From Whitmania pigra (Eukaryota; Annelida; Clitellata; Hirudinida; Haemopidae): a DNA stretch of 64,000 bases. This document shows, in pieces, positions 1 to 64,000 of the stretch. Position numbers and translations under genes: made by a program. Within the stretch, counting starts at the first letter, position 1, and the number at the start of each line of letters is the position of its first letter. Below the pieces are notes generated by a model, which saw only the letters and a list, made by a program, of their open reading frames with translations, was not told where the DNA came from and ran no database searches. The stretch spans positions 684,501 through 748,500 of the forward strand of contig JAJTWR010000448.1 in NCBI GenBank assembly GCA_021613335.1, read 5' to 3'.

Positions 1-240
1 CATTGTTCTGCATTATTACCTCCAGATATCTTTCGTGATCAGCCAGTTTCAGAATGCTTCCTCCAAATTCATATTCCACTTTTGTGTTTCTGAATCCCAT
101 ATGCATAATGAAAAAGCATCTGCCAAGCTTCTGAACATTTGAATAACTTGAATAAGATCTTCAACATCTTGTTTGCTGACACTTCGTGCTACTTTGGTGT
201 CGTCAGCAAACTTGGATAATTTAGACCGTATTCCACCATC
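1..240 (-). mobile_element. Degenerate reverse-transcriptase fragment of a non-LTR retrotransposon (LINE)
   Basis: Read on the minus strand, this stretch encodes a reverse-transcriptase piece. It has KFADDTKVARSV, the FADD catalytic box of LINE RTs, then after a frameshift MHMGFRNTKVEYEF and GSILKLADHERYLEVIM. The latter matches the usual 'K-x-M-H-x-G ... Y-x-x-G ... L ... ERDLGV' stretch that follows the catalytic box in jockey/CR1/RTE-type elements. At least one frameshift is needed to join the pieces and the fragment runs off the left edge, so it is a dead copy. The clade cannot be named from this much. Confidence 0.7.
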
Positions 241-620
241 CAGATCTTAGATTCATATACAGAACAGAAATTATGTAGCTCACAATTTTAGCATCAAGAA
301 ATTTTGTCGGTTTAAAATTTATTTGAATAAGTTGATGATGACAGCGCGTCTGACCAATTAAAACTTTATTTTAACTTTTATGACAACATTATTTGAGCAA
401 TCTGGAGAAGTCATTAATATTTAATAATAAAATAAATTAGCAATTAAAATTTAAAAATTAATAAAAAATTAATTATTTAATTTAAAAATTTATATTAACC
501 AATATTCGGGATCTTTTTCAAATATTAGAATGTTAGCTCGATAGATAAAAGGTAAATCAGAATCACCAAATCAGACATACACAATTCTAACATCCAGCTA
601 TTCAGTCAACTCAGCCAACA
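241..620. other. AT-rich 5' flank of the helicase gene
   Basis: Very AT-rich DNA between the LINE fragment and the helicase ATG. A run of A/T-only stretches lies around 420-500. No coding signal or clear core promoter is visible. It may hold the promoter or 5' UTR of the downstream intronless gene. Confidence 0.4.
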
Positions 621-1901
621 ATGTCCGACAACGAAGAACTTCTCGATTATGAAGAATCACTTCAAGAGCACGAAGAGCCAGTCTTGGAAGCAGCAGAAGA
701 GCCAGCAACACAAAAGGATCTGAAAGGGACTTATGTCTCCGTCCACAGTTCAGGATTCAGAGATTTTCTCCTCAAGCCCGAGCTGCTGAGGGCCATCGCG
801 GACTGTGGCTTCGAACACCCATCCGCGGTTCAGCACGAATGCATACCTCAGGCCAATTTGGGAATGGACATTCTTTGCCAGGCCAAGTCGGGGATGGGCA
901 AAACAGCAGTCTTCGTTCTTTCGACTCTTCAGCAATTGGAAGTTGTGGACAACCAAGTTTCGGTGCTTGTCATGTGCCATACCAGAGAACTGGCTTTTCA
1001 GATAAGCAAGGAGTACGAAAGGTTTACCAGGTACTTGAAGGGAGTCAAGGTAGCCGTGTTCTTTGGAGGGATATCCATAAACAAAGACGAAGATACACTG
1101 AAGTCCAACTGTCCTCATATTTTAGTCGGAACTCCAGGTAGAATTTTGGCTCTGGCTCGTAAGAAGGTACTTGATCTTAAAAATCTGAAGCAGTTTGTAA
1201 TTGATGAATGCGACAAAGTGCTCGATCAACTCGACATGAGAAAAGACATCCAGGAAATCTTCAGGATGTCTCCTAGAGACAAACAAGTTATGATGTTCTC
1301 CGCAACCCTGAGCAAAGAGATTCGTCCAGTCTGCAAGAAGTTCATGCACGATCCTTTGGAGGTTTACATCGACGACGATTCAAAACTAACACTCCACGGA
1401 CTCCAACAACATTACGTCAAATTGAAGGAGAGCGAAAAGAACAAGAAACTGTTTGAGCTTCTCGACAACCTCGACTTCAATCAAGTCATCGTCTTCGTCA
1501 AATCCATCCAGAGGTGCACGGCTCTGTCGAATTTACTGGTTCAGCAGAACTTCCCAACCATCGCCATTCACAAGGCCATGAAACAAGAGGAAAGACTGAG
1601 TCGCTACCAGCAGTTCAAGAACTTCGAGTCTCGCGTTCTGGTAGCTACGAACCTGTTTGGCAGAGGAATTGACATCGAGAGAGTCAACATCGTTTTCAAC
1701 TATGACATGCCTGAGGATTCTGACACCTACCTCCACAGGGTGGCAAGGGCTGGAAGATTCGGAACAAAAGGATTGGCCATAAGCTTTGTATCCGACGATG
1801 ACAGTGCCAAGATTCTGAACGATGTCCAGGAGAGATTCGAAATCAGCATTGCTGAACTGCCAGAGAGCATTGACAAATCACTGTACGTCGATGCTGAGTA
1901 A
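621..1901 (+). CDS. DDX39B-like: UAP56/Sub2-type DEAD-box ATPase (intronless)
   Basis: RNA helicase of the UAP56/Sub2/DDX39 branch, which in the nucleus helps prespliceosome assembly and loads TREX for mRNA export. The 426-aa length equals the family norm (about 428). Visible motifs in order: Q-motif region [14 protein letters not shown] (about 65-78), Walker [26 protein letters not shown], the diagnostic DECD box (instead of DEAD), SAT, then in lobe 2 [20 protein letters not shown] and [13 protein letters not shown]. All catalytic residues are present, so the protein should be active. The start lies in 'acaATGtcc', and the acidic N-terminus matches the family. Orthologues normally have introns, so the single exon suggests an intact retrocopy. 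Divergent spots (MCHTREL, an [15 protein letters not shown] end) fit a paralogue and not the main gene. Confidence 0.93.
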
Positions 1902-1945
1902 AGTATCTGTTAAGTAAATATTCTTATGTGAGGTTATTTTTGTTA

Positions 1946-1951
1946 AATAAA
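1946..1951 (+). terminator. Polyadenylation signal of the helicase gene
   Basis: AATAAA 45 nt after the helicase stop codon, in an AT-rich 3' UTR. It is the closest canonical poly(A) hexamer. Confidence 0.55.
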
Positions 1952-2475
1952 TATATTCCTAATATTAGATTTTCTCAGATCCTGACATTATTGACATATG
2001 AAATTATAATAGTGACAGTCCTTTATTTTCTTAACAACATCTTTCATGACCTAAATACATTGACATTAATTTTTTAATTAACATGAACTATCCATCTAAC
2101 TTGCATGGTTCTAAGCGGGTAATACCGAATCATGTTAATTCCGTAAAATTGAATAAAATTCATTTATTAATTGTAAAAGAATTGTCATTTTCTAACAAAG
2201 TTGGATACTGGGCTAAGATCGAGATTTAATGCATTTCCAAACTCATGTTTTTATTTAACAACTATTTACGCTTTGAAACAAAATTCGACCAAAAAAGGAC
2301 ATCGATTGTACATATTTTACGATCACAAAGTGAAATATATTAACGTCATTTAAGCTAACGTCTCCAGTTTCGAAACGAATGATTTCCTGGAATGTATTAT
2401 TAGTTGTTGCTGAGTTGTCCTTGTCAACCTCAACGTTCAACAAGTTTAAAGCAGATTTTTTGGAAAGTGATTTTA
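1952..2475. other. Intergenic stretch without recognised gene
   Basis: AT-rich. A 62-codon open frame on the minus strand (2255-2443) has a non-repetitive composition but no motif I recognise. I see no splice signals that would join it to anything. Confidence 0.3.
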
Positions 2476-2483
2476 GTTCGAAT

Positions 2484-2697
2484 CAAGGGCGGATTTGCGG
2501 GGGGGGTGATGGCCCTGCCCGACACTTGGAAAACAAAAGAAAAATTCAATCTATTATAAAACTTAAAAAAATTAAATTAGAACTTAAAAAATGTATTTTA
2601 ATTTAATTTTTTTAAAATTATTTCAATAATTTACTACTTTCGACAAAAAGTTTGGTTAGCTGTGCCACCCCGCCCAAGTGTTCTGGTACCGCTCTTT
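2484..2697. mobile_element. hAT-type MITE, copy 1 (214 bp)
   Basis: Short non-coding element beginning CAAGGGCGGATTTGCGG and ending CCGCTCTTT. It is bounded by a perfect 8-bp direct repeat GTTCGAAT (2476-2483 and 2698-2705), the target-duplication length of hAT transposons. A second, related element of 220 bp sits at 47234-47453. Both share G-rich ends, an inner C-rich GTGCC(A/C)(C/T)CCC block and an AT-rich core. Confidence 0.7.
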
Positions 2698-3276
2698 GTT
2701 CGAATAAATAAATAGCAGATCAAGATTGATTTTTTTTATAGTTTTTATTATTGAAAAACTATCGAATGGAGAATGCTTTAATACCTATTTTAGTCCTTCC
2801 CAAGCTGATAAATTCTTTCATTACCTGAAGGTGTTATCTGAAGATTATTTATTTTTTAGTAATTTCTACATTGTTGTCAAACCAATAGGTGACAAATGGT
2901 TTGCCCTTAGTTATCATAAACTTACTAATCAAGTTAAACATATAATTGAAAGTATTAAGTTATAAATTATACTTAAAATTGTACTTACAAAAGGCCCTCG
3001 ATCAAGCCATGCTATGGATTTCAGTAGCCTTTTTAATGTTACAACTTTGACCATACACAATTTGTTGTTAACTCAAAACCCAAAGAAAGTGAATAATTGT
3101 GAGCTGAATTGAAGCATTAATTTGGAACTCATCTAAACAAAGAAATTTGAGACAATTTATTTATTTTGTTTACATTTTATATTTGAAATCATAATGCGTC
3201 ACAATGAATCAAAGAAATCGAAAGAATGGGTCGTTGGACAAGTGCTACGGCAACATTGGTGTACAGGTTGACAAGT

Positions 3277-4005
3277 TCACTGCTTGTAATGCCTGTACTC
3301 CAACTTGAGCTCGTACGTTCCCCTGTGAACACCGGCTGGGTTGAACCTGCAGATCTCTTTCAAGATTTCCTTCAAATGGCCGACAGGCTGCTTAGTCAGC
3401 TTGATGAGATCATGCAACTTGTAATATTGGTGCTTCTCAAAGATGGAAAAGAGCTGGTCTTTGACCAAATTCTTGTCCTTTCTGAAATTCTTCTTCTCCT
3501 CCCCCTCCTTTGCCTTGCCGATGTTGTTTGTCAGGGGTTTGCAATTATGGACAAGACCGTCCAGTTGAACAGTCTGTCTATCGGGCGTGTTAGCCGCCTT
3601 AAACACACCGCGTTTCCATTCCATGTATTCACTGTTCATGATCGGCCTCATGGAGCCCTTTTTCGAGATATTCCCTTCGATGGCCATGGATCCACCGTCC
3701 ATCGAGGAGGGGTTGTTTCCCTCCGACATGATGAACAACTTGGAGTCGACAGACTCGTTTAAAAGAAATTCATGCTGAGTGGGAATGCTCTCTTTTTGGT
3801 GTTCCTTGTTGACGACGAACACAGGCTTTTTGGACTTGTCGTTGTAAATTTTCAATTTTCCAATCTCAACGCCGGGTGGTCCGTTCGTGAAGAGTTCCTG
3901 TAAGTATGTTGGTATTTTGACCAAAGTGATTCTCCTCGGGGCTTTGGTCAAATTCAATATGTTTTTCTTTCCCTCTCTATTATTATTGTTAACTGGAGTT
4001 TTCAT
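3277..4005 (-). CDS. GTF2F2-like: TFIIF beta subunit (RAP30) paralogue, intronless
   Basis: General transcription factor subunit that partners RAP74 and recruits RNA polymerase II. The first Met (at 4005) gives 242 aa against about 249 in human. The N-terminal dimerisation part is recognisable (LVKIPTYLQELF, EIGKLKIY). The middle has MEWKRGVFKAA and LVHNCKPLTN. The C-terminal winged helix is best kept: FEKHQYYKLHDLIKLTKQP, LKEILKEICRFN, GTYELKLEYRHY. The open frame continues upstream without an ATG to 4032. It has no introns and many changes in the beta-barrel part, so I take it for an expressed or formerly expressed retrocopy, not the parental gene. A degraded relative lies at 29060-29400. 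Confidence 0.88.
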   Translation of the reverse strand: MKTPVNNNNREGKKNILNLTKAPRRITLVKIPTYLQELFTNGPPGVEIGKLKIYNDKSKKPVFVVNKEHQKESIPTQHEFLLNESVDSKLFIMSEGNNPSSMDGGSMAIEGNISKKGSMRPIMNSEYMEWKRGVFKAANTPDRQTVQLDGLVHNCKPLTNNIGKAKEGEEKKNFRKDKNLVKDQLFSIFEKHQYYKLHDLIKLTKQPVGHLKEILKEICRFNPAGVHRGTYELKLEYRHYKQ

Positions 4006-4389
4006 GTTTTCGACGCGCTTGTGATAAATCAACGAGGTAAACTCTTGCGGAACTACGTACGACTGAAGATTATAGACTGACTATTCAACTGAATGACGAT
4101 TATAATGCGGCGATATGATAACTATATGGCATGCTCTGCTAAAGGGCATAAGAGGTACTATAAAAAGATTCTGAATATAACTTCATGTTAATTAACATTT
4201 TTTAATTAAATTCCCGCGCAACGCGGTTTTTAGTGAACTCTTTGCCTCCTTGATATATATATCTATATAGTTATATTTAATGCTGCGTTACGTATGTGCA
4301 TAAAAGAATTTTTTACAAGCAAAATTGAGATTTGCCATTGGGACTTTCTTCGATGGAATAGAATAATGAATAACAAATGTTGGACTTTC
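4006..4389. other. Upstream flank of the RAP30 copy
   Basis: AT-rich region between the RAP30-like start and the hAT insertion. No gene, RNA gene or repeat is recognised. Confidence 0.3.
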
Positions 4390-4397
4390 GCTCTGAG

Positions 4398-5518
4398 TAG
4401 AGCTGGGTTCAAGTAAGTAAGTACTTAAGTAAATTTTATACTTATTATTTACTTAAGTAATTTTTGGACGACTTGAAAATTATAAATAATTTTTTCTTGT
4501 CAGTTTTTTGCGCGAAAAACTGGTAGTACTATAGATTAGATAGAAAAGGAATTGGGGAAAACACTTTCTCTGTTCTTGGACATCAAAACTAGATGGAACT
4601 CATTGCTTAAGATTCTTGGAAGCCAGGACACCCATTGACAATACATTGATAGAGCTCAATCTAGGATCAAAATGCTTGACAGAGGATGAGGTTGCAGTTG
4701 TGAAAGACTTGGCAGAAAGTCTAGAAATAATTGAGGTTGGTGCAACCGCTGTTTGTAGCCCTGACGTCACAATTTCAAAGAGTGAAAAGATTTTTGAGTA
4801 TTTCAGAGGAATTATTGACAGCTGTCAATGACAGAATTGAATCAAGGAGAAATAAAGAGATTTGTGGCCTTGTGAGATATCTAGAGGCTCCAGACAGTTA
4901 CGAGCATGTGGTCGAATTTTCAATCTTAAGTTATCCAAAGAAACGAGAGCTTGCAGAAGTGGCAAGAAATGTCCTTTCACAGCTTTTTCCCTATGATTCT
5001 ATTAATGAGAGTGCTGAAAATTTTGAACATAACATCATTAAGGAACCCCCTATGAAAAAGTCCAAAGCAGAAGAGCTCAATGACATTTCATGCCAGCCAG
5101 AAGATCAACCTTTGGATTGTGCTCAAGAAAATATCTTCACACATTAAGAAAGAAATGAAATTTTACGAAGCAACAAAGGAATGTCCCAAAAGCTTGAAAA
5201 TCTTGAAGTTTTGTCTAAACTCACATTCACCCTCTTCTGTTGAAGCAGAAAGGTGTTTTAATGCTGCTGGACTGATTATTTTAAAGTTGAGGTCATCGTT
5301 AAGTGATGAGATGATTGATTTTTGTGCTTTGCACGCAGCCACTTTGTCCGCAAATAATTCTTCTTTATAGATGAATAATAAATAAGGTAAATAAAATTCG
5401 GTATAATGTCTCTAACTACTTTTAAAAAATTACTTGAATTACTTAATTACCTAAGTAATATTTTAAAAACTACTTGTTACTTAAGTATTTTTTTCAAGCT
5501 AGTTTGAACCCAGCAATA
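4398..5518 (+). mobile_element. Defective hAT transposon with intact ends
   Basis: 1121-bp element. Terminal inverted repeats are TAGAGCTGGGTTCAA on the left and TATTGCTGGGTTCAA (reverse complement of the right end), differing at two inner bases. An identical 8-bp target duplication GCTCTGAG flanks it (4390-4397 and 5519-5526). Both subterminal zones carry repeated (G/T)ACTTAAGTA-type motifs, as expected for transposase-binding sites. The interior encodes a broken hAT transposase. The perfect target duplication argues for a fairly recent insertion of an already deleted copy. Confidence 0.88.
4560..5370 (+). pseudogene. hAT transposase remnant
   Basis: Several open pieces in different frames together resemble the C-terminal half of a hAT transposase. 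LDIKTRWNSLLKIL contains the conserved W-N-S motif of the RNase H-like fold. LEARTPIDNTLIEL and a helical stretch (CLTEDEVAVVKDL) follow, and VEAERCFNAAGLIILKLRSS with LSDEMIDFCALH is the hATC dimerisation domain. Frame changes occur near 4614, 4810 and 5140, and the N-terminal BED finger and first catalytic Asp are missing. The copy cannot make transposase and would need one in trans. Confidence 0.8.
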
Positions 5519-5730
5519 GCTCTGAGATACTAGTTAGAAAACATTGGGAAAAACAATAAAAATCTTGTTAAAAAACTTTTAGAACTATTTTGTAAATTGA
5601 TGGACAAACAGATTTGATTTTCGATTATTATAAACATTTTATTTTAAGCAGCAATAAAGCTGAATTAAAAAAAAACGAAATCAATGCACTTAATATAAAG
5701 TTGACATACAAAGTAGAAATGTATTATTGC

Positions 5731-5853
5731 TTAAGACGAGGAAAACTGGAATCGTCCGAGACATTTGGGGCCTCTTGAAACACTCTCGACGATCTCCTCT
5801 CGTCCCCTAAGTCTATTCTGTCCATCCCACGTCTGCCTCTGCCTCTTCTGCCG
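5731..5853 (-). pseudogene. Truncated 3' end of a third SERBP1-like copy
   Basis: On the minus strand this encodes the last ~40 residues of the neighbouring RGG-box gene (GRRGRGRRGMDRID, SSRVFQEAPNVSDD, SSFPRLK) followed by matching 3' UTR. The stop is one codon later than in the intact genes. It ends abruptly at 5853 where the first full duplication unit begins. It is a leftover of an older unit of the tandem array. Confidence 0.8.
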
Positions 5854-7400
5854 TTGGTGCACTTTATATAAAGAATAATAAATGTAATAATGAATGAATA
5901 AATAATGAGTTTTCGATTATTATAAACATTTTATTTTAAACATCAAGACCAGCAGAATTACAAAAAAAGAAATCGGTTCACTTGATATAAAGACCTCATT
6001 GACAAAGTAGAAATATACTATTACTTGAGACGAGGAAAACTGGAATCGTCCGAGACATTTGGAGCCTCTTGAAACACTCTCGACGATCTCCTCTCGTCCC
6101 CGAAGTCTATTCTGTCCATCTTACCGCTGCCTCTGCCTCTTCCTCTTCTGCCATAGAAGCTAGCTGTTCCCAATTTGATCTGAATGCCAGTGTTGCTATT
6201 CTCTTGCTTCACGACATTTTTTAACTTAACCTTTTCCTCCTTTTCTTTGGCACCTTCCTTGGTTTTAGCAACATTCAGTGAAGAATTCTTCCGGAGCTCG
6301 GCCTGCATTTCCTTCCATTCATCCAACGTGTACTGCTTCACCTCTGGTTCGGTTTCAACATTTCGTCTATCAAACCCTCCTCTATATCCTCCCCTACCTC
6401 TGTAAGGTCTGTTGCTCCTTGGCTTTTCGTCGAATTGACTTGACGAAGCCTCTTCGGCAACAGCAGCATCTGCGTTCTCTGGGGATGGGACTTGTTGGTC
6501 ACTAAATCCAACTCTTCTTTGACTAAAGCCTCCTCTGCCCCTGTAATACCTATTACTGGGATTTTCTTCAACATGTCTTGAAGAAGCCTCTTCGGCGACA
6601 GTAGCAAGAGCGTTCTCGGAAGATGAGACGTGTTGAGCTTGATCATAAAATCCAGCTCTACCCTGCCTATAACCACTTCTACCGCTGTAAAGCCTATCAT
6701 TTATTGGTACTTTCTCAAAGTGGCCTGATGATACCTCTTCGGTAGCCGTAACGTTGGCCTCGTACGATGGTTTAACAAAGCCTTCTCGGTCTCTCCTAAA
6801 TCCTTCTCTGCCTCTGGAAGGTCTGTGATTTTTGGCACTTTGTTCAGCTTCTCTCGTTATAGCTGACATCTTGGCAGCAAAGGTTGAGTGTGTTTTTCTA
6901 GTGAACTCTTTGCCTCCTTGATAAACAACTCTTTCTCTGGGACCCTCGTCAACGACCACCTCAGTGACACTCTCTACTTTCTTTTTCTTCTTTTTCTTTT
7001 TTCTCTCGTCAATTTGAAGACCTGTGTCACCTTCTGCGGTTGATCCAGTTTTCTGAGTTTTAGGAGAAACTTCAACCGTATCAGCCTTCTTGGGTCGGGA
7101 CTTTTCTTTAGCAGCAGCCTTGATGGCCTTCTTTAGTGCTTTCTCTTCCTTCTTTTGATTGAACTTATCAAGAAGTTCTCCGGCAACGTCATCATCGCCT
7201 TCTTGCTCAAATGCAAGGAACCTGTTCTTTATATCTACCCTAATCTCAACCATGATATTTTTCTAGATAGTTTTGAATATTCTAATTGGTTTTTTAAGGA
7301 TGCGATCTTGATCTACAGTTTTCAGAAAGTAACCTGCGTCGAGGACATACTAAAAGATCATAAAAATGAGAGTCAATAAAATTAATTTAATCAATTTTTT
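5854..7400. repeat. Tandem duplication, unit 1
   Basis: Sequence from TTGGTGCACTTTATATAAAG at 5854 through the upstream flank of the RGG-box gene is repeated at 7757-9303, an offset of 1903 bp, with very few differences. The units separate around 7400/9303, and 7400-7756 has no counterpart in unit 2. Confidence 0.85.
6021..7253 (-). CDS. RGG-box RNA-binding protein, SERBP1/HABP4/Vig-like, copy 1
   Basis: 410 aa, intronless. The N-terminus (VDIKNRFLAFEQE, DDVAGELLDKFNQKK) resembles the start of the SERBP1/HABP4/Stm1 family, whose members bind mRNA and idle ribosomes. A Lys-rich stretch (about residues 83-92) is followed by GKEFTRKTHSTFAAKM. The middle holds three ~50-residue repeats, each with an acidic Glu-Glu stretch (EEVSS or EEASS) and an RGRGG(F/Y) or related Arg/Gly block (about 165-315). 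The QYTLDEWKEMQAEL segment matches the family's conserved 'EW' helix. The end has RRGRGRGSGKMDRIDFGDE and SSFPRLK, like the RGG tail and the D-F-P end of SERBP1. A poly(A) signal lies about 90 bp after the stop (AATAAA at 5930-5935 on the minus strand). The family call is by pattern and not certain. Confidence 0.72.
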   Translation of the reverse strand: MVEIRVDIKNRFLAFEQEGDDDVAGELLDKFNQKKEEKALKKAIKAAAKEKSRPKKADTVEVSPKTQKTGSTAEGDTGLQIDERKKKKKKKKVESVTEVVVDEGPRERVVYQGGKEFTRKTHSTFAAKMSAITREAEQSAKNHRPSRGREGFRRDREGFVKPSYEANVTATEEVSSGHFEKVPINDRLYSGRSGYRQGRAGFYDQAQHVSSSENALATVAEEASSRHVEENPSNRYYRGRGGFSQRRVGFSDQQVPSPENADAAVAEEASSSQFDEKPRSNRPYRGRGGYRGGFDRRNVETEPEVKQYTLDEWKEMQAELRKNSSLNVAKTKEGAKEKEEKVKLKNVVKQENSNTGIQIKLGTASFYGRRGRGRGSGKMDRIDFGDERRSSRVFQEAPNVSDDSSFPRLK

Positions 7401-7756
7401 TTGAAACTATATCAGAGCTTGGTAGCACAAAGTTATTAAGCCTTCAATAATTTATTACATCTATTACAGGCAATTAAAGATTGCAGTTGTATTTGTTAAG
7501 TATATCAATTCTTTGATTGTTCGAGTTGAACCGCTCTATTCATTTTCAGTTGATATTTTTATATATTTTGTATTTGAAATATAAGACGAATCAGAACAAA
7601 ATTAAGTAGATTTAGGACATATCAACTACAAACATGAGAACAGATGGCGTTGAGAATATGTTTGATGGAATGCGAAAAATGAATGAAAAACGAATGGATT
7701 TTCGATGTAAACATTTTATTTTAAAGAGTAAAACAAGCAGAATTACCAAAAATAAA
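7401..7756. other. Spacer between duplicated units
   Basis: AT-rich spacer. Its right end (about 7690-7756) is another diverged copy of the RGG-box gene's 3' UTR: TAAACATTTTATTTTAAA followed by AGCAGAATTA. This shows that 3' UTR pieces have been duplicated more than once. Confidence 0.5.
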
Positions 7757-9303
7757 TTGGTGCACTTTATATAAAGAATAATAAATGTAATAATAAATGA
7801 ATAAATAATGAGTTTTCGATTATTATAAACATTTTATTTTAAACATCAAGACCAGCAGAATTACAAAAAAAGAAATCGGTTCACTTGATATAAAGACCTC
7901 ATTGACAAAGTAGAAATATACTATTACTTGAGACGAGGAAAACTGGAATCGTCCGAGACATTTGGAGCCTCTTGAAACACTCTCGACGATCTCCTCTCGT
8001 CCCCGAAGTCTATTCTGTCCATCTTACCGCTGCCTCTGCCTCTTCCTCTTCTGCCATAGAAGCTAGCTGTTCCCAATTTGATCTGAATGCCAGTGTTGCT
8101 ATTCTCTTGCTTCACGACATTTTTTAACTTAACCTTTTCCTCCTTTTCTTTGGCACCTTCCTTGGTTTTAGCAACATTCAGTGAAGAATTCTTCCGGAGC
8201 TCGGCCTGCATTTCCTTCCATTCATCCAACGTGTACTGCTTCACCTCTGGTTCGGTTTCAACATTTCGTCTATCAAACCCTCCTCTATATCCTCCCCTAC
8301 CTCTGTAAGGTCTGTTGCTCCTTGGCTTTTCGTCGAATTGACTTGACGAAGCCTCTTCGGCAACAGCAGCATCTGCGTTCTCTGGGGATGGGACTTGTTG
8401 GTCACTAAATCCAACTCTTCTTTGACTAAAGCCTCCTCTGCCCCTGTAATACCTATTACTGGGATTTTCTTCAACATGTCTTGAAGAAGCCTCTTCGGCG
8501 ACAGTAGCAAGAGCGTTCTCGGAAGATGAGACGTGTTGAGCTTGATCATAAAATCCAGCTCTACCCTGCCTATAACCACTTCTACCGCTGTAAAGCCTAT
8601 CATTTATTGGTACTTTCTCAAAGTGGCCTGATGATACCTCTTCGGTAGCCGTAACGTTGGCCTCGTACGATGGTTTAACAAAGCCTTCTCGGTCTCTCCT
8701 AAATCCTTCTCTGCCTCTGGAAGGTCTGTTATTTTTGGCACTTTGTTCAGCTTCTCTCGTTATAGCTGACATCTTGGCAGCAAAGGTTGAGTATGTTTTT
8801 CTAGTGAACTCTTTGCCTCCTTGATAAACAACTCTTTCTCTGGGACCCTCGTCAACGACCACCTCAGTGACACTCTCTACTTTCTTTTTCTTCTTTTTCT
8901 TTTTTCTCTCGTCAATTTGAAGACCTGTGTCACCTTCTGCGGTTGATCCAGTTTTCTGAGTTTTAGGAGAAACTTCAACCGTATCAGCCTTCTTGGGTCG
9001 GGACTTTTCTTTAGCAGCAGCCTTGATGGCCTTCTTTAGTGCTTTCTCTTCCTTCTTTTGATTGAACTTATCAAGAAGTTCTCCGGCAACGTCATCATCG
9101 CCTTCTTGCTCAAATGCAAGAAACCTGTTCTTTATATCTACCCTAATCTCAACCATGATATTTTTCTAGATAGTTTTGAATATTCTAATTGGTTTTTTAA
9201 GGATGCGATCTTGATCTACAGTTTTCAGAAAGTAACCTGCGTCGAGGACATACCAAAAGATCATGAAAATGAGAGTCAATAAAATTTAACATAATCAATT
9301 TTT
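7757..9303. repeat. Tandem duplication, unit 2
   Basis: Second unit of the 1903-bp-offset tandem duplication containing copy 2 of the RGG-box gene. Differences from unit 1 are single bases until about 9303, where the two flanks stop matching. Confidence 0.85.
7924..9156 (-). CDS. RGG-box RNA-binding protein, SERBP1/HABP4/Vig-like, copy 2
   Basis: 410 aa, differing from copy 1 at only two residues that I can see: Tyr for His in RKT(H/Y)STF, and Asn for His in AKN(H/N)RPS. All domains and the three acidic/RGG repeats are the same, and the 3' UTR and about 50-150 bp of upstream flank are duplicated as well. The near identity means the duplication is recent or that gene conversion keeps the copies alike. 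Both copies are open, so either or both could be expressed. Confidence 0.72.
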   Translation of the reverse strand: MVEIRVDIKNRFLAFEQEGDDDVAGELLDKFNQKKEEKALKKAIKAAAKEKSRPKKADTVEVSPKTQKTGSTAEGDTGLQIDERKKKKKKKKVESVTEVVVDEGPRERVVYQGGKEFTRKTYSTFAAKMSAITREAEQSAKNNRPSRGREGFRRDREGFVKPSYEANVTATEEVSSGHFEKVPINDRLYSGRSGYRQGRAGFYDQAQHVSSSENALATVAEEASSRHVEENPSNRYYRGRGGFSQRRVGFSDQQVPSPENADAAVAEEASSSQFDEKPRSNRPYRGRGGYRGGFDRRNVETEPEVKQYTLDEWKEMQAELRKNSSLNVAKTKEGAKEKEEKVKLKNVVKQENSNTGIQIKLGTASFYGRRGRGRGSGKMDRIDFGDERRSSRVFQEAPNVSDDSSFPRLK

Positions 9304-11656
9304 TTTACAGTTCTATCAAATATACATAATAAAAATTTATTATTCTTTCAATAAAGTATTATATTTAGCAAGGTATTAAAAATCGCTGTTGCATTCGGAA
9401 AACTTTGAAACAATGTTACGGCTTATTAAAATTGTAATTAACATAATACACACAATGTTTGTGTAGATTTAAATATGTATTTAAAAAAAACTGATTTTCC
9501 TAGCCCTTTTTAATTGCATTAATATGAAAAAAATAAAAGGAAATAAACGCGACTGATCATGTTAATCGTATTCCAATTAACTTAAGTGATTGGTTTCATG
9601 CTTGAATGCTACAGTTGATTTTGGACTAAACTTTATTTTATCTTTCAAACATGGATATTGTTCTTAAGTTTCCTTCGGTCGAAAATCTTTTGCTGGTCCA
9701 CAAGCAGTCTGGGTTAAACATAACAGTAGATCTTCTTCAGTTTTTATAACAAAATTTATTTATCGATATATATATATATATTTCGCTAAGGTGCGCCATG
9801 TGTATTTAAAATTGTATTTTTATTTTTAGCTTGTTTTAATTCAGGATAATTAGATAATAGATAATTAGTCGCCATCTTTCGAAAAAAAGTGAAATAAGAA
9901 TCAAATGGATCAGATTCTGATCAAATAGCTTCAGTTTGTGCAAAGACATAAAGAAGATAGATCATTTTACCCCAAAACAGTGTGCAATTGATCTATAATA
10001 TGTGGCATTTTTCTATATTTTGACCCTGTAAAAGTTCGTCTCGTGCAAATTAAGTGCCTCGACCAGCATGCGTTCAATTTTCAAGACGGCCACAAATGGC
10101 TTCAATCTGATCAAATTTGCATTTTCTATGTCGGTGCGATCTTCCTTCCCAGTGATGCTGTTTCCCAGTACGGTCTTAGCTTCCCTCCAACTATCAAGGC
10201 ATTTAACAAAATAGAGTTCTAGTCTTTCTTAAGCAACAACACTAATACTTGAACATTGTGACGAAGTTTTATTTTTAAATAGGAGTGAATGATAAATTGG
10301 CTACTTAAACGGATGATCGCTGTACTAAACTGGCACTAAGTTGAACAAAGTGCTCAAATCGATCAATTGATTCTCAGATAAAACTTGAGTTTATGAGATC
10401 TTCAGTTGAGTTAAAATTCTTTATAATTTGTACGGTGTTATTATAAGTTAAAAATTTAAAATTAAAAATAAAATAAAATTATGTGAATAGGCATTTTTTT
10501 CGCACAGCACATCTGTTATATACACTTATTAGCATAAGACGAAGTACCAGAGGATACATTGTGACTTTTGCCTGTTTGTTGTACATATCGCGTCGACTCT
10601 GCATAAAGGTACGCAAATAAATTCTCTACAGATAAAAATTATGCTTAGAAAATTCAGAAAACGCCAATCAATTGCGATTTTATCTTGTTTTCTATCTTCT
10701 GAGACAATTGTGTTTTAATCATGCCTGTTCGGTCATCTGACTCGTCATCGTGACTTCTGGGTTCGCGGTTGACACCCCCTTTTGCTTCAAATCGTGTCAC
10801 TCTTTTAAAGTTTTTTAGAAACTTCTTCTGGTAAGTTAAGTGAATTAATCTCGGAAATTCTTAAACTGCGAGTTACCTCTGTGTCACAAAAGAAGTTTTC
10901 ATTGTCTGTCAGAGATAACAAGTTCACTTTAATAACCTTTGGCATCCCTGGTGAGAATGATAAGCGGATGTGCTTGTAGAAATTAGTTGTGGTGTATTTT
11001 TGATGAAATTTGCTGGGTTCATATCATTTGTTTAGGTCGATTTCATGTACGATATGTGATTAGAATATTTAGGCAGGTGACATGATATTAAATTTTGCAA
11101 TAAGTTAATATCACATTTTGAACAGCTTTAATTTATTTCTTAAAGCAAGTTTGGTTGTCTTTGGTAGCCTGTACGTACATAAGGTCAACTGATTTGTTCA
11201 GTAAGTTAAAAGAGTTGACTTTTAAAATTAATGAGAAGTTAAATGGCATTGCCATTTTGAAAGCCTAACTAACAAGTTAATTAATTTATAACGGATCAAA
11301 TCTTGTTGTTATAACTACTTGTTACTCCAATTATGCTCCCATTTTTTATTGGATAATTTTAATTGCTTTACTGTTTAGTTCTGCTTGCATGTAGGTGTTG
11401 TCAAAATTGGTTTAAACTGACTCAACGCCAACAAAGCACTTGGCATTTTGTTTCTCAGAGTTTCTTGCATTCTTTAGTTGTGATGCTTCTCACTCGTTTG
11501 TTTTCGTATGGACAACTAACTGTTTAATACCAATTAACTAAATAGTTAGTTAGTAATAATCTCTAGTCTAGATAATCTTAGCTCAGATCGTTCGTAATTA
11601 TCGTCGTCAGAATTTCTACCCGGCCTCGTTCACCAGATATACGTAAAAATCCGGAA
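9304..11656. other. Intergenic region and Rab5 upstream flank
   Basis: Mostly AT-rich with no recognised gene, apart from a coding-like minus-strand stretch at 10013-10228. A short (TA)n tract lies near 9767. The last few hundred bases before 11657 should hold the Rab5 promoter and 5' UTR. No clear TATA box was identified. Confidence 0.4.
10013..10228 (-). pseudogene. Coding-like fragment of unknown origin
   Basis: A 72-codon open stretch without an early ATG on the minus strand. Composition is protein-like: YFVKCLDSWREAKTVLGN, then ANLIRLKPFVAVLKIERM and LVEALNLHETNF. The segment is richer in G+C than its surroundings. I do not recognise the family. It could be an exon of an undetected gene or a retrocopy fragment. 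Confidence 0.3.
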
Positions 11657-11849
11657 ATGGCCGCATCGAACAGAAGCTCCGTTAATCCGCGCGAGACCAA
11701 CGGCATTCCCCAGCAGACCAAGGCCTGCCAGTTCAAGCTCGTCCTCCTGGGAGAGTCGGCCGTCGGCAAGTCCAGTCTGGTGCTGAGGTTTGTCAAGGGG
11801 CAGTTCCACGAGTACCAGGAAAGCACCATTGGGGGTAGGTGGATTGGGT

Positions 11850-11887
<38 letters not shown>

Positions 11888-14400
11888 TGTTCAAAAAGTT
11901 TGTTTATGTCGTTAGGGAGGGCAAAATGTTAATTAGCTGTAGTTCGTTGGAGTGGATTGGAATTGTTTGTTTTCATTCCTGATTCAATTCTTGATGGCCA
12001 ATTGTCTTGAAACTTGCGGTAGTGTATCGGTTGTTATTATTACGTTATCATTAAATGGATACAAGCTGTTGTATGCTTGCTAATCTGTAAGTTTAAATGT
12101 ACTACTATGGTGATCTTAGTCATTGTTTAAGGAATATGTTCCAAATCTGAACACATATATTGTGGATCTGAATTTTTATCGATATATACGCAAAAACATT
12201 TTTATTTTACATTCCTGCACACCGACTTTAATGCGATGATGATGCCACTTAACCGAGGTCGTACGACTTTGTGCGTCCTCTGCAATCGAAGATACTTTTC
12301 ATTGGATTAGCTCATCGTGGAAGCGGATTTAAGAGCACCGGATGTAGTGCTTGTCGAACGCTTGCAGGAAGTATTTTACGGTTGCTCGAATGACTGAATG
12401 ATTGAATTTCGATTGGGATTTCGTCAATTTCTGAGGGAAAGTGCCAAAAGCCCTTGCATTTGTGACAATGATTGTTCTGCCTTTTGTAACAACATTACGA
12501 AGCGTTATTATTGGTTAATAAATGACTGACTAATATTATCCTTATTAGTGCCTGGAATCTTTGTTTAGTATTTTTATGTAATTAAGATAAATTGTCAGCA
12601 TAGGCCACGAGGCGGATAAGCTGCACAGTCATTGACAATTGCCCTCCTAATAATAATAATAATAATAATAATAATAGTAATAATAATAATTAATGACCAG
12701 TACATCACCTAGAATTTTGTTAATTATTATTCGTCTTTAATTCCATACATCGCTTGTACGACATTCATCTCTTTTCTGCTCTTCCAGCCGCCTTCTTGAC
12801 TCAGACGGTCGTCTTGGACGACACGACTGTGAAGTTTGAGATTTGGGACACTGCAGGCCAGGAGAGGTACCACAGCCTTGCCCCCATGTATTACAGGGGC
12901 TCCCAGGCAGCCATCATCGTCTATGACATCACAAACCCAGTTAGTGGATTGTTGCTCATTTTGATATGTGGAAATTGTTTTGTGAGATAAAGTCTTTTTG
13001 AAATACGAACTTCAAGGAATTTAAGAAATACCTTTATTACTTAAATTGATTATAACGATTAATTGATCTATTGCAATAGTTAATTGGCTCAATAATGAAT
13101 TTAATTGACATTTAATTGATTTATGGATTACAACAACAATCATCAAACTGAGGAGAATATTTGATCTTCACCAGGATACCTTCACAAGGGCTAAGAATTG
13201 GGTCAGGGAGTTGCAGAGACAGGCGAGTCCAAACATCGTCATGGCATTGGCTGGAAACAAGGCCGACCTGGCCCAGAAAAGGATGGTGGAATATGCTGTT
13301 AGTGGTGCTTTTTAGGCTTTTACCTTGTGTTCGTGGATTCGCTACAAAGTGATTGTTGCTCATTATAGTTACTAATTATAATTATCATTAATGCCTTCAA
13401 TTCGAGTTAAAGAATTACACTGTCCTCGGTGTAATTACTGTTATTATATTTACCACCTGTAATTTTAACATCAACACTTTTAATTGTTTGCATCATCTTA
13501 CATCAACATCATTACCATAACCTCTGAATCTTACATCAACATCATTACTATAACCTCTGAATCTTACATCAACATCATTACCATAACCTCTGAATCTTAC
13601 ATCAACATCATTACCATAACCTCTGAATCTTACATCAACATCATTACCATAACCTTTGAATCTGATGTAATCATCAGGAGGCGCAGCAATATGCAGAAGA
13701 AAACAACCTACTTTTCATGGAAACGTCTGCCAAGACGGCCGTCAACGTCAACGACATCTTCCTCGCCATCGGTAAGCCCCTCCCTTGAATAAGTTATGTT
13801 GATTATTATGAAATAAATTAGGTTAATTGCCTTGGAAAACTCCATGGAATCCATGATAACTTGAATAAGTCTTTAATTTGTTATTAATCATTTTTGATTT
13901 TTGACTACCTCAAATAATAAAGCATCCAGGTTCACCATAATCAATATCAGTAAATAAATTGTGATTCTTGTTTACGCATCATGATTCTGGAATTATAAAT
14001 CGTAATATTAGTTATGGGAATTAATATTAATTTTTTCTTTATGCTTTAACCAAGTACTTTACGGCTTGGTTTATAAATTTATTATTACTAATTATTATTA
14101 TTATTCTCAGCTTGTGAAGACTTGTGGATGCTATTTTTTGTTAAAACTTTCATTCTGTTAGTTATTAGTTATCAAGGTTTTAATCAATGAATATTAAAGT
14201 ATTAGTAAAAGATTAGTAGACATTATGTTAATCAATTCGACCACCATATTTTAATCAGTTCAACAACCATACGTCAACCATTTCTTTTCTCCCCATCAGC
14301 CCGAAAGCTTCCCAAAAATGATGCAAGCAAACAGCTTCGCCCTCAGGGCGTCAACTTGAACCAGGCCGACCAACCGGCTTCCAGCGGCTGCTGTAAATAA
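11657..14400 (+). CDS. RAB5: Rab5 GTPase (5 exons)
   Basis: Early-endosome GTPase controlling endocytic vesicle docking and fusion. Exons: 11657-11834, 12788-12939, 13175-13297, 13678-13771, 14300-14400, which join in frame to 215 aa, the length of human RAB5A. Motifs: P-loop GESAVGKSS, the effector region after QESTIG with the Rab5-typical [37 protein letters not shown], and a C-terminal GCCK with the two prenylated Cys. Human Rab5 ends CCSN, so the tail is one residue shorter than usual. Introns 2 and 3 use the donor GTTAGT, and no other in-frame choice exists. Intron 1 carries two (AAT)n tracts and intron 3 a 33-bp minisatellite. Confidence 0.97.
11852..11888. repeat. (AAT)n microsatellite in Rab5 intron 1
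   Basis: About 12 AAT units, only 18 bp after the Rab5 exon 1 donor. Confidence 0.95.
12648..12690. repeat. (AAT)n microsatellite in Rab5 intron 1
   Basis: About 14 AAT units with one AGT interruption, near the 3' end of intron 1. Confidence 0.95.
13495..13665. repeat. 33-bp minisatellite next to Rab5 exon 4
   Basis: About five copies of a 33-bp unit containing ACATCAACATCATTAC and ATAACCTCTGAATCTT, nearly identical to each other. The array ends 12 bp before the exon 4 acceptor, so the branch point and pyrimidine-tract region of intron 3 derives partly from the repeat. Confidence 0.93.
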
Positions 14401-16079
14401 ACTCCAGATCCCATCCCCTCTGACATTCGACCAATGAAGTTCAAAATGTTGTATGGCTAACTCCTCCCTCTCTAAGTCTGGCCAACGAGAGTGGCTGGCA
14501 AAGAGGACACGACTTTCTCAAGATTGTTAAATTTGCATTTCCACACGTGGGCATGTTTGTGAGTGTGTGTGCGTGTGTGTATCACCTAGTTAAAAATGTC
14601 ACAAGTGTACTATTTTGCTATGATGTTTTATTTTTGCTGAGAGTTTGAGGCGCAAAAAAACATAGTCGCATGTTCGCATCGCCGCTTCGCTCGCATGTTT
14701 CAATTACGTGAGGCTCTGCTTTCTGTAAAACGGAAATTATTTTTGGACCGATAGGTTGGATACTTTCATTCTTTTCTGATTCCTCGATTCGATTGGCCAC
14801 CCAACGAATCCCAAGCTTAGCAGCGATTGGCTTCATTTTATGCAGAAATCAAAGCCTACTGGCACGAGCGTTTTGCGTTTCGTTCGGGTTGTTCAACTCG
14901 CAAAGAATCCCGCAACCTCTCGTCACAGTGGCCATCCCGTAGCTATCCTCCTAATCCGACCGGGTCAGAAACGTATCCTCCGGACCACCGTCGCAGATGT
15001 TGCTAACGTTCTATATACGTGGCACGTATTCAATTTTTCGATTAAAATTCAATTTGTTCAATTTATTTTGCAAAACAATACGACTCGTGAATCTTTCTTA
15101 TGTTTCGGGTTCTTTAACTTTTCTTTTACTCCAACATTCAAATTCAGTTGATTGAGACTAAGTTCTCGATTTTTAATAGAGGAATAGTTCTTGAATAAAT
15201 TGGGACAGAACCGCAGAGGCATTCGAAGGCCGGTTGGAATCAAAAATTGATAAATTTCGTGCGAACTATAATTTGCAACAAAAACAGTAGAAAAATCAAA
15301 ACCCGATAGGTCAAAGGTTGTCATGGCACATTTGCCCATTTGCCTCTGGTGGCCTTGTAACGAATGCCACATTTTTATCCATGTCAAAAATTAATTATAT
15401 GTGGCTGCGACTGACCAATAAAAATCAGACTCAAGTTCATGTTTATAATTTCCAGACGGGCAAGATGCACTGATCCAACTGCTATTGCACGTCACAACCA
15501 GTCCTAAGAGTAACTTCTTCTCGAGTGAAATATAAACAAATTATTCGATGAATCAAATCAAAATATTTTATTGACGAATTTTGAAAACAAAAAGCAGATG
15601 GAAAATAATATAAAGCACAATAATGAAGAACGTAGGCTGCAGAAATGAAAGTTTCAATGGAACACGGCAGGTCGAACAAAAATGAACGGAACACGAACGA
15701 TCCTCTCGCTATTGACATCAAGTGCAACTGGCAAACTACAGGCGTCAGACATGGTAGAAATGAATGAATGAATAAATATGTGTAACAAAAATTAATAGAC
15801 CACTTCGCATCACGTAACTAACAGTAATCGTTGCTTTTATTCCATCAGCATTGAGGAAGTGTAAAACGCAGAGTGTAAAAATAATTCACTTCGATGATTT
15901 TCTTTGGGCATCACCAGAAAGCTCGGTGTGGAAAGACAGATGGACAGTTAGATGGTAAGGTTAAAATAGAATGAATAAAGAGATGAAAATCAACTAAGTA
16001 AAGGCCTTATAAAAAAAAACAGATAAATAAATAATATATTTTTATTTATATTTATGTATGCGTGTGAAGTTTGACAAAA
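14401..16079. other. Rab5 3' UTR and amphiphysin downstream flank
   Basis: Follows the Rab5 stop. It contains a short GT-rich tract (14560-14580) and no recognised gene. Several open frames on both strands (14618-15387) have no family resemblance. The convergent 3' ends of Rab5 (+) and amphiphysin (-) lie in this stretch. Confidence 0.4.
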
Positions 16080-16084
16080 CAGCA

Positions 16085-16500
16085 CTCAATGCAACTTGAT
16101 ATCACTACAGTGGTTAGGAATTTAATGATAATGGTGATGATAACAATAATGATAACGTTAGTGATGATAATTATGACAACAACAACAATAATAACGTTGG
16201 TGATGATAATGATGACAACAACAACAATAATAATGTTGGTGATGATAATATTGGCAATCAATAATAAGTGTTGGCGATGTTAATGATGATGATGATGATG
16301 ATGACAACAGTAGTAATGACAGTAGTAATAATAATGTTGGTGATGATAATGATGACAACAACAATAATAATAATGTTAGTGATGATAATGATGACAACAA
16401 CAATAATAATAATGTTAGTGATGATAATGATGATAACAGCAATAAGTGCTGGTGATGTTAATGATGATGATGATGACAGTAGTAACGACAGCGATTTTTG
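16085..16500. repeat. Degenerate GAT/AAT/GAC-rich repeat tract
   Basis: Tandem ~57-bp modules made of GATGATAATGATGACAACAA and AATAATAATGTT(A/G)GT segments, repeated several times with variation. It lies in the 3' flank or 3' UTR of amphiphysin. The open frames over it are repeat artefacts. Confidence 0.9.
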
Positions 16501-16920
16501 TAGAAAAATATGATTCCTCGGTTATTTTTAATAGTGCCTACGTTTCCCACGACCCACTGCTGCTGTATTTATCACAAGGCCTTCTCATTGGATGTTAATG
16601 TCGCACTTCGTAATAATGGTAATAATAACAATTATAATAAAGTATTTAAAGTATTACTCATAGTCATCATAATCACGTTTCAAGATTCCTTTAACTCATC
16701 ACTTTCACTCGTGAGCATACGCACGCACGCACAGACAGACTCACATACACACGTCTCCAAACTGACCAAAACCGACCCATACGATTGGACGACGAGCAAC
16801 CAATCGAGAAACCCAAACAGCTCATGAATATTCACAACTGACTGAAGCGACAAAAAGTACTGGAGTGGTCTGACGTGGAATCATCGAAGGGCATCGCGAT
16901 AAGTTCAAGAGGTCAAAAGG

Positions 16921-17366
16921 TCATTCGATCCGGGTCGTGAAGTTCTCCGGGAACACACCTCTCTCCCTGCTGGTCTCCTTCACACCCATGAGCCACCCCT
17001 CGTCCTGTTGTAATGAATTGTAAATGTTGTAAAGGTGATGTAGTTTTAAAGTGGTATGTGTAATAATAATAATAATAATAGTAATAATAATAATAATAAT
17101 AATATAATAATAATAATAACATTGCTTGATTGGCATTGGTACCATCAAATCAATCGATTGACATTCAATCACCTGATCATCGGGGTCATCAAAAGGCACC
17201 ACTGTGATCACTTCACCAGCGTCGAACGTCAGTTCATCCGTGTCCTCTCCCACATAATTATGCGTGGCCTTCACCTTGGGATTAAAAGTTCTTTAGTATT
17301 AATAATAATATTATCAATACTTTTTATTATTATTATTATCAATATTTTTATTATTATTATTATCAA

Positions 17367-17420
<54 letters not shown>

Positions 17421-19938
17421 CGTTTACTACTTTAAATATTAACCAAACACTTAACAGATGCAGCAACCGTTATTTCGAATAATCAACACCTCACTCAAAA
17501 CCCACTCATACACATCAATGCAACCAACCCTGAACAGCACCCTATTGCTGGGCACAATCCCCTGGTGCTTGGGTACGGGGATGTCGTAAGCCTCACCATC
17601 ATCCTGACCCGCGGACTCTGCGACCTTCGCAGGTCCCTCATGCGTGCTGTCGTTCGTCGGAGTTTCCTCTGAATTAGGAGTCGAATGGATGGTAGGGACC
17701 TCCGTCTCTCCAAGTGCAGCGGCCTTTTTGATTTCAGGGGTCAAGGCAGGTGACGACGACAGTTCTTCGGGTACGTCGATGTTCGACTTTTCTTTTTCTT
17801 TTTCTTCTTCTTCTTCTTCTGGTTTCTCGTGTTCTTCCTCTTTCGAATCGCCGTTGGTCGAGGGCTGTTCGCAGCCATCGGGGGGAGGATTGTCGGTGTC
17901 GACGGTGCCACTTTTGCGATTCCTTTCGGCAACGACATTCTGTAAGACGAGTGACAACAAACAAGGTGGTCAATTTTATCATCATCATCATCATCATCAC
18001 CATCGTCGTCGTCATCATCATCATCATCATCATTTCTTCGACTTCACTATCCGTCAACATGTTCATCATTTTCGACAACATAATTAATGCCATGTTATAT
18101 TGATTCAACAAACAGAACCACTAGAGACAATTATTTAATTAGCAATAAATAAACATTACTATTGCTACAATTGACAAATCCCTTGTCATCATCACCATCA
18201 CCATTATGATCATCATCACCACCACCATCATAATCATCATCGACAGAAGACACCCAAATCAGCCCCTGACCTGATAGGTTGGGGCAGGAACAGCTGGCGA
18301 CATCATCGGCTTAAGTTTGGGCTTGCCATGCTGTGGGGAATCCCCAGGAGTGGTTGGCCGGTCTTCAGTAGTGGGCTCCAATTTGTCACCCGTGAGATGC
18401 GGTAGAGTTGTGTCAACAGTAACAACTGTGGTAATAATTAATTTTGATCAACGTAACTGATTTTTAATTAATTGTAAACGCTGAGGCTGAGGAGGAGTTA
18501 TAGCATCAATGATTCAATAATTTGCTTAAATACAAAACAATGTTTTACTGTTAGTAAATTGTCTAAATGCAAATTAATACTAGTAATAATTCGTTTAAAT
18601 GCAAACCAACGTTAGTAATAATTCGTTTAAATACAAACCAACGTTAGTAATAATTCGTTTAAATACAAACCAACGTTAGTAATAATTCGTTTAAATACAA
18701 ACCAACATTAGTAATAATTCGTTTAAATACAAACCAACATTAGTAATAATTCGTTTAAATACAAACCAACATTAGTAATAATTCGTTTAAATACAAACCA
18801 ACATTAGTAATAATTCGTTTAAATACAAACCAACGTTAGTAATAATTCGTTTAAATACAAACCAACGTTAGTAATAATTCGTTTAAATACAAACCAACGT
18901 TAGTAACAATTCGTTTAAATACAAACCAACGTTAGTAATAATTCGTTTAAATACAAACCAACGTTAGTAACAATTCGTTTAAATACAAAACAATCACATT
19001 CTCCGATTGGTTATTCACCGTCGTTGTTTGCCGACTGGTTCTTCAGACTCGAGCGCAACTTGTGCTGTGGCACCAACATCCTGTGGGCGACCTTGAAGTC
19101 GAGGTCGATGTACCTCTGGTCCTCGTCCACGGAATGCGACCTTCGTCAGTTCAAGGACGTTTATTCAAAATTACTAATGACGCTAATATTTGCTAATATT
19201 TGTGTTATTATTTTTATTATTTATCGTTTTATCTTTAATTTGCGATTACTTACGACATAAAATTATAAAACTATTACTGTCAACAAAACAGCCATCAACA
19301 CAACCATCATCACCATCACCGCAAACATCATCATCATCATCATCATCGTCATCACAACAACCTCTGGGCAGCTTCGGAACCATCATCAGCACAGGGTACT
19401 CTGAACTTGTCAGCATCCTCCTTGAGTTTCTCGACGGCAATGTCCATCACTTTCTTCACCTTTCAATCAATCAATCAATCAAATCAAACATGAGCCAACC
19501 AATAAAACATCCAAATTGTACCAGTTTACCAAATTAAAATAAGTAAAAAAATAAAATTACAGAAGTAATAAAGCAATGACGATGTTTTCACATTTATACA
19601 GTGGAAAATGATCATGATGGCTATGATGATGACGACGACGACGATGATGATGATAATGATCCAAAAGACAACCAACCATGATGGAGTTCTTGTGAAAGTC
19701 AATTTCAGCGCCAATGAGTCCATGAAAGGCAGACGACAGGACGTGGACTCGACTGTTGAGTCGTTATTGAACAATGAAACTTTATTTTCATCACCATTGC
19801 TATCATCATCACTATCAGCAAGTCAATTATTTCTAAAGTCATTACAATCATTTTCAGAATATTTACTGAGTAAGTATTTACTTGAGAAGCTTTGCAAACA
19901 AACCATAAAACTGTAATTATAAATAACAACAACAACAC

Positions 19939-19971
<33 letters not shown>

Positions 19972-22900
19972 TAATATAATAATAATAACTATAATGATAA
20001 TAATAATAATATAATAATAATAATAATAATCCAGCCCACAACTAGTGCCCTGAGATAGGGGTTCCACGTTAATGTTAGTAACTTCACATCCTATTCAGAT
20101 ACACAAGACACACAAATGATTGGCTAAACAGAAACGGAACTCAGGTTGGCAGAATGGGTATGGCGGTCGTCATAAGGTGTCGTGTTCGAAACCCAGCCTG
20201 TACTGCAAGAAGCTCCAATGAAATTGAGTATTAATTAATTCCAAATTAATTAATTAATTACTAATAATTAATAAATTACAAAAAATTACTTAATAATTAA
20301 TAAATAAATAATTATTAATTAATTAAGCACCTCTTATGAAATGAAGACAGTTCCTCGATGATGCTCGAGTTGATGGTCTCGTAAATGTGTTTGGCCTCGT
20401 TCAGTTCTTCAAGAGCCTGATAAATGTTACAAGATATCTCCATCATCACCATCATCATCCTCAACAATATCATCATCATCATCCTCAACAATATCATCAT
20501 CCTCATCTTCAACAATATCATCATCATCATCCTCAACGATATCATCACCATTATCATCATCATCACCGTCATAACCTGACCTTTGCAATTTTGTTATCGT
20601 CCATCTTCTTGGCACTGGACACGGAGTCATGGTTGTGTCTGGCGCTGTCGTAGTCGGTCAGCTTTCTCTTCCTTTTTGCCATTTTCTCCTGAAGACGAAG
20701 CGTTCAAATGTTTTAACGACCTCGATTATTACGACCTTCAACAACAACGATGACAATGTGAAATAGTTGGAATAGTTGCATATTGTGGAGTTTTTTTTTT
20801 TTGTAGGAGAAAAATAAAACAAGCAACAATACAGAAACATAATTTAACAATAATAATAATAACAATGACATAAATTATAACTTAATTGCAATAGCAACAA
20901 AAACTATAGCAGCACTTTTTTCATGGTGACGTTAACGCAGTTTAATAATTGCAAATTTCAATCACGAATTTCTGATTATAAAAACTGCCTTGTAAAAAAC
21001 ATATTCACCGGTAATTATAATTATAAAACCTGCTTAGTAATTACAAAAAACATATCCACCCATAATTATAATTACAAATCCTGCTTTATAATTACAAAAA
21101 AAAATACAAACAACATGAAATTATAAAACCCATAGTTATAAATTACAAAACCCATAATTATAATTACAAAACCTGCTTTATAATTACAAAACCTGTTTTA
21201 TAATTACAAAACCCATAATTAAAATTACAAAACCCGCCTTATACTTCGGGAAGAGAGCGATGTAGTTGTTCAGAGGTATCACGGTCAGCTCGTCAACGTG
21301 CGACAAATAACCGTCCCAAGTCCCTACGACCTCCTGAATTAATTTTAATCGGCCAATCAGGAGCTCTTAGAACCTTAATCAGCATAATTTATGCAAATTT
21401 TAAGCAATTGAACTACAACCAGAAATTATCAGTTCAGATAGGAGAGAATTTGAGCAATTTCAAGCTCTCACGTAAAGCTATCAAGTAAAACTCACTCATT
21501 CATTCATTCATTTATCCACTTGTTTACTCATTCATTCATTCATTTATCCACTTGTTTACTCATTCATTCATTCACTCATTCAAATTCAATTCACTCAAAG
21601 CTCGACTGACCTCGTAAGCAGCACAGAAATCCGTGTATCCGAGCCAGTCCGCGCTGTAAACCTCCTTCATCGTTCGGTAGAGAGAGGAACTTGCCAGGGA
21701 CATATCTGTTGGATGGTGGAACCCGGGAAGGCATTGGGTGAATGAATGAATGAAAGAAGTGTGGAACAAATTAATGAATGAATGATGGAATTAATGAATG
21801 GACAATGGAAGGAATGAACGAATGAATGAAGAAGGAACAAATGCATTGAACGAGTGAGCCTTATTTAGCCTTATTATTAATAAATGTTAAATTGGCAGTT
21901 ATGGTCAGCCATTGAGCAAGCAAAGTAATAACATTAAAAATAACTTTTTTAATAACATTAAATTGAACAAATGAGTAATAATTAGTTTCAGTTTCATTTT
22001 TCAGTTGCAATGGTCCATCCTGGTTCCTTACTTGGAACCCCCTGACTGTTTGCAAGATGCAGAAGGAAAGAAGGAAGGAAGAAAGTGTACAAGGTCACAT
22101 CTCAAAGTCAAGTTATGCAGGATGCATATTTATAAATTATAAATTATAATGATACACATCCCTAGGCTGTTTTAGAGGAAATCTAGAAGTTCTAACAATA
22201 TGCTGATGAGCTGGTCAATGAATTGTGATGAGTGTGAAGGTGATGATGATGATGATGATGATGAAATCTTATCAGAAACGTTAAACAATACAAAGAGTGT
22301 GTTCGCAAACTGCACTGGAAACTGATTCTAAACACAAAAATACAAGAATTATTGCTCGTGGCCGATTTTAACGTGAAGGTACTCATCACATGATTACAGC
22401 GGTCAAAATGATGTTGCTGATGATGATGAAAATGACAATAAATCCACGCCATTCCGTCTCCCTGAGGGGGCTTTAAAAGTCCACAACGGGCTCCCAAACG
22501 ACCCCTCGGCAGACGTGAAACGACAATTCGGGCTCACCTTTCAGCCGCTCCGAGTAGGTCTTCAAAACCTTCTGCAGCTTGTACGCGGTCACCTGGATTG
22601 ACGAACACGTTAATCTGAGGTGAGTCGGAGAGTGTGACGATAGTTGATGAAGTGATGAAGATAATGAATTGTGATAATGATTTTGATTAAGCGGTTATCA
22701 AGCAAGTGATAAGGAAAATTAAATTAACAATGAGTGCACTGTGGTGATGTTGAAGGATAAGATCATGATAATGATGACCGTGGTGATGATACTGACGGTG
22801 ATGATGAAGATGATAAGGTGCTAATACTGTGACTGTGTGTGTAGACTGTGATAATGATAAGACGACGACAATGGGGTCAGCAGTGATGATGATTATTATG

Positions 22901-23336
22901 ATGATTATGCCATTATTTATGATGATGAGGACATGACAGATTAGTGTTTATAGAAGCCATTTGATCATCCACACCATCATCACCACCGTCATCATCACCA
23001 TTACAGATTGCAGTCGTAGTCGACATCTCCATCATCATTTTAATCATCAAAGGAGTGATCAACAGACGGACTGATGATGACAACCTTGTAAACATGACGA
23101 GGAGAGGAGGCGAGTCATGCAACATGACGGCATAAGCAGTGATGGTTTGTAACGGCGGTGGTGATGATGATGATGACGATGATGAAGGTGATGATTATGA
23201 GTGGATCAATTCCAACTTGACATTACCCTGTTTTTATCTAAAGCACATCTTTCAGACTTAGTAAACAAAGGACAACGTCCATAATAACTATAATAACGCC
23301 ACTGAATTGTGTTATACCATATAATGAGGAATATTA

Positions 23337-23386
<50 letters not shown>

Positions 23387-23972
23387 TATTATTTTTATTA
23401 TTATTAAAGATAATTAATTTAATGACATAGTGGTCTTTATCGTGGTCAATGATGTGTTATTGATGAGGAATTGAACAAGTAAATAAAATAAAGCCAGTAT
23501 ATTTACATATCTGTGCAGCTCTTACGATTATTATGGTGCTGATAAAAATGCTGATGATGATAATTTAGACTGACTAATTGTGATTGACAATTTTGAACAA
23601 AGCTGATGATGACGACGATTGTAATCGATATTGATGATGATTATTATGACTATGTCCAAAGTGGATTTGACGTGCCATTGTTACCAGCTGAAAGCAGACG
23701 CCAAAGTTAATTGAGTGTAATTCAAAGAAGTTTTCCACAAAAGACAAGGAGAACGAATAATGTTAAGAGAATGTAATGTGCATTTATTAGAGCTAAGATG
23801 CACACAGATACAATTATTAAATCCGAAATAATTATCATCTAACTAATATGTTGTTGTGACATTGCCACGTCTTATCTAATAAACACGGAGGTTCATCTTG
23901 GGAGGCAACCAAACGAAGTCAGAGATCAGAATCGAAGAGCACCTGTGTTTTGAAAGCGATATTGTAATAATA

Positions 23973-24007
<35 letters not shown>

Positions 24008-26998
24008 TAATAATATAATAATATAATAATATAATATAATAATAATAATAAGAAGAATAATTATAATAACAATAATAATAACAAACTTGTTAGAAAAGTA
24101 GAGGGAATGTAGCGGGAGGTAATTTATGTATTCACAAGCATTGCTCTGGCAGAAGAATTTCTTATTCAAGGTATGACATAAGTAGGAAGCATGCTCAAGA
24201 ATAAACAAGACAGACAGTCCTCAAAGCATGCTAGCAAATAACAGAGTCGAATTATCATCGAAGGAAACAAAACTTTAGTGTCGCATGCTCCCAAAAAATG
24301 TCAAGTCGGTCATCCTTCTGTCGACGATGCATCACCACGAGGCTGAGGAGGATCCGAAACAAAAAAGTAGAGATTATCATTCATTGTAATAAGAACGGAG
24401 TAAGAGTAAATAACTCGGATGGTTTGGCCTGCATCTATTCTTGCAAATGAAAAATCAACAGGTGGCCAATGATCCTGTTCTTCAATATGCCACTGGTCAG
24501 TTACATTATTTGGATGTGCAATAACTCCCGATTGAAACAAGTCACGCAAATGATGTATCGACTCCTGTTTGTCGTAAGTCTCAGAGATTCTCTCTTCCAG
24601 CCATTGATTAGAAGACGTTTGGTCAACTCGGTCCGACTCAGATAACCGACCACCGTGGATGCAATTCAACTTCTCGAGCTAAACTCTGGAGAACTTGAGA
24701 CAATAAATGAAAGACCAGCTAAAGTACAGAAAACACAGGGACGTTGTCACATGTGCCCACACGAGTTTGAAGTGCTCTAGACCTGCTTGTCCATCACACA
24801 TTGTCAACACATGTGACATATAACTACAATTTAGAGATATCATTCACAGTAACATTAAACGATATTATAATTACACTGAATATCAAATGAGCAATGTAAT
24901 TAATTGTTGTTTGATAAAAAGTATTGTTTAAAAATGCTTTAATCAATTAATTATTCAACATGTTTTTTGACTTAAATCATTCACATGCATAAATTTAAAA
25001 TAAATAATGTTGATATTGTTCAAATTAACTTTGCAAAAAGTAGGAATCTGAAATTCCTATTAAATGCAAATGAATGCGGGTGCAATTTGAACCCCAAGAA
25101 CCGGGAACTTTCAACTTTTTAACATCAACAGGACGAGGATTAAATTTGGCATTTAAAACTGTGGCTTTGATGATCTTTGTTCATCTTTTTCGACTGAAAA
25201 CCTGGTACCCTTGCAAAATCGTTTTGAATTCGTGTTTTGGAAAAGAATGATAGGGCTGCCAATTTTCAATTTTTACAAAAGTTTTAATAATAGTTTTAAC
25301 TAATAGTTTTATAAAATTATTTTAACTAATAGTTTTAAAAAATTAACTTAACTAATAGGTTTATAAAATTATTAGTTAATAATTTATTAGTTTTATAAAA
25401 TTATTAGTTAATTTAAAAATTTAGGATTTTCATTTTTATCGCTTTCATTCATTTTCTGGGCAAAATTTCTTTCATCCAATTAACTTGATTCACACATCTA
25501 CACAAAGTCATTTTTATACATAATAAGATAAGATAAAAAATTAAAAACACTAATAGTAATAATAATGTGATTACAATAAAACTAATTGAAAATTATGAAG
25601 GAAACCATGTCGATAAAAATTTCAACATTTTATATTTTTTTAAACGTCAACTTTGCTGAAAGATGATAAATAATAAATAATAATTAAATAATAAATAGCA
25701 CTTCATTTAAAAAGTCATGAATTCATTTACAAGTGCAATGGGCAGCATTTCCCTCTTCTACCTTTTTAAGCAAGTATTTTTGACTGTTTGTTCGTTCGTT
25801 TGTTGTTGTTGTTGTTAATGATGTCGATTAGAATTGGAAATAAAAAATAAAATAAACAAATTTGTGAAACTCACCTGAAACATTGCAACTGTGCTGTCTG
25901 TTGGCAGCAACAAAACTAAATAAACAACTTTTAAAACTCAAGTGCAGACTTTATGCTGATGAAGTTGATGGCAAGAACCAGGATATGGGTTTGATGAATG
26001 ATTGGATAAATGGATGAATGAATGGATGGAATAAAGAATGAGTAGATTAATTAATTAATTAATTAATTAATGCATTGGTGCAGGGACCTAAAAAATGGTT
26101 TTGATGAATGCATTGAGAAGACCAAAGGTACTGGTTTGATGGATGAATTAATGCATTCAACAAATTGTCTGCTGATAGCACAATCTCTCAGCAACTTGCA
26201 AGTGCCAGACGAATCAATTCATCAGCGAATAATTAGTCGAACAATTGGCAGCTATTAATTGTGTAAAGCCCTGCATCTCTTCAAGAGAAGGCAGATTAAT
26301 TGCTTGCAGTCTGAATGGCTGCTACATTCACTATCATAATAATCATCTTCAGCACAATCATCATGGTCAATCATTACCTTCGGCATAATCATCATGATCG
26401 TCATGATCATCATCATCATCACAAGCCTCATCGTCATTATCGCCATCAACATCATCATCACCATCATCACAACTCTCATCATTAGATCCACTGTTGCCCA
26501 TAAACAAGACATTCACCATTACACAGGGAATATTGATTGAAAAATGGCAAAATAAATACAGAGCTCCAAATTGAACAAATTGTGGCAGTGATGATGATGA
26601 TGGTAGTGATGATGATGATGATGATGATTAAAAAAATATAAAATAATAATAATTTGATTGTTATTATAGAGCCGAGGGCTTAGTAATCTTTACACTAGCA
26701 AATTCCTTGGTACGGAGGCCTAACTGATGTTGATGATAACAATCTTTCTGACCATATTTAGATTTCACACAATCACACAGCTCTCTACAACACAACTCTT
26801 ACAACTCATCAGGTCAGTTGTCATCATCATCATTACCATGATCACCCCATCATCATTATAATCATCATCATCATCACATTGTGGTGATTGTTCCAGTTAC
26901 AACCATCATCTTCTTCATCCTCCACAAGACGGTGATGACTAAATTCATAACAACCACCTTCATCATCTTCAACATCATCGTCATCGTCATCGTCATCG

Positions 26999-27032
<34 letters not shown>

Positions 27033-28299
27033 CCTACTGACCAGTTGTTCGTTGAAGTTGGCCTCGTGTTGTTCGAACTGGTCGTCCTTCGTCCTGTCCG
27101 CCTTGCCGAGGTTTTGAAGGACCTGAGATGAGATGAAGCGGATAAACGACGTTTTGCTGATCACGAGGACAAAACGATGTTTTTTCTTTTATAATAACCA
27201 AAATAGTAATAAAAAATCTGAAGACAGCTATGACGGGCATGGTTATAAAGTCGCTTGTCATTCCGAAGATCTGCCGGTAATTACAACTAATTAGAAAACT
27301 AATTCAACAAGTAAGTTATCAATTCCCCCAAAATTCCAAAAATGGCACATACAAACCAGATGTTTTTCAGGGATTTAAAAACTTTTTTTTTTTGGTTATT
27401 TGGATTTTCAAAGACCTTTTTTAAAGCTTTCAAAGATTATTTTTCTTATGTTATGCTGATAATATTTGTTAATTAATGACATATTGGTAATTAAAATCTT
27501 AACAAAATAAATCTATCCATTAATCCATTAATGTTTAGTTTGTTTAACAATTTGGGGGTTTAGAATCCCTAAATCCCCCTGGGTGTGCCACTGCCTACAC
27601 CAAGCTCCAAACAAAATCTCCAGGATAATAAAAAGTAAAATAATTACTAAGAATGTTTTGAAGCCACTTCTCAATACTTTTGCAAACTTTCATTTTTTAC
27701 TTTTAAAAGCAAATTGTTGATTTAATTGCATTTAAAGTCAGATGAGTAAAATTTAATTCTTGAAAAATGAAAGTAAGCGAGAGTCGTTTTTAAAATGCAT
27801 AGTTCTTATATAAAAAAAAAAGTTATTTTTAGTTCTTACAGACTTAAAATAACTTGTTCTTAAAACCTAACTCAAGTAATTACCAAAAGGTTTTCATGGT
27901 CAAAATATTATAATTTAATTATGTTTTTATTAATGAACCAGCTCTCAAAAATTTGAAATGACAGTCAACAATATAAAAAATAACAACAAATAGTAATAAA
28001 GTCATTTCAAATTATGAAGTAATGTTTTTTTCTCTGAACAAGTTTTTTAACAATAAAAATAAATAAAAATAGTTTTAACTTAAAACTTAAAAGAGGAGAA
28101 GGTTGAACATTTACCAAAACAGAATGAAAATACTTACTGTAAACCATTTATTCACAATAACTAATTAATCAACCATTATCAGTTTGAAAAAATTCACTTC
28201 TCAGAGAGTACTTTATTGAACGTTCCTAACCTTCTCTTTCGTCCTTGTTACAGTTTTTTGAAAAACTTTGCCAATATTCCTGGCTCCACCTTCAGCCAT
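16921..28299 (-). CDS. AMPH: Amphiphysin / BIN1 orthologue (14 exons)
   Basis: N-BAR and SH3 protein that bends membranes in endocytosis and T-tubule formation. Coding exons in order: 28231-28299, 27042-27122, 22538-22592, 21611-21705, 21229-21333, 20581-20688, 20331-20416, 19677-19752, 19362-19459, 19019-19113, 18271-18425, 17529-17939, 17173-17274, 16921-17004; all phases fit, giving 539 aa. The N-terminal amphipathic helix (MAEGGARNIGKVFQKTV) precedes the BAR signature VLQNLGKADRTKDDQFEQ, then KEVYSADW, RKRKLTDYDSARH and EIDFHKNSIM. The vertebrate BIN1 exon 7 segment is absent. A Pro/Ser/Glu-rich linker (exons 11-12) leads to the SH3 domain (about 479-539: ATHNYVGEDTDELTF, DEGWLMGV, GVFPENF). 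The end of exon 5 is the weak point: the nearer GTATAAG donor breaks the frame, so I use GTAATT at 21223-21228. Intron 2 is 4.4 kb. Confidence 0.93.
17061..17120. repeat. (AAT)n microsatellite, amphiphysin intron 13
   Basis: About 18 AAT-type units with AGT and AT interruptions, between the two SH3 exons. Confidence 0.95.
17297..17420. repeat. (ATT)n microsatellite, amphiphysin intron 12
   Basis: ATT/TTA tract over 100 bp with ATC interruptions, just upstream (in gene sense) of the first SH3 exon. Confidence 0.95.
17979..18033. repeat. (ATC)n microsatellite, amphiphysin intron 11
   Basis: About 18 ATC-type units with CGT interruptions. A looser ATC-rich stretch follows at 18185-18242. Confidence 0.93.
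18590..18990. repeat. 32-bp minisatellite, amphiphysin intron 10
   Basis: About 12.5 tandem copies of a 32-bp unit (parts: GTTTAAATACAAACCAAC, then (G/A)TTAGTAATAATTC). Units differ at one recurring site, CG or CA, and two late units have AACAATTC. One diverged unit precedes the array. It is a true tandem repeat, with no spacers. Confidence 0.95.
19930..20031. repeat. (AAT)n tract, amphiphysin intron 7
   Basis: Interrupted AAT/ATAAT repeats over about 100 bp between exons 7 and 8. Confidence 0.93.
20138..20215 (+). other. tRNA-like sequence (tRNA pseudogene or SINE head)
   Basis: TTGGCAGAATGG resembles the A box and GTGTTCGAAACCC the B box of an RNA polymerase III promoter, about 25 bp apart as in a tRNA. 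GTCATAA between them resembles an anticodon loop with CAT (Met). The acceptor ends do not pair well, so a functional tRNA is unlikely. A tRNA-derived SINE head or tRNA pseudogene fits better. Confidence 0.4.
20440..20570. repeat. ATC-rich tandem repeat, amphiphysin intron 6
   Basis: ATC tracts alternate with CTCAACAATATC(ATC)n modules of about 24-27 bp, in four to five copies, in the intron between exons 6 and 7. Confidence 0.9.
20950..21240. repeat. Minisatellite abutting amphiphysin exon 5
   Basis: Irregular copies of AATTATAATTACAAAACC followed by TGC(T)TTAT or CAT, about ten copies. The array runs into the 3' end (gene sense) of exon 5, and on the minus strand each unit reads GGTTTT|GTAATT, so every unit offers a GT. 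The donor inferred for exon 5 lies in the outermost unit. Confidence 0.85.
21480..21600. repeat. (ATTC)n-rich tandem repeat, amphiphysin intron 4
   Basis: Two ~45-bp modules, each a run of CATT units followed by TATCCACTTGTTTACT, directly beside exon 4. A related GAAT tract lies on the other side of the exon (21735-21830). Confidence 0.85.
23337..23406. repeat. (TTA)n microsatellite, amphiphysin intron 2
   Basis: About 20 TTA/ATT units with a few ATC interruptions. Confidence 0.95.
23963..24087. repeat. (AAT)n/(AATAT)n tract, amphiphysin intron 2
   Basis: AAT units interspersed with ATAAT steps over about 120 bp. Confidence 0.93.
24310..24669 (-). CDS. Open frame of unknown function inside amphiphysin intron 2
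   Basis: 119 codons of normal amino-acid composition in a non-repetitive island of the 4.4-kb intron, on the same strand as amphiphysin. Readable segments: YDKQESIHHLRDLFQSGV, WHIEEQDHWPPVDFSFARI, IRVIYSYSVLITMNDN. It ends with a stop at 24310. I recognise no family and see no splice sites that join it to amphiphysin in frame. It may be a retrocopy fragment, an exon of a nested gene, or an alternative amphiphysin exon. Confidence 0.3.
   Translation of the reverse strand: MNCIHGGRLSESDRVDQTSSNQWLEERISETYDKQESIHHLRDLFQSGVIAHPNNVTDQWHIEEQDHWPPVDFSFARIDAGQTIRVIYSYSVLITMNDNLYFFVSDPPQPRGDASSTEG
26330..26480. repeat. ATC-rich repeat, amphiphysin intron 2
   Basis: ATC units mixed with (C)AGCACAATC and GTC interruptions over 150 bp. 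Confidence 0.88.
26815..27030. repeat. ATC-rich repeat adjoining amphiphysin exon 2
   Basis: ATC/GTC repeats, with a clean run of (ATC)n and (GTC)n at 26970-27030, only 11 bp from the exon 2 donor at 27041. Confidence 0.9.
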
Positions 28300-29059
28300 G
28301 TTTTCTCAATTAAATCGGTCCTTCAATTCACTAAAGTATGATTCAAAACATAAGACGGACTCCTTCCTTCTGCCAAAGAACTTCTACTGGTACCAAGTCG
28401 TCAGCTATCGGCGCAACGCAGACCTACTACACTGTTAGCAAAATAAACACAGGCCGCAAACTGTTGGCCCACTTATAAGCGCATTCAGATGCAATTTTAG
28501 ATTAAAAAAAAAAACAGCCATCAAACAGTAATTTGATGTTGATTTTTTTTGACATTACATAACGCTTGTGCCATCGACATGAAAAATGCAGAAAATTCCA
28601 CTAATCGTTTGATTTAGAGATTCCAAAGTTATGGCCAAGTCACGGGGGTTTACACAGCCACCACATATTAATCTATTAACAGCTAAAAGCAAACTTTCTT
28701 GCTTTAAGAGAATATATGTAGAATGTAACTAATAAGTAATTAATAATCTGGGTCAAAATGTTCAATGCCAGAATAATCTGGGAAACCAGTTCACGAAATC
28801 CACATTTGTGCTCCAAAACATATATTATCTCAGTTTACCTAGAAACCTAAATCACGGTATCTGATAACTTATTTTCAAATTTCTAGAAAGTTCTAAGTTT
28901 AGTAATAACGTGGCACAAAACAAATGATAACAAAGTTTTCAGTTCTGATCAGCTTTTAAAGTTTACGCTTAAATATTTTAGTAGGATGAATAATAGCAAA
29001 TTAAAAAAATTAAAATCGAAAAGGAGCAATTTTATAAGCTCTTCTTTCGCATTCCTGCT
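28300..29059. other. Amphiphysin upstream flank
   Basis: Presumed 5' UTR and promoter of amphiphysin. It contains no TATA box that I can assign with confidence, no other gene and no clear repeat. Confidence 0.35.
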
Positions 29060-29400
29060 CGTCATGGGTGTGCATTTATGGATAAAGCCATTCATTTGGA
29101 CAGTCTGAATTTCGGGCGCTTTAGCCGCCTTAAACACACTCTCGTGTTTAAGCGAGTTCATTTACAACAAGGACAAGAACAACGAAAATCGGAATGCGCC
29201 CATGATGAAAAGACAAAGCAAAGACAAATTAAAGTGCTATGTATGTACATAAATGACACACATCACACATTTCCATTCCATGTATTTACTATTCATGATC
29301 GGCCTCATGGAGCCCTTTTTCGAGATATTCCCTTCGATAGTCATGGATCCATCGTCTGTCGGAGGGGTTGTTTCCCTGTGACATGATGAACAACTTGGAA
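29060..29400 (-). pseudogene. Degraded TFIIF beta (RAP30) copy with an insertion
   Basis: Minus-strand fragments match the middle of the RAP30-like gene at 3277-4005: DGSMTIEGNISKKGSMRPIM and NSKYMEWKC, then after about 130 bp of unrelated sequence ESVFKAAKAPEIQTVQM and GFIHKCTP. The two parts align to positions 3612-3745 and 3540-3611 of the intact copy. The C-terminal winged helix and N-terminus are missing. The interruption falls exactly inside the MEWK-(G)VFKAA stretch, so it is an insertion and not simple divergence. Confidence 0.85.
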
Positions 29401-30108
29401 GCGAATTCGCGCATAATCGCTTCATTCCGTTATAATTATATTTTCCATTAATAAATTAACAAATAACTGCTTATTTATAATCCTGTATACCGAAAAGCGA
29501 AATCGAAAGATCTGTATTAATTAGGCTAATTTAAACCATTTTATAATCCATATTGACCGTGTTAATATCACTATTGAATTTTGTTATTATTAAATGTTAT
29601 TGATAATTTATTGTTGAAATCAAAGAAAAATAATACAGACCAAACTGGCATTAGGTTTAGCAAGCGGTTAGGTTTGCCTAATACATTACACATATACCAA
29701 TGACGTTGATGTTATTTGGCTACTTATAAGTATTTGTTTATTAACGTGAACAGATTGGTGTTCCCGCAACGGGATTCGAATCGTGAGAGGCCAAGTCTTA
29801 ATCATATTTGGATACTAATGCTTGGAGTGGTTAATTAATAAGCGAAGTTTAAACAAAAATATAGATTTGATTACGAGGCAAAATTTTAGTTCATCGTCTC
29901 AATAAATTACACTTAATTCCGAATGCAGAAATATAATTAATTCCATAATAAGCATTACATGGAGAACTTTAAAATTGCTGGCAAAATATACATTGCGTTT
30001 CATCAACGCAATCTGGACTTTTAATTTAATTGGCGAAAGTTATTTATTATAAAAATTAAGGTCAATTTTATCAATTCTATGTTTGGTTTTTTCATATAAA
30101 TTTAGATT
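29401..30108. other. Intergenic, no gene recognised
   Basis: AT-rich. The phrase CAACGGGATTCGAATC at about 29768 resembles a pol III B box and recurs on the other strand near 30965. No tRNA fold could be built around either. Confidence 0.3.
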
Positions 30109-30159
30109 TTATTTATTTATTTGATTAAAGTCCGTCGCATAGCTAGGATAATTTGGACA
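30109..30159 (-). mobile_element. Ultra-short non-LTR retrotransposon 3' end, copy 1
   Basis: 51-bp insert on the minus strand with an (AAAT)n tail, flanked by an 11-bp target duplication AAATTTAGATT (30098-30108 and 30160-30170). Its sequence, GTCCAAATTATCC...CGGACTTTAATCAAATAAAT, is shared with inserts at 33689 and 35399. Confidence 0.75.
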
Positions 30160-30365
30160 AAATTTAGATTCATGTACAGAAAAGCATATAGCCTCCAACA
30201 ATGGGATGCAAACTTAAAAGGATTTCTTGATATGTTTTTAACATATTCGAATATATTCTTAAATTCAAAAGTTAAATATTTTAAAGAAAAAACATACTAG
30301 AGGGTGTTATCTCTCCTATAAAATTTAGCTTAAAACTTTCATGGGCATGTCAATAGTTATGCAAA

Positions 30366-30383
30366 AACACCATTGTTAGCGTT
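30366..30383 (+). promoter_or_regulatory. PSE-like box of U1 gene A
   Basis: AACACCATTGTTAGCGTT, beginning 57 bp before the U1 start. The AACACC core sits at -57 or -58 in all seven U1 genes, the position of the proximal sequence element in snRNA genes. Confidence 0.65.
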
Positions 30384-30422
30384 CATCATTGGACATAAAA
30401 GAACTAGGGTTCAATTAGGGTC

Positions 30423-30586
30423 AAACTTACCTGGCGTAGGTGGTAGCCGCGATCAAGGAGGCGGCTCGCCCAGGAGGAGGCTGATCCATTGCACCTCGGG
30501 TCGGCTGATGCCTGCGATTACCCCAAATGTGGGTAACTCGGGCGCACAATTTCTGAGTTTTGGGATTTGCGTGCGCGCATTTCCCG
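30423..30586 (+). ncRNA. RNU1: U1 snRNA gene A (possibly degenerate)
   Basis: 164 nt aligned over its whole length to metazoan U1. The 5' end has the canonical splice-site-pairing ACTTACCTG, the stem II loop has CATTGCAC (U1A site), and stem III with CCCCAAATGTGGG is intact. The Sm site is altered to ATTTCTG where the other copies have ATTTTTG. Stem IV has a TGCG loop. A 3'-box-like GTTTAACGAAGA follows the 3' end. The changed Sm site makes a stable snRNP doubtful. Confidence 0.9.
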
Positions 30587-31284
30587 ATGGTTTAACGAAG
30601 ATTAATATTTAATTTAGTATTTATGGTTTAACGTGGTTGTGCAGAATTTACTTTGATATATCTATAAATCAATACCTAATCATTTTTTTTGATGTAATAT
30701 GAATAATGACCTGGCAATATTCAAGACGAGAGCCACAACATGTTCACTCATCACAGAGAACATAATCCGAGTCAGCTAAACTTTCTCTTGGGTCTGTTTT
30801 TTTTTTAATTTAATAAAAATATTTGTAATTTAACATTTTATTATTAATAGTAAATATAGATATATGACTTTTACTTATTATGTCGCTCCAGCATGGGTCT
30901 AATTGTGTCCGGATTGTTTTAATCACTAGTTAAATCCAAGTTTATCAATAGATTACGATGGCGACAAGGATTCGAATCCCGTTGCTAATCGTTTGTAACG
31001 GACATATAATACATGTAATACATAACAGCATTTATAATTAAAATAAGTAGTTTGCATTAACAATGTTCGTCTTTGAATGTTTAGATTCTCAGAATACTGC
31101 ATTCTTCCAGTGATGGCAACATTCTTAGTGCGTCCTGTTCGCAACGCAAACGCTGGAAAATTCTTTGGTAAAAAAATCAACATAAATTGGTTAAAAATCT
31201 GCTGAGATTCAATGGCAATCTATTTAAAAACCTAAAGAATACAAAAGGATTTTGTATTTTCATAGATATGATAAAAACACACCG

Positions 31285-31302
31285 AACACCTCTGCCAGTG
31301 TA
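31285..31302 (+). promoter_or_regulatory. PSE-like box of U1 gene B
   Basis: AACACCTCTGCCAGTGTA starting 58 bp before the U1 start. Same AACACC core as the other copies. Confidence 0.65.
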
Positions 31303-31342
31303 GATCAGCCCAGACAAAAGCTGTGGATACGCATGTGGCGGC

Positions 31343-31507
31343 ATACTAACCTGGCGCAGGTGATAGCCGTGATCACCAAGGCGGCTCGCCCAGGGGGAGA
31401 TTGACCTATTGCACTTGGGGTCGGTTGAACCCTGCGATTACCCCAAATGTGGGTAACTCGGGCGCATGATTTTTGAGTGTTGGGAGTTGCGTCCGCGCAT
31501 TTCCCTG
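31343..31507 (+). ncRNA. RNU1 variant: U1 snRNA variant gene B (A6 5' end)
   Basis: 165-nt U1. The 5' end reads ATACTAACCTGG: position 6, normally U (pseudouridine), is A. The rest of the RNA departs from the canonical copies but keeps every helix: stem I AGCCGT/GCGGCT, stem II with pairings remade by several changes (ATTGACCT against GGGTCGGT), the U1A loop ATTGCAC, stem III identical, Sm site ATTTTTG, stem IV capped by TCCG. The PSE-like box at -58 and TTTAAA-type 3' flank are present. It is predicted to be a functional U1 that pairs best with donors CAG|GTTAGT. Confidence 0.93.
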
Positions 31508-31810
31508 TGTCTTTAAAATAAATGTAACTGGTATTTGGATGGGTAGATCTAATGTGCACATACCGTTTTAAAGTATCGATGCTAAATTGTTATTCGTAAT
31601 ATATTCGCAGTTACTTCAAAATACTGACTCACTTATGAGCGATGCCTAAACAAATTAGCTTCATTACACTACATTCATTTCACATTGAATTGTAGAGTTT
31701 GAAAAAAAAAACGAATTATAACTGTAAATATTTTTTAGAAGAGCCAAATTTTTTCGTTTAGGCGATGTGCAGTTACTAATGCGGTTAAAATTCTCACTCA
31801 AATCATGAGA

Positions 31811-31828
31811 AACACCTTCGTTAGGATC
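31811..31828 (+). promoter_or_regulatory. PSE-like box of U1 gene C
   Basis: AACACCTTCGTTAGGATC starting 57 bp before the U1 start. Confidence 0.65.
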
Positions 31829-31867
31829 AGCCACGGCATACAAAACCTCTGTGATTCTGTATCGGTC

Positions 31868-32032
31868 AAACTTACCTGGCGTAGGTGGTAGCCGCGATCA
31901 AGAAGGCGGCTCACCCAGGCGGAGGCTGATCCATTGCACCTCGGATTAGCTGAAACCTGCGATTACCCCAAATGTGGGTAACTCGGGCGCATGATTTTTG
32001 AGTGTTGGGAGTTGCGTTCGCGCATTTCCCTG
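31868..32032 (+). ncRNA. RNU1: U1 snRNA gene C (canonical 5' end)
   Basis: 165-nt U1 with 5' AAACTTACCTGG, stem I loop GATCAAGAAGG, U1A loop ATTGCACC, Sm site ATTTTTG and a TTCG-capped stem IV. All helices pair. It is the first of three array units spaced 545 bp apart. Confidence 0.95.
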
Positions 32033-32355
32033 TGTCTTTAAATTAAATGTAATTGATATTTTTATGGTTGGATCTAATGTGCACATACCGTTTTGAAATG
32101 AAATGATAAATTGTTATTCGTAATATTTCCACAGTTATTTCAAATTACTGACTCATTTATGACCGATGCCTAATTAGGTTCATTACACTACATTCATTTC
32201 ACATTGAATCATAGAGGAGTTTAAAAAAAAAACGAATTATAAATTGTAACTGTAAATATTTGTTAAAAATTTTTTAGAAGAGCCAAATTATTTTGTTTAG
32301 GAAATTAATATGCGGTTACTAATGACTGGTTAAAATTCTCACACAAATCATGAGA

Positions 32356-32373
32356 AACACCTTCGCTAGGATC
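32356..32373 (+). promoter_or_regulatory. PSE-like box of U1 gene D
   Basis: AACACCTTCGCTAGGATC starting 57 bp before the U1 start. Confidence 0.65.
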
Positions 32374-32412
32374 CGCCACGGCATGCAAATGCTTTTTGAT
32401 TCTGCATCGGTC

Positions 32413-32577
32413 AAACTTACCTGGCGTAGGTGGTAGCCGCGATCAAGAAGGCGGCTCGCCCAGGCGGAGGCTGATCCATTGCACCTCGGATTAGCTGAAA
32501 CCTGCGATTACCCCAAATGTGGGTAACTCGGGCGCATGATTTTTGAGTGTCGGGAGTTGCGTTCGCGCATTTCCCTG
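32413..32577 (+). ncRNA. RNU1: U1 snRNA gene D (canonical 5' end)
   Basis: 165-nt U1 almost identical to gene C, with one visible change (TGTCGGGAG for TGTTGGGAG at the base of stem IV). Its 380-bp downstream flank reads the same as that of gene C, so units C to E arose by very recent tandem duplication. Confidence 0.95.
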
Positions 32578-32900
32578 TGTCTTTAAATTAAATGTAATTG
32601 ATATTTTTATGGTTGGATCTAATGTGCACATACCGTTTTGAAATGAAATGATAAATTGTTATTCGTAATATTTCCACAGTTATTTCAAATTACTGACTCA
32701 TTTATGACCGATGCCTAATTAGGTTCATTACACTACATTCATTTCACATTGAATCATAGAGGAGTTTAAAAAAAAAACGAATTATAAATTGTAACTGTAA
32801 ATATTTGTTAAAAATTTTTTAGAAGAGCCAAATTATTTTGTTTAGGAAATTAATATGCGGTTACTAATGACTGGTTAAAATTCTCACACAAATCATGAGA

Positions 32901-32918
32901 AACACCTTCGCTAGGATC
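32901..32918 (+). promoter_or_regulatory. PSE-like box of U1 gene E
   Basis: AACACCTTCGCTAGGATC starting 57 bp before the U1 start. Confidence 0.65.
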
Positions 32919-32957
32919 CGCCACGGCATGCAAATGCTTTTTGATTCTGCATCGGTC

Positions 32958-33121
32958 AAACTTACCTGGCGTAGGTGGTAGCCGCGATCAAGAAGGCGGC
33001 TCGCCCAGGCGGAGGCTGATCCATTGCACTTCGGATTAGCTGAAACCTGCGATTACCCCAAATGTGGGTAACTCGGGCGCATGATTTTTGAGTGTCGGGA
33101 GTTGCGTTCGCGCTTTTCCTG
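32958..33121 (+). ncRNA. RNU1: U1 snRNA gene E (canonical 5' end)
   Basis: 164-nt U1 like gene D until the last stem, where the 3' end reads CGCTTTTCCTG instead of CGCATTTCCCTG. The 3' flank differs completely from that of C and D, so the array unit breaks exactly at the end of the RNA. Confidence 0.94.
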
Positions 33122-33688
33122 GTTAGGAAACAAAGTTACAAAGCTTAGAGGTAGACGATCATTTCTACAGCTAGTAGATTAACAATCGGGACTTCGAAAG
33201 CACATCAATATTCATTCACTCGTATTCATAGCCATTTATACGAAATGTTGATAATAAATTTATGAGCTTATTAGTTATTATTATAAAAAAAAGCATTCAG
33301 TCCTATTCACCAGTTATGAGGTGGAAAATTACACCATGCCTGGCCACCGGACAAACACACCCATAAGTTGTTTAAATATTTGAACAAGCAATATGTTTAA
33401 TTGTGTATTACGCCATAAGAGTCAGGGGCGCTCAACCATTTGTATAGCGCCGCATCCTAAGGGCGCTTTGTGGCGTTGCAAGATGGGTCGGGAATACGAC
33501 TGTTGCTTTTACCGTCGTTTGAAGGCACGCTACCTCTCAGCTAACTTGCACTCCTTATCTCACAGCTATCAATTAATGAACAAATTTTTGTTCGAATAGG
33601 TTGTGAAGACACTATCAAAGAATGTTCCACCCTTTTTTTGCAATAAAAACTTAATGGTTCATTGCTTGGTTATAACATTATTGTAACA
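33122..33688. other. Intergenic spacer after the U1 triplet
   Basis: No gene recognised. Its far end carries the target site AACATTATTGTAACA of the next micro-insertion. Confidence 0.3.
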
Positions 33689-33747
33689 AAGTCCAAATCA
33701 TCTGAGTTATGCAACGGACTATAATCAAATAAATAAATAAATAAATA
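33689..33747 (+). mobile_element. Ultra-short non-LTR retrotransposon 3' end, copy 2
   Basis: 59-bp insert (AAGTCCAAATCATCTGAGTT ... CGGACTATAATCAAATAAAT with further AAAT units) bounded by a perfect 15-bp target duplication AACATTATTGTAACA (33674-33688 and 33748-33762). The tail repeat, variable target duplication and extreme 5' truncation are marks of target-primed reverse transcription. Confidence 0.85.
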
Positions 33748-33921
33748 AACATTATTGTAACATTGCATGGGCTTCTATTTACCATTCTCATTTAGAAATG
33801 TTAAATTTTTAAAAGAAATAAACTTTTAACAAAAATTTAACCAAAACATTTATTATTATTATTGTCATCGAATGGAAATGCACTCATATTTTAACTGAAC
33901 GCATTTATTAAATTATAAATT

Positions 33922-34751
33922 ATTAAATTTAACCTCAAAACTAAAAATCTCACGCCATTGGAATGAATTTATACCCTCTGTAATCGCAAAAAACAGCTTT
34001 TCTTCTAAATATATTTTAGGGCTGTACTCTATAATGTATAAAGTGTTGAAATGAGTCACAGCTGTTGGCAGATAATCGTCAGGATTTACATCAGACGATT
34101 TAAGACTTACTGTGAGTTTTGGTTCCAGAGCAGCCAAACCCCCAACTGGCAATCTTGGTGTGCTTGTTGCGAATTGCAGAAAACTTCTTTGATCGCTCGC
34201 AGATAGCGATGATAGAACTTCGAATAGGTACTGAACTACAGATGCGTCTGGGTCGATTTCATCAAGGACGGAGTTATTTTTCAGATATCCCACGGTCCAT
34301 TGTTCTTTAATAAAACCGCAAAATATTTGATCGTATTCGTGAGGGTAGAAGTAACGCACGAACCAATGACTGACACGACTGACTACAAGACCAAATCCAT
34401 TACGAACTTCTTTTATACTGTTATGGGGGTTCTTGTACAACACCCACCAGGTGAGCAACTTCAGGTATTTTCCAGGTTGTCAATGCTTAATAATACTTCG
34501 CTTCCACCCTCCTCCATCTCGACCTCTGGATAACCTGGAAGCGTGAAATTTACGCAGAGATCTTCAAAAGAACAACCATCGCACCCTATTTTGGACATGG
34601 CCTGCACTTTCTCTTCAACCGAAAGTGTTTCATTGCTCTCGATGCTCCATTTTTCTCTCAAGGCATTCACGAGACTTTCGACAAAATTATAAATGGATGG
34701 CATCACGTACTTGACATCGACGAGCGAAAGTTGCTGAGCATTGATGAACAA
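33922..34751 (-). pseudogene. HECT E3 ligase pseudogene, TRIP12/UPL3-like
   Basis: Encodes most of a HECT domain of TRIP12 type: CSFEDLCVNFTLPGYPEVE, EEGGSEVLLSIDNLE, then HWFVRYFYPHEYDQIFCGF, FLQFATSTPRLPVGGLAALE and VNPDDYLPTAVTHFN. One base is missing after the 'NLE' codons (near 34461), which shifts the frame so that the two halves lie in different frames. The catalytic Cys of the family's 'TCVNYLKLP' is His here (THFNTLYII). No introns, no upstream domains. It is therefore a processed, catalytically dead remnant sitting between U1 genes E and F. Confidence 0.87.
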
Positions 34752-35133
34752 ACATTTGATGTGATTATTTTACATTTAATTTAGTTTTTTAATTTTTACA
34801 ATAAATTTTATTGAATTGTTTTGATGAGTTTTATGTTTTGACGGGGTTGTTTTGGAGGAGCTATTAGGACGGGGTGCCCAATTTTCAATTTGACAAGAGT
34901 TTTAATAATAGTTTCTGTTGATTTAAAAGTTTAGGGTTTTTATTCTTGTTGTTCCAGTAATGGCAACATTCTTAGTACGTCCTGTTCGCGACGCAACGCT
35001 GGAAAAACCTTTTAAAGAAACTCTACATAAATTGGTTTTAAAAAAATCTGCTGAGATTCAATGGCCATCTACTTAAGAACCTAAAGAATACGAACAGAAT
35101 TTGTATTTTCATAAATATACATAAAACACGCGG
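34752..35133. other. Duplicated flank of the variant U1 gene
   Basis: From about 34950 the sequence is a diverged copy of the region before gene B (from about 31105: CCAGT(A/G)ATGGCAACATTC, CGTCCTGTTCGC). So genes B and F were duplicated together with at least 200 bp of upstream DNA. Confidence 0.8.
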
Positions 35134-35151
35134 AACACCTCTGCCAGTGTA
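35134..35151 (+). promoter_or_regulatory. PSE-like box of U1 gene F
   Basis: AACACCTCTGCCAGTGTA, the same as gene B, starting 58 bp before the U1 start. Confidence 0.65.
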
Positions 35152-35191
35152 GATTAGGCTAGACAAAAGCTATGAAAACGCATGAGACGAC

Positions 35192-35356
35192 ATACTAACC
35201 TGGCGCAGGTGATAGCCGTGATCACCAAGGCGGCTCGCCCAGGGGGAGATTGACCTATTGCACTTAGGGTCGGTTGAACCCTGCGATTACCCCAAATGTG
35301 GGTAACTCGGGCGCATGATTTTTGAGTGTAGGGAGTTGCGTCCGCGCATTTCCCTG
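35192..35356 (+). ncRNA. RNU1 variant: U1 snRNA variant gene F (A6 5' end)
   Basis: 165-nt U1 variant with 5' ATACTAACCTGG, matching gene B throughout except two visible substitutions (A in the stem II loop end, A at the base of stem IV). All helices, the U1A loop, the Sm site ATTTTTG and the TCCG tetraloop are kept. A second intact locus with the same A6 argues against a chance mutation. Confidence 0.93.
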
Positions 35357-35398
35357 TGTTTTAAATAAATGTAACTGGTAGTGGGAATATTAGAGAAG

Positions 35399-35450
35399 TC
35401 CAAATCATCTCAGTTATACAAAGGACTATAATCAAATAAGTAAATAAAGG
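35399..35450 (+). mobile_element. Ultra-short non-LTR retrotransposon 3' end, copy 3
   Basis: GTCCAAATCATCTCAGTTAT followed by CAAAGGACTATAATCAAATA and AAGTAAATAAA; third copy of the family seen at 30109 and 33689. A short ATTAGA repeat on both sides may be the remnant of the target duplication. Confidence 0.65.
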
Positions 35451-35755
35451 AGTATTAGATCTTACGTTCACATAAGGTTTTTTTTGCTCGATGTAATTTA
35501 TTATTCGTAATATTTTCTTAGCTATTTCAAATTAGTTAGTCAATTGTGACCGATGCCTAAACAAATTAGTTTCATTTCAAAATGAATCCTAGATTATTTT
35601 TAAAAAATCGAATTACAAATTTTAAAACAACTGAAAATATTTGTCATAAATAATTGTTTTAAGAATCCAAATTATTTTCTGGTCAGCGTTCGTTTATGAA
35701 ATTAAAATTAATATGCGGTTACTAATGACTGTTTAAAATTCTCACATTCACGAGA

Positions 35756-35773
35756 AACACCTTCGCTAGTATC
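35756..35773 (+). promoter_or_regulatory. PSE-like box of U1 gene G
   Basis: AACACCTTCGCTAGTATC starting 57 bp before the U1 start. Confidence 0.65.
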
Positions 35774-35812
35774 AGCCACGGCATACAAAAGCTCTGTGAT
35801 TCTGTATCGGTT

Positions 35813-35976
35813 AAACTTACCTGGCGTAGGTGGTAGCCGCGATCAAGAAGGCGGCTCACCCAGGCGGAGGCTGATCCATTGCACCTCGGATTAGCTGAAT
35901 CCTGCGATTACCCCAAATGTGGGTAACTCGGGCGCATGATTTTTGAGTGTTGGGAGTTGCGTTCGCGCATTTCCCG
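35813..35976 (+). ncRNA. RNU1: U1 snRNA gene G (canonical 5' end)
   Basis: 164-nt U1 with 5' AAACTTACCTGG, close to gene C, with a 3' end CGCATTTCCCG and a new 3' flank. Genes F and G mirror the order variant-canonical of genes B and C, as if the pair was duplicated around the HECT pseudogene. Confidence 0.94.
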
Positions 35977-36527
35977 GTTGAGAAGTAAAGTTATAAATTG
36001 TAATGGTAGAGCTAGACTGTCACTTTTACATCTCGTTAACAATCTTCACTTCCTAAGCACATCTGTAAATTGATCATGTTCATAGTATTGTACCTTATCC
36101 GAAATCTCGCTAATAGAGTTCGGAAGAAAGTCTGATATACTCATTAGTCCTTCGGTAATTGAATTGCAATGTAATGTATTTATCTGAACAAGATTATAAT
36201 TTAGATAAATATCATCACACTTTGAGAACCGCTGCTTTAAGATATTTCAATAATTGTCAATATGTTATTTCATTAATAAACTTTACAATAGAAGCAACTA
36301 ATAAGAATAAAATAGGGGCATCAGTAACTGTGCCAATGGTACTTGTAATTTAAAATTTTGATTAAATAAATTTATAAAATACTTTTAATCATGCATCTAA
36401 ATGACATATTCATAATCTTTCATTGGTTTTTTAGAAACTCTTTCAAAACAATAACATTCTGTTATATTAAAGAATTCTACATTATATCATACAATTTGGA
36501 ACAATTCCAATTGAACTAAAATCAGTT
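35977..36527. other. Spacer between the U1 array and CCDC97
   Basis: AT-rich, no gene recognised. Its right end should hold the CCDC97 promoter and 5' UTR. Confidence 0.35.
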
Positions 36528-37837
36528 ATGGCTTCCACATCCGAGCTAAGAAGAAATTTAATTCTTAGGATTGTTGCCGATCCCAGAGCCTTTTTTAAGA
36601 ATCAAACGCGCGATGAACCAGATTTAACTGACGACGAAAAATATTCGATAGCCGATCATCTTTTTGATTCGTCTCCGGCGAAATTCCTGGGTAAGTTGGG
36701 AATTTATTTTCTACGATTATGACTTGTTTAATATGTCTATATTTTGATGTTAAATTTATTATTTGCAGAAAGATATGGAAAGTTTCTAATATCAGATGAC
36801 TTGCCATGCCTTAACTCTATGCCTTCAAACGACCTGACAGAAATCTACAAGAAACAAGTTCTCAGTCGGTTGTCGCAGAAACCGAGCAAGTCGTGTGCGA
36901 GAAATCGGAGATACAAGAAGATGCTGGAGTTAGTGGAGGAAGGCGAATACTTCAGTGAAGAGGAAATGAAGAGAAGAAACCCTCTGATGTACGAGCGTAT
37001 GTTGGGCAAGTTCCTCGATGGCAGCACGATGCACTGCAAGCCCATGACCGGAGAAAATGTTCTGACCTCCTTTTGCTTGAGCCACCTAGAAAGCATACAA
37101 AACAATGAATTGTACCAGAGACAGCTGGAGGAGGAGGTGAGTTTAGCATCATTATCACAGTCCAATGATATACATCTAATAATTGTGTAATAGTTAACTG
37201 GCCATAATTGTCATTACTCTCTTATCTTGTTTTCGCAACAACGAATCTAATGCTTCAGTTCTCAGTTTTAATTAGCTTTATTTTGTTTTTATTTTTAGGA
37301 GCGTCAAATGGATTGCGAAGAAGAAGAGGATGATGATGATGAAGAGGACGATGATGGTGATGATGATGAGGAGAACGAAGAGGAGAAAGAAGTTTCTGAT
37401 AAAGAATTCCTCCAAAAAGAATTTGCAGTCATCATGAAGGAACGGTTCTTGCAAGGACTCGACGAAAACATTGACTACGAGTAAGTAACCCTTCTGGTTC
37501 GTTATTAATTGTTAATTATTAATTCTAAGATGTTATTGACCTTTTATCATCTACTTAATATAAGTAATTCACAGTAAATTTTAATTATTACATTTGCTAG
37601 AAAATTTCTAGTTAAATGCCATCACTGAAACGATCGCATTGGAACCGTGCAATTGTGATTATCTTATTCTTATTGACAATTTTTTTTTTTCGTTTCAGGA
37701 AAATCGACAACGATGAGAGGCTTGACTCGATAGACATGATGAACCTCGACGCACAGGACAAATATTTCGACGAAGATGTGGATTATAGCGACGACGGCGG
37801 AGAGAATAGGAACAATGATGGAATTCAAGATTATTAG
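36528..37837 (+). CDS. CCDC97: CCDC97 orthologue (4 exons)
   Basis: Small acidic nuclear protein; the human protein is associated with the SF3b/U2 snRNP. Exons: 36528-36690, 36769-37136, 37299-37480, 37699-37837, giving 283 aa. Family landmarks: RYGKFLISDDL, RNRRYKKMLELVEEGEYFSE, EEMKRRNPLMYERMLGKFL, a Glu/Asp-rich block (about 182-210), EFAVIMKERFLQGLDENIDY, and the end LDAQDKYFDEDVDYSDD. Donors are GTAAGT, GTGAGT and GTAAGT, the most conventional set of any gene here. Human CCDC97 is longer at the N-terminus. Confidence 0.93.
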
Positions 37838-39743
37838 CTAGCTAACGGTTTAATAAATTAGTTTACTTAGAAAGTCAGATGTTGATATGCAATTTCCTAC
37901 TAGTTTTAAATTACTGATATCTTATATGATGACAGTCCTCTGTCTGTGGCATTGTTGTATGTCTCAGTAATTAAGGGAATTATTTTGGACACAGGAACTG
38001 CAATTTGGTTTGGAAATTATTCAGACATGTAAACCTAACATGTAAATGAAATCAGAATAATAAAAGCTGTAAAAATGCAATAATTGGTCGCATGGCACAG
38101 ACCATTCAATCTTTTTGTTACCAGAAGTGTGCATTTGCATCGTTTTCCAACAATTTTTGCCCGGCAAAGACGGACTGGTTTTCGTCGGGGTTTCTTACCA
38201 CAAATGTAAACTGGTAGCAAGACAAACGGCCAGATAAATCTGCCACTAGGAGCATCACTTGGCAGACACCTTTGACCAAAACTTTTCATCCCACGACCAG
38301 CCAGAATAATACGAACACTTTATGGCGGCCATAGTTCCCCTAACGCCAACCAGAAACTATCACCTTGGTTTCCCCTGCCAATGAAACTTTTGGCATCACG
38401 TCTCACAGATAAATTTTAAACTCTGTTTGTAATTAAGTTATAATCATAATCACATGTAATTAGGTTGAACTTGTGATGGCCAATAATCCATCGACAGATC
38501 CATGTGTCTGCCCAGAAACGAGCAACCAATCAGAAACGACAACAAGCACAATACAGTGACCAATGAGAGATGCAGTAGTAGTACTACAGATGACACTGAC
38601 CCAGATGATGATGGTGACGGAACACAAGAGCCATGAAGATGGTGATAAAACCGGACGAACTTATATTATCATTCCCATCGCATAGAACAAGTAGCTGGTT
38701 TAAAATGCAGAGTGCGAGAAAATCTTTGAAAAAAACTTAACTTGCAATAATAATAATAATAAAATCAATAATGATTTAAATTCCTCCTTAATTGAAAGCA
38801 TCTACTAAAAGTTAGAGCAGAATGAAAATGTGCACGCACAACTTCTGAGGTTCAAGGTCAATGTAACCTAAACAGTCCACTTGCACTCATGACCAGCTCA
38901 GTTAAATTGCAATGATGACGACGACGATGATGAGTATAATAATAGATGAAACACTATACTAAGGTATTTACTATTACAAGCCAGATCACATGACCTGCTC
39001 AGCCAACATCATCGTTGATAAGATGAAACGGCAACAGGAAGCTGTCATTACAAGTCATTGTCAGCGTGCGTGCGATGCAGATGGTTGTACCAATTATTTG
39101 CAACGTGCACTAAACTTACTGACGACCATCTTGAGCAGCACAACCATACCAAAAGTCTTTACTCAGACATCAACACAATCATTGTCATTCGACTCATTAG
39201 CATATTAAATTCGATCAGCACTCTCTATTTGAACTTCCATTAAATGTAAAACTTAAATTAAAATTAAAAATTAAATGAAAAGTTGGTGATGACGTGTCGA
39301 TGAAAAATTAACTGGAAAGAGAAATTTTTGATGACAACAAACTACGTCAAATGGCGACATGGCAACGAAGGCGATAGACAACCTTGACGACAAATGAGTT
39401 GTTGCCATAGGCGACGACTAAAAGGAAGGTGAGGACAAAACGTTCAAGGACCGATAATTCACGGTTCGAGCCATTCAACCCCATCAATCTTAACAACTGC
39501 ATTGGTTATAATAATAATAATAATAAGGACGACTACAATGACAAACAAACTCTGTAATCATAGCGACAAAGTTTTTAATCAAATCAAGAGTGCCGATAGT
39601 AACAATACATTATCATGTTGTCAATCTCATCATCATCATCATCATTGCCACCACCACTTCCATCATTATCATCACCGCAGCAAGTGCCAATGGGAATCAT
39701 CCCCTGGAGAGGGGGTAATCGACCACGGGTCACCCGAAGTTCC
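37838..39743. other. Convergent 3' region of CCDC97 and ARF
   Basis: Holds the 3' UTRs of the two convergent genes. A minus-strand 84-codon frame at 38035-38289 has a basic, Cys-containing sequence but no recognisable domain. Short AAT and ATC tracts lie near 38748, 39505 and 39628. Confidence 0.4.
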
Positions 39744-42090
<2,347 letters not shown>

Positions 42091-42807
42091 GGCTTTAAAA
42101 TGTAATCAACACTGGAAAAATCTCAAACAAAAAACCGTTCGTCTCAATTTAATTTTATAGCGCAACTTTTTAGACTGCTTTTAACCGCAGAGCAAGGTAA
42201 AGGCTGCCACGTCAAATTTACTTGGTCAAAAGAAACAGGTCGTCACTTCCTCACTTGCAACCAGTGCTGCACTAAGCTAAAAAAAATAATAAAATCAAAA
42301 GAAATTAATTTTTTTAAACAAAAAGTATGTAATTTATTTATTGTTTTTTATAAATTAGTAAACAAATGTGTCTGTTTTTGAAAAATAAATTATTTCAAAA
42401 ATAATTAAGTTTTTAACTAGTATAAAATTTGCTGTAAAATAATTATTTAATGATTTTTCCAGACTTTATTAAGAATAAAACGCGCGCACAATGTTCACCT
42501 GTGCATTGATCAATACAACTTTTGTAGTTTCGGCATATATGTAATTAATGCTAAAAGTTAAAAAAAATAAAAAAATAACATTATTATTATATTAAGTAAA
42601 ACTTATGCTAAATTTATTTGAACGTACTTTATCACCTACTATACACTGATAAGTGTTTCTGCTATTATTCATGACAGACTTAATGAATGTTCCCTGCCAA
42701 GAACAATGAGTGTGTCTATTAATAGTTTTAACTGACATGATTGGAATTTAAAAATTTACGTGCCTCCGTCTTTAGCGTGCAAGTGAAGTATATTAACAGT
42801 TCAGGAC
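42091..42807. other. Divergent promoter region of ARF and the taperin-like gene
   Basis: 717 bp between two genes that diverge from it. No TATA box stands out, and no other gene is visible. AT-rich. Confidence 0.45.
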
Positions 42808-45313
42808 ATGCCTATCTCATCTAGTCAACAGAAAACATCTAGTACTTTGAATAATGACACAAAATATAGTCAGCATAAAGTCCCAAAATGGAAAGCTGCC
42901 CTTCTGGAGAAAAAACGTTCAAAATCAGAATTTCCACAATGGAAACAGGAAATTATAAAGAGAAAGAAGGTGCTTGATCAGGAAAGCAACCTCAATGCCT
43001 ATGGGAGGTTATCAATCAACAGGAAGTCATATCATTCATCCGTACCATGTTTATCCACTTATCAAGATGAAGACATTTACGAGGAAATTAATGAGAGAAT
43101 TGTTCCAATCAATATCAACCCGATCGTTCTTCTAGATCAAGAAAAACGTAGGTCTCTAAATCTTGAAGAACGGAACAATTTGATGCTCAAGAAACTGAGT
43201 CATGAGATTTATAGAGAAAACAGACTCAGTGGAGAAATGGAATATGGAAAAGGTTTTGTTGGAAAGCTACTGAAGAAATTCAATAGTCTATTAAATATCA
43301 CCAGCTTTGACAAAAGTTCCTTCAAAATTGTTTATGATGAAGATTGTAACAAAAGCAGAAACAAAGATAGAAAAGACGTCAGCAAAACAAACGACAAAAA
43401 TGGTCACGATGAGAAAGATCAACTTTCAGATCGTGATTTGAGGGATTTTGCTGTGGTTCGAGCTGAGAATAAAACCTCTGAGAACAATGGCAAGCCGGCG
43501 ACAACAACATCACGAGAAGGATACAACCTAGCCAAGAGCGTTATGAATGGCAACAATTCACTACTTGGCAGTAACAGGCCTACTATAAAAGTTGATAGCT
43601 TTCAAAAGAAGCCACATGCAGAAGGCCAACAATTTGAAAATGTATTGTCAGGCTCTGTTGCTGTAAATGATCAGTTTTGTGGTGACAATATTTATGAAGA
43701 AATATCCATTCCCAGAGCCACCGTTCGTTGTCTGAGGGATTCGACTGAAGAGGCTGAAGAATTTCCCAGGCAGAACCAAGTCAAAGAGACAAAGTCAGTT
43801 TTTGAGAACTTTGCAGGCAGGATTTCTGGAGAGTTGTCAGGTTTTGTTGAAAAAGACATGAAGTCATTGAGCAGATTGGGAACCAATTCCAAGTTTTATG
43901 GAGGATTGGATGCCAAAAAGACTTCGAACAACCTTTATGAGAATCCAAAGAAGAACCTCCCTGACATTCTTCTGTCAAACTCACCACCTCAAAATGGCAC
44001 CAACACACCTGTTGATAAGTCAAGAACAACTGCTAACAACAAGAACAAAGATTCTGTTGCAAATAACAAGAGTAAATTTTCTTTGAAGAAAAACTCGGAC
44101 ACAAAAGAAAATAGCAAGACAAAGGTTACATTGAATGATAAAACTGTCACGAGAGAGTCTAACTTCTCTGCAAATGGATCTGCCCTTACTCAATCAAATA
44201 CCAACTCATCCACTTTCTCTTCTTCGACAAAAACAAACAGGCCCGGTTCTCTTTTGGTTCGACCTTCTTCGAACACCCCGACAAGCATGCAGGGACTCCG
44301 GCCGTATAAAGACATCAGGGCGCCCGACCTCGGTCGACCTAGCGACCGCTCGCCTCAGTGCAGCACCATTGATTCAAAGCCTCTGAGCTCATCGTCGTCG
44401 ATAGCAACCAATGGAGATAGAACTTCAGTTTCCCACAAATCAGATGTCAAGACGTTCGGTCCTGAAAGTTTTGTGATTTCTGAAGGCGAAAAGGTTCCCG
44501 TGACAAACATCGACAGCGTCCTCGAAGATCAGATTCCCTCCGACGACAAGTCCGAGTCGAGCGGTCGACAGACGACAATCGTGACCAAGGCAACCATCAA
44601 GCTCAATCATCATCATCCTTCTTCTCCTCATCACACCCCTCACAATGGATTGACCTCTTCGTCGCACTATTCCCACGTGAAATCTCTGCTGCTCGATTCT
44701 CCGAGGTCGCCGAGCGCGGAATCGGCAGAGAAGGAAGGTTCTGAGCCAAAAGAGGATGACACGACGGAAAATCCGGAAGCCGGAGTGGACTTTGTTGGTG
44801 AAGGAGTCATACATAAGAAATCGGCCCTCACAAAATCCAAAAGACCAAAGAGGAAGATGGTTGGTCTAATAATGGATTTTAATATGAGAATTATGTTATA
44901 TATTATAATAAATTCATAAGTATGTCTGAATGAGAATCATTTTGTTGATTCTGTCTCAATTCTACCAAACAACTGATGCCAGTCAGTCAAATGTAAAAAA
45001 AAGCAACTTGAGAAACTATAAAATAATTACAAAAGATAAAATTGTGGAAAGTTAAAAATAAATTAAAATTAAAGACATTTATGGAATTCTGTCATTCATC
45101 TTTCTCCTCAGTCTGTGACCTTCCTTGACCCTGAAACTGATGCTCAGATCTTTGAATACCCTGCTGAGGAGGATTACTCCGGTCCCAGTGGCACAAGTGA
45201 CTTCATGAAGCCATCATCTGAAAGTTTCAGTGAGTGTCACATTGATATTGCAGTGTTACCATTGATTATCAATTGACCAATTACTCCAACAGTCATTAAT
45301 CACATTCTGTATG

Positions 45314-45366
<53 letters not shown>

Positions 45367-45637
45367 TCGTTAAAGTTTTGTTCATTTCTGTGGAAAATAT
45401 AATTATTGCTTTATGATGAAAGTCTCCTGAAAACTCAGTTTTATAATCTCAGGTCATCTGAGCAACTACAGGTCGAAAATGCACGTAGATTTCGAGTTCG
45501 GTTCCAACCAAGAAGATGTTTACAACTTTACGACCAATCACAAGACTTCGAAAGTTGAAGAAAATGGAGACTTTGTTACAAATCCACCCATTTCTGGTCC
45601 CTGGTCGAGTTCTATGAGTCTAGATTTGATGTTTTAG
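42808..45637 (+). CDS. Taperin/phostensin-family protein (3 exons)
   Basis: Exons 42808-44859, 45112-45229 and 45453-45637 give 784 aa. The N-terminus has two W-K modules, VPKWKAALLEKK and FPQWKQEIIKRKK, like the actin-associated N-terminal motif of phostensin and taperin. Two DIYEEI/NIYEEI motifs (about 90 and 297) resemble tyrosine-phosphorylation or PIP-type sites. The central 400 residues are Ser/Asn/Lys-rich and disordered. The C-terminus SVTFLDPETDAQIFEYPAEE corresponds to the family's PP1-docking 'ISF...FEYPSE' motif, although the basic residue sits three positions before Val. Without splicing exon 1 would read 19 more codons to a stop. A role at actin and PP1 is inferred from family only. 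Confidence 0.78.
45316..45365. repeat. (ATT)n microsatellite, taperin-like intron 2
   Basis: About 16 ATT units. Confidence 0.95.
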
Positions 45638-47233
45638 ATTTAGACGTTTGGCTCACTGTTTTTCATGATTTTATGAAAGTTCGTGGGCCTAGCTTTTTAC
45701 ACGTGCTGAGATATTAATGTAGAATGGTTAATGGTTACAACCCCAGCAGTGCTTCCTGAAGTTGAAATGTGGAATTTACAAGATTTTTTTACTAATTTTA
45801 AGATATTTCAGTAGTCACTTCAGGCAGGTTGAATACAGCGTAAACACGGCCCGAACGATGTGTGAATGAATGGCCAAAAGATCCCATTCATAGTTAAAAG
45901 CAAATGTGTTAAGATCATGATTGATTATCTCACAAATATTTACTTCATGAATTTTGTTCTCTTTCTTGAAACTGTCTCTCTTCCTTGTTAAACTCTACAA
46001 ATTTAATTTTATATAATAACTTTGAACTTTATAGTATTTAGAATTATAAAATTATATTGATTTATTGATTTTCCATGACATATTTGTTTCATTGCCTTTT
46101 CAATTCCTGATACATGAGGATTTACAATTCAGTAAAATTTTATGTTTTATGATTTGCACTTCTTTTTTTTGGACCATTTTGATTCGTGTTGTTACTACTG
46201 GAGAGACGTTGTTCTCGGCAGAGACAAATGATTGCATCCTTCCATGTCATTCCATCCATTGAAGTTTTCAGGTCGAGTTCAATTCACAGTTTGATGGTTT
46301 CCAGCCATATTTGTTTTATTTGTTTTATTTTGTCATAGAAATTGTTAAAATCCTATGTGTTTAGAAATGTTTAAATTATTATAGCTTTTTATGAATACAT
46401 TAAATGGATGTATTTTTGGACGCTGTTCTTCTTATTATGTTCTTTGTCTTGAATGATTTTTGAGGTTTCAATATTTGTCGACACTAAACGCATGCATTTT
46501 GTGCGCACATGAGTTCTAGAATGTTGTTCAGTTGTAACCTGTCTGCAAGTTCTCTTCCATACTTTTGTACTTTGGGCAAGAAAAATTCCAATTGTTCTCC
46601 AATGCCATAACATTATTTGCACAGAAGTCATTAGAAAATCAATTTTGTAACACTGTTTCAAAAGTTATTTAAGCTGTCATGTCAGACAAGATTGCAGTAT
46701 AGCGTCATGGCAGAAAGGAAGTACATTTCATGAAGTGACTTTTGACAATTTATTTGCAAATGTTTTAACATGTTCGATCTTTTTCTTACGTTCCTATGTA
46801 GTTGTATTATTTTTTAACGTTTATTAATCAACCGTTTGTTAGGTATTAAGCTACAGTTGCATTGCAATTTCAATCAGGTGGAACAACGGACTGAAAGCGT
46901 TTGTGCTCTTACCTTATGACCTGTATGACCTAACGACTTTTTTCGTAAGATTTCGACATCACCATCTCAAAATATTTTGTTTAAAAATTCTTAAGATGGG
47001 TTTGTTTTACTTTTTAATTCTTTTTATCAACAGTAAAATGGTTAATAATAAGAAGTTAATAATAGGTAAATTGTTATAGGCTATAAATTAGCTTTAATGG
47101 ATTATAAAGTGTGCAAAACCAAATTACTTATTGCCAATCTGCTTCCTTATTATGGTTTCATTATATTTTATATGTGGTAACTACAGTTACTGAATTCGAA
47201 GCACTAAATACGACATTCTTACATGGGTAGAAC
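45638..47233. other. 3' UTR and flank of the taperin-like gene
   Basis: T-rich DNA after the stop, without recognised genes. Open frames at 46065-46262 (+) and 46389-46661 (-) have no family features. Confidence 0.4.
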
Positions 47234-47453
47234 CAATGGCGGATTTAGGGGGGGGGAGAGGTACGGCCCTCTTCGTCATTTGTAAACATAAGAAAAAATT
47301 AAGTAAATCTATTATAATTTATGACTAAAATAAAACTAATAAAAAATTATTTCATTAAAATTCGACAAAAATTTGGCAGCTGTGCCCTCCCCTAAAACCG
47401 CCCACTAGTTCCAGTGTATTGCCCCCCGCCAATGCATTCTAAATCCGTCTTTG
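47234..47453. mobile_element. hAT-type MITE, copy 2 (220 bp)
   Basis: Ends CAATGGCGGATTTAG (left) and CAAAGACGGATTTAG (reverse complement of the right end) form imperfect terminal inverted repeats. Flanking 8-mers GGTAGAAC (47226-47233) and GATAGAAC (47454-47461) match at 7 of 8 positions. The interior shares G-rich and C-rich blocks with the copy at 2484-2697. Confidence 0.75.
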
Positions 47454-47992
47454 GATAGAACAAGCGAATGGCCTCACATACCACAAAAGTCCTGACAAGC
47501 AACAATACAACAACTTGTTGAAGCGGAACAAGGTGAGCGTGACAAAAAAATTGGCCAGGTAATTTCTGCTAAAGATTGTGACATGATCTGTCAAAACCTG
47601 GCACAACTGATGAGATATCGCTGATAGAACGGAGTATTCCACCGATGCTTACCTTTCTGTCGTTGTAGCGCAACAATGTTATAGGTTTTCAGGTGGTGGA
47701 ATATTTAAATACAAGTTTACTAATATTTAGTAATTACCTTTTTTCAAATAATAACATGTTTGTTCGTGATAAAATCAGTGGCATTTGTGCTGGTTCACTT
47801 ACATTGGCTACTTCGGATTTTTACAATTTAGAGATAAAATTTTTCACGAATAAAAATTTATAATGAATACTTAGACTTTTTTATTAACTTCATGATATCT
47901 CACGACGCAAATGATCGAGAGACTCTATAACCGTTTTACAACAATAAGTAAAAGTTAGAACTTTAACACTTTTTAAAAATTTATTGCTTACC
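47454..47992. other. Upstream flank of DUF4211-like gene 1
   Basis: No gene recognised. Presumed promoter and 5' UTR, AT-rich. Confidence 0.35.
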
Positions 47993-50539
47993 ATGGATGA
48001 AATACTTAGCCTGACTCCAGGACAATTAGTGATGATTGACAACATCACTTACATGACTCTCGAAGCAGAGGATGGATCTATAGTTTTGCAGGAGGTGTCA
48101 GATTATCAACAGATCGTCGACCAAACAGGAAATACTTTTCCGACATCGTTTTCGAAAGACGAAGATCAAAATTCAAATTTGGAACAGTCACGCATACCCG
48201 TTGATCTGAGCATTGCAAGTCTCCAACTGCAAGATATTAACACGACGATAATGGATACTAATCAATGCGTTTCGACGCAGCAAACCGCGAGTACATTGCA
48301 AGATGCATTGGTAACAAATGCGCGAAACCAGGCGTCCATTTTTTCTCATGATTCAAACGCTGTCCAAACATTTTCGGACCACGCAACCGTAGGTGAACAG
48401 ACTCGCTTTGAAATGGACTGTCAAATCCAGCAGAAAAATTCAATGGCGGTACCGAATGATGCCAATTCGTTGCCTACAGAAAACCTTTCCCAAACACCAA
48501 CAATAGATGACAATAGACAGGAAGTATTAGCTTTTATTAAAGACTTACAAAATCGCGGTTTCGTTCTTGATCAACCGACTATGAATATTCTTTTGAACGG
48601 CGAAGTGCGCCTAACAGACTTGCAAATTGTTTATGACACGGGTTTAAATGAAAAAGTCGAGGGTACAGCCAATATTGAATCTAAGAAACCCACAGAAAGA
48701 CACAGTAAAACATTTAAACAATGTGATGTTCGTGTTATAAACATCGAAGAAGATGAAGAATTTTTATTCCTTAGAAATTGTAAGTCTAGCGAAACAAACA
48801 ATACTGATAGTTCAATAAGCCCTAAAAGGCAGCCTGCATCAAATGGTTACCTCCAGGTTTATCTCAGTTTTGTAGAGTCATTCAGGTCGGATATATCCTA
48901 TGACAGGGTCCTCGATTCTGAAATGGTGATGGATACTAACCAACATGTTTCGATGCAACAAACCGAGAATACATTACAAGCTACATTGGTGCCCCTAGCT
49001 CAGCCGGTTGGGAAATTTAATGAGAGGGTTAATGTAGCGGAAAATAAAAGGGTTGAGATACCACCCCACAACGCCAGTGGATATCCATCAAGAGGGAGGA
49101 GTCGTGATGGTATAAAACATATTGTCCATAACTCGTTTCAGAAACGAAAGTATAGTGAAGATGATAGCGATTACGTCTTCGAAGATCCAAGTTGGAATCT
49201 CGGTAGTGGTGGAAATCCCATCCTGTCCAAGAGAGGAATGGGCCGTTCTAGAAGATTTGGACGTAAGGAGCGCTATGATTCTGACGAGGATTATGTGTAC
49301 GATGAGTCTGAAGACGAAAGCGATATTTCAGTTGAAAGTTTGAACAGGGCGATCGTCGAACGATCGAGCTATCGCCACAATAAGACAGCCGATGAACAAA
49401 CTTTTCCAAACGACCGCGTTTTAATCCAGCCTCACAGCCAAAAAGCTCACAGGGGTAGAGGTCGTCCAAGAAAAATTATTTTACCAGAACCTTATCAGGA
49501 ACGTCATCCAGAACCAGGAGAAGTGCTTTACGCATCACTCGGTGATGTGCACACGTACCAAATTGGTGATTTCGTTGTACTTAGAACCGATTTGTTCCAG
49601 AGTGCCGACTTTAACATATATCTCAGGAAAGAACCAAACGTACTGGTAGTTTACAATTCATTTAGAGAAGGTGACAAGATCCTTCACAAAGGCACTAAAT
49701 TGCACGTGGGCATCGTTGGAGACATTCGCATCAGTTACAAAGCTGTACAAGTCGAACAGGTGACAGAATTGAATAAAAAAACGATCTACGACATCGTCGA
49801 GGCTAAAATGCCACCAGTTAATCTGTATGGAAACATCGACGTCAATGAGGATGATCCTGTAAGAGTCATATTCGTTGTTTTTATTCAAGTCCTTTGTTGT
49901 CAGAACCTTGAGAAAAACTTTATGAACGAGATCATGTCAGGAAAATATGAACATTTGTACGATCCCCTAAAGCAGTTAGAAGAGATCATCAAGCACGGCC
50001 TGATCGGTATCCAAAATAAAATAGCCTGGAATCCGGTTTTCATAGAGACTATGAACACCTCGCCATTTTACAAGATTTACAAAATGAATGTAGAAAGGTC
50101 TCATGCTCGTTACGTGTGCAATGAGGTCAACGATACCGGTTTGAGTGCAAACAGGTTTATCAAATTCTTCGGTCCGCATTATAACTACGACACTTTAGAA
50201 AATACTGTTCCAGAGCAAGCAAACGATCGAAAGGATGCTCCCCTAGATCTGGAGTCAGTGCATCCGACCTTATATCTTATTAACCAGTCATCAGTCGAGC
50301 ACATTGTAAATTATCATGCTTTGCGCCACTACAAAAAGTCCATATTTACGGAGTTGGGGTTTATTTTGGAAGATAAGAGGCGAAAAGACTCTGAGAAACG
50401 AAAATCAAATACTGATCTTGTTGTTGAGACACTTTCGGATTGTAATTTGATGAATTACCAACTGAATTTATTCAAAGAGATTATTCTCAAAGCGGACATT
50501 ATGCTTGAAGTGACTGCGAATTTAGACCAAAGTCTTTAA
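47993..50539 (+). CDS. AT-hook protein with DUF4211-like C-terminus, long form 1
   Basis: 848 aa, intronless, starting at ATG 47993 (MDEILSLTPGQLVMIDN, aligned with MDELIGLTPGQM of gene 2). The N-terminal ~60 residues form a conserved 'LTPGQ..M.D...Y.TL..EDGSI.LQEV' module. A 35-residue helical module (about 175-210: EVLAFIKDLQNRGFVLDQ, MNILLNGEV) occurs once. NIEEDEEFLFL (about 250), then a Ser/Asp-rich stretch with SDEDYVYDESEDESD and an AT-hook GRGRPRK (about 488-495). Residues about 505-795 resemble DUF4211 of QSER1/PRR12/TNRC18/CCDC82: FGPHYNYDTL and the NYHALRHYKKSIFTEL helix match the family's '(S/Y)G..Y...TL ... YH.L.HFKY.L' pattern. Zinc-type Cys of that family are mostly missing. 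Nuclear, DNA-binding role is inferred. Confidence 0.6.
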   Translation: MDEILSLTPGQLVMIDNITYMTLEAEDGSIVLQEVSDYQQIVDQTGNTFPTSFSKDEDQNSNLEQSRIPVDLSIASLQLQDINTTIMDTNQCVSTQQTASTLQDALVTNARNQASIFSHDSNAVQTFSDHATVGEQTRFEMDCQIQQKNSMAVPNDANSLPTENLSQTPTIDDNRQEVLAFIKDLQNRGFVLDQPTMNILLNGEVRLTDLQIVYDTGLNEKVEGTANIESKKPTERHSKTFKQCDVRVINIEEDEEFLFLRNCKSSETNNTDSSISPKRQPASNGYLQVYLSFVESFRSDISYDRVLDSEMVMDTNQHVSMQQTENTLQATLVPLAQPVGKFNERVNVAENKRVEIPPHNASGYPSRGRSRDGIKHIVHNSFQKRKYSEDDSDYVFEDPSWNLGSGGNPILSKRGMGRSRRFGRKERYDSDEDYVYDESEDESDISVESLNRAIVERSSYRHNKTADEQTFPNDRVLIQPHSQKAHRGRGRPRKIILPEPYQERHPEPGEVLYASLGDVHTYQIGDFVVLRTDLFQSADFNIYLRKEPNVLVVYNSFREGDKILHKGTKLHVGIVGDIRISYKAVQVEQVTELNKKTIYDIVEAKMPPVNLYGNIDVNEDDPVRVIFVVFIQVLCCQNLEKNFMNEIMSGKYEHLYDPLKQLEEIIKHGLIGIQNKIAWNPVFIETMNTSPFYKIYKMNVERSHARYVCNEVNDTGLSANRFIKFFGPHYNYDTLENTVPEQANDRKDAPLDLESVHPTLYLINQSSVEHIVNYHALRHYKKSIFTELGFILEDKRRKDSEKRKSNTDLVVETLSDCNLMNYQLNLFKEIILKADIMLEVTANLDQSL

Positions 50540-51157
50540 CTGCAAGATATTAATTTTTTTTTTTTTTGATAATGTTGCTATAAAGTGTTTGTTTATTTAA
50601 TGCCAGAAGTTTGTTTTGTCTATATTTTTAGTTTTTGGGAAAGGAGAAATATTATTTAGCAAAGTTATAGACAAATTTTAATCTAGAACAATAACATGGC
50701 CCAGTCTTAATTTGTCACATAGATGCAATTTCGAGTCAAACTAATTATTTTTAAATCATTAAAGAATGGATGCTTATTATAAAATGTCATTTTCGTGGTT
50801 TGAACTTCGCTGGCGATAATAAACATTCGTTCTAAATATCACTTATGTGGCAACTTTCTTTAGTCATTTTAAAAATAAATTAAAATTAAATTATTAATAA
50901 AATGTGTCCATAAATTGCTATTTTAAGGTGTAAAATAAGAGTTTCAGAATTTTTAATTCGTTTAGTTCATTTAGATGCTTTTTATTTTTATTTTTACAAA
51001 TTACAAGCAAATTTTATTTTAAAATGCCGATCCAAAGTCATTATCTTTTTATTCAGATGTTACCTCGCAACATTAAATTAGTAACCTAACGCTAAAATCA
51101 TATAGTTATAGTGTAACTTTTACCGGTGGTACAATAATATTTTGTTTGAACCAAAAC
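50540..51157. other. Spacer between DUF4211-like genes 1 and 2
   Basis: AT-rich, no gene. It contains the 3' UTR of gene 1 and the promoter of gene 2, so the two genes are not one transcript on present evidence. Confidence 0.35.
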
Positions 51158-53881
51158 ATGGATGAACTAATCGGCCTCACTCCTGGCCAAATGGTGATTA
51201 TGGACGGCGTCAAATACGTGACTCTTCAAACAGAAGATGGATCTATTGCTTTACAAGAAGTTCAAGATTTTCAGCAGGTAATCGAGCCGAACACGAATAC
51301 ATTGCCGACGTATTACTCGAATGACGAAGCAAAAATTTCAGGACTTGACGAGTCGCACATACCCGTCGACCTAAGCCTAGCAAATCTTCAACTGCATAAT
51401 GCTAATACGACGACGGATGCATGCACTGACCATTCTGTTTTTAATCAACAAAACGAGAGTATATTTCAGGGTTTGTCGACGGAAAATATGCAAAATCAGG
51501 GTTCGAATGTCGTTCCGATGTTTTCGGATCAGGCTGTCGCAGAAGAACGAGAGCGCTTATCAATGCTGGACCAAATCCAACAGGCTACAATGCCAAAAAC
51601 TAGTGCCCCGGTCGTGAATAATGTTAATATGCTGGCTAGTGAAAAACTTTCGGAGGCATCGACAGGGGGAAACAGTAAGCAAGAAATATTAGACTTTATT
51701 CAAAACCTGCACAGTCGTGGCTATATTCTCGATCAAGACACAACCAATCTTCTGATGAATGGCGAAGTGAGCATATCAGATTTCCCAGATCTTGACGACC
51801 CTGGTTCGAATCAAAGGCAAGAAGCCTCAGTTAACGATTCAAATAATTCCCAACACTTTTCATACCAGCCAGTCGACGATTCACATGCTCAGAGATCAAA
51901 TGAAACTCATGTCCACCCAATAAGTACAGTGCCAGAAAACCTTCAGATTCAGAACAGTGACAACTGGCAAGCTGGTGTAGACCTTAACCAAGCAACGTCA
52001 ACAGCAAATCTGGAGAAGAAACAAGAAGCATCACTTCTCATTCAGAACTTACAAAGTCGTGGCTTAGTCTTAGATCAAAATACAATAGATTTATTGATGA
52101 GCGGTGAAGATTATCAATTAGTTGACGAAACAGGATTGCCTCTAAATTTCGAACAAACGACCAACATTGAACCTCTTGGCTCTGTAAATCAAAAGGATGT
52201 TAATTTACCCCCAAAGGCTCAAGTTGTTGTTAAAAACATCGAAGAAGACGAAGAATTTTTACTTCTTAAAAGTCACGACTCACACCAAGGCGAAGACGCC
52301 AGCGTGCCAATCATTCCTGAGAGGCAGCCGGTATCAAGTGCTTATCAGCAGGCTTACCTCAACTTTGTGGATGGATTCAAGTCGGATACATCTTATGACA
52401 AGGTTCTTGATTATAAAACGGCAGCTCAGCCGGTGGGTCAATTTACGTTAGATGATAGAGATGGCACATTGTCCTACTTCGACAGAGCACCATCATCGAG
52501 AGGAAGAGGTCGTGGCGGTGCAAAGTATAATGCCAACGGCTACATTCAGAAACGGTGGAGTATGGAAAATGAAAATGTCTACGGAGATCCACGATGGAAA
52601 GGCTCTGAACATTCTATAAGATCAATGACGTCTAATGTCAGAGCACCTGCCAAGAGAGGAGTCGGTCGTCCCAGAGGTTCTGGACGCAAGCAACTCGAAA
52701 CGTTATCTGACGACGACTTTGATACTGACGATTTCGAATCAGACGAAGATTCTGATTATAGCGGTGGCAGCTGGAATAGGGGAAGGCGAGGCCGACGTAT
52801 CGACGTAAAGAAAACAGACCGTTCTTTTACAAACAATCGATCATCGGTACAATCTCAAGGCCAGAAGGGCCGCAGAGGTCGCGGACGTCCAAGGAAAAAT
52901 GTTTGGAGAGACCATCACCCCGATCATGGAAAAGTGGTTTTTGCTTCGTTGGGCGATGTACACAGCTACGAGGAAGGCTGTTTTGTTATCTATAGAACTA
53001 ATTGGCTACAGGATGGATTGTTCAACATACTTGAAATCTGCGAGAAGTCTCTCATGAAGGTTTATAAAGCAGTTGTAGAAGACAACGAAGTTATTTATAG
53101 AACCCAAAACAGCTACCATTTGAGTAATATTGACGTGCGCATTTGTCACAAAGCTATCGATGTAGAACATTTGCCAGAAAAAAATGCCGTCAAGCCTAAA
53201 ATTCCACAAGTCTGGAACATTGAAAATCTAGAGAACGACCCATTGATGAGCATCTTCAATGTTTTTATTCATGTCCTTTGCTGCCAGAGTCTTGATGAAA
53301 ATTACTTTCTCGAGATCATGTCAGGTAATTATGAGCATTTGTATGGTCCATTGAGGCAAATCGATGAGATCATCAAGGAATGTCTCATATCGATCCAAAG
53401 TAAAATAACCTGGAATCCGCTTTTTAGAGAGTCTATGGACTCACTACGATTTTATAAAATTTACAACATGACTCGACGACCCGATGTTCATTATCTGTGC
53501 AATGAAATTGACGACCCTAATCTGAGGGCCAACATGGTCATCCAATTTTTCGGACCGAGATACAATTACGATACTCTCAGAGATGAAATTGTACAAATTG
53601 GTGGTACTGGACAACAGAGAGAAATTGAATATTTTATTAATAGCTCATCGGTCGAGCACATTCGGAATTACCACGCTTTGCGCCACTTCAAAATCACCAT
53701 ATTCAAGGAATTGCGGTACATTTTGACGAATAGGCAACTGACCAACAAGGACAAATCTAATGAAGAACATATTCAGGGGGCACTTTCGGATAATAAGTGG
53801 ATGAATTTCTATCTCGGTACATTTAAAGAAATGATTCTCAAAGCAGATGTTATACTTGAAGTGGCTCCTTCCCAAGAATAA
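51158..53881 (+). CDS. AT-hook protein with DUF4211-like C-terminus, long form 2
   Basis: 907 aa, intronless, starting at ATG 51158. Same plan as gene 1 and clearly paralogous along the whole length. N-terminal LTPGQ module; the 35-residue helical module twice (about 171-208: EILDFIQNLHSRGYILDQ; and about 283-321: EASLLIQNLQSRGLVLDQ). Then KNIEEDEEFLLLKS (about 363), AT-hook-like KRGVGRPRGSGRK (about 498-509), a Ser/Asp acidic block, and a second AT-hook RGRGRPRKN (about 572-580). The DUF4211-like part (about 588-855) has FGPRYNYDTL and NYHALRHFKITIFKELRYIL. A poly(A) signal AATAAA lies at 53925, 44 nt after the stop. Relative to gene 1 it has gained an extra helical module. Confidence 0.6.
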   Translation: MDELIGLTPGQMVIMDGVKYVTLQTEDGSIALQEVQDFQQVIEPNTNTLPTYYSNDEAKISGLDESHIPVDLSLANLQLHNANTTTDACTDHSVFNQQNESIFQGLSTENMQNQGSNVVPMFSDQAVAEERERLSMLDQIQQATMPKTSAPVVNNVNMLASEKLSEASTGGNSKQEILDFIQNLHSRGYILDQDTTNLLMNGEVSISDFPDLDDPGSNQRQEASVNDSNNSQHFSYQPVDDSHAQRSNETHVHPISTVPENLQIQNSDNWQAGVDLNQATSTANLEKKQEASLLIQNLQSRGLVLDQNTIDLLMSGEDYQLVDETGLPLNFEQTTNIEPLGSVNQKDVNLPPKAQVVVKNIEEDEEFLLLKSHDSHQGEDASVPIIPERQPVSSAYQQAYLNFVDGFKSDTSYDKVLDYKTAAQPVGQFTLDDRDGTLSYFDRAPSSRGRGRGGAKYNANGYIQKRWSMENENVYGDPRWKGSEHSIRSMTSNVRAPAKRGVGRPRGSGRKQLETLSDDDFDTDDFESDEDSDYSGGSWNRGRRGRRIDVKKTDRSFTNNRSSVQSQGQKGRRGRGRPRKNVWRDHHPDHGKVVFASLGDVHSYEEGCFVIYRTNWLQDGLFNILEICEKSLMKVYKAVVEDNEVIYRTQNSYHLSNIDVRICHKAIDVEHLPEKNAVKPKIPQVWNIENLENDPLMSIFNVFIHVLCCQSLDENYFLEIMSGNYEHLYGPLRQIDEIIKECLISIQSKITWNPLFRESMDSLRFYKIYNMTRRPDVHYLCNEIDDPNLRANMVIQFFGPRYNYDTLRDEIVQIGGTGQQREIEYFINSSSVEHIRNYHALRHFKITIFKELRYILTNRQLTNKDKSNEEHIQGALSDNKWMNFYLGTFKEMILKADVILEVAPSQE

Positions 53882-54748
53882 AGACATAAAATTCTGTATC
53901 AGACCTTTGTGACCTTTTCGATTAAATAAAGTTACTACACAACTTGTTTCTGTCTCAAATGCGAAATTTATTCTGATAATTGAAAGTTGTAAACACAGCG
54001 TGATGACCTTGTAAAGGCAGCGATGCATTTATGTCTTTAGGGTCACGGCAAATTCACCGCCGGATATTTCATCGATGGAAAAATGCATCGTCCGGAAAAT
54101 CCGTCTCCGGAAATTCAAAGGCTTTATGAGAAAATAAATGATTATATAGGCATTTATACAATATTTATATTTATATATAAGATAGCCCCTTAGAATAAGT
54201 TTAAACAGAAATTGCATGCACAATGTGTATGCGGCATCCGATTTTTTGAAATAATAAATAAAAATAATAAATTAAAAATATATAAGTAAAAGAAATCAAA
54301 CAATTTGTTATTTGTTGTGTGTATTAATCAGAATCTTAGAAGCGAGGCTCCAATAACAACATTCAGCTTCAGTTCAGAACATGATGCTCGATCACACGAC
54401 ACATCGCTCAAATCGTATTGATTCTCAATTTGAAGAAAACTGCAAGAACAATAATATATAATAATATATAATAATATACAACATATATGCTTCTGATCAA
54501 AAGACTGGACGATCTGAGCAACAGGCAGGACTTGATGGGGGTCTGGTGATTCTCTTTGAACTAAGAATCGTATATGTTGTGCATCGATTGTGTTTGGACA
54601 ATTCTGAAAAGCTAATGTGTTTTTAAAGCATGACACGATGTATTTGATTTTTGTTTTATTAGCTAAAACTTATTCAAAAGGACAAAGTAGAAAATGATTA
54701 CATTAAATATCTTTCAAAATAAACAAAAAAAAACATGTAATAGAGCTA
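53882..54748. other. Convergent 3' region between long and short DUF4211-like genes
   Basis: Contains 3' UTRs of two convergent genes. A minus-strand stretch (54500-54636) reads protein-like (AQHIRFLVQRESPDPHQVLP) but is short and unrecognised. Confidence 0.35.
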
Positions 54749-56296
54749 TTACGCTTTATCTGTTACAATGATATCAATATCTATCCCGCAAGACAGCAAA
54801 ACATGTGAGAGTTGTCCATAAAAGTGTCTTATTCTCGACATATTATCCATTACCTTGGTTAGGATTTCTGCGCCGCAGTATTTCTTGGAAATTTGTCTCA
54901 TTGCAACCTCTTTTTGGCAGTCTTGGAATAAGTGATATTTGTAATGACGTACAAAATGATAGTTAATTGCAAGGCTTAGTTCGGAATCACTTAAGTACCA
55001 CAGACTCCCTTCGCCACTCGATGCGTTGTTTGGACCAGTACTAAGTGTCTGACAGTCGTAACAAGGCCCGTACAGACTCAAGCATTTGGTAGCAATGTCG
55101 GTCGGGTCGTTTCTGGCTTGGCAGCAAATTAAATTCTGAGACGAAGGCATCACCAATGAGGATACCGTATAGCATGGGAATGCGTCCAAAACTTTTCTAA
55201 AGTTTGAATCCCACTGAGTTTGTGATGCGATAAAATCCTGAGCTTTTGCTAAGATTGAATCAATTTGGTTCATCTTGTCTAAATGATATTGTGTTTCGTC
55301 TTTTTCAATCAAGTTTAAAAAAGTATTGTCAATGGCATGACTGACTAGGCACTGAACGTAGGACCATAACATCTGGACAACTGGTGAGTCGTTTAGGCTT
55401 TCATCCAAAACTTCTGGAGAAAGGATGTTTTTAAAGGAAACTGCACTCTCATCCGCCTTCTTTACTTTGATGGGTACGTATTCGTTTGCTATATTCTCAA
55501 CACCTCTATGTTTCTTCGTGCTTCTAAAAATGTTCGCATTGACTGGCATTGGCTCGAACTTTACCAGCATCTTGTTGTCATTAATTTTCCAAATGTTGAA
55601 ATTATCGGATTTGTACATGTTTTCTCTCTCTAAAACAAATCGTCCCTTTTCGTAGTTATGGACTGTCTTCGGAAATGAGTAAAGAACTTTGTCTAATTTA
55701 GGCTGGAAAACATCGTTTGTTACGATTTTCTTCGAACGGCATTTTTTCGATTGGACATTTTTCTTGCTTTTAATTCCACGGTTTCCTATCCACGTGTCTC
55801 CAGAACTAGACGTATCAGAATAGGTCTCTTCGCGTGCTTCGTAGACATATTCTTCATCTGAACTACTTCTTGTCCTCTTTTCAACATTCTTCGTCAAGAA
55901 CTGTTTCGCGGTATGTCCAACTTCTAGAGGCACTTCAAACGACGGTACCATTTCCTGTGCACTCACAGGGTGAAATGTGGAGGGCCACTGGAAAGAAACA
56001 CCAGTTTCGGGCAGGGCTAACGGTGTCAGCTCTGCATAAATCTTTTGATTTTCGGTTGACAGTTGATCATGTTCAAGGTCTGATGTGTTATAAATTAGTT
56101 CTCCATTTATCTGTATGTTATCTGGAAACAATTGTTCCTTAAAAAACTGATGTTCTATGGAGCCTTCAGCAGAAGTTACTAGGACCACCCCATCGTCCAC
56201 CGTTCTGTCCTTGTTGGTTTGTTTTATGCTGATGACGCAGTCACTTATGTCGATGCCGGTTTGTTTAATGAGGTTGAGAAGTTCTAATTCGTTCAT
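54749..56296 (-). CDS. DUF4211-like protein, short form 1
   Basis: 515 aa, intronless. N-terminal module MNELELLNLIKQTGIDISD with SAEGSIEHQF, a different head from the long genes. A Ser/Asp patch SSSDEEYVYEAREETYSD (about 144-161) matches the SDEDYVYDESEDESD of long form 1 and is followed by a Lys-rich stretch instead of an AT-hook. The C-terminal part (about 202-475) is the better DUF4211 match in this cluster: FNIWKINDNKMLVKFEPMP, a central helical bundle, LICCQARNDPTDIATKCL, SLYGPCYDCQTL, and INYHFVRHYKYHLFQDCQKE. It keeps the Cys pairs lost in the long forms. Function unknown; nuclear role inferred. Confidence 0.62.
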   Translation of the reverse strand: MNELELLNLIKQTGIDISDCVISIKQTNKDRTVDDGVVLVTSAEGSIEHQFFKEQLFPDNIQINGELIYNTSDLEHDQLSTENQKIYAELTPLALPETGVSFQWPSTFHPVSAQEMVPSFEVPLEVGHTAKQFLTKNVEKRTRSSSDEEYVYEAREETYSDTSSSGDTWIGNRGIKSKKNVQSKKCRSKKIVTNDVFQPKLDKVLYSFPKTVHNYEKGRFVLERENMYKSDNFNIWKINDNKMLVKFEPMPVNANIFRSTKKHRGVENIANEYVPIKVKKADESAVSFKNILSPEVLDESLNDSPVVQMLWSYVQCLVSHAIDNTFLNLIEKDETQYHLDKMNQIDSILAKAQDFIASQTQWDSNFRKVLDAFPCYTVSSLVMPSSQNLICCQARNDPTDIATKCLSLYGPCYDCQTLSTGPNNASSGEGSLWYLSDSELSLAINYHFVRHYKYHLFQDCQKEVAMRQISKKYCGAEILTKVMDNMSRIRHFYGQLSHVLLSCGIDIDIIVTDKA

Positions 56297-57508
56297 TATT
56301 TTGGAACGCTGTTGTTAGTATTATACAATAACTAACTGATATTTCGATATTTTTTTTTCTTTTTCGGTCTCTGATGGGATTGAATTAATTAATTAATTGT
56401 CTGTTAGTTGGTAGCCCGTATCATCAAAAAGATTATGAATAATAGCTTAACCTAATTTTAAATTAAATTATTAACATCAAATTTTACTGTTTTATTATAT
56501 TAAAAACAAATAAATTTACAAATAAATTTATATACTACCTTGGTTCGATGATCTTCAACAACATTCTTCTTCATAACAATAAAAACATTTGTGCTTCACT
56601 GCACTCTCCTCTTTATTCTGTTTGGAGACCCCAAATCCTTTATGCCATCCTGCATTAGTAACTGCCTCACAAATTCTACTGTAGTGTCTTGTCGGGAACA
56701 AAGGCCATTCCGGGATTACAAACTCTACAAATTTTAAACTCAAAACACTCGAACATCGACGCCTCATCCATGATTTATGCCTCAGTCATAAAATATTACA
56801 CAACTTCACCATCCTCATATTCCCCGATTTCATGTTGTCTCGCACACGTGGTCTTAACCACAATCCACGGTAAGAATGTTGCTACATTTCTTCAACCGAA
56901 TCGCGAAATCCTGGAAATCTCCGCCCTTAGATATTATCAGTTCCATAAGTCATAGTAGATTTAAGGTCTGCATTTTCAACATTGATTTAAAAAAAGTTTC
57001 TAACAATTTAATGGCGTAAATTTTGTCTATGTGCTCTATGTGTGCAGATTAACTGACTCCAATTTGTGTTAGTGGTCGCCTATGATCCTCCTTTTGGTTG
57101 AAATAAATAAACAAATAAAAAATATATATATTCCATCTTTGAAACCATTGTTCATACATTTCCATAGATAATTGATTTTAATTTTATACTTGAGAAATCT
57201 AATAGCTGATTAGGAGTATATTTAGTAAAACTCGAATTACATCCGCATAATATAAATTTTCATAATAATTAATAAAATTAACATCGAATTGATAAATAGG
57301 CGATTCAACTCACCAACTCAAAAATGTGTCAAACCAATACGTTTTTTTAAACAAATAAATAAAACAAAACAGCAACATCCTATATTTGGTTTTTAAGTTT
57401 ATTTGCTAACACTGATGTAAAAATTAAAAAAAATTTAAAATTTAAAAATTATTATGCTAAATATTTTTCATTGAAAAATGTTTTAGCGCCAATCCGTAAA
57501 ACAATAAA
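56297..57508. other. Spacer between the two short DUF4211-like genes
   Basis: AT-rich. Open frames 56555-56767 (-) and 56689-56955 (+) overlap each other and have no recognised domain. Upstream flanks of the two short genes are alike for about 40 bp before the ATG (TTTTGGAACGCTGTTGT), showing that the duplication included the 5' UTR. Confidence 0.4.
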
Positions 57509-59068
57509 TTATGGGTTATTCTCGACATCAAGACTTAACCCGCAAGATTGCAAAACATTTAGGAGTTGTCCATAAAAGTGTCTTATTCTAGACATATTAT
57601 CCATGACATTGTTTACGATTTCCGTGTCAATGTATTTTTTGGAATGTTGTCTCATTGCAACCTCTTTTTGGCAGTCTTGGAATAAGTGATATTTGTAATG
57701 ACGTACAAAGTGATAGTTAATTGCAAGAGTTAGTTCGGAATCACTTATGTAAAACAGAAATTTCTCCTCATCATTCCATGAGTTGTTTGGTCCAGCACTA
57801 AGTGTCCGACAGTCGTAACAAGGCCCGTACAGACTCAAACATTTAGTAGCCATGACTGTCGGATCGTTTGTTGCTTGGCAGCAAACTAAATTCTGAGTTG
57901 AGGATATCACCAATGCGGATGCTGTATAGCATGGGAATGCGTCCAAAGCATTTTTGAAGTTTGGATCCCATTGGGTTTGTGATGCGAGCAATTCCCGAGC
58001 GTTTTCTAAGATAGAATCGACTTGGTTCATCGACTGTAAACAATGTTCTACTTTTTTATTTTTTGACATCATGCTCAAAAAGTTATTGTCAATGGCATGA
58101 TTGACGAGGCAATAAACGTATACTTTTAACATCTGTACAACTGGCGATCCATTCAGATTTTCATCTAAGACTTCTGGCAAGACTTCGTTTTCAAAGAAAA
58201 CGGTATGTTCGTCCATCTTATTTACTTTAATGGCCACAAACTCGTTCGCTCTGTTTTTTGTAAAACCCCTATACTTTTTCGAACTTCGAAAGATGGCCGG
58301 GTTGTCTGGCGTAGGCATGTACTTTACCAACATGTTGGCGTCATTAATTTTCCATATGCTTATATTTTCAGTTTTGTACAGATTCTCTCTCTCTATAACA
58401 AATCTTCCCCTTTCAAAGTCATGGGCTTTCTTTGGGCAAGAAAACAGAACTTTGTCCAGTTTGGGCTGAACGCTTGCAACGAGTTTCTTATTTTTTCCCG
58501 GTTTGACAAAATTTTTGCTTTTAATCCGTCGTTTGCCTTTCCACATTTCTTCGGAACTAGACGATGATTCAGAATAAGTCTCTTCCCCTGCTTCGTAGAT
58601 ATAATCGTCATCTGAACTGCTTTTTCTTTTCCTCCTTTCAACATTTTTCGTCAAGAACTGTTTCGCAGTATGTCCGACTTTTAGAGGCACTTGAAACGAC
58701 GGTAACATCTCTTTACGGTACTTTTTCTGTGCACTCACAGAAGGCAGTGTGGAGGGCCATTGGAAAGAAACGCTTGTTTCGGGAAGGACTAACGGTGTCA
58801 ACTCTGCATAAATCTTTTGGTTTTCGGGCGACAGCTGAGAACGTTCAAGGTTTGAGTTGTTATAAATTAGGTCTCCATTTATCTGTATGTTATCTGGAAA
58901 CAATTGTTCCTTAAAAAACTGATGTTCTATGGAGCCTTCAGCAGAAGTTACTAGGACCACCCCATCGTCCACCGTCCTGTCCTTGTTGGTTTGTTTTATG
59001 CTGATGACGCAGTCGCTTATGTCGATGCCGGTTTGCTTAATGAGGTTGAGAAGTTCTAATTCGTTCAT
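57509..59068 (-). CDS. DUF4211-like protein, short form 2
   Basis: 519 aa, intronless, tandem paralogue of short form 1 (offset about 2.76 kb). The first ~65 residues are almost identical and the rest is clearly diverged. Same order: head module, SSSDDDYIYEAGEETYSES patch (about 153-170), Lys-rich stretch, then ISIWKINDANMLVKYMPTP, LVCCQATNDPTVMATKCL, SLYGPCYDCRTL and INYHFVRHYKYHLFQDCQKE. Uneven divergence along the gene suggests conversion at the 5' end or selection for change in the middle. Confidence 0.62.
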   Translation of the reverse strand: MNELELLNLIKQTGIDISDCVISIKQTNKDRTVDDGVVLVTSAEGSIEHQFFKEQLFPDNIQINGDLIYNNSNLERSQLSPENQKIYAELTPLVLPETSVSFQWPSTLPSVSAQKKYRKEMLPSFQVPLKVGHTAKQFLTKNVERRKRKSSSDDDYIYEAGEETYSESSSSSEEMWKGKRRIKSKNFVKPGKNKKLVASVQPKLDKVLFSCPKKAHDFERGRFVIERENLYKTENISIWKINDANMLVKYMPTPDNPAIFRSSKKYRGFTKNRANEFVAIKVNKMDEHTVFFENEVLPEVLDENLNGSPVVQMLKVYVYCLVNHAIDNNFLSMMSKNKKVEHCLQSMNQVDSILENARELLASQTQWDPNFKNALDAFPCYTASALVISSTQNLVCCQATNDPTVMATKCLSLYGPCYDCRTLSAGPNNSWNDEEKFLFYISDSELTLAINYHFVRHYKYHLFQDCQKEVAMRQHSKKYIDTEIVNNVMDNMSRIRHFYGQLLNVLQSCGLSLDVENNP

Positions 59069-60448
59069 TATTTTGGAACGCTGTTGTCAGTATTATACAA
59101 TAACTGATATTTCGATGATTTCTTCTTGGTTGGTGTCTGTCCATTAGTCAGTAGCTCGTACCATAAAAAAGATTATGAATATAAGCTTTATATATTTTTT
59201 AATTAAATTATTAATAATCAATTTTATCGTTTTATTATATTTAACAAAAATATATTTAATAGTGCAATTATTTAATACAAGTTAATAATGTTTTGATTTA
59301 AACAATCTGTTTAGCCGACTTTGCCCGAGTTTAGGTGGCTTTCTGATTTTTGAAGCAGCAAGCGCAAAAAAGAAATGTCAGTAAAAAAAAAGCCCGTAAG
59401 AATCTACAACCACTGTGGTTGTTGCACCCAATTTCTAGACTCTAAATTAAAAAAAAGAGCGTTTTAAAATAAAAAGATAAGGTATGCTAAGGTATATAAT
59501 GTTAACTACTTGTAGAGAAATTAAATTTCTCAGTATCGACGTTCGGATTACTAATTTATATCGTCTGCTAAAGGCACTGTTTACACGTTTAGGCTTTGAG
59601 GTACTACATTATTGACCCTAGACTTTTCTAACAATTGCAGTTGTAAAATAAAGTAAAAATGCAAATATCGCTCATAAAAAATTATGTATTCATAATATTT
59701 TTCTAATCTCCAATCTTTTAGCTTTGAGTAAAATTTATGAAGATCTGCATGGGTACTAAAACAGCGCCATCTTGCGAAAACAAATGTTTAATCTAAAAAC
59801 CAATTAACTCGTATTTATAGTTCAATTAATTAATCATTCAACTTTGTTAATGTCATATTTAAAATTTAAATTTTTAAAATAAAGTTTTTGTAAAATAAAA
59901 ATAAATAATTAAGGTGAAGGTCTTTTACTCGAGGGTCAACTGAAGGGTTTGTTATTCTGAATAAGAAGCAAGTGATTCAAGCTAGAGATTCAAGTCTGTA
60001 GCAAGTGTGCAGGTGTGTGTGTGTGTGGCTTAGAGATTAATTTTTGAAGAAAGTATTTTTGCGCTTAATTGTTATTAGATATTACATTTTGCGCAACTTC
60101 TTAATTGTTCTAAAACCTCTTGAACCTATCCAAGAAAATCAGAAAAATTAGCTCATTTAAGAGTTGAAACTTAAGATTTTTTAAGCCCAACTTAGTTTTT
60201 ATAAGTTTTGTTTTAACCCTCTATGGAACATTTTCTTGACAGTTATCTGTCCTCATTTGCATATGAAGAATATTAGCTATGTATTAATTCACAGCTAATT
60301 TTTTGTTTAATGCAAATAACACTCTGGCTTGGATTCTTCAGCTTTCTTCTACATTCGACTCAACTCGTCCCCTCGGCAAAGGATCCCTAAGCGCAACAAC
60401 CACATTCTCGACTAGATCAAAGTTTTTTTTGTCTCAAACTTCAAGAAC
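59069..60448. other. Intergenic region and glycogen phosphorylase promoter
   Basis: No gene recognised. A short (GT)n tract lies at 60013-60027. The phosphorylase ATG at 60449 is preceded by CAAACTTCAAGAAC. Confidence 0.4.
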
Positions 60449-63400
60449 ATGGCGCAGAAACCGCAGTCGGATCACGATAAGATGAAGCAGATCAGCGTCC
60501 GTGGGATCGCCCAGGTGGAGAACGTGGCTAACATAAAGAAGGCATTCAGCCGTCACATCCATTACACTCTAGTCAAGGACAGGAACGTTGCCACGAACAG
60601 GGACTACTATCTGACCCTGGCTCACACTGTGAGGGACCACCTGGTTGGCCGGTGGATCAGAACTCAGCAGAGGTACTACGAGACTGACCCGAAGGTGAGA
60701 AAATCGATTGAGATTGTGATTAGATTTGGAAGTTCTAGATGTGGAAGTTATTTAAGTGCATTGTAACTTGAGGATGATGGTGATAATGATTGCTTCTCTA
60801 GTGTTGATCTGAAGTTGTCTGAGCTTTCCTTTGGCTGCCTTTGCAGCTGCTGTTATTGTTGTTTTGTGCATTGATGTTGTTACTGTTGACTGGGATAATA
60901 CTGATTGGAGTCTGTTTACATTCAAAAATTAAAATAATTTGATGAAGTAATTTTTAATATTTTGAATATAGTGACCTCAGTTGTTATTAAAGAGATTTAG
61001 AGTAGCATAAATTATGTTAAAGAAAAAAATTAAAGTTTTAATGCATACTGTGCAAATTAATTATTATTACAATGCATATTACAAAGTGTTATTAATTCAT
61101 ATCTGACTATAATTTGTTTATACATTTAATTATCTGTTGTCATCTAATAATAATCAAAAGGCATGTATCAACTCTTCTGATTGATTTAAAATCTCCTTTT
61201 TATAAATTACAATCACCCAATGTTTTAAGACATCATAGGAGATTATTTGTCGATTATTTTTAAACCTTTAAAAACATTCGACAGAGAATCTACTACCTGT
61301 CCCTGGAGTTTTACATGGGCAGGACTCTCTCCAACACCATGCTCAACCTCGGCCTCCAGAATTCCGTCGACGAGGCTCTCTACCAGGTGAGGAAGCGTAC
61401 TTGCTTAGATGCGCAGATTCTGCAGTACCAGCATCACTTATTAGTATTGCTAAGTAGTTTCGATAACTACATTCTTAATGAACTACTTAGTAATTAATTA
61501 ATTATTAATTAGCTAGTGCATCACATGATATCAATCACATGCAAACATATCTTCGATGAAAATAATGTTGACGATTTCAGTTGGGTCTGAACATTGAAGA
61601 GCTCGAGGACATCGAGGAAGATGCAGGTCTTGGAAACGGGGGTCTCGGGAGGCTGGCGGCCTGCTTCCTCGACTCCATGGCTACCCTCGGACTTGCCGCA
61701 TACGGTTACGGGCTGAGATACGACTACGGCATCTTTACCCAGAAGATTCAGAATGGCTGGCAGGCAAGAATATTATGATGATGGTTCTTTTGGAAATGTA
61801 TAAATATATGAATATATACTAGCAGAATACATTATGTGCTTATTGGCTGTAGGATGTATTATGTAGTATGCATAATCTAGTTCAAAGTGTAGTACATAGT
61901 TGAATGTTAACATGCCACATGTTGTTTGTTGTAATTGAATTGGATGCTGATTAAAGAAATTTGTTTCAAAATGTATAACATTCCTTTCTTTAATGTTTTA
62001 ATACAGCATACTTTAAATCTTAATCATCATAATTACATTAACTATGCAGCAATAGTAAATCTATAAATTGCTTGCACTAATTGTTAATCAATAATTAACC
62101 ACTCAGGTTGAGGAGCCGGACGATTGGTTGAAGTACGGAAATCCGTGGGAAAAAGCCAGGCCCGAGTACACCATACCCATCAGCTTCTACGGATGGGTGG
62201 ATAACACACCCAATGGTCCAGTTTGGAGGGATACCAAGGTATCACTATCATGGCCTTTTTTTTATCATTATTAGTGTCAATAATTACGTTTACATTAATT
62301 ACGTCTATATGTTAAAAACATGTAATATTACTTTAGTTTAATAATATTAATAATGTAATAATTAGTATCTTTAATATTTAATCAGACAGTCTTGGCCATG
62401 CCCTTCGACAGTCCGGTCCCCGGTTATGCCAACAACTGCGTCAACACGTTGAGGCTGTGGTCTGCCAAAGCGCCTGCCAGCTTTAACCTGAAATTCTGTA
62501 AGTTGTTACGACGATGATGATGGTGATACTTTGGGTGATGATGATAATGATTAACATACCTTGGATGATAATGATGGTGATACTTTGGGTGATGATGATA
62601 ATGATTAACATACCTTGGATGATAATGATGATTATACTTTGGGTGATGATGATAATGATTAAAATACTTTGGATGGTAATGACGATGATACTTTGGATTG
62701 ATACCGTGGATGGTGATTTGGATGATGTAATGATTATGTATTATGATAATTATGTTATGATGGATATTGACGTGTTATGGTTGACTCTTTGAGATCATTT
62801 CCATAATTATTCCATAACATAACTTCTATTTTCCCGACAGTTAACAGCGGACAGTACATCGATGCAGTCTGTGACAGGAACCTGGCGGAGAACATCTCAA
62901 GGGTTCTTTACCCGAACGACAACGTCAGTACCTTATTTTGTCCACTTACGAGATTTCATAATTAAATTACAATACATTAATAATTAGATATTAAGTTATT
63001 AATATTGTTCTTGATATTGTCATTGTTGTTTTTATTATTATTATTGTTATTATTATTATTTAGACATTATTTTAATCGACATTAATTAACATGCACATTT
63101 TTTCCTCCGACAGTTCTTCGAGGGCAAAGAGTTGCGTCTGAAGCAGGAGTACTTTCTGGTGTCAGCGACACTTTCTGACATCATCAGGAGGTTCAAGGCT
63201 TCCAAGTTCGGCTCGAGGGAAAACGTCCGCAAGTCCTTCCAACTCTTCCCCGAGAAGGTGATTGGATTGTTGATTATGTTTATGATATTTAGTAAACTAG
63301 TGGTGGTGGTAATAATAACGAATAGTAAATATTGTAATGTAATTGATAATAAATAAAGTAAGATATGTAATGGTTACTTTTAATGTAATATTAATAATTC

Positions 63401-64000
63401 AGTGTATATATTTATTAAGTTAATATTTATATAATTAATGTTATAATATTTATATAATTTATTTTAGATATTTATGTATATTTATTAAGTATTATATATA
63501 TTAAAAGTATCATGTATAAGCATTATAACTTATACATTATATTATTGTTACATTCAGTAATTAATATACAACTTGTTCAATTGATCTATTCCAGGTTGCT
63601 ATCCAGCTGAACGACACCCATCCTTCCCTTGCCATCCCCGAACTGATGAGGGTTTTATTGGACATCGAGAAGATGACTTGGGATGAGGTGAGTTGATGGT
63701 GAACATGCTAGTGGTGATGTTTAAAGCAATGGCAGCATCGTAGGATACTAATGTCATACTGTAGAATCACTATCGACTACGATATATTGAAAATGTTAAG
63801 CCATTAAAAGTTACACAGTTACAATAACTTGTAAAGAATCTAAACAATCTAAACAATAAATTTACTTAATTTGTAAAACGAATCTACCGTCGTCTCTTAA
63901 TTCCTGCCTTCGATGCCATCGTCCAGGCCTGGTCCCTGACCACGAGAACCTGTGCCTACACGAACCACACCGTCCTCCCAGAGGCTCTGGAGAGGTGGCC
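60449..64000 (+). CDS. PYG: Glycogen phosphorylase, 5' half (runs off the edge)
   Basis: Releases glucose-1-phosphate from glycogen in the cytosol. Exons: 60449-60694, 61285-61386, 61581-61763, 62107-62238, 62386-62497, 62841-62923, 63114-63257, 63595-63687, 63927-64000 (continues), giving 389 aa of about 840. The phosphorylase-kinase site KQISVRG (Ser16) is present, so control by phosphorylation is likely. Other landmarks: [93 protein letters not shown], and [19 protein letters not shown]. Intron 3 begins with GC (CAG|GCAAGA). The C-terminal domain with the PLP lysine is beyond the window. Confidence 0.97.
62510..62715. repeat. 54-bp minisatellite, phosphorylase intron 5
   Basis: About three and a half copies of a 54-bp unit built from TACTTTGGGTGATGATGATA and ATGATTAACATACCTTGGAT. 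The open frame across it is a repeat artefact. Confidence 0.92.

Follow-up and report, generated by a model that had tools for sequence, protein, structure and literature searches.

Variant U1 snRNA genes with a changed donor-reading base in Whitmania pigra, and the splice donors that they may read

The 5′ end of the U1 snRNA is among the most conserved of eukaryotic sequences, and it is an old question how a genome could alter the rule for its donors while thousands of introns go on being spliced. This question is raised by a stretch of 64,000 nt from the leech Whitmania pigra (termed the window), in which some U1 genes carry A rather than U at nucleotide 6, the base that reads position +3 of the donor. 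The original prediction, made from the window sequence, was that these genes encode a functional second U1 specialised for donors with U at +3 (U+3 donors). Here, we focus on the structure and dispersal of the variant genes, on the donors of the same genome, and on the other ways in which the two might be accounted for.

A search of the window with the Rfam U1 profile (RF00003; cut-off 69.5 bits) detects seven loci, all full length (model positions 1–166) and scoring 130.8–139.9 bits. Two of the seven start with AUACUAACCUGG and have A at nucleotide 6 (the A6 class), while the remaining five start with AAACUUACCUGG (the main class); both the Rfam matches and the 5′ ends bear out the predicted positions of the two variants among five other copies. 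The U1 genes of the window and the promoter-like boxes of the A6 genes are as follows.

30423..30587, forward strand: U1 snRNA gene, main class (AAACUUACCUGG), RF00003 130.8 bits
31284..31290, forward strand: PSE-like box GAACACC of the A6 gene at 31343, read from the sequence
31343..31507, forward strand: U1 snRNA gene, A6 class, 5′ end AUACUAACCUGG read directly, RF00003 137.2 bits, full length
31868..32032, forward strand: U1 snRNA gene, main class (AAACUUACCUGG), RF00003 137.9 bits
32413..32577, forward strand: U1 snRNA gene, main class (AAACUUACCUGG), RF00003 136.6 bits
32958..33122, forward strand: U1 snRNA gene, main class (AAACUUACCUGG), 3′ flank unlike those of its neighbours, RF00003 139.2 bits
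35133..35139, forward strand: PSE-like box GAACACC of the A6 gene at 35192, read from the sequence
35192..35356, forward strand: U1 snRNA gene, A6 class, 5′ end AUACUAACCUGG, RF00003 139.9 bits, full length
35813..35977, forward strand: U1 snRNA gene, main class (AAACUUACCUGG), RF00003 138.6 bits

No other Rfam family, U11 (RF00548) included, reaches its gathering score at these loci, and a search of the genome with the U11 profile leads to three other loci that are distinct from them. The structural features ascribed to the two variants are likewise present: both have the stems, the AUUGCAC loop, the Sm site AUUUUUG and a UCCG tetraloop, their differences from neighbouring copies in stem II keep the base pairs, and both are preceded by GAACACC, a box that we take to be the PSE of U1 genes.

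Across the genome, the A6 form is found at six loci on four contigs and in divergent U1 bodies; its pattern gives six matches in the genome and none in a reversed control, which is above chance. This amounts to six of the 65 U1-like loci found as pattern matches. The 12-base 5′ ends of the six are identical, while bodies from different contigs are 70–78% identical, and all six score above the RF00003 cut-off (131.7–148.4 bits; the 42 loci listed by Rfam span 115.1–156). The suspicion that A6 copies might occur nowhere but in a single decaying array is thereby refuted. Among the 42 listed loci the first 12 bases take just five forms; both there and among the 65 pattern matches, U and A are the sole bases at nucleotide 6, and C and G are absent. 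Within the 42, nucleotides 2 and 15 also set the A6 genes apart from the main class, but additional main-class loci found by pattern have C at 15 as the A6 genes do, and the classes are therefore separated genome-wide by nucleotides 2 and 6 only, as far as seen. A further class, U9, in which C is replaced by U at nucleotide 9, numbers 19 loci, of which a single tandem array holds 17.

The bodies of the A6 copies were compared in an alignment of 23 U1 copies picked from the 42, with all six A6 genes included. Of 43 predicted pairs, 13 have both partners changed with pairing kept in one or more of the 23 sequences, and the U1A loop AUUGCAC is invariant in all of them. The Sm site reads AUUUUUG in five A6 copies and AUUUCUG in one. 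Upstream, ACACC lies at −57 or −56 in 39 of the 42 listed loci and in five of the six A6 loci, the sixth (on contig C184) having AUACC at −57 instead. Loop I, a site bound by U1-70K, is GAUCANGAAG in three A6 copies and GAUCACCAAG in the three on the contig of the window (C369), both window copies among them, a change that may weigh against a functional A6 U1. The usual U1 5′ end ACUUACCUG is absent from the A6 class, which has ACUAACCUG, and other sequence features of U1 are present; judged by these features, the class is a U1 variant and not a standard U1.

Constraining the six A6 bodies to a single clade costs 65 log-likelihood units and is rejected (AU test, p = 3.7e-6), which points to A6 having been gained more than once, lost repeatedly elsewhere or carried between copies as a moving 5′ end; under any of these, A6 would have persisted on several backbones. 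Mapped onto the tree of bodies, the A6 label requires four changes against a mean of 5.6 for shuffled labels, and 22 of 500 shuffles are as low, so that it is hardly less scattered than chance; a single gain followed by losses is possible. The three A6 genes on C369 have 162–163 of 165 bases in common, with 80–86% identity over the aligned 300 bp upstream. The 3′ flank of the gene at 31343 agrees with that of a main-class neighbour at 170 of 194 positions, and with those of the other A6 genes at 95 of 131 and 110 of 168, which indicates that sequence moves within the array.

Donors were sampled by spliced protein alignment, giving 60 introns from 23 genes; seven amphiphysin introns were excluded before the count because their template was too distant, and 40 kb beside the window together with 60 kb of contig C184 held no gene with a usable template and contributed zero introns. 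Position +3 is A in 16 introns, C in three, G in 20 and U in 21. The U+3 donors are spread over 14 of the 23 genes and make up 20 of the 54 introns with an alignment margin of at least 8, and 20 of the 58 GT donors; the share of U+3 in other animals is a few per cent. Donors with U+3 are thus common, as anticipated, but most differ from the GUUAGU that the variant U1 was first matched to, the full sequence occurring in only 4 of 60. The U+3 donors of the Rab5 and ARF genes of the window are listed below.

12940..13174, forward strand: Rab5 intron 2, donor CCA/GUUAGU, spliced alignment with a margin of 16 over the next solution
13298..13677, forward strand: Rab5 intron 3, donor GCU/GUUAGU, spliced alignment, margin 5
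41141..41767, reverse strand: ARF intron 2, donor UUG/GUUAGC, spliced alignment, margin 44
40565..41030, reverse strand: ARF intron 3, donor CAG/GUUCGG, spliced alignment, margin 47
39831..40110, reverse strand: ARF intron 5, donor ACC/GUUAGU, spliced alignment, margin 15

Spliced alignment confirms U+3 in Rab5 introns 2 and 3 and in ARF introns 2 and 5, all of which had been cited at the outset. For amphiphysin intron 1 the best alignment gives GUUAUU, at a low score and from a distant template. ARF intron 3 is an additional U+3 donor beyond those first cited.

Composition bears on how these counts are read. The frequency of U at +3 is 0.35 and that in introns generally 0.39, while U at +4 (10 of 60) and +5 (8 of 60) lies well below the intron level; the surplus of U at +3 has p = 0.036 relative to +4 and p = 0.010 relative to +5. 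C is depleted at +3 (3 of 60, 0.13 expected; p = 0.04), and the excess of U over C relative to intron composition is not significant (p = 0.12). The donors are loose elsewhere too, with a base other than A at +4 in 27 of 60, other than G at +5 in 18 and other than G at −1 in 17.

U+3 donors are less well paired to canonical U1, with a mean pairing energy of −3.8 kcal/mol to the main U1 end as against −6.4 kcal/mol for A+3 donors; to the A6 end their mean is −6.8 kcal/mol. Compensating matches are not seen in the donors: over the five other donor positions, U+3 donors have 3.10 matches, A+3 donors 3.06 and G+3 donors 3.20. By duplex energy, 16 of the 21 U+3 donors pair most strongly with the A6 end, ties excluded, and none of the other donors does so. 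The A at +7 that would be expected from U2 of the A6 U1 is present in 12 of 21 U+3 donors and 14 of 39 others, a trend only (p = 0.095). The U9 end came out best for 10 donors, most of them lacking A at −1, and was judged an artefact of mismatch terms. Donor-like words were also counted over 213 kb of genome sequence with U1 ends masked, a measure too noisy for the main test: there, AGGTTAGT (2 against 4.7 expected) and AGGTAAG (13 against 15.2) are not enriched, AGGTGAG is (31 against 13.9) and GTTAGT slightly so (109 against 85). An unsupervised gene finder (coding-hexamer model, GT donors and a donor matrix blind to +3) recovered most verified introns together with many implausible ones, and its donors were discarded. 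In side searches, COX1 led to four long unbroken frames, probably on bacterial contigs, and one protein of the window matched four proteins, at 99, 63, 44 and 39% identity.

The reading that we favour, at a probability of roughly 0.53, is that the A6 genes supply a second, functional U1 serving U+3 donors. The two window loci are members of a class of six intact U1 genes, spread over the genome and with A at nucleotide 6, whose snRNPs would pair with the U+3 donors of about a third of sampled introns, while the majority class, with U at nucleotide 6, would serve A+3 and G+3 donors. With A6 reading U and the majority class A or G, the donor code at +3 would be widened from purine to A, G or U, read by at least two classes of U1 5′ end, which suggests that the splice-site code has been widened through duplication and alteration of U1. 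Gene structure, dispersion and retention of A6, sampled donor frequencies and the lack of compensation are established in the sequence itself, and from these we infer A6 U1 expression, snRNP assembly and pairing at U+3 donors. Of the original prediction, the dispersal of A6 and the frequency of uncompensated U+3 donors speak for its central claim, while the scarcity of full GUUAGU and a U+3 frequency close to that of intron U do not. Six of about 65 genes are also few for a class that would read a third of the donors, although snRNA level may not track gene number.

Several known systems are comparable. In laboratory suppressor U1 snRNAs, bases altered to fit a mutated donor restore pairing; the logic is that of A6, which is natural and dispersed and has many matching donors. 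Among animals, Schmidtea mediterranea expresses the variants U1C1 and U1C2, with the U1 fold and one 5′-end base changed from C to U opposite −1 (PMC6312358). This is the change of the U9 class, whereas the A6 class would read +3 and has many matching donors in the sample; a donor-specialised U1, as proposed for planarian U1C, should have frequent matching donors in its own genome, and U+3 stands at 21 of 60 here. Human variant U1 snRNAs are, like A6, diverged paralogues beside standard U1 (PMC5159530, PMC13172311), a likeness of description rather than of base-by-base comparison of 5′ ends. Drosophila has several U1 genes that differ in sequence and stage of use (PMC10645366, PMC4291461), but the differences described (G134U, G123C) affect the Sm site or its surroundings, unlike the donor-reading end changed here. 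Fritillaria borealis also has departing donors, yet its U1 5′ end is reported to be strictly preserved, the change being ascribed to U2AF paralogues and m6A (PMC13326754), whereas here the U1 5′ end itself is altered. A search of one library of open-licence PMC papers found no nucleotide-6 U1 variant announced, although one may be mentioned within full texts. Variant U1s as a kind are already known.

Spliceosomes also use U1-C, LUC7 and U6, by which mismatches are tolerated. Recognition might simply be relaxed, U+3 being tolerated opposite normal U1 with the help of U6, U1-C or LUC7 in an AT-rich genome, and A6 being a rare or silent variant spread by duplication. This we consider doubtful, though it is the main rival: the nearness of U+3 to intron background, the looseness at +4, +5 and −1 and the small number of A6 loci all agree with it, but it leaves unexplained why C+3 is depleted like other mismatches when U+3 is not, why U is commoner at +3 than at +4 and +5, why U+3 donors are uncompensated and why A6 is kept with an intact 5′ end on several U1 backbones. 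That the A6 loci are decaying pseudogenes, given a common 5′ end by gene conversion, is very improbable. Bodies are indeed alike within arrays, flanks have been exchanged and the C369 copies have the loop I change, but A6 copies keep paired stems, Sm site and AUUGCAC loop, the promoter box at −57 is exact in five of six, sequence conservation in the C369 A6 genes greatly exceeds that in their flanks, and neither C nor G ever occupies nucleotide 6.

It is improbable, if less so, that A6 U1 is expressed for another task, such as protection from early polyadenylation or a germline or embryonic role, with U+3 donors incidental. Planarian stem cells are enriched for a U1 variant altered at its 5′ end, from C to U opposite −1 (PMC6312358), and U1 isoforms of fly and mouse shift during development (PMC4291461), but the donor counts already supply possible targets. 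A bolder extension of the second-U1 reading, which we hold tentatively and at rather less than even odds, would treat the U1 classes as 'isoacceptors', as tRNAs are for codons: the main class (U6, C9) would read A or G at +3, A6 would read U at +3 and U9 would read A at −1, with donors having drifted into the widened code and a change in the U1 gene set having altered the splice rule genome-wide. In W. pigra, the alteration seems to lie in additional U1 copies that bring in a further reading class with none replaced, and the matching donors are already common; if this is true, natural variation in U1 would be a mechanism by which the splice code evolves.

Seven U1 snRNA genes, all on the + strand, lie inside 5.6 kb of the window; each is a full-length match to the Rfam U1 model and scores far over the cut-off. 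The original prediction of two variant loci among them is right in both coordinates and sequence description: two genes begin AUACUAACCUGG, with A at nucleotide 6 (the A6 class), and five begin AAACUUACCUGG, with U at nucleotide 6 (the main class).

U1 genes of the window (Rfam U1 match; for A6 genes also the 5′ end sequence) and A6 loci on contigs of the assembly outside it (genome pattern)
Window 30423, + strand: U1 gene beginning AAACUUACCUGG, main class
Window 31343-31507, + strand: U1 gene beginning AUACUAACCUGG, A6 class
Window 31868, + strand: U1 gene beginning AAACUUACCUGG, main class
Window 32413, + strand: U1 gene beginning AAACUUACCUGG, main class
Window 32958, + strand: U1 gene beginning AAACUUACCUGG, main class
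Window 35192-35356, + strand: U1 gene beginning AUACUAACCUGG, A6 class
Window 35813, + strand: U1 gene beginning AAACUUACCUGG, main class
C110:2113406, - strand: A6 U1 locus
C184:2411012, + strand: A6 U1 locus
C332:435690, + strand: A6 U1 locus
C369:490123 (the contig of the window), - strand: A6 U1 locus

U1 nucleotide 6 lies opposite intron position +3, so A6 is predicted to pair with donors that carry U there (U+3); GUUAGUAU is the exact complement of AUACUAAC, the A6 U1 5′ end. The window also holds a tandem pair of near-identical 413-residue open frames on the minus strand (6021-7262 and 7924-9165) and, at 47948-59086, tandem large unbroken frames of 521-934 aa, one of which has relatives with Pfam PF13926 in public records.

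The assembly searched comprises 178 Mb in 381 contigs. An Rfam U1 search yields at least 42 loci, a lower bound since scoring covered 42 of the 2270 first-look candidates. Five different sequences occur as the first 12 bases of these loci: AAACUUACCUGG (18), AUACUUACUUGG (16), AUACUAACCUGG (6), AUACUUACCUGG (1) and AAACUUACCUUG (1). A genome pattern that leaves nucleotides 2, 6, 9 and 11 free and fixes the remaining 5′-end bases, G17, G18 and GAUCA, and is blind to 5′ ends altered at other bases, gives 66 matches against 0 in a reversed control. One match, C21:2447191, is unlike U1 in sequence and was set aside. The 65 U1-like loci kept comprise 37 main-class AAACUUACCUGG, one AAACUUACUUGG, 19 AUACUUACUUGG (nucleotide 9 changed from C to U, the U9 class), six A6, one AAACUUACCUUG and one AUACUUACCUGG; 23 of them, three within locus L031 on C350, lie outside the Rfam list and are known from 31-33 matched bases alone. 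A U9 pattern gives 20 matches, among them a C358 locus without G17-G18 that is not one of the 65. Within the 65, the genome-wide count proposed with the original prediction stands at six A6 loci against 59 with U at nucleotide 6, and an A6-only pattern returns the same six, with 0 in the control. Restriction of A6 to one array does not hold: the six loci are spread over C110, C184, C332 and C369. In the 42 Rfam-listed loci, A6 and main-class genes differ consistently at columns 2, 6 and 15; among pattern matches, C at 15 occurs as in A6 in main-class loci of C34, C43, C188, C218, C222 and C293.

A tandem array at C350:118392-124846 (locus L031) holds 17 U9-class loci, mostly ~385 bp apart, and another at C34:229745-233497, seen as pattern matches alone, has 11 main-class ends ~365 bp apart with a different body. 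All 37 main-class genes, including the five in the window, start with AA and not the usual AU, a start that, from the title of one paper, is reportedly tuned to the cap-binding complex; one AUACUUACCUGG locus exists beside them. Away from the U1 genes, long unbroken COX1 frames on four contigs (C115, C49, C360 and C47) probably mark bacterial sequence within the assembly.

The A6 genes appear intact. Their Rfam scores (131.7-148.4 bits) fall within the 115.1-156 spanned by the 42 listed loci. In an alignment of 23 of these copies, including all six A6 genes, no copy departs from AUUGCAC in that loop, and pair-keeping changes on both sides are seen at 13 of the 43 predicted pairs. Of the 42 loci, 39 have an ACACC box at -57 or -56, and so do five of the six A6 loci; the box reads AUACC at -57 in C184 (A6), is shifted in C169 and is missing from C350:122504. 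Within the alignment, the three A6 genes of C369, two of them in the window, carry GAUCACCAAG as loop I, and the remaining copies, A6 genes of C110, C184 and C332 among them, carry GAUCANGAAG, save the main-class gene at window 30423 (GAUCAAGGAG). As loop I is the U1-70K site, the C369 A6 genes may assemble less well into snRNPs, through altered U1-70K binding.

Over their 165 bases the three C369 A6 genes agree at 162-163, with flanks at 80-86% (aligned 300 bp upstream) and 65-73% (200 bp downstream). Main-class genes 31868 and 35813 behave similarly (gene 163/165, upstream 209/260, downstream 112/176), while 31868 and 32413 are recent copies (downstream 200/200). The downstream flank of A6 gene 31343 (31508-31707) is closer to that of main-class 31868 (32033-32232; 170/194) than to other A6 flanks, so sequence has moved within the window array; gene conversion could lie behind part of the C369 conservation. 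Between contigs, A6 bodies without their first 12 bases are 70-78% identical and the 12-base ends are identical. In a maximum-likelihood tree of 42 U1 bodies, starred branches (100/97 and 98/95) join the C110 and C332 A6 copies to genes of other classes from the same contig as each, and the tree gives no supported place to those of C369 and C184. The A6 label requires four changes, at least three forced by starred branches (shuffled mean 5.6; 22 of 500 as low). A tree that keeps all six bodies in one group costs 65 log-likelihood units and is rejected (p-AU 3.7e-6); A6 therefore reflects several gains, one gain with losses in neighbours, or 5′-end exchange between copies, and under each scenario this uncommon end has been retained on several different U1 bodies.

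Donors were surveyed with a purpose-written spliced aligner that requires GT (GC penalised) and AG and has no further donor preference, using human protein templates. The 60 introns form a non-random sample: 27 from window genes (Rab5, 4; ARF, 5; glycogen phosphorylase, 18, extending into locus L045) and 33 from 20 small-GTPase gene spans picked from Ras-family matches for compact layout. Shifting an intron by up to 8 bases never yields an equivalent GT-AG solution, and the margin with the chosen donor blocked is at least 5 in 58 and at least 8 in 54; the second introns of L077 and L078, both counted, have low template agreement. Position +3 is A in 16, C in 3, G in 20 and U in 21 (20/54 at margin at least 8; 20 among the 58 GT donors, the other two of the 60 being GC). 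The window's own genes do have such donors, as had been claimed (8/27), as do those elsewhere (13/33), with at least one in 14 of 23 genes. The complete GUUAGU occurs in four introns and GUUAGC in one.

U+3 amounts to a few per cent in well-studied animals, perhaps more in nematodes, and 21/60 exceeds expectations of 5% (p 6e-13) and 20% (p 0.006). A usual consensus, in the accessible text of PMC12480690, is MAG|GTRAGT. Intron interiors here are 0.39 U, 0.33 A, 0.15 G and 0.13 C; U falls to 10/60 at +4 and 8/60 at +5 with no drop at +3, where C is down to 3/60. This profile is that expected if A, G (by wobble) and U can be paired and C cannot; the U-over-C excess relative to intron composition is not significant in 60 introns (p 0.12).

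The main rival explanation, that a relaxed spliceosome tolerates U+3 without A6 U1, is in our view less likely but a serious alternative. The whole donor is indeed loose (+4 non-A in 27, +5 non-G in 18 and -1 non-G in 17 of 60), but U+3 donors that depend on ordinary U1 would be expected to match better elsewhere, and such compensation was not found: matches at -2, -1, +4, +5 and +6 average 3.10, against 3.06 for A+3 and 3.20 for G+3. In an energy model with fixed register, in which pseudouridine is treated as plain U, the main U1 end pairs with U+3 donors at -3.8 kcal/mol, with A+3 donors at -6.4 and with G+3 donors at -8.0; the A6 end pairs with U+3 donors at -6.8 and outdoes every other end for 16 of the 60 donors, every one U+3. 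This advantage is partly given by the definition of A6; what carries information is that U+3 donors are no stronger at their other positions. Of the two properties that the original prediction proposed to check in U+3 donors, weaker pairing to canonical U1 is seen in this model, and compensating matches were not found at the positions counted. A at +7, which would pair with U2 of A6 U1, shows a trend (12/21 U+3 against 14/39 others, p 0.095).

A U6 with ACAGAGA (locus L041) occurs in the genome, as do three U11 loci, so a minor spliceosome probably exists. The usual minor-type intron start, GUAUCC, has A at +3, which excludes all 21 U+3 donors from this form. The A6 end AUACUAAC also resembles the branch-point consensus; six-base pairing with U2 UAGUAU (locus L037) is conceivable, and a U1-U2 contact through this end is possible.

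We put the probability that A6 is a functional second U1 class for U+3 donors at roughly 0.53. The genomic parts of this proposal are direct observations: six intact A6 loci above cut-off, spread over four contigs, and U+3 at 21/60. Expression of A6 U1, its assembly into snRNPs and its pairing in the cell we infer from sequence. The estimate is tempered slightly by the body tree, which also permits a single gain followed by losses, by a promoter box that is exact in five A6 genes and not in the sixth, and by the low number of donors (four) that carry the complete GUUAGU. Most likely, duplicated U1 genes acquired the nucleotide 6 change; A6 snRNPs would then have allowed donors to drift to U+3 without loss, with A+3 and G+3 donors still served by main U1. 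U1 variants as such are already known, and the accessible portions of the open-licence literature yielded no dispersed U1 class altered at the +3-reading base whose genome also abounds in matching donors. Fritillaria offers the closest contrast: there, in the accessible text, donors have changed and the U1 5′ end has not (PMC13326754), whereas here the U1 5′ end has changed. More tentatively, the U1 classes may form a set reading donors like isoacceptors: main for A or G at +3, A6 for U+3 and U9 for A at -1, which the U9 class would favour and which 6 of 60 donors carry. Planarian U1C1/U1C2, which have the same base change as U9, are described in the available text as enriched in stem cells (PMC6312358); stage-specific use of A6 or U9 in Whitmania pigra is possible.
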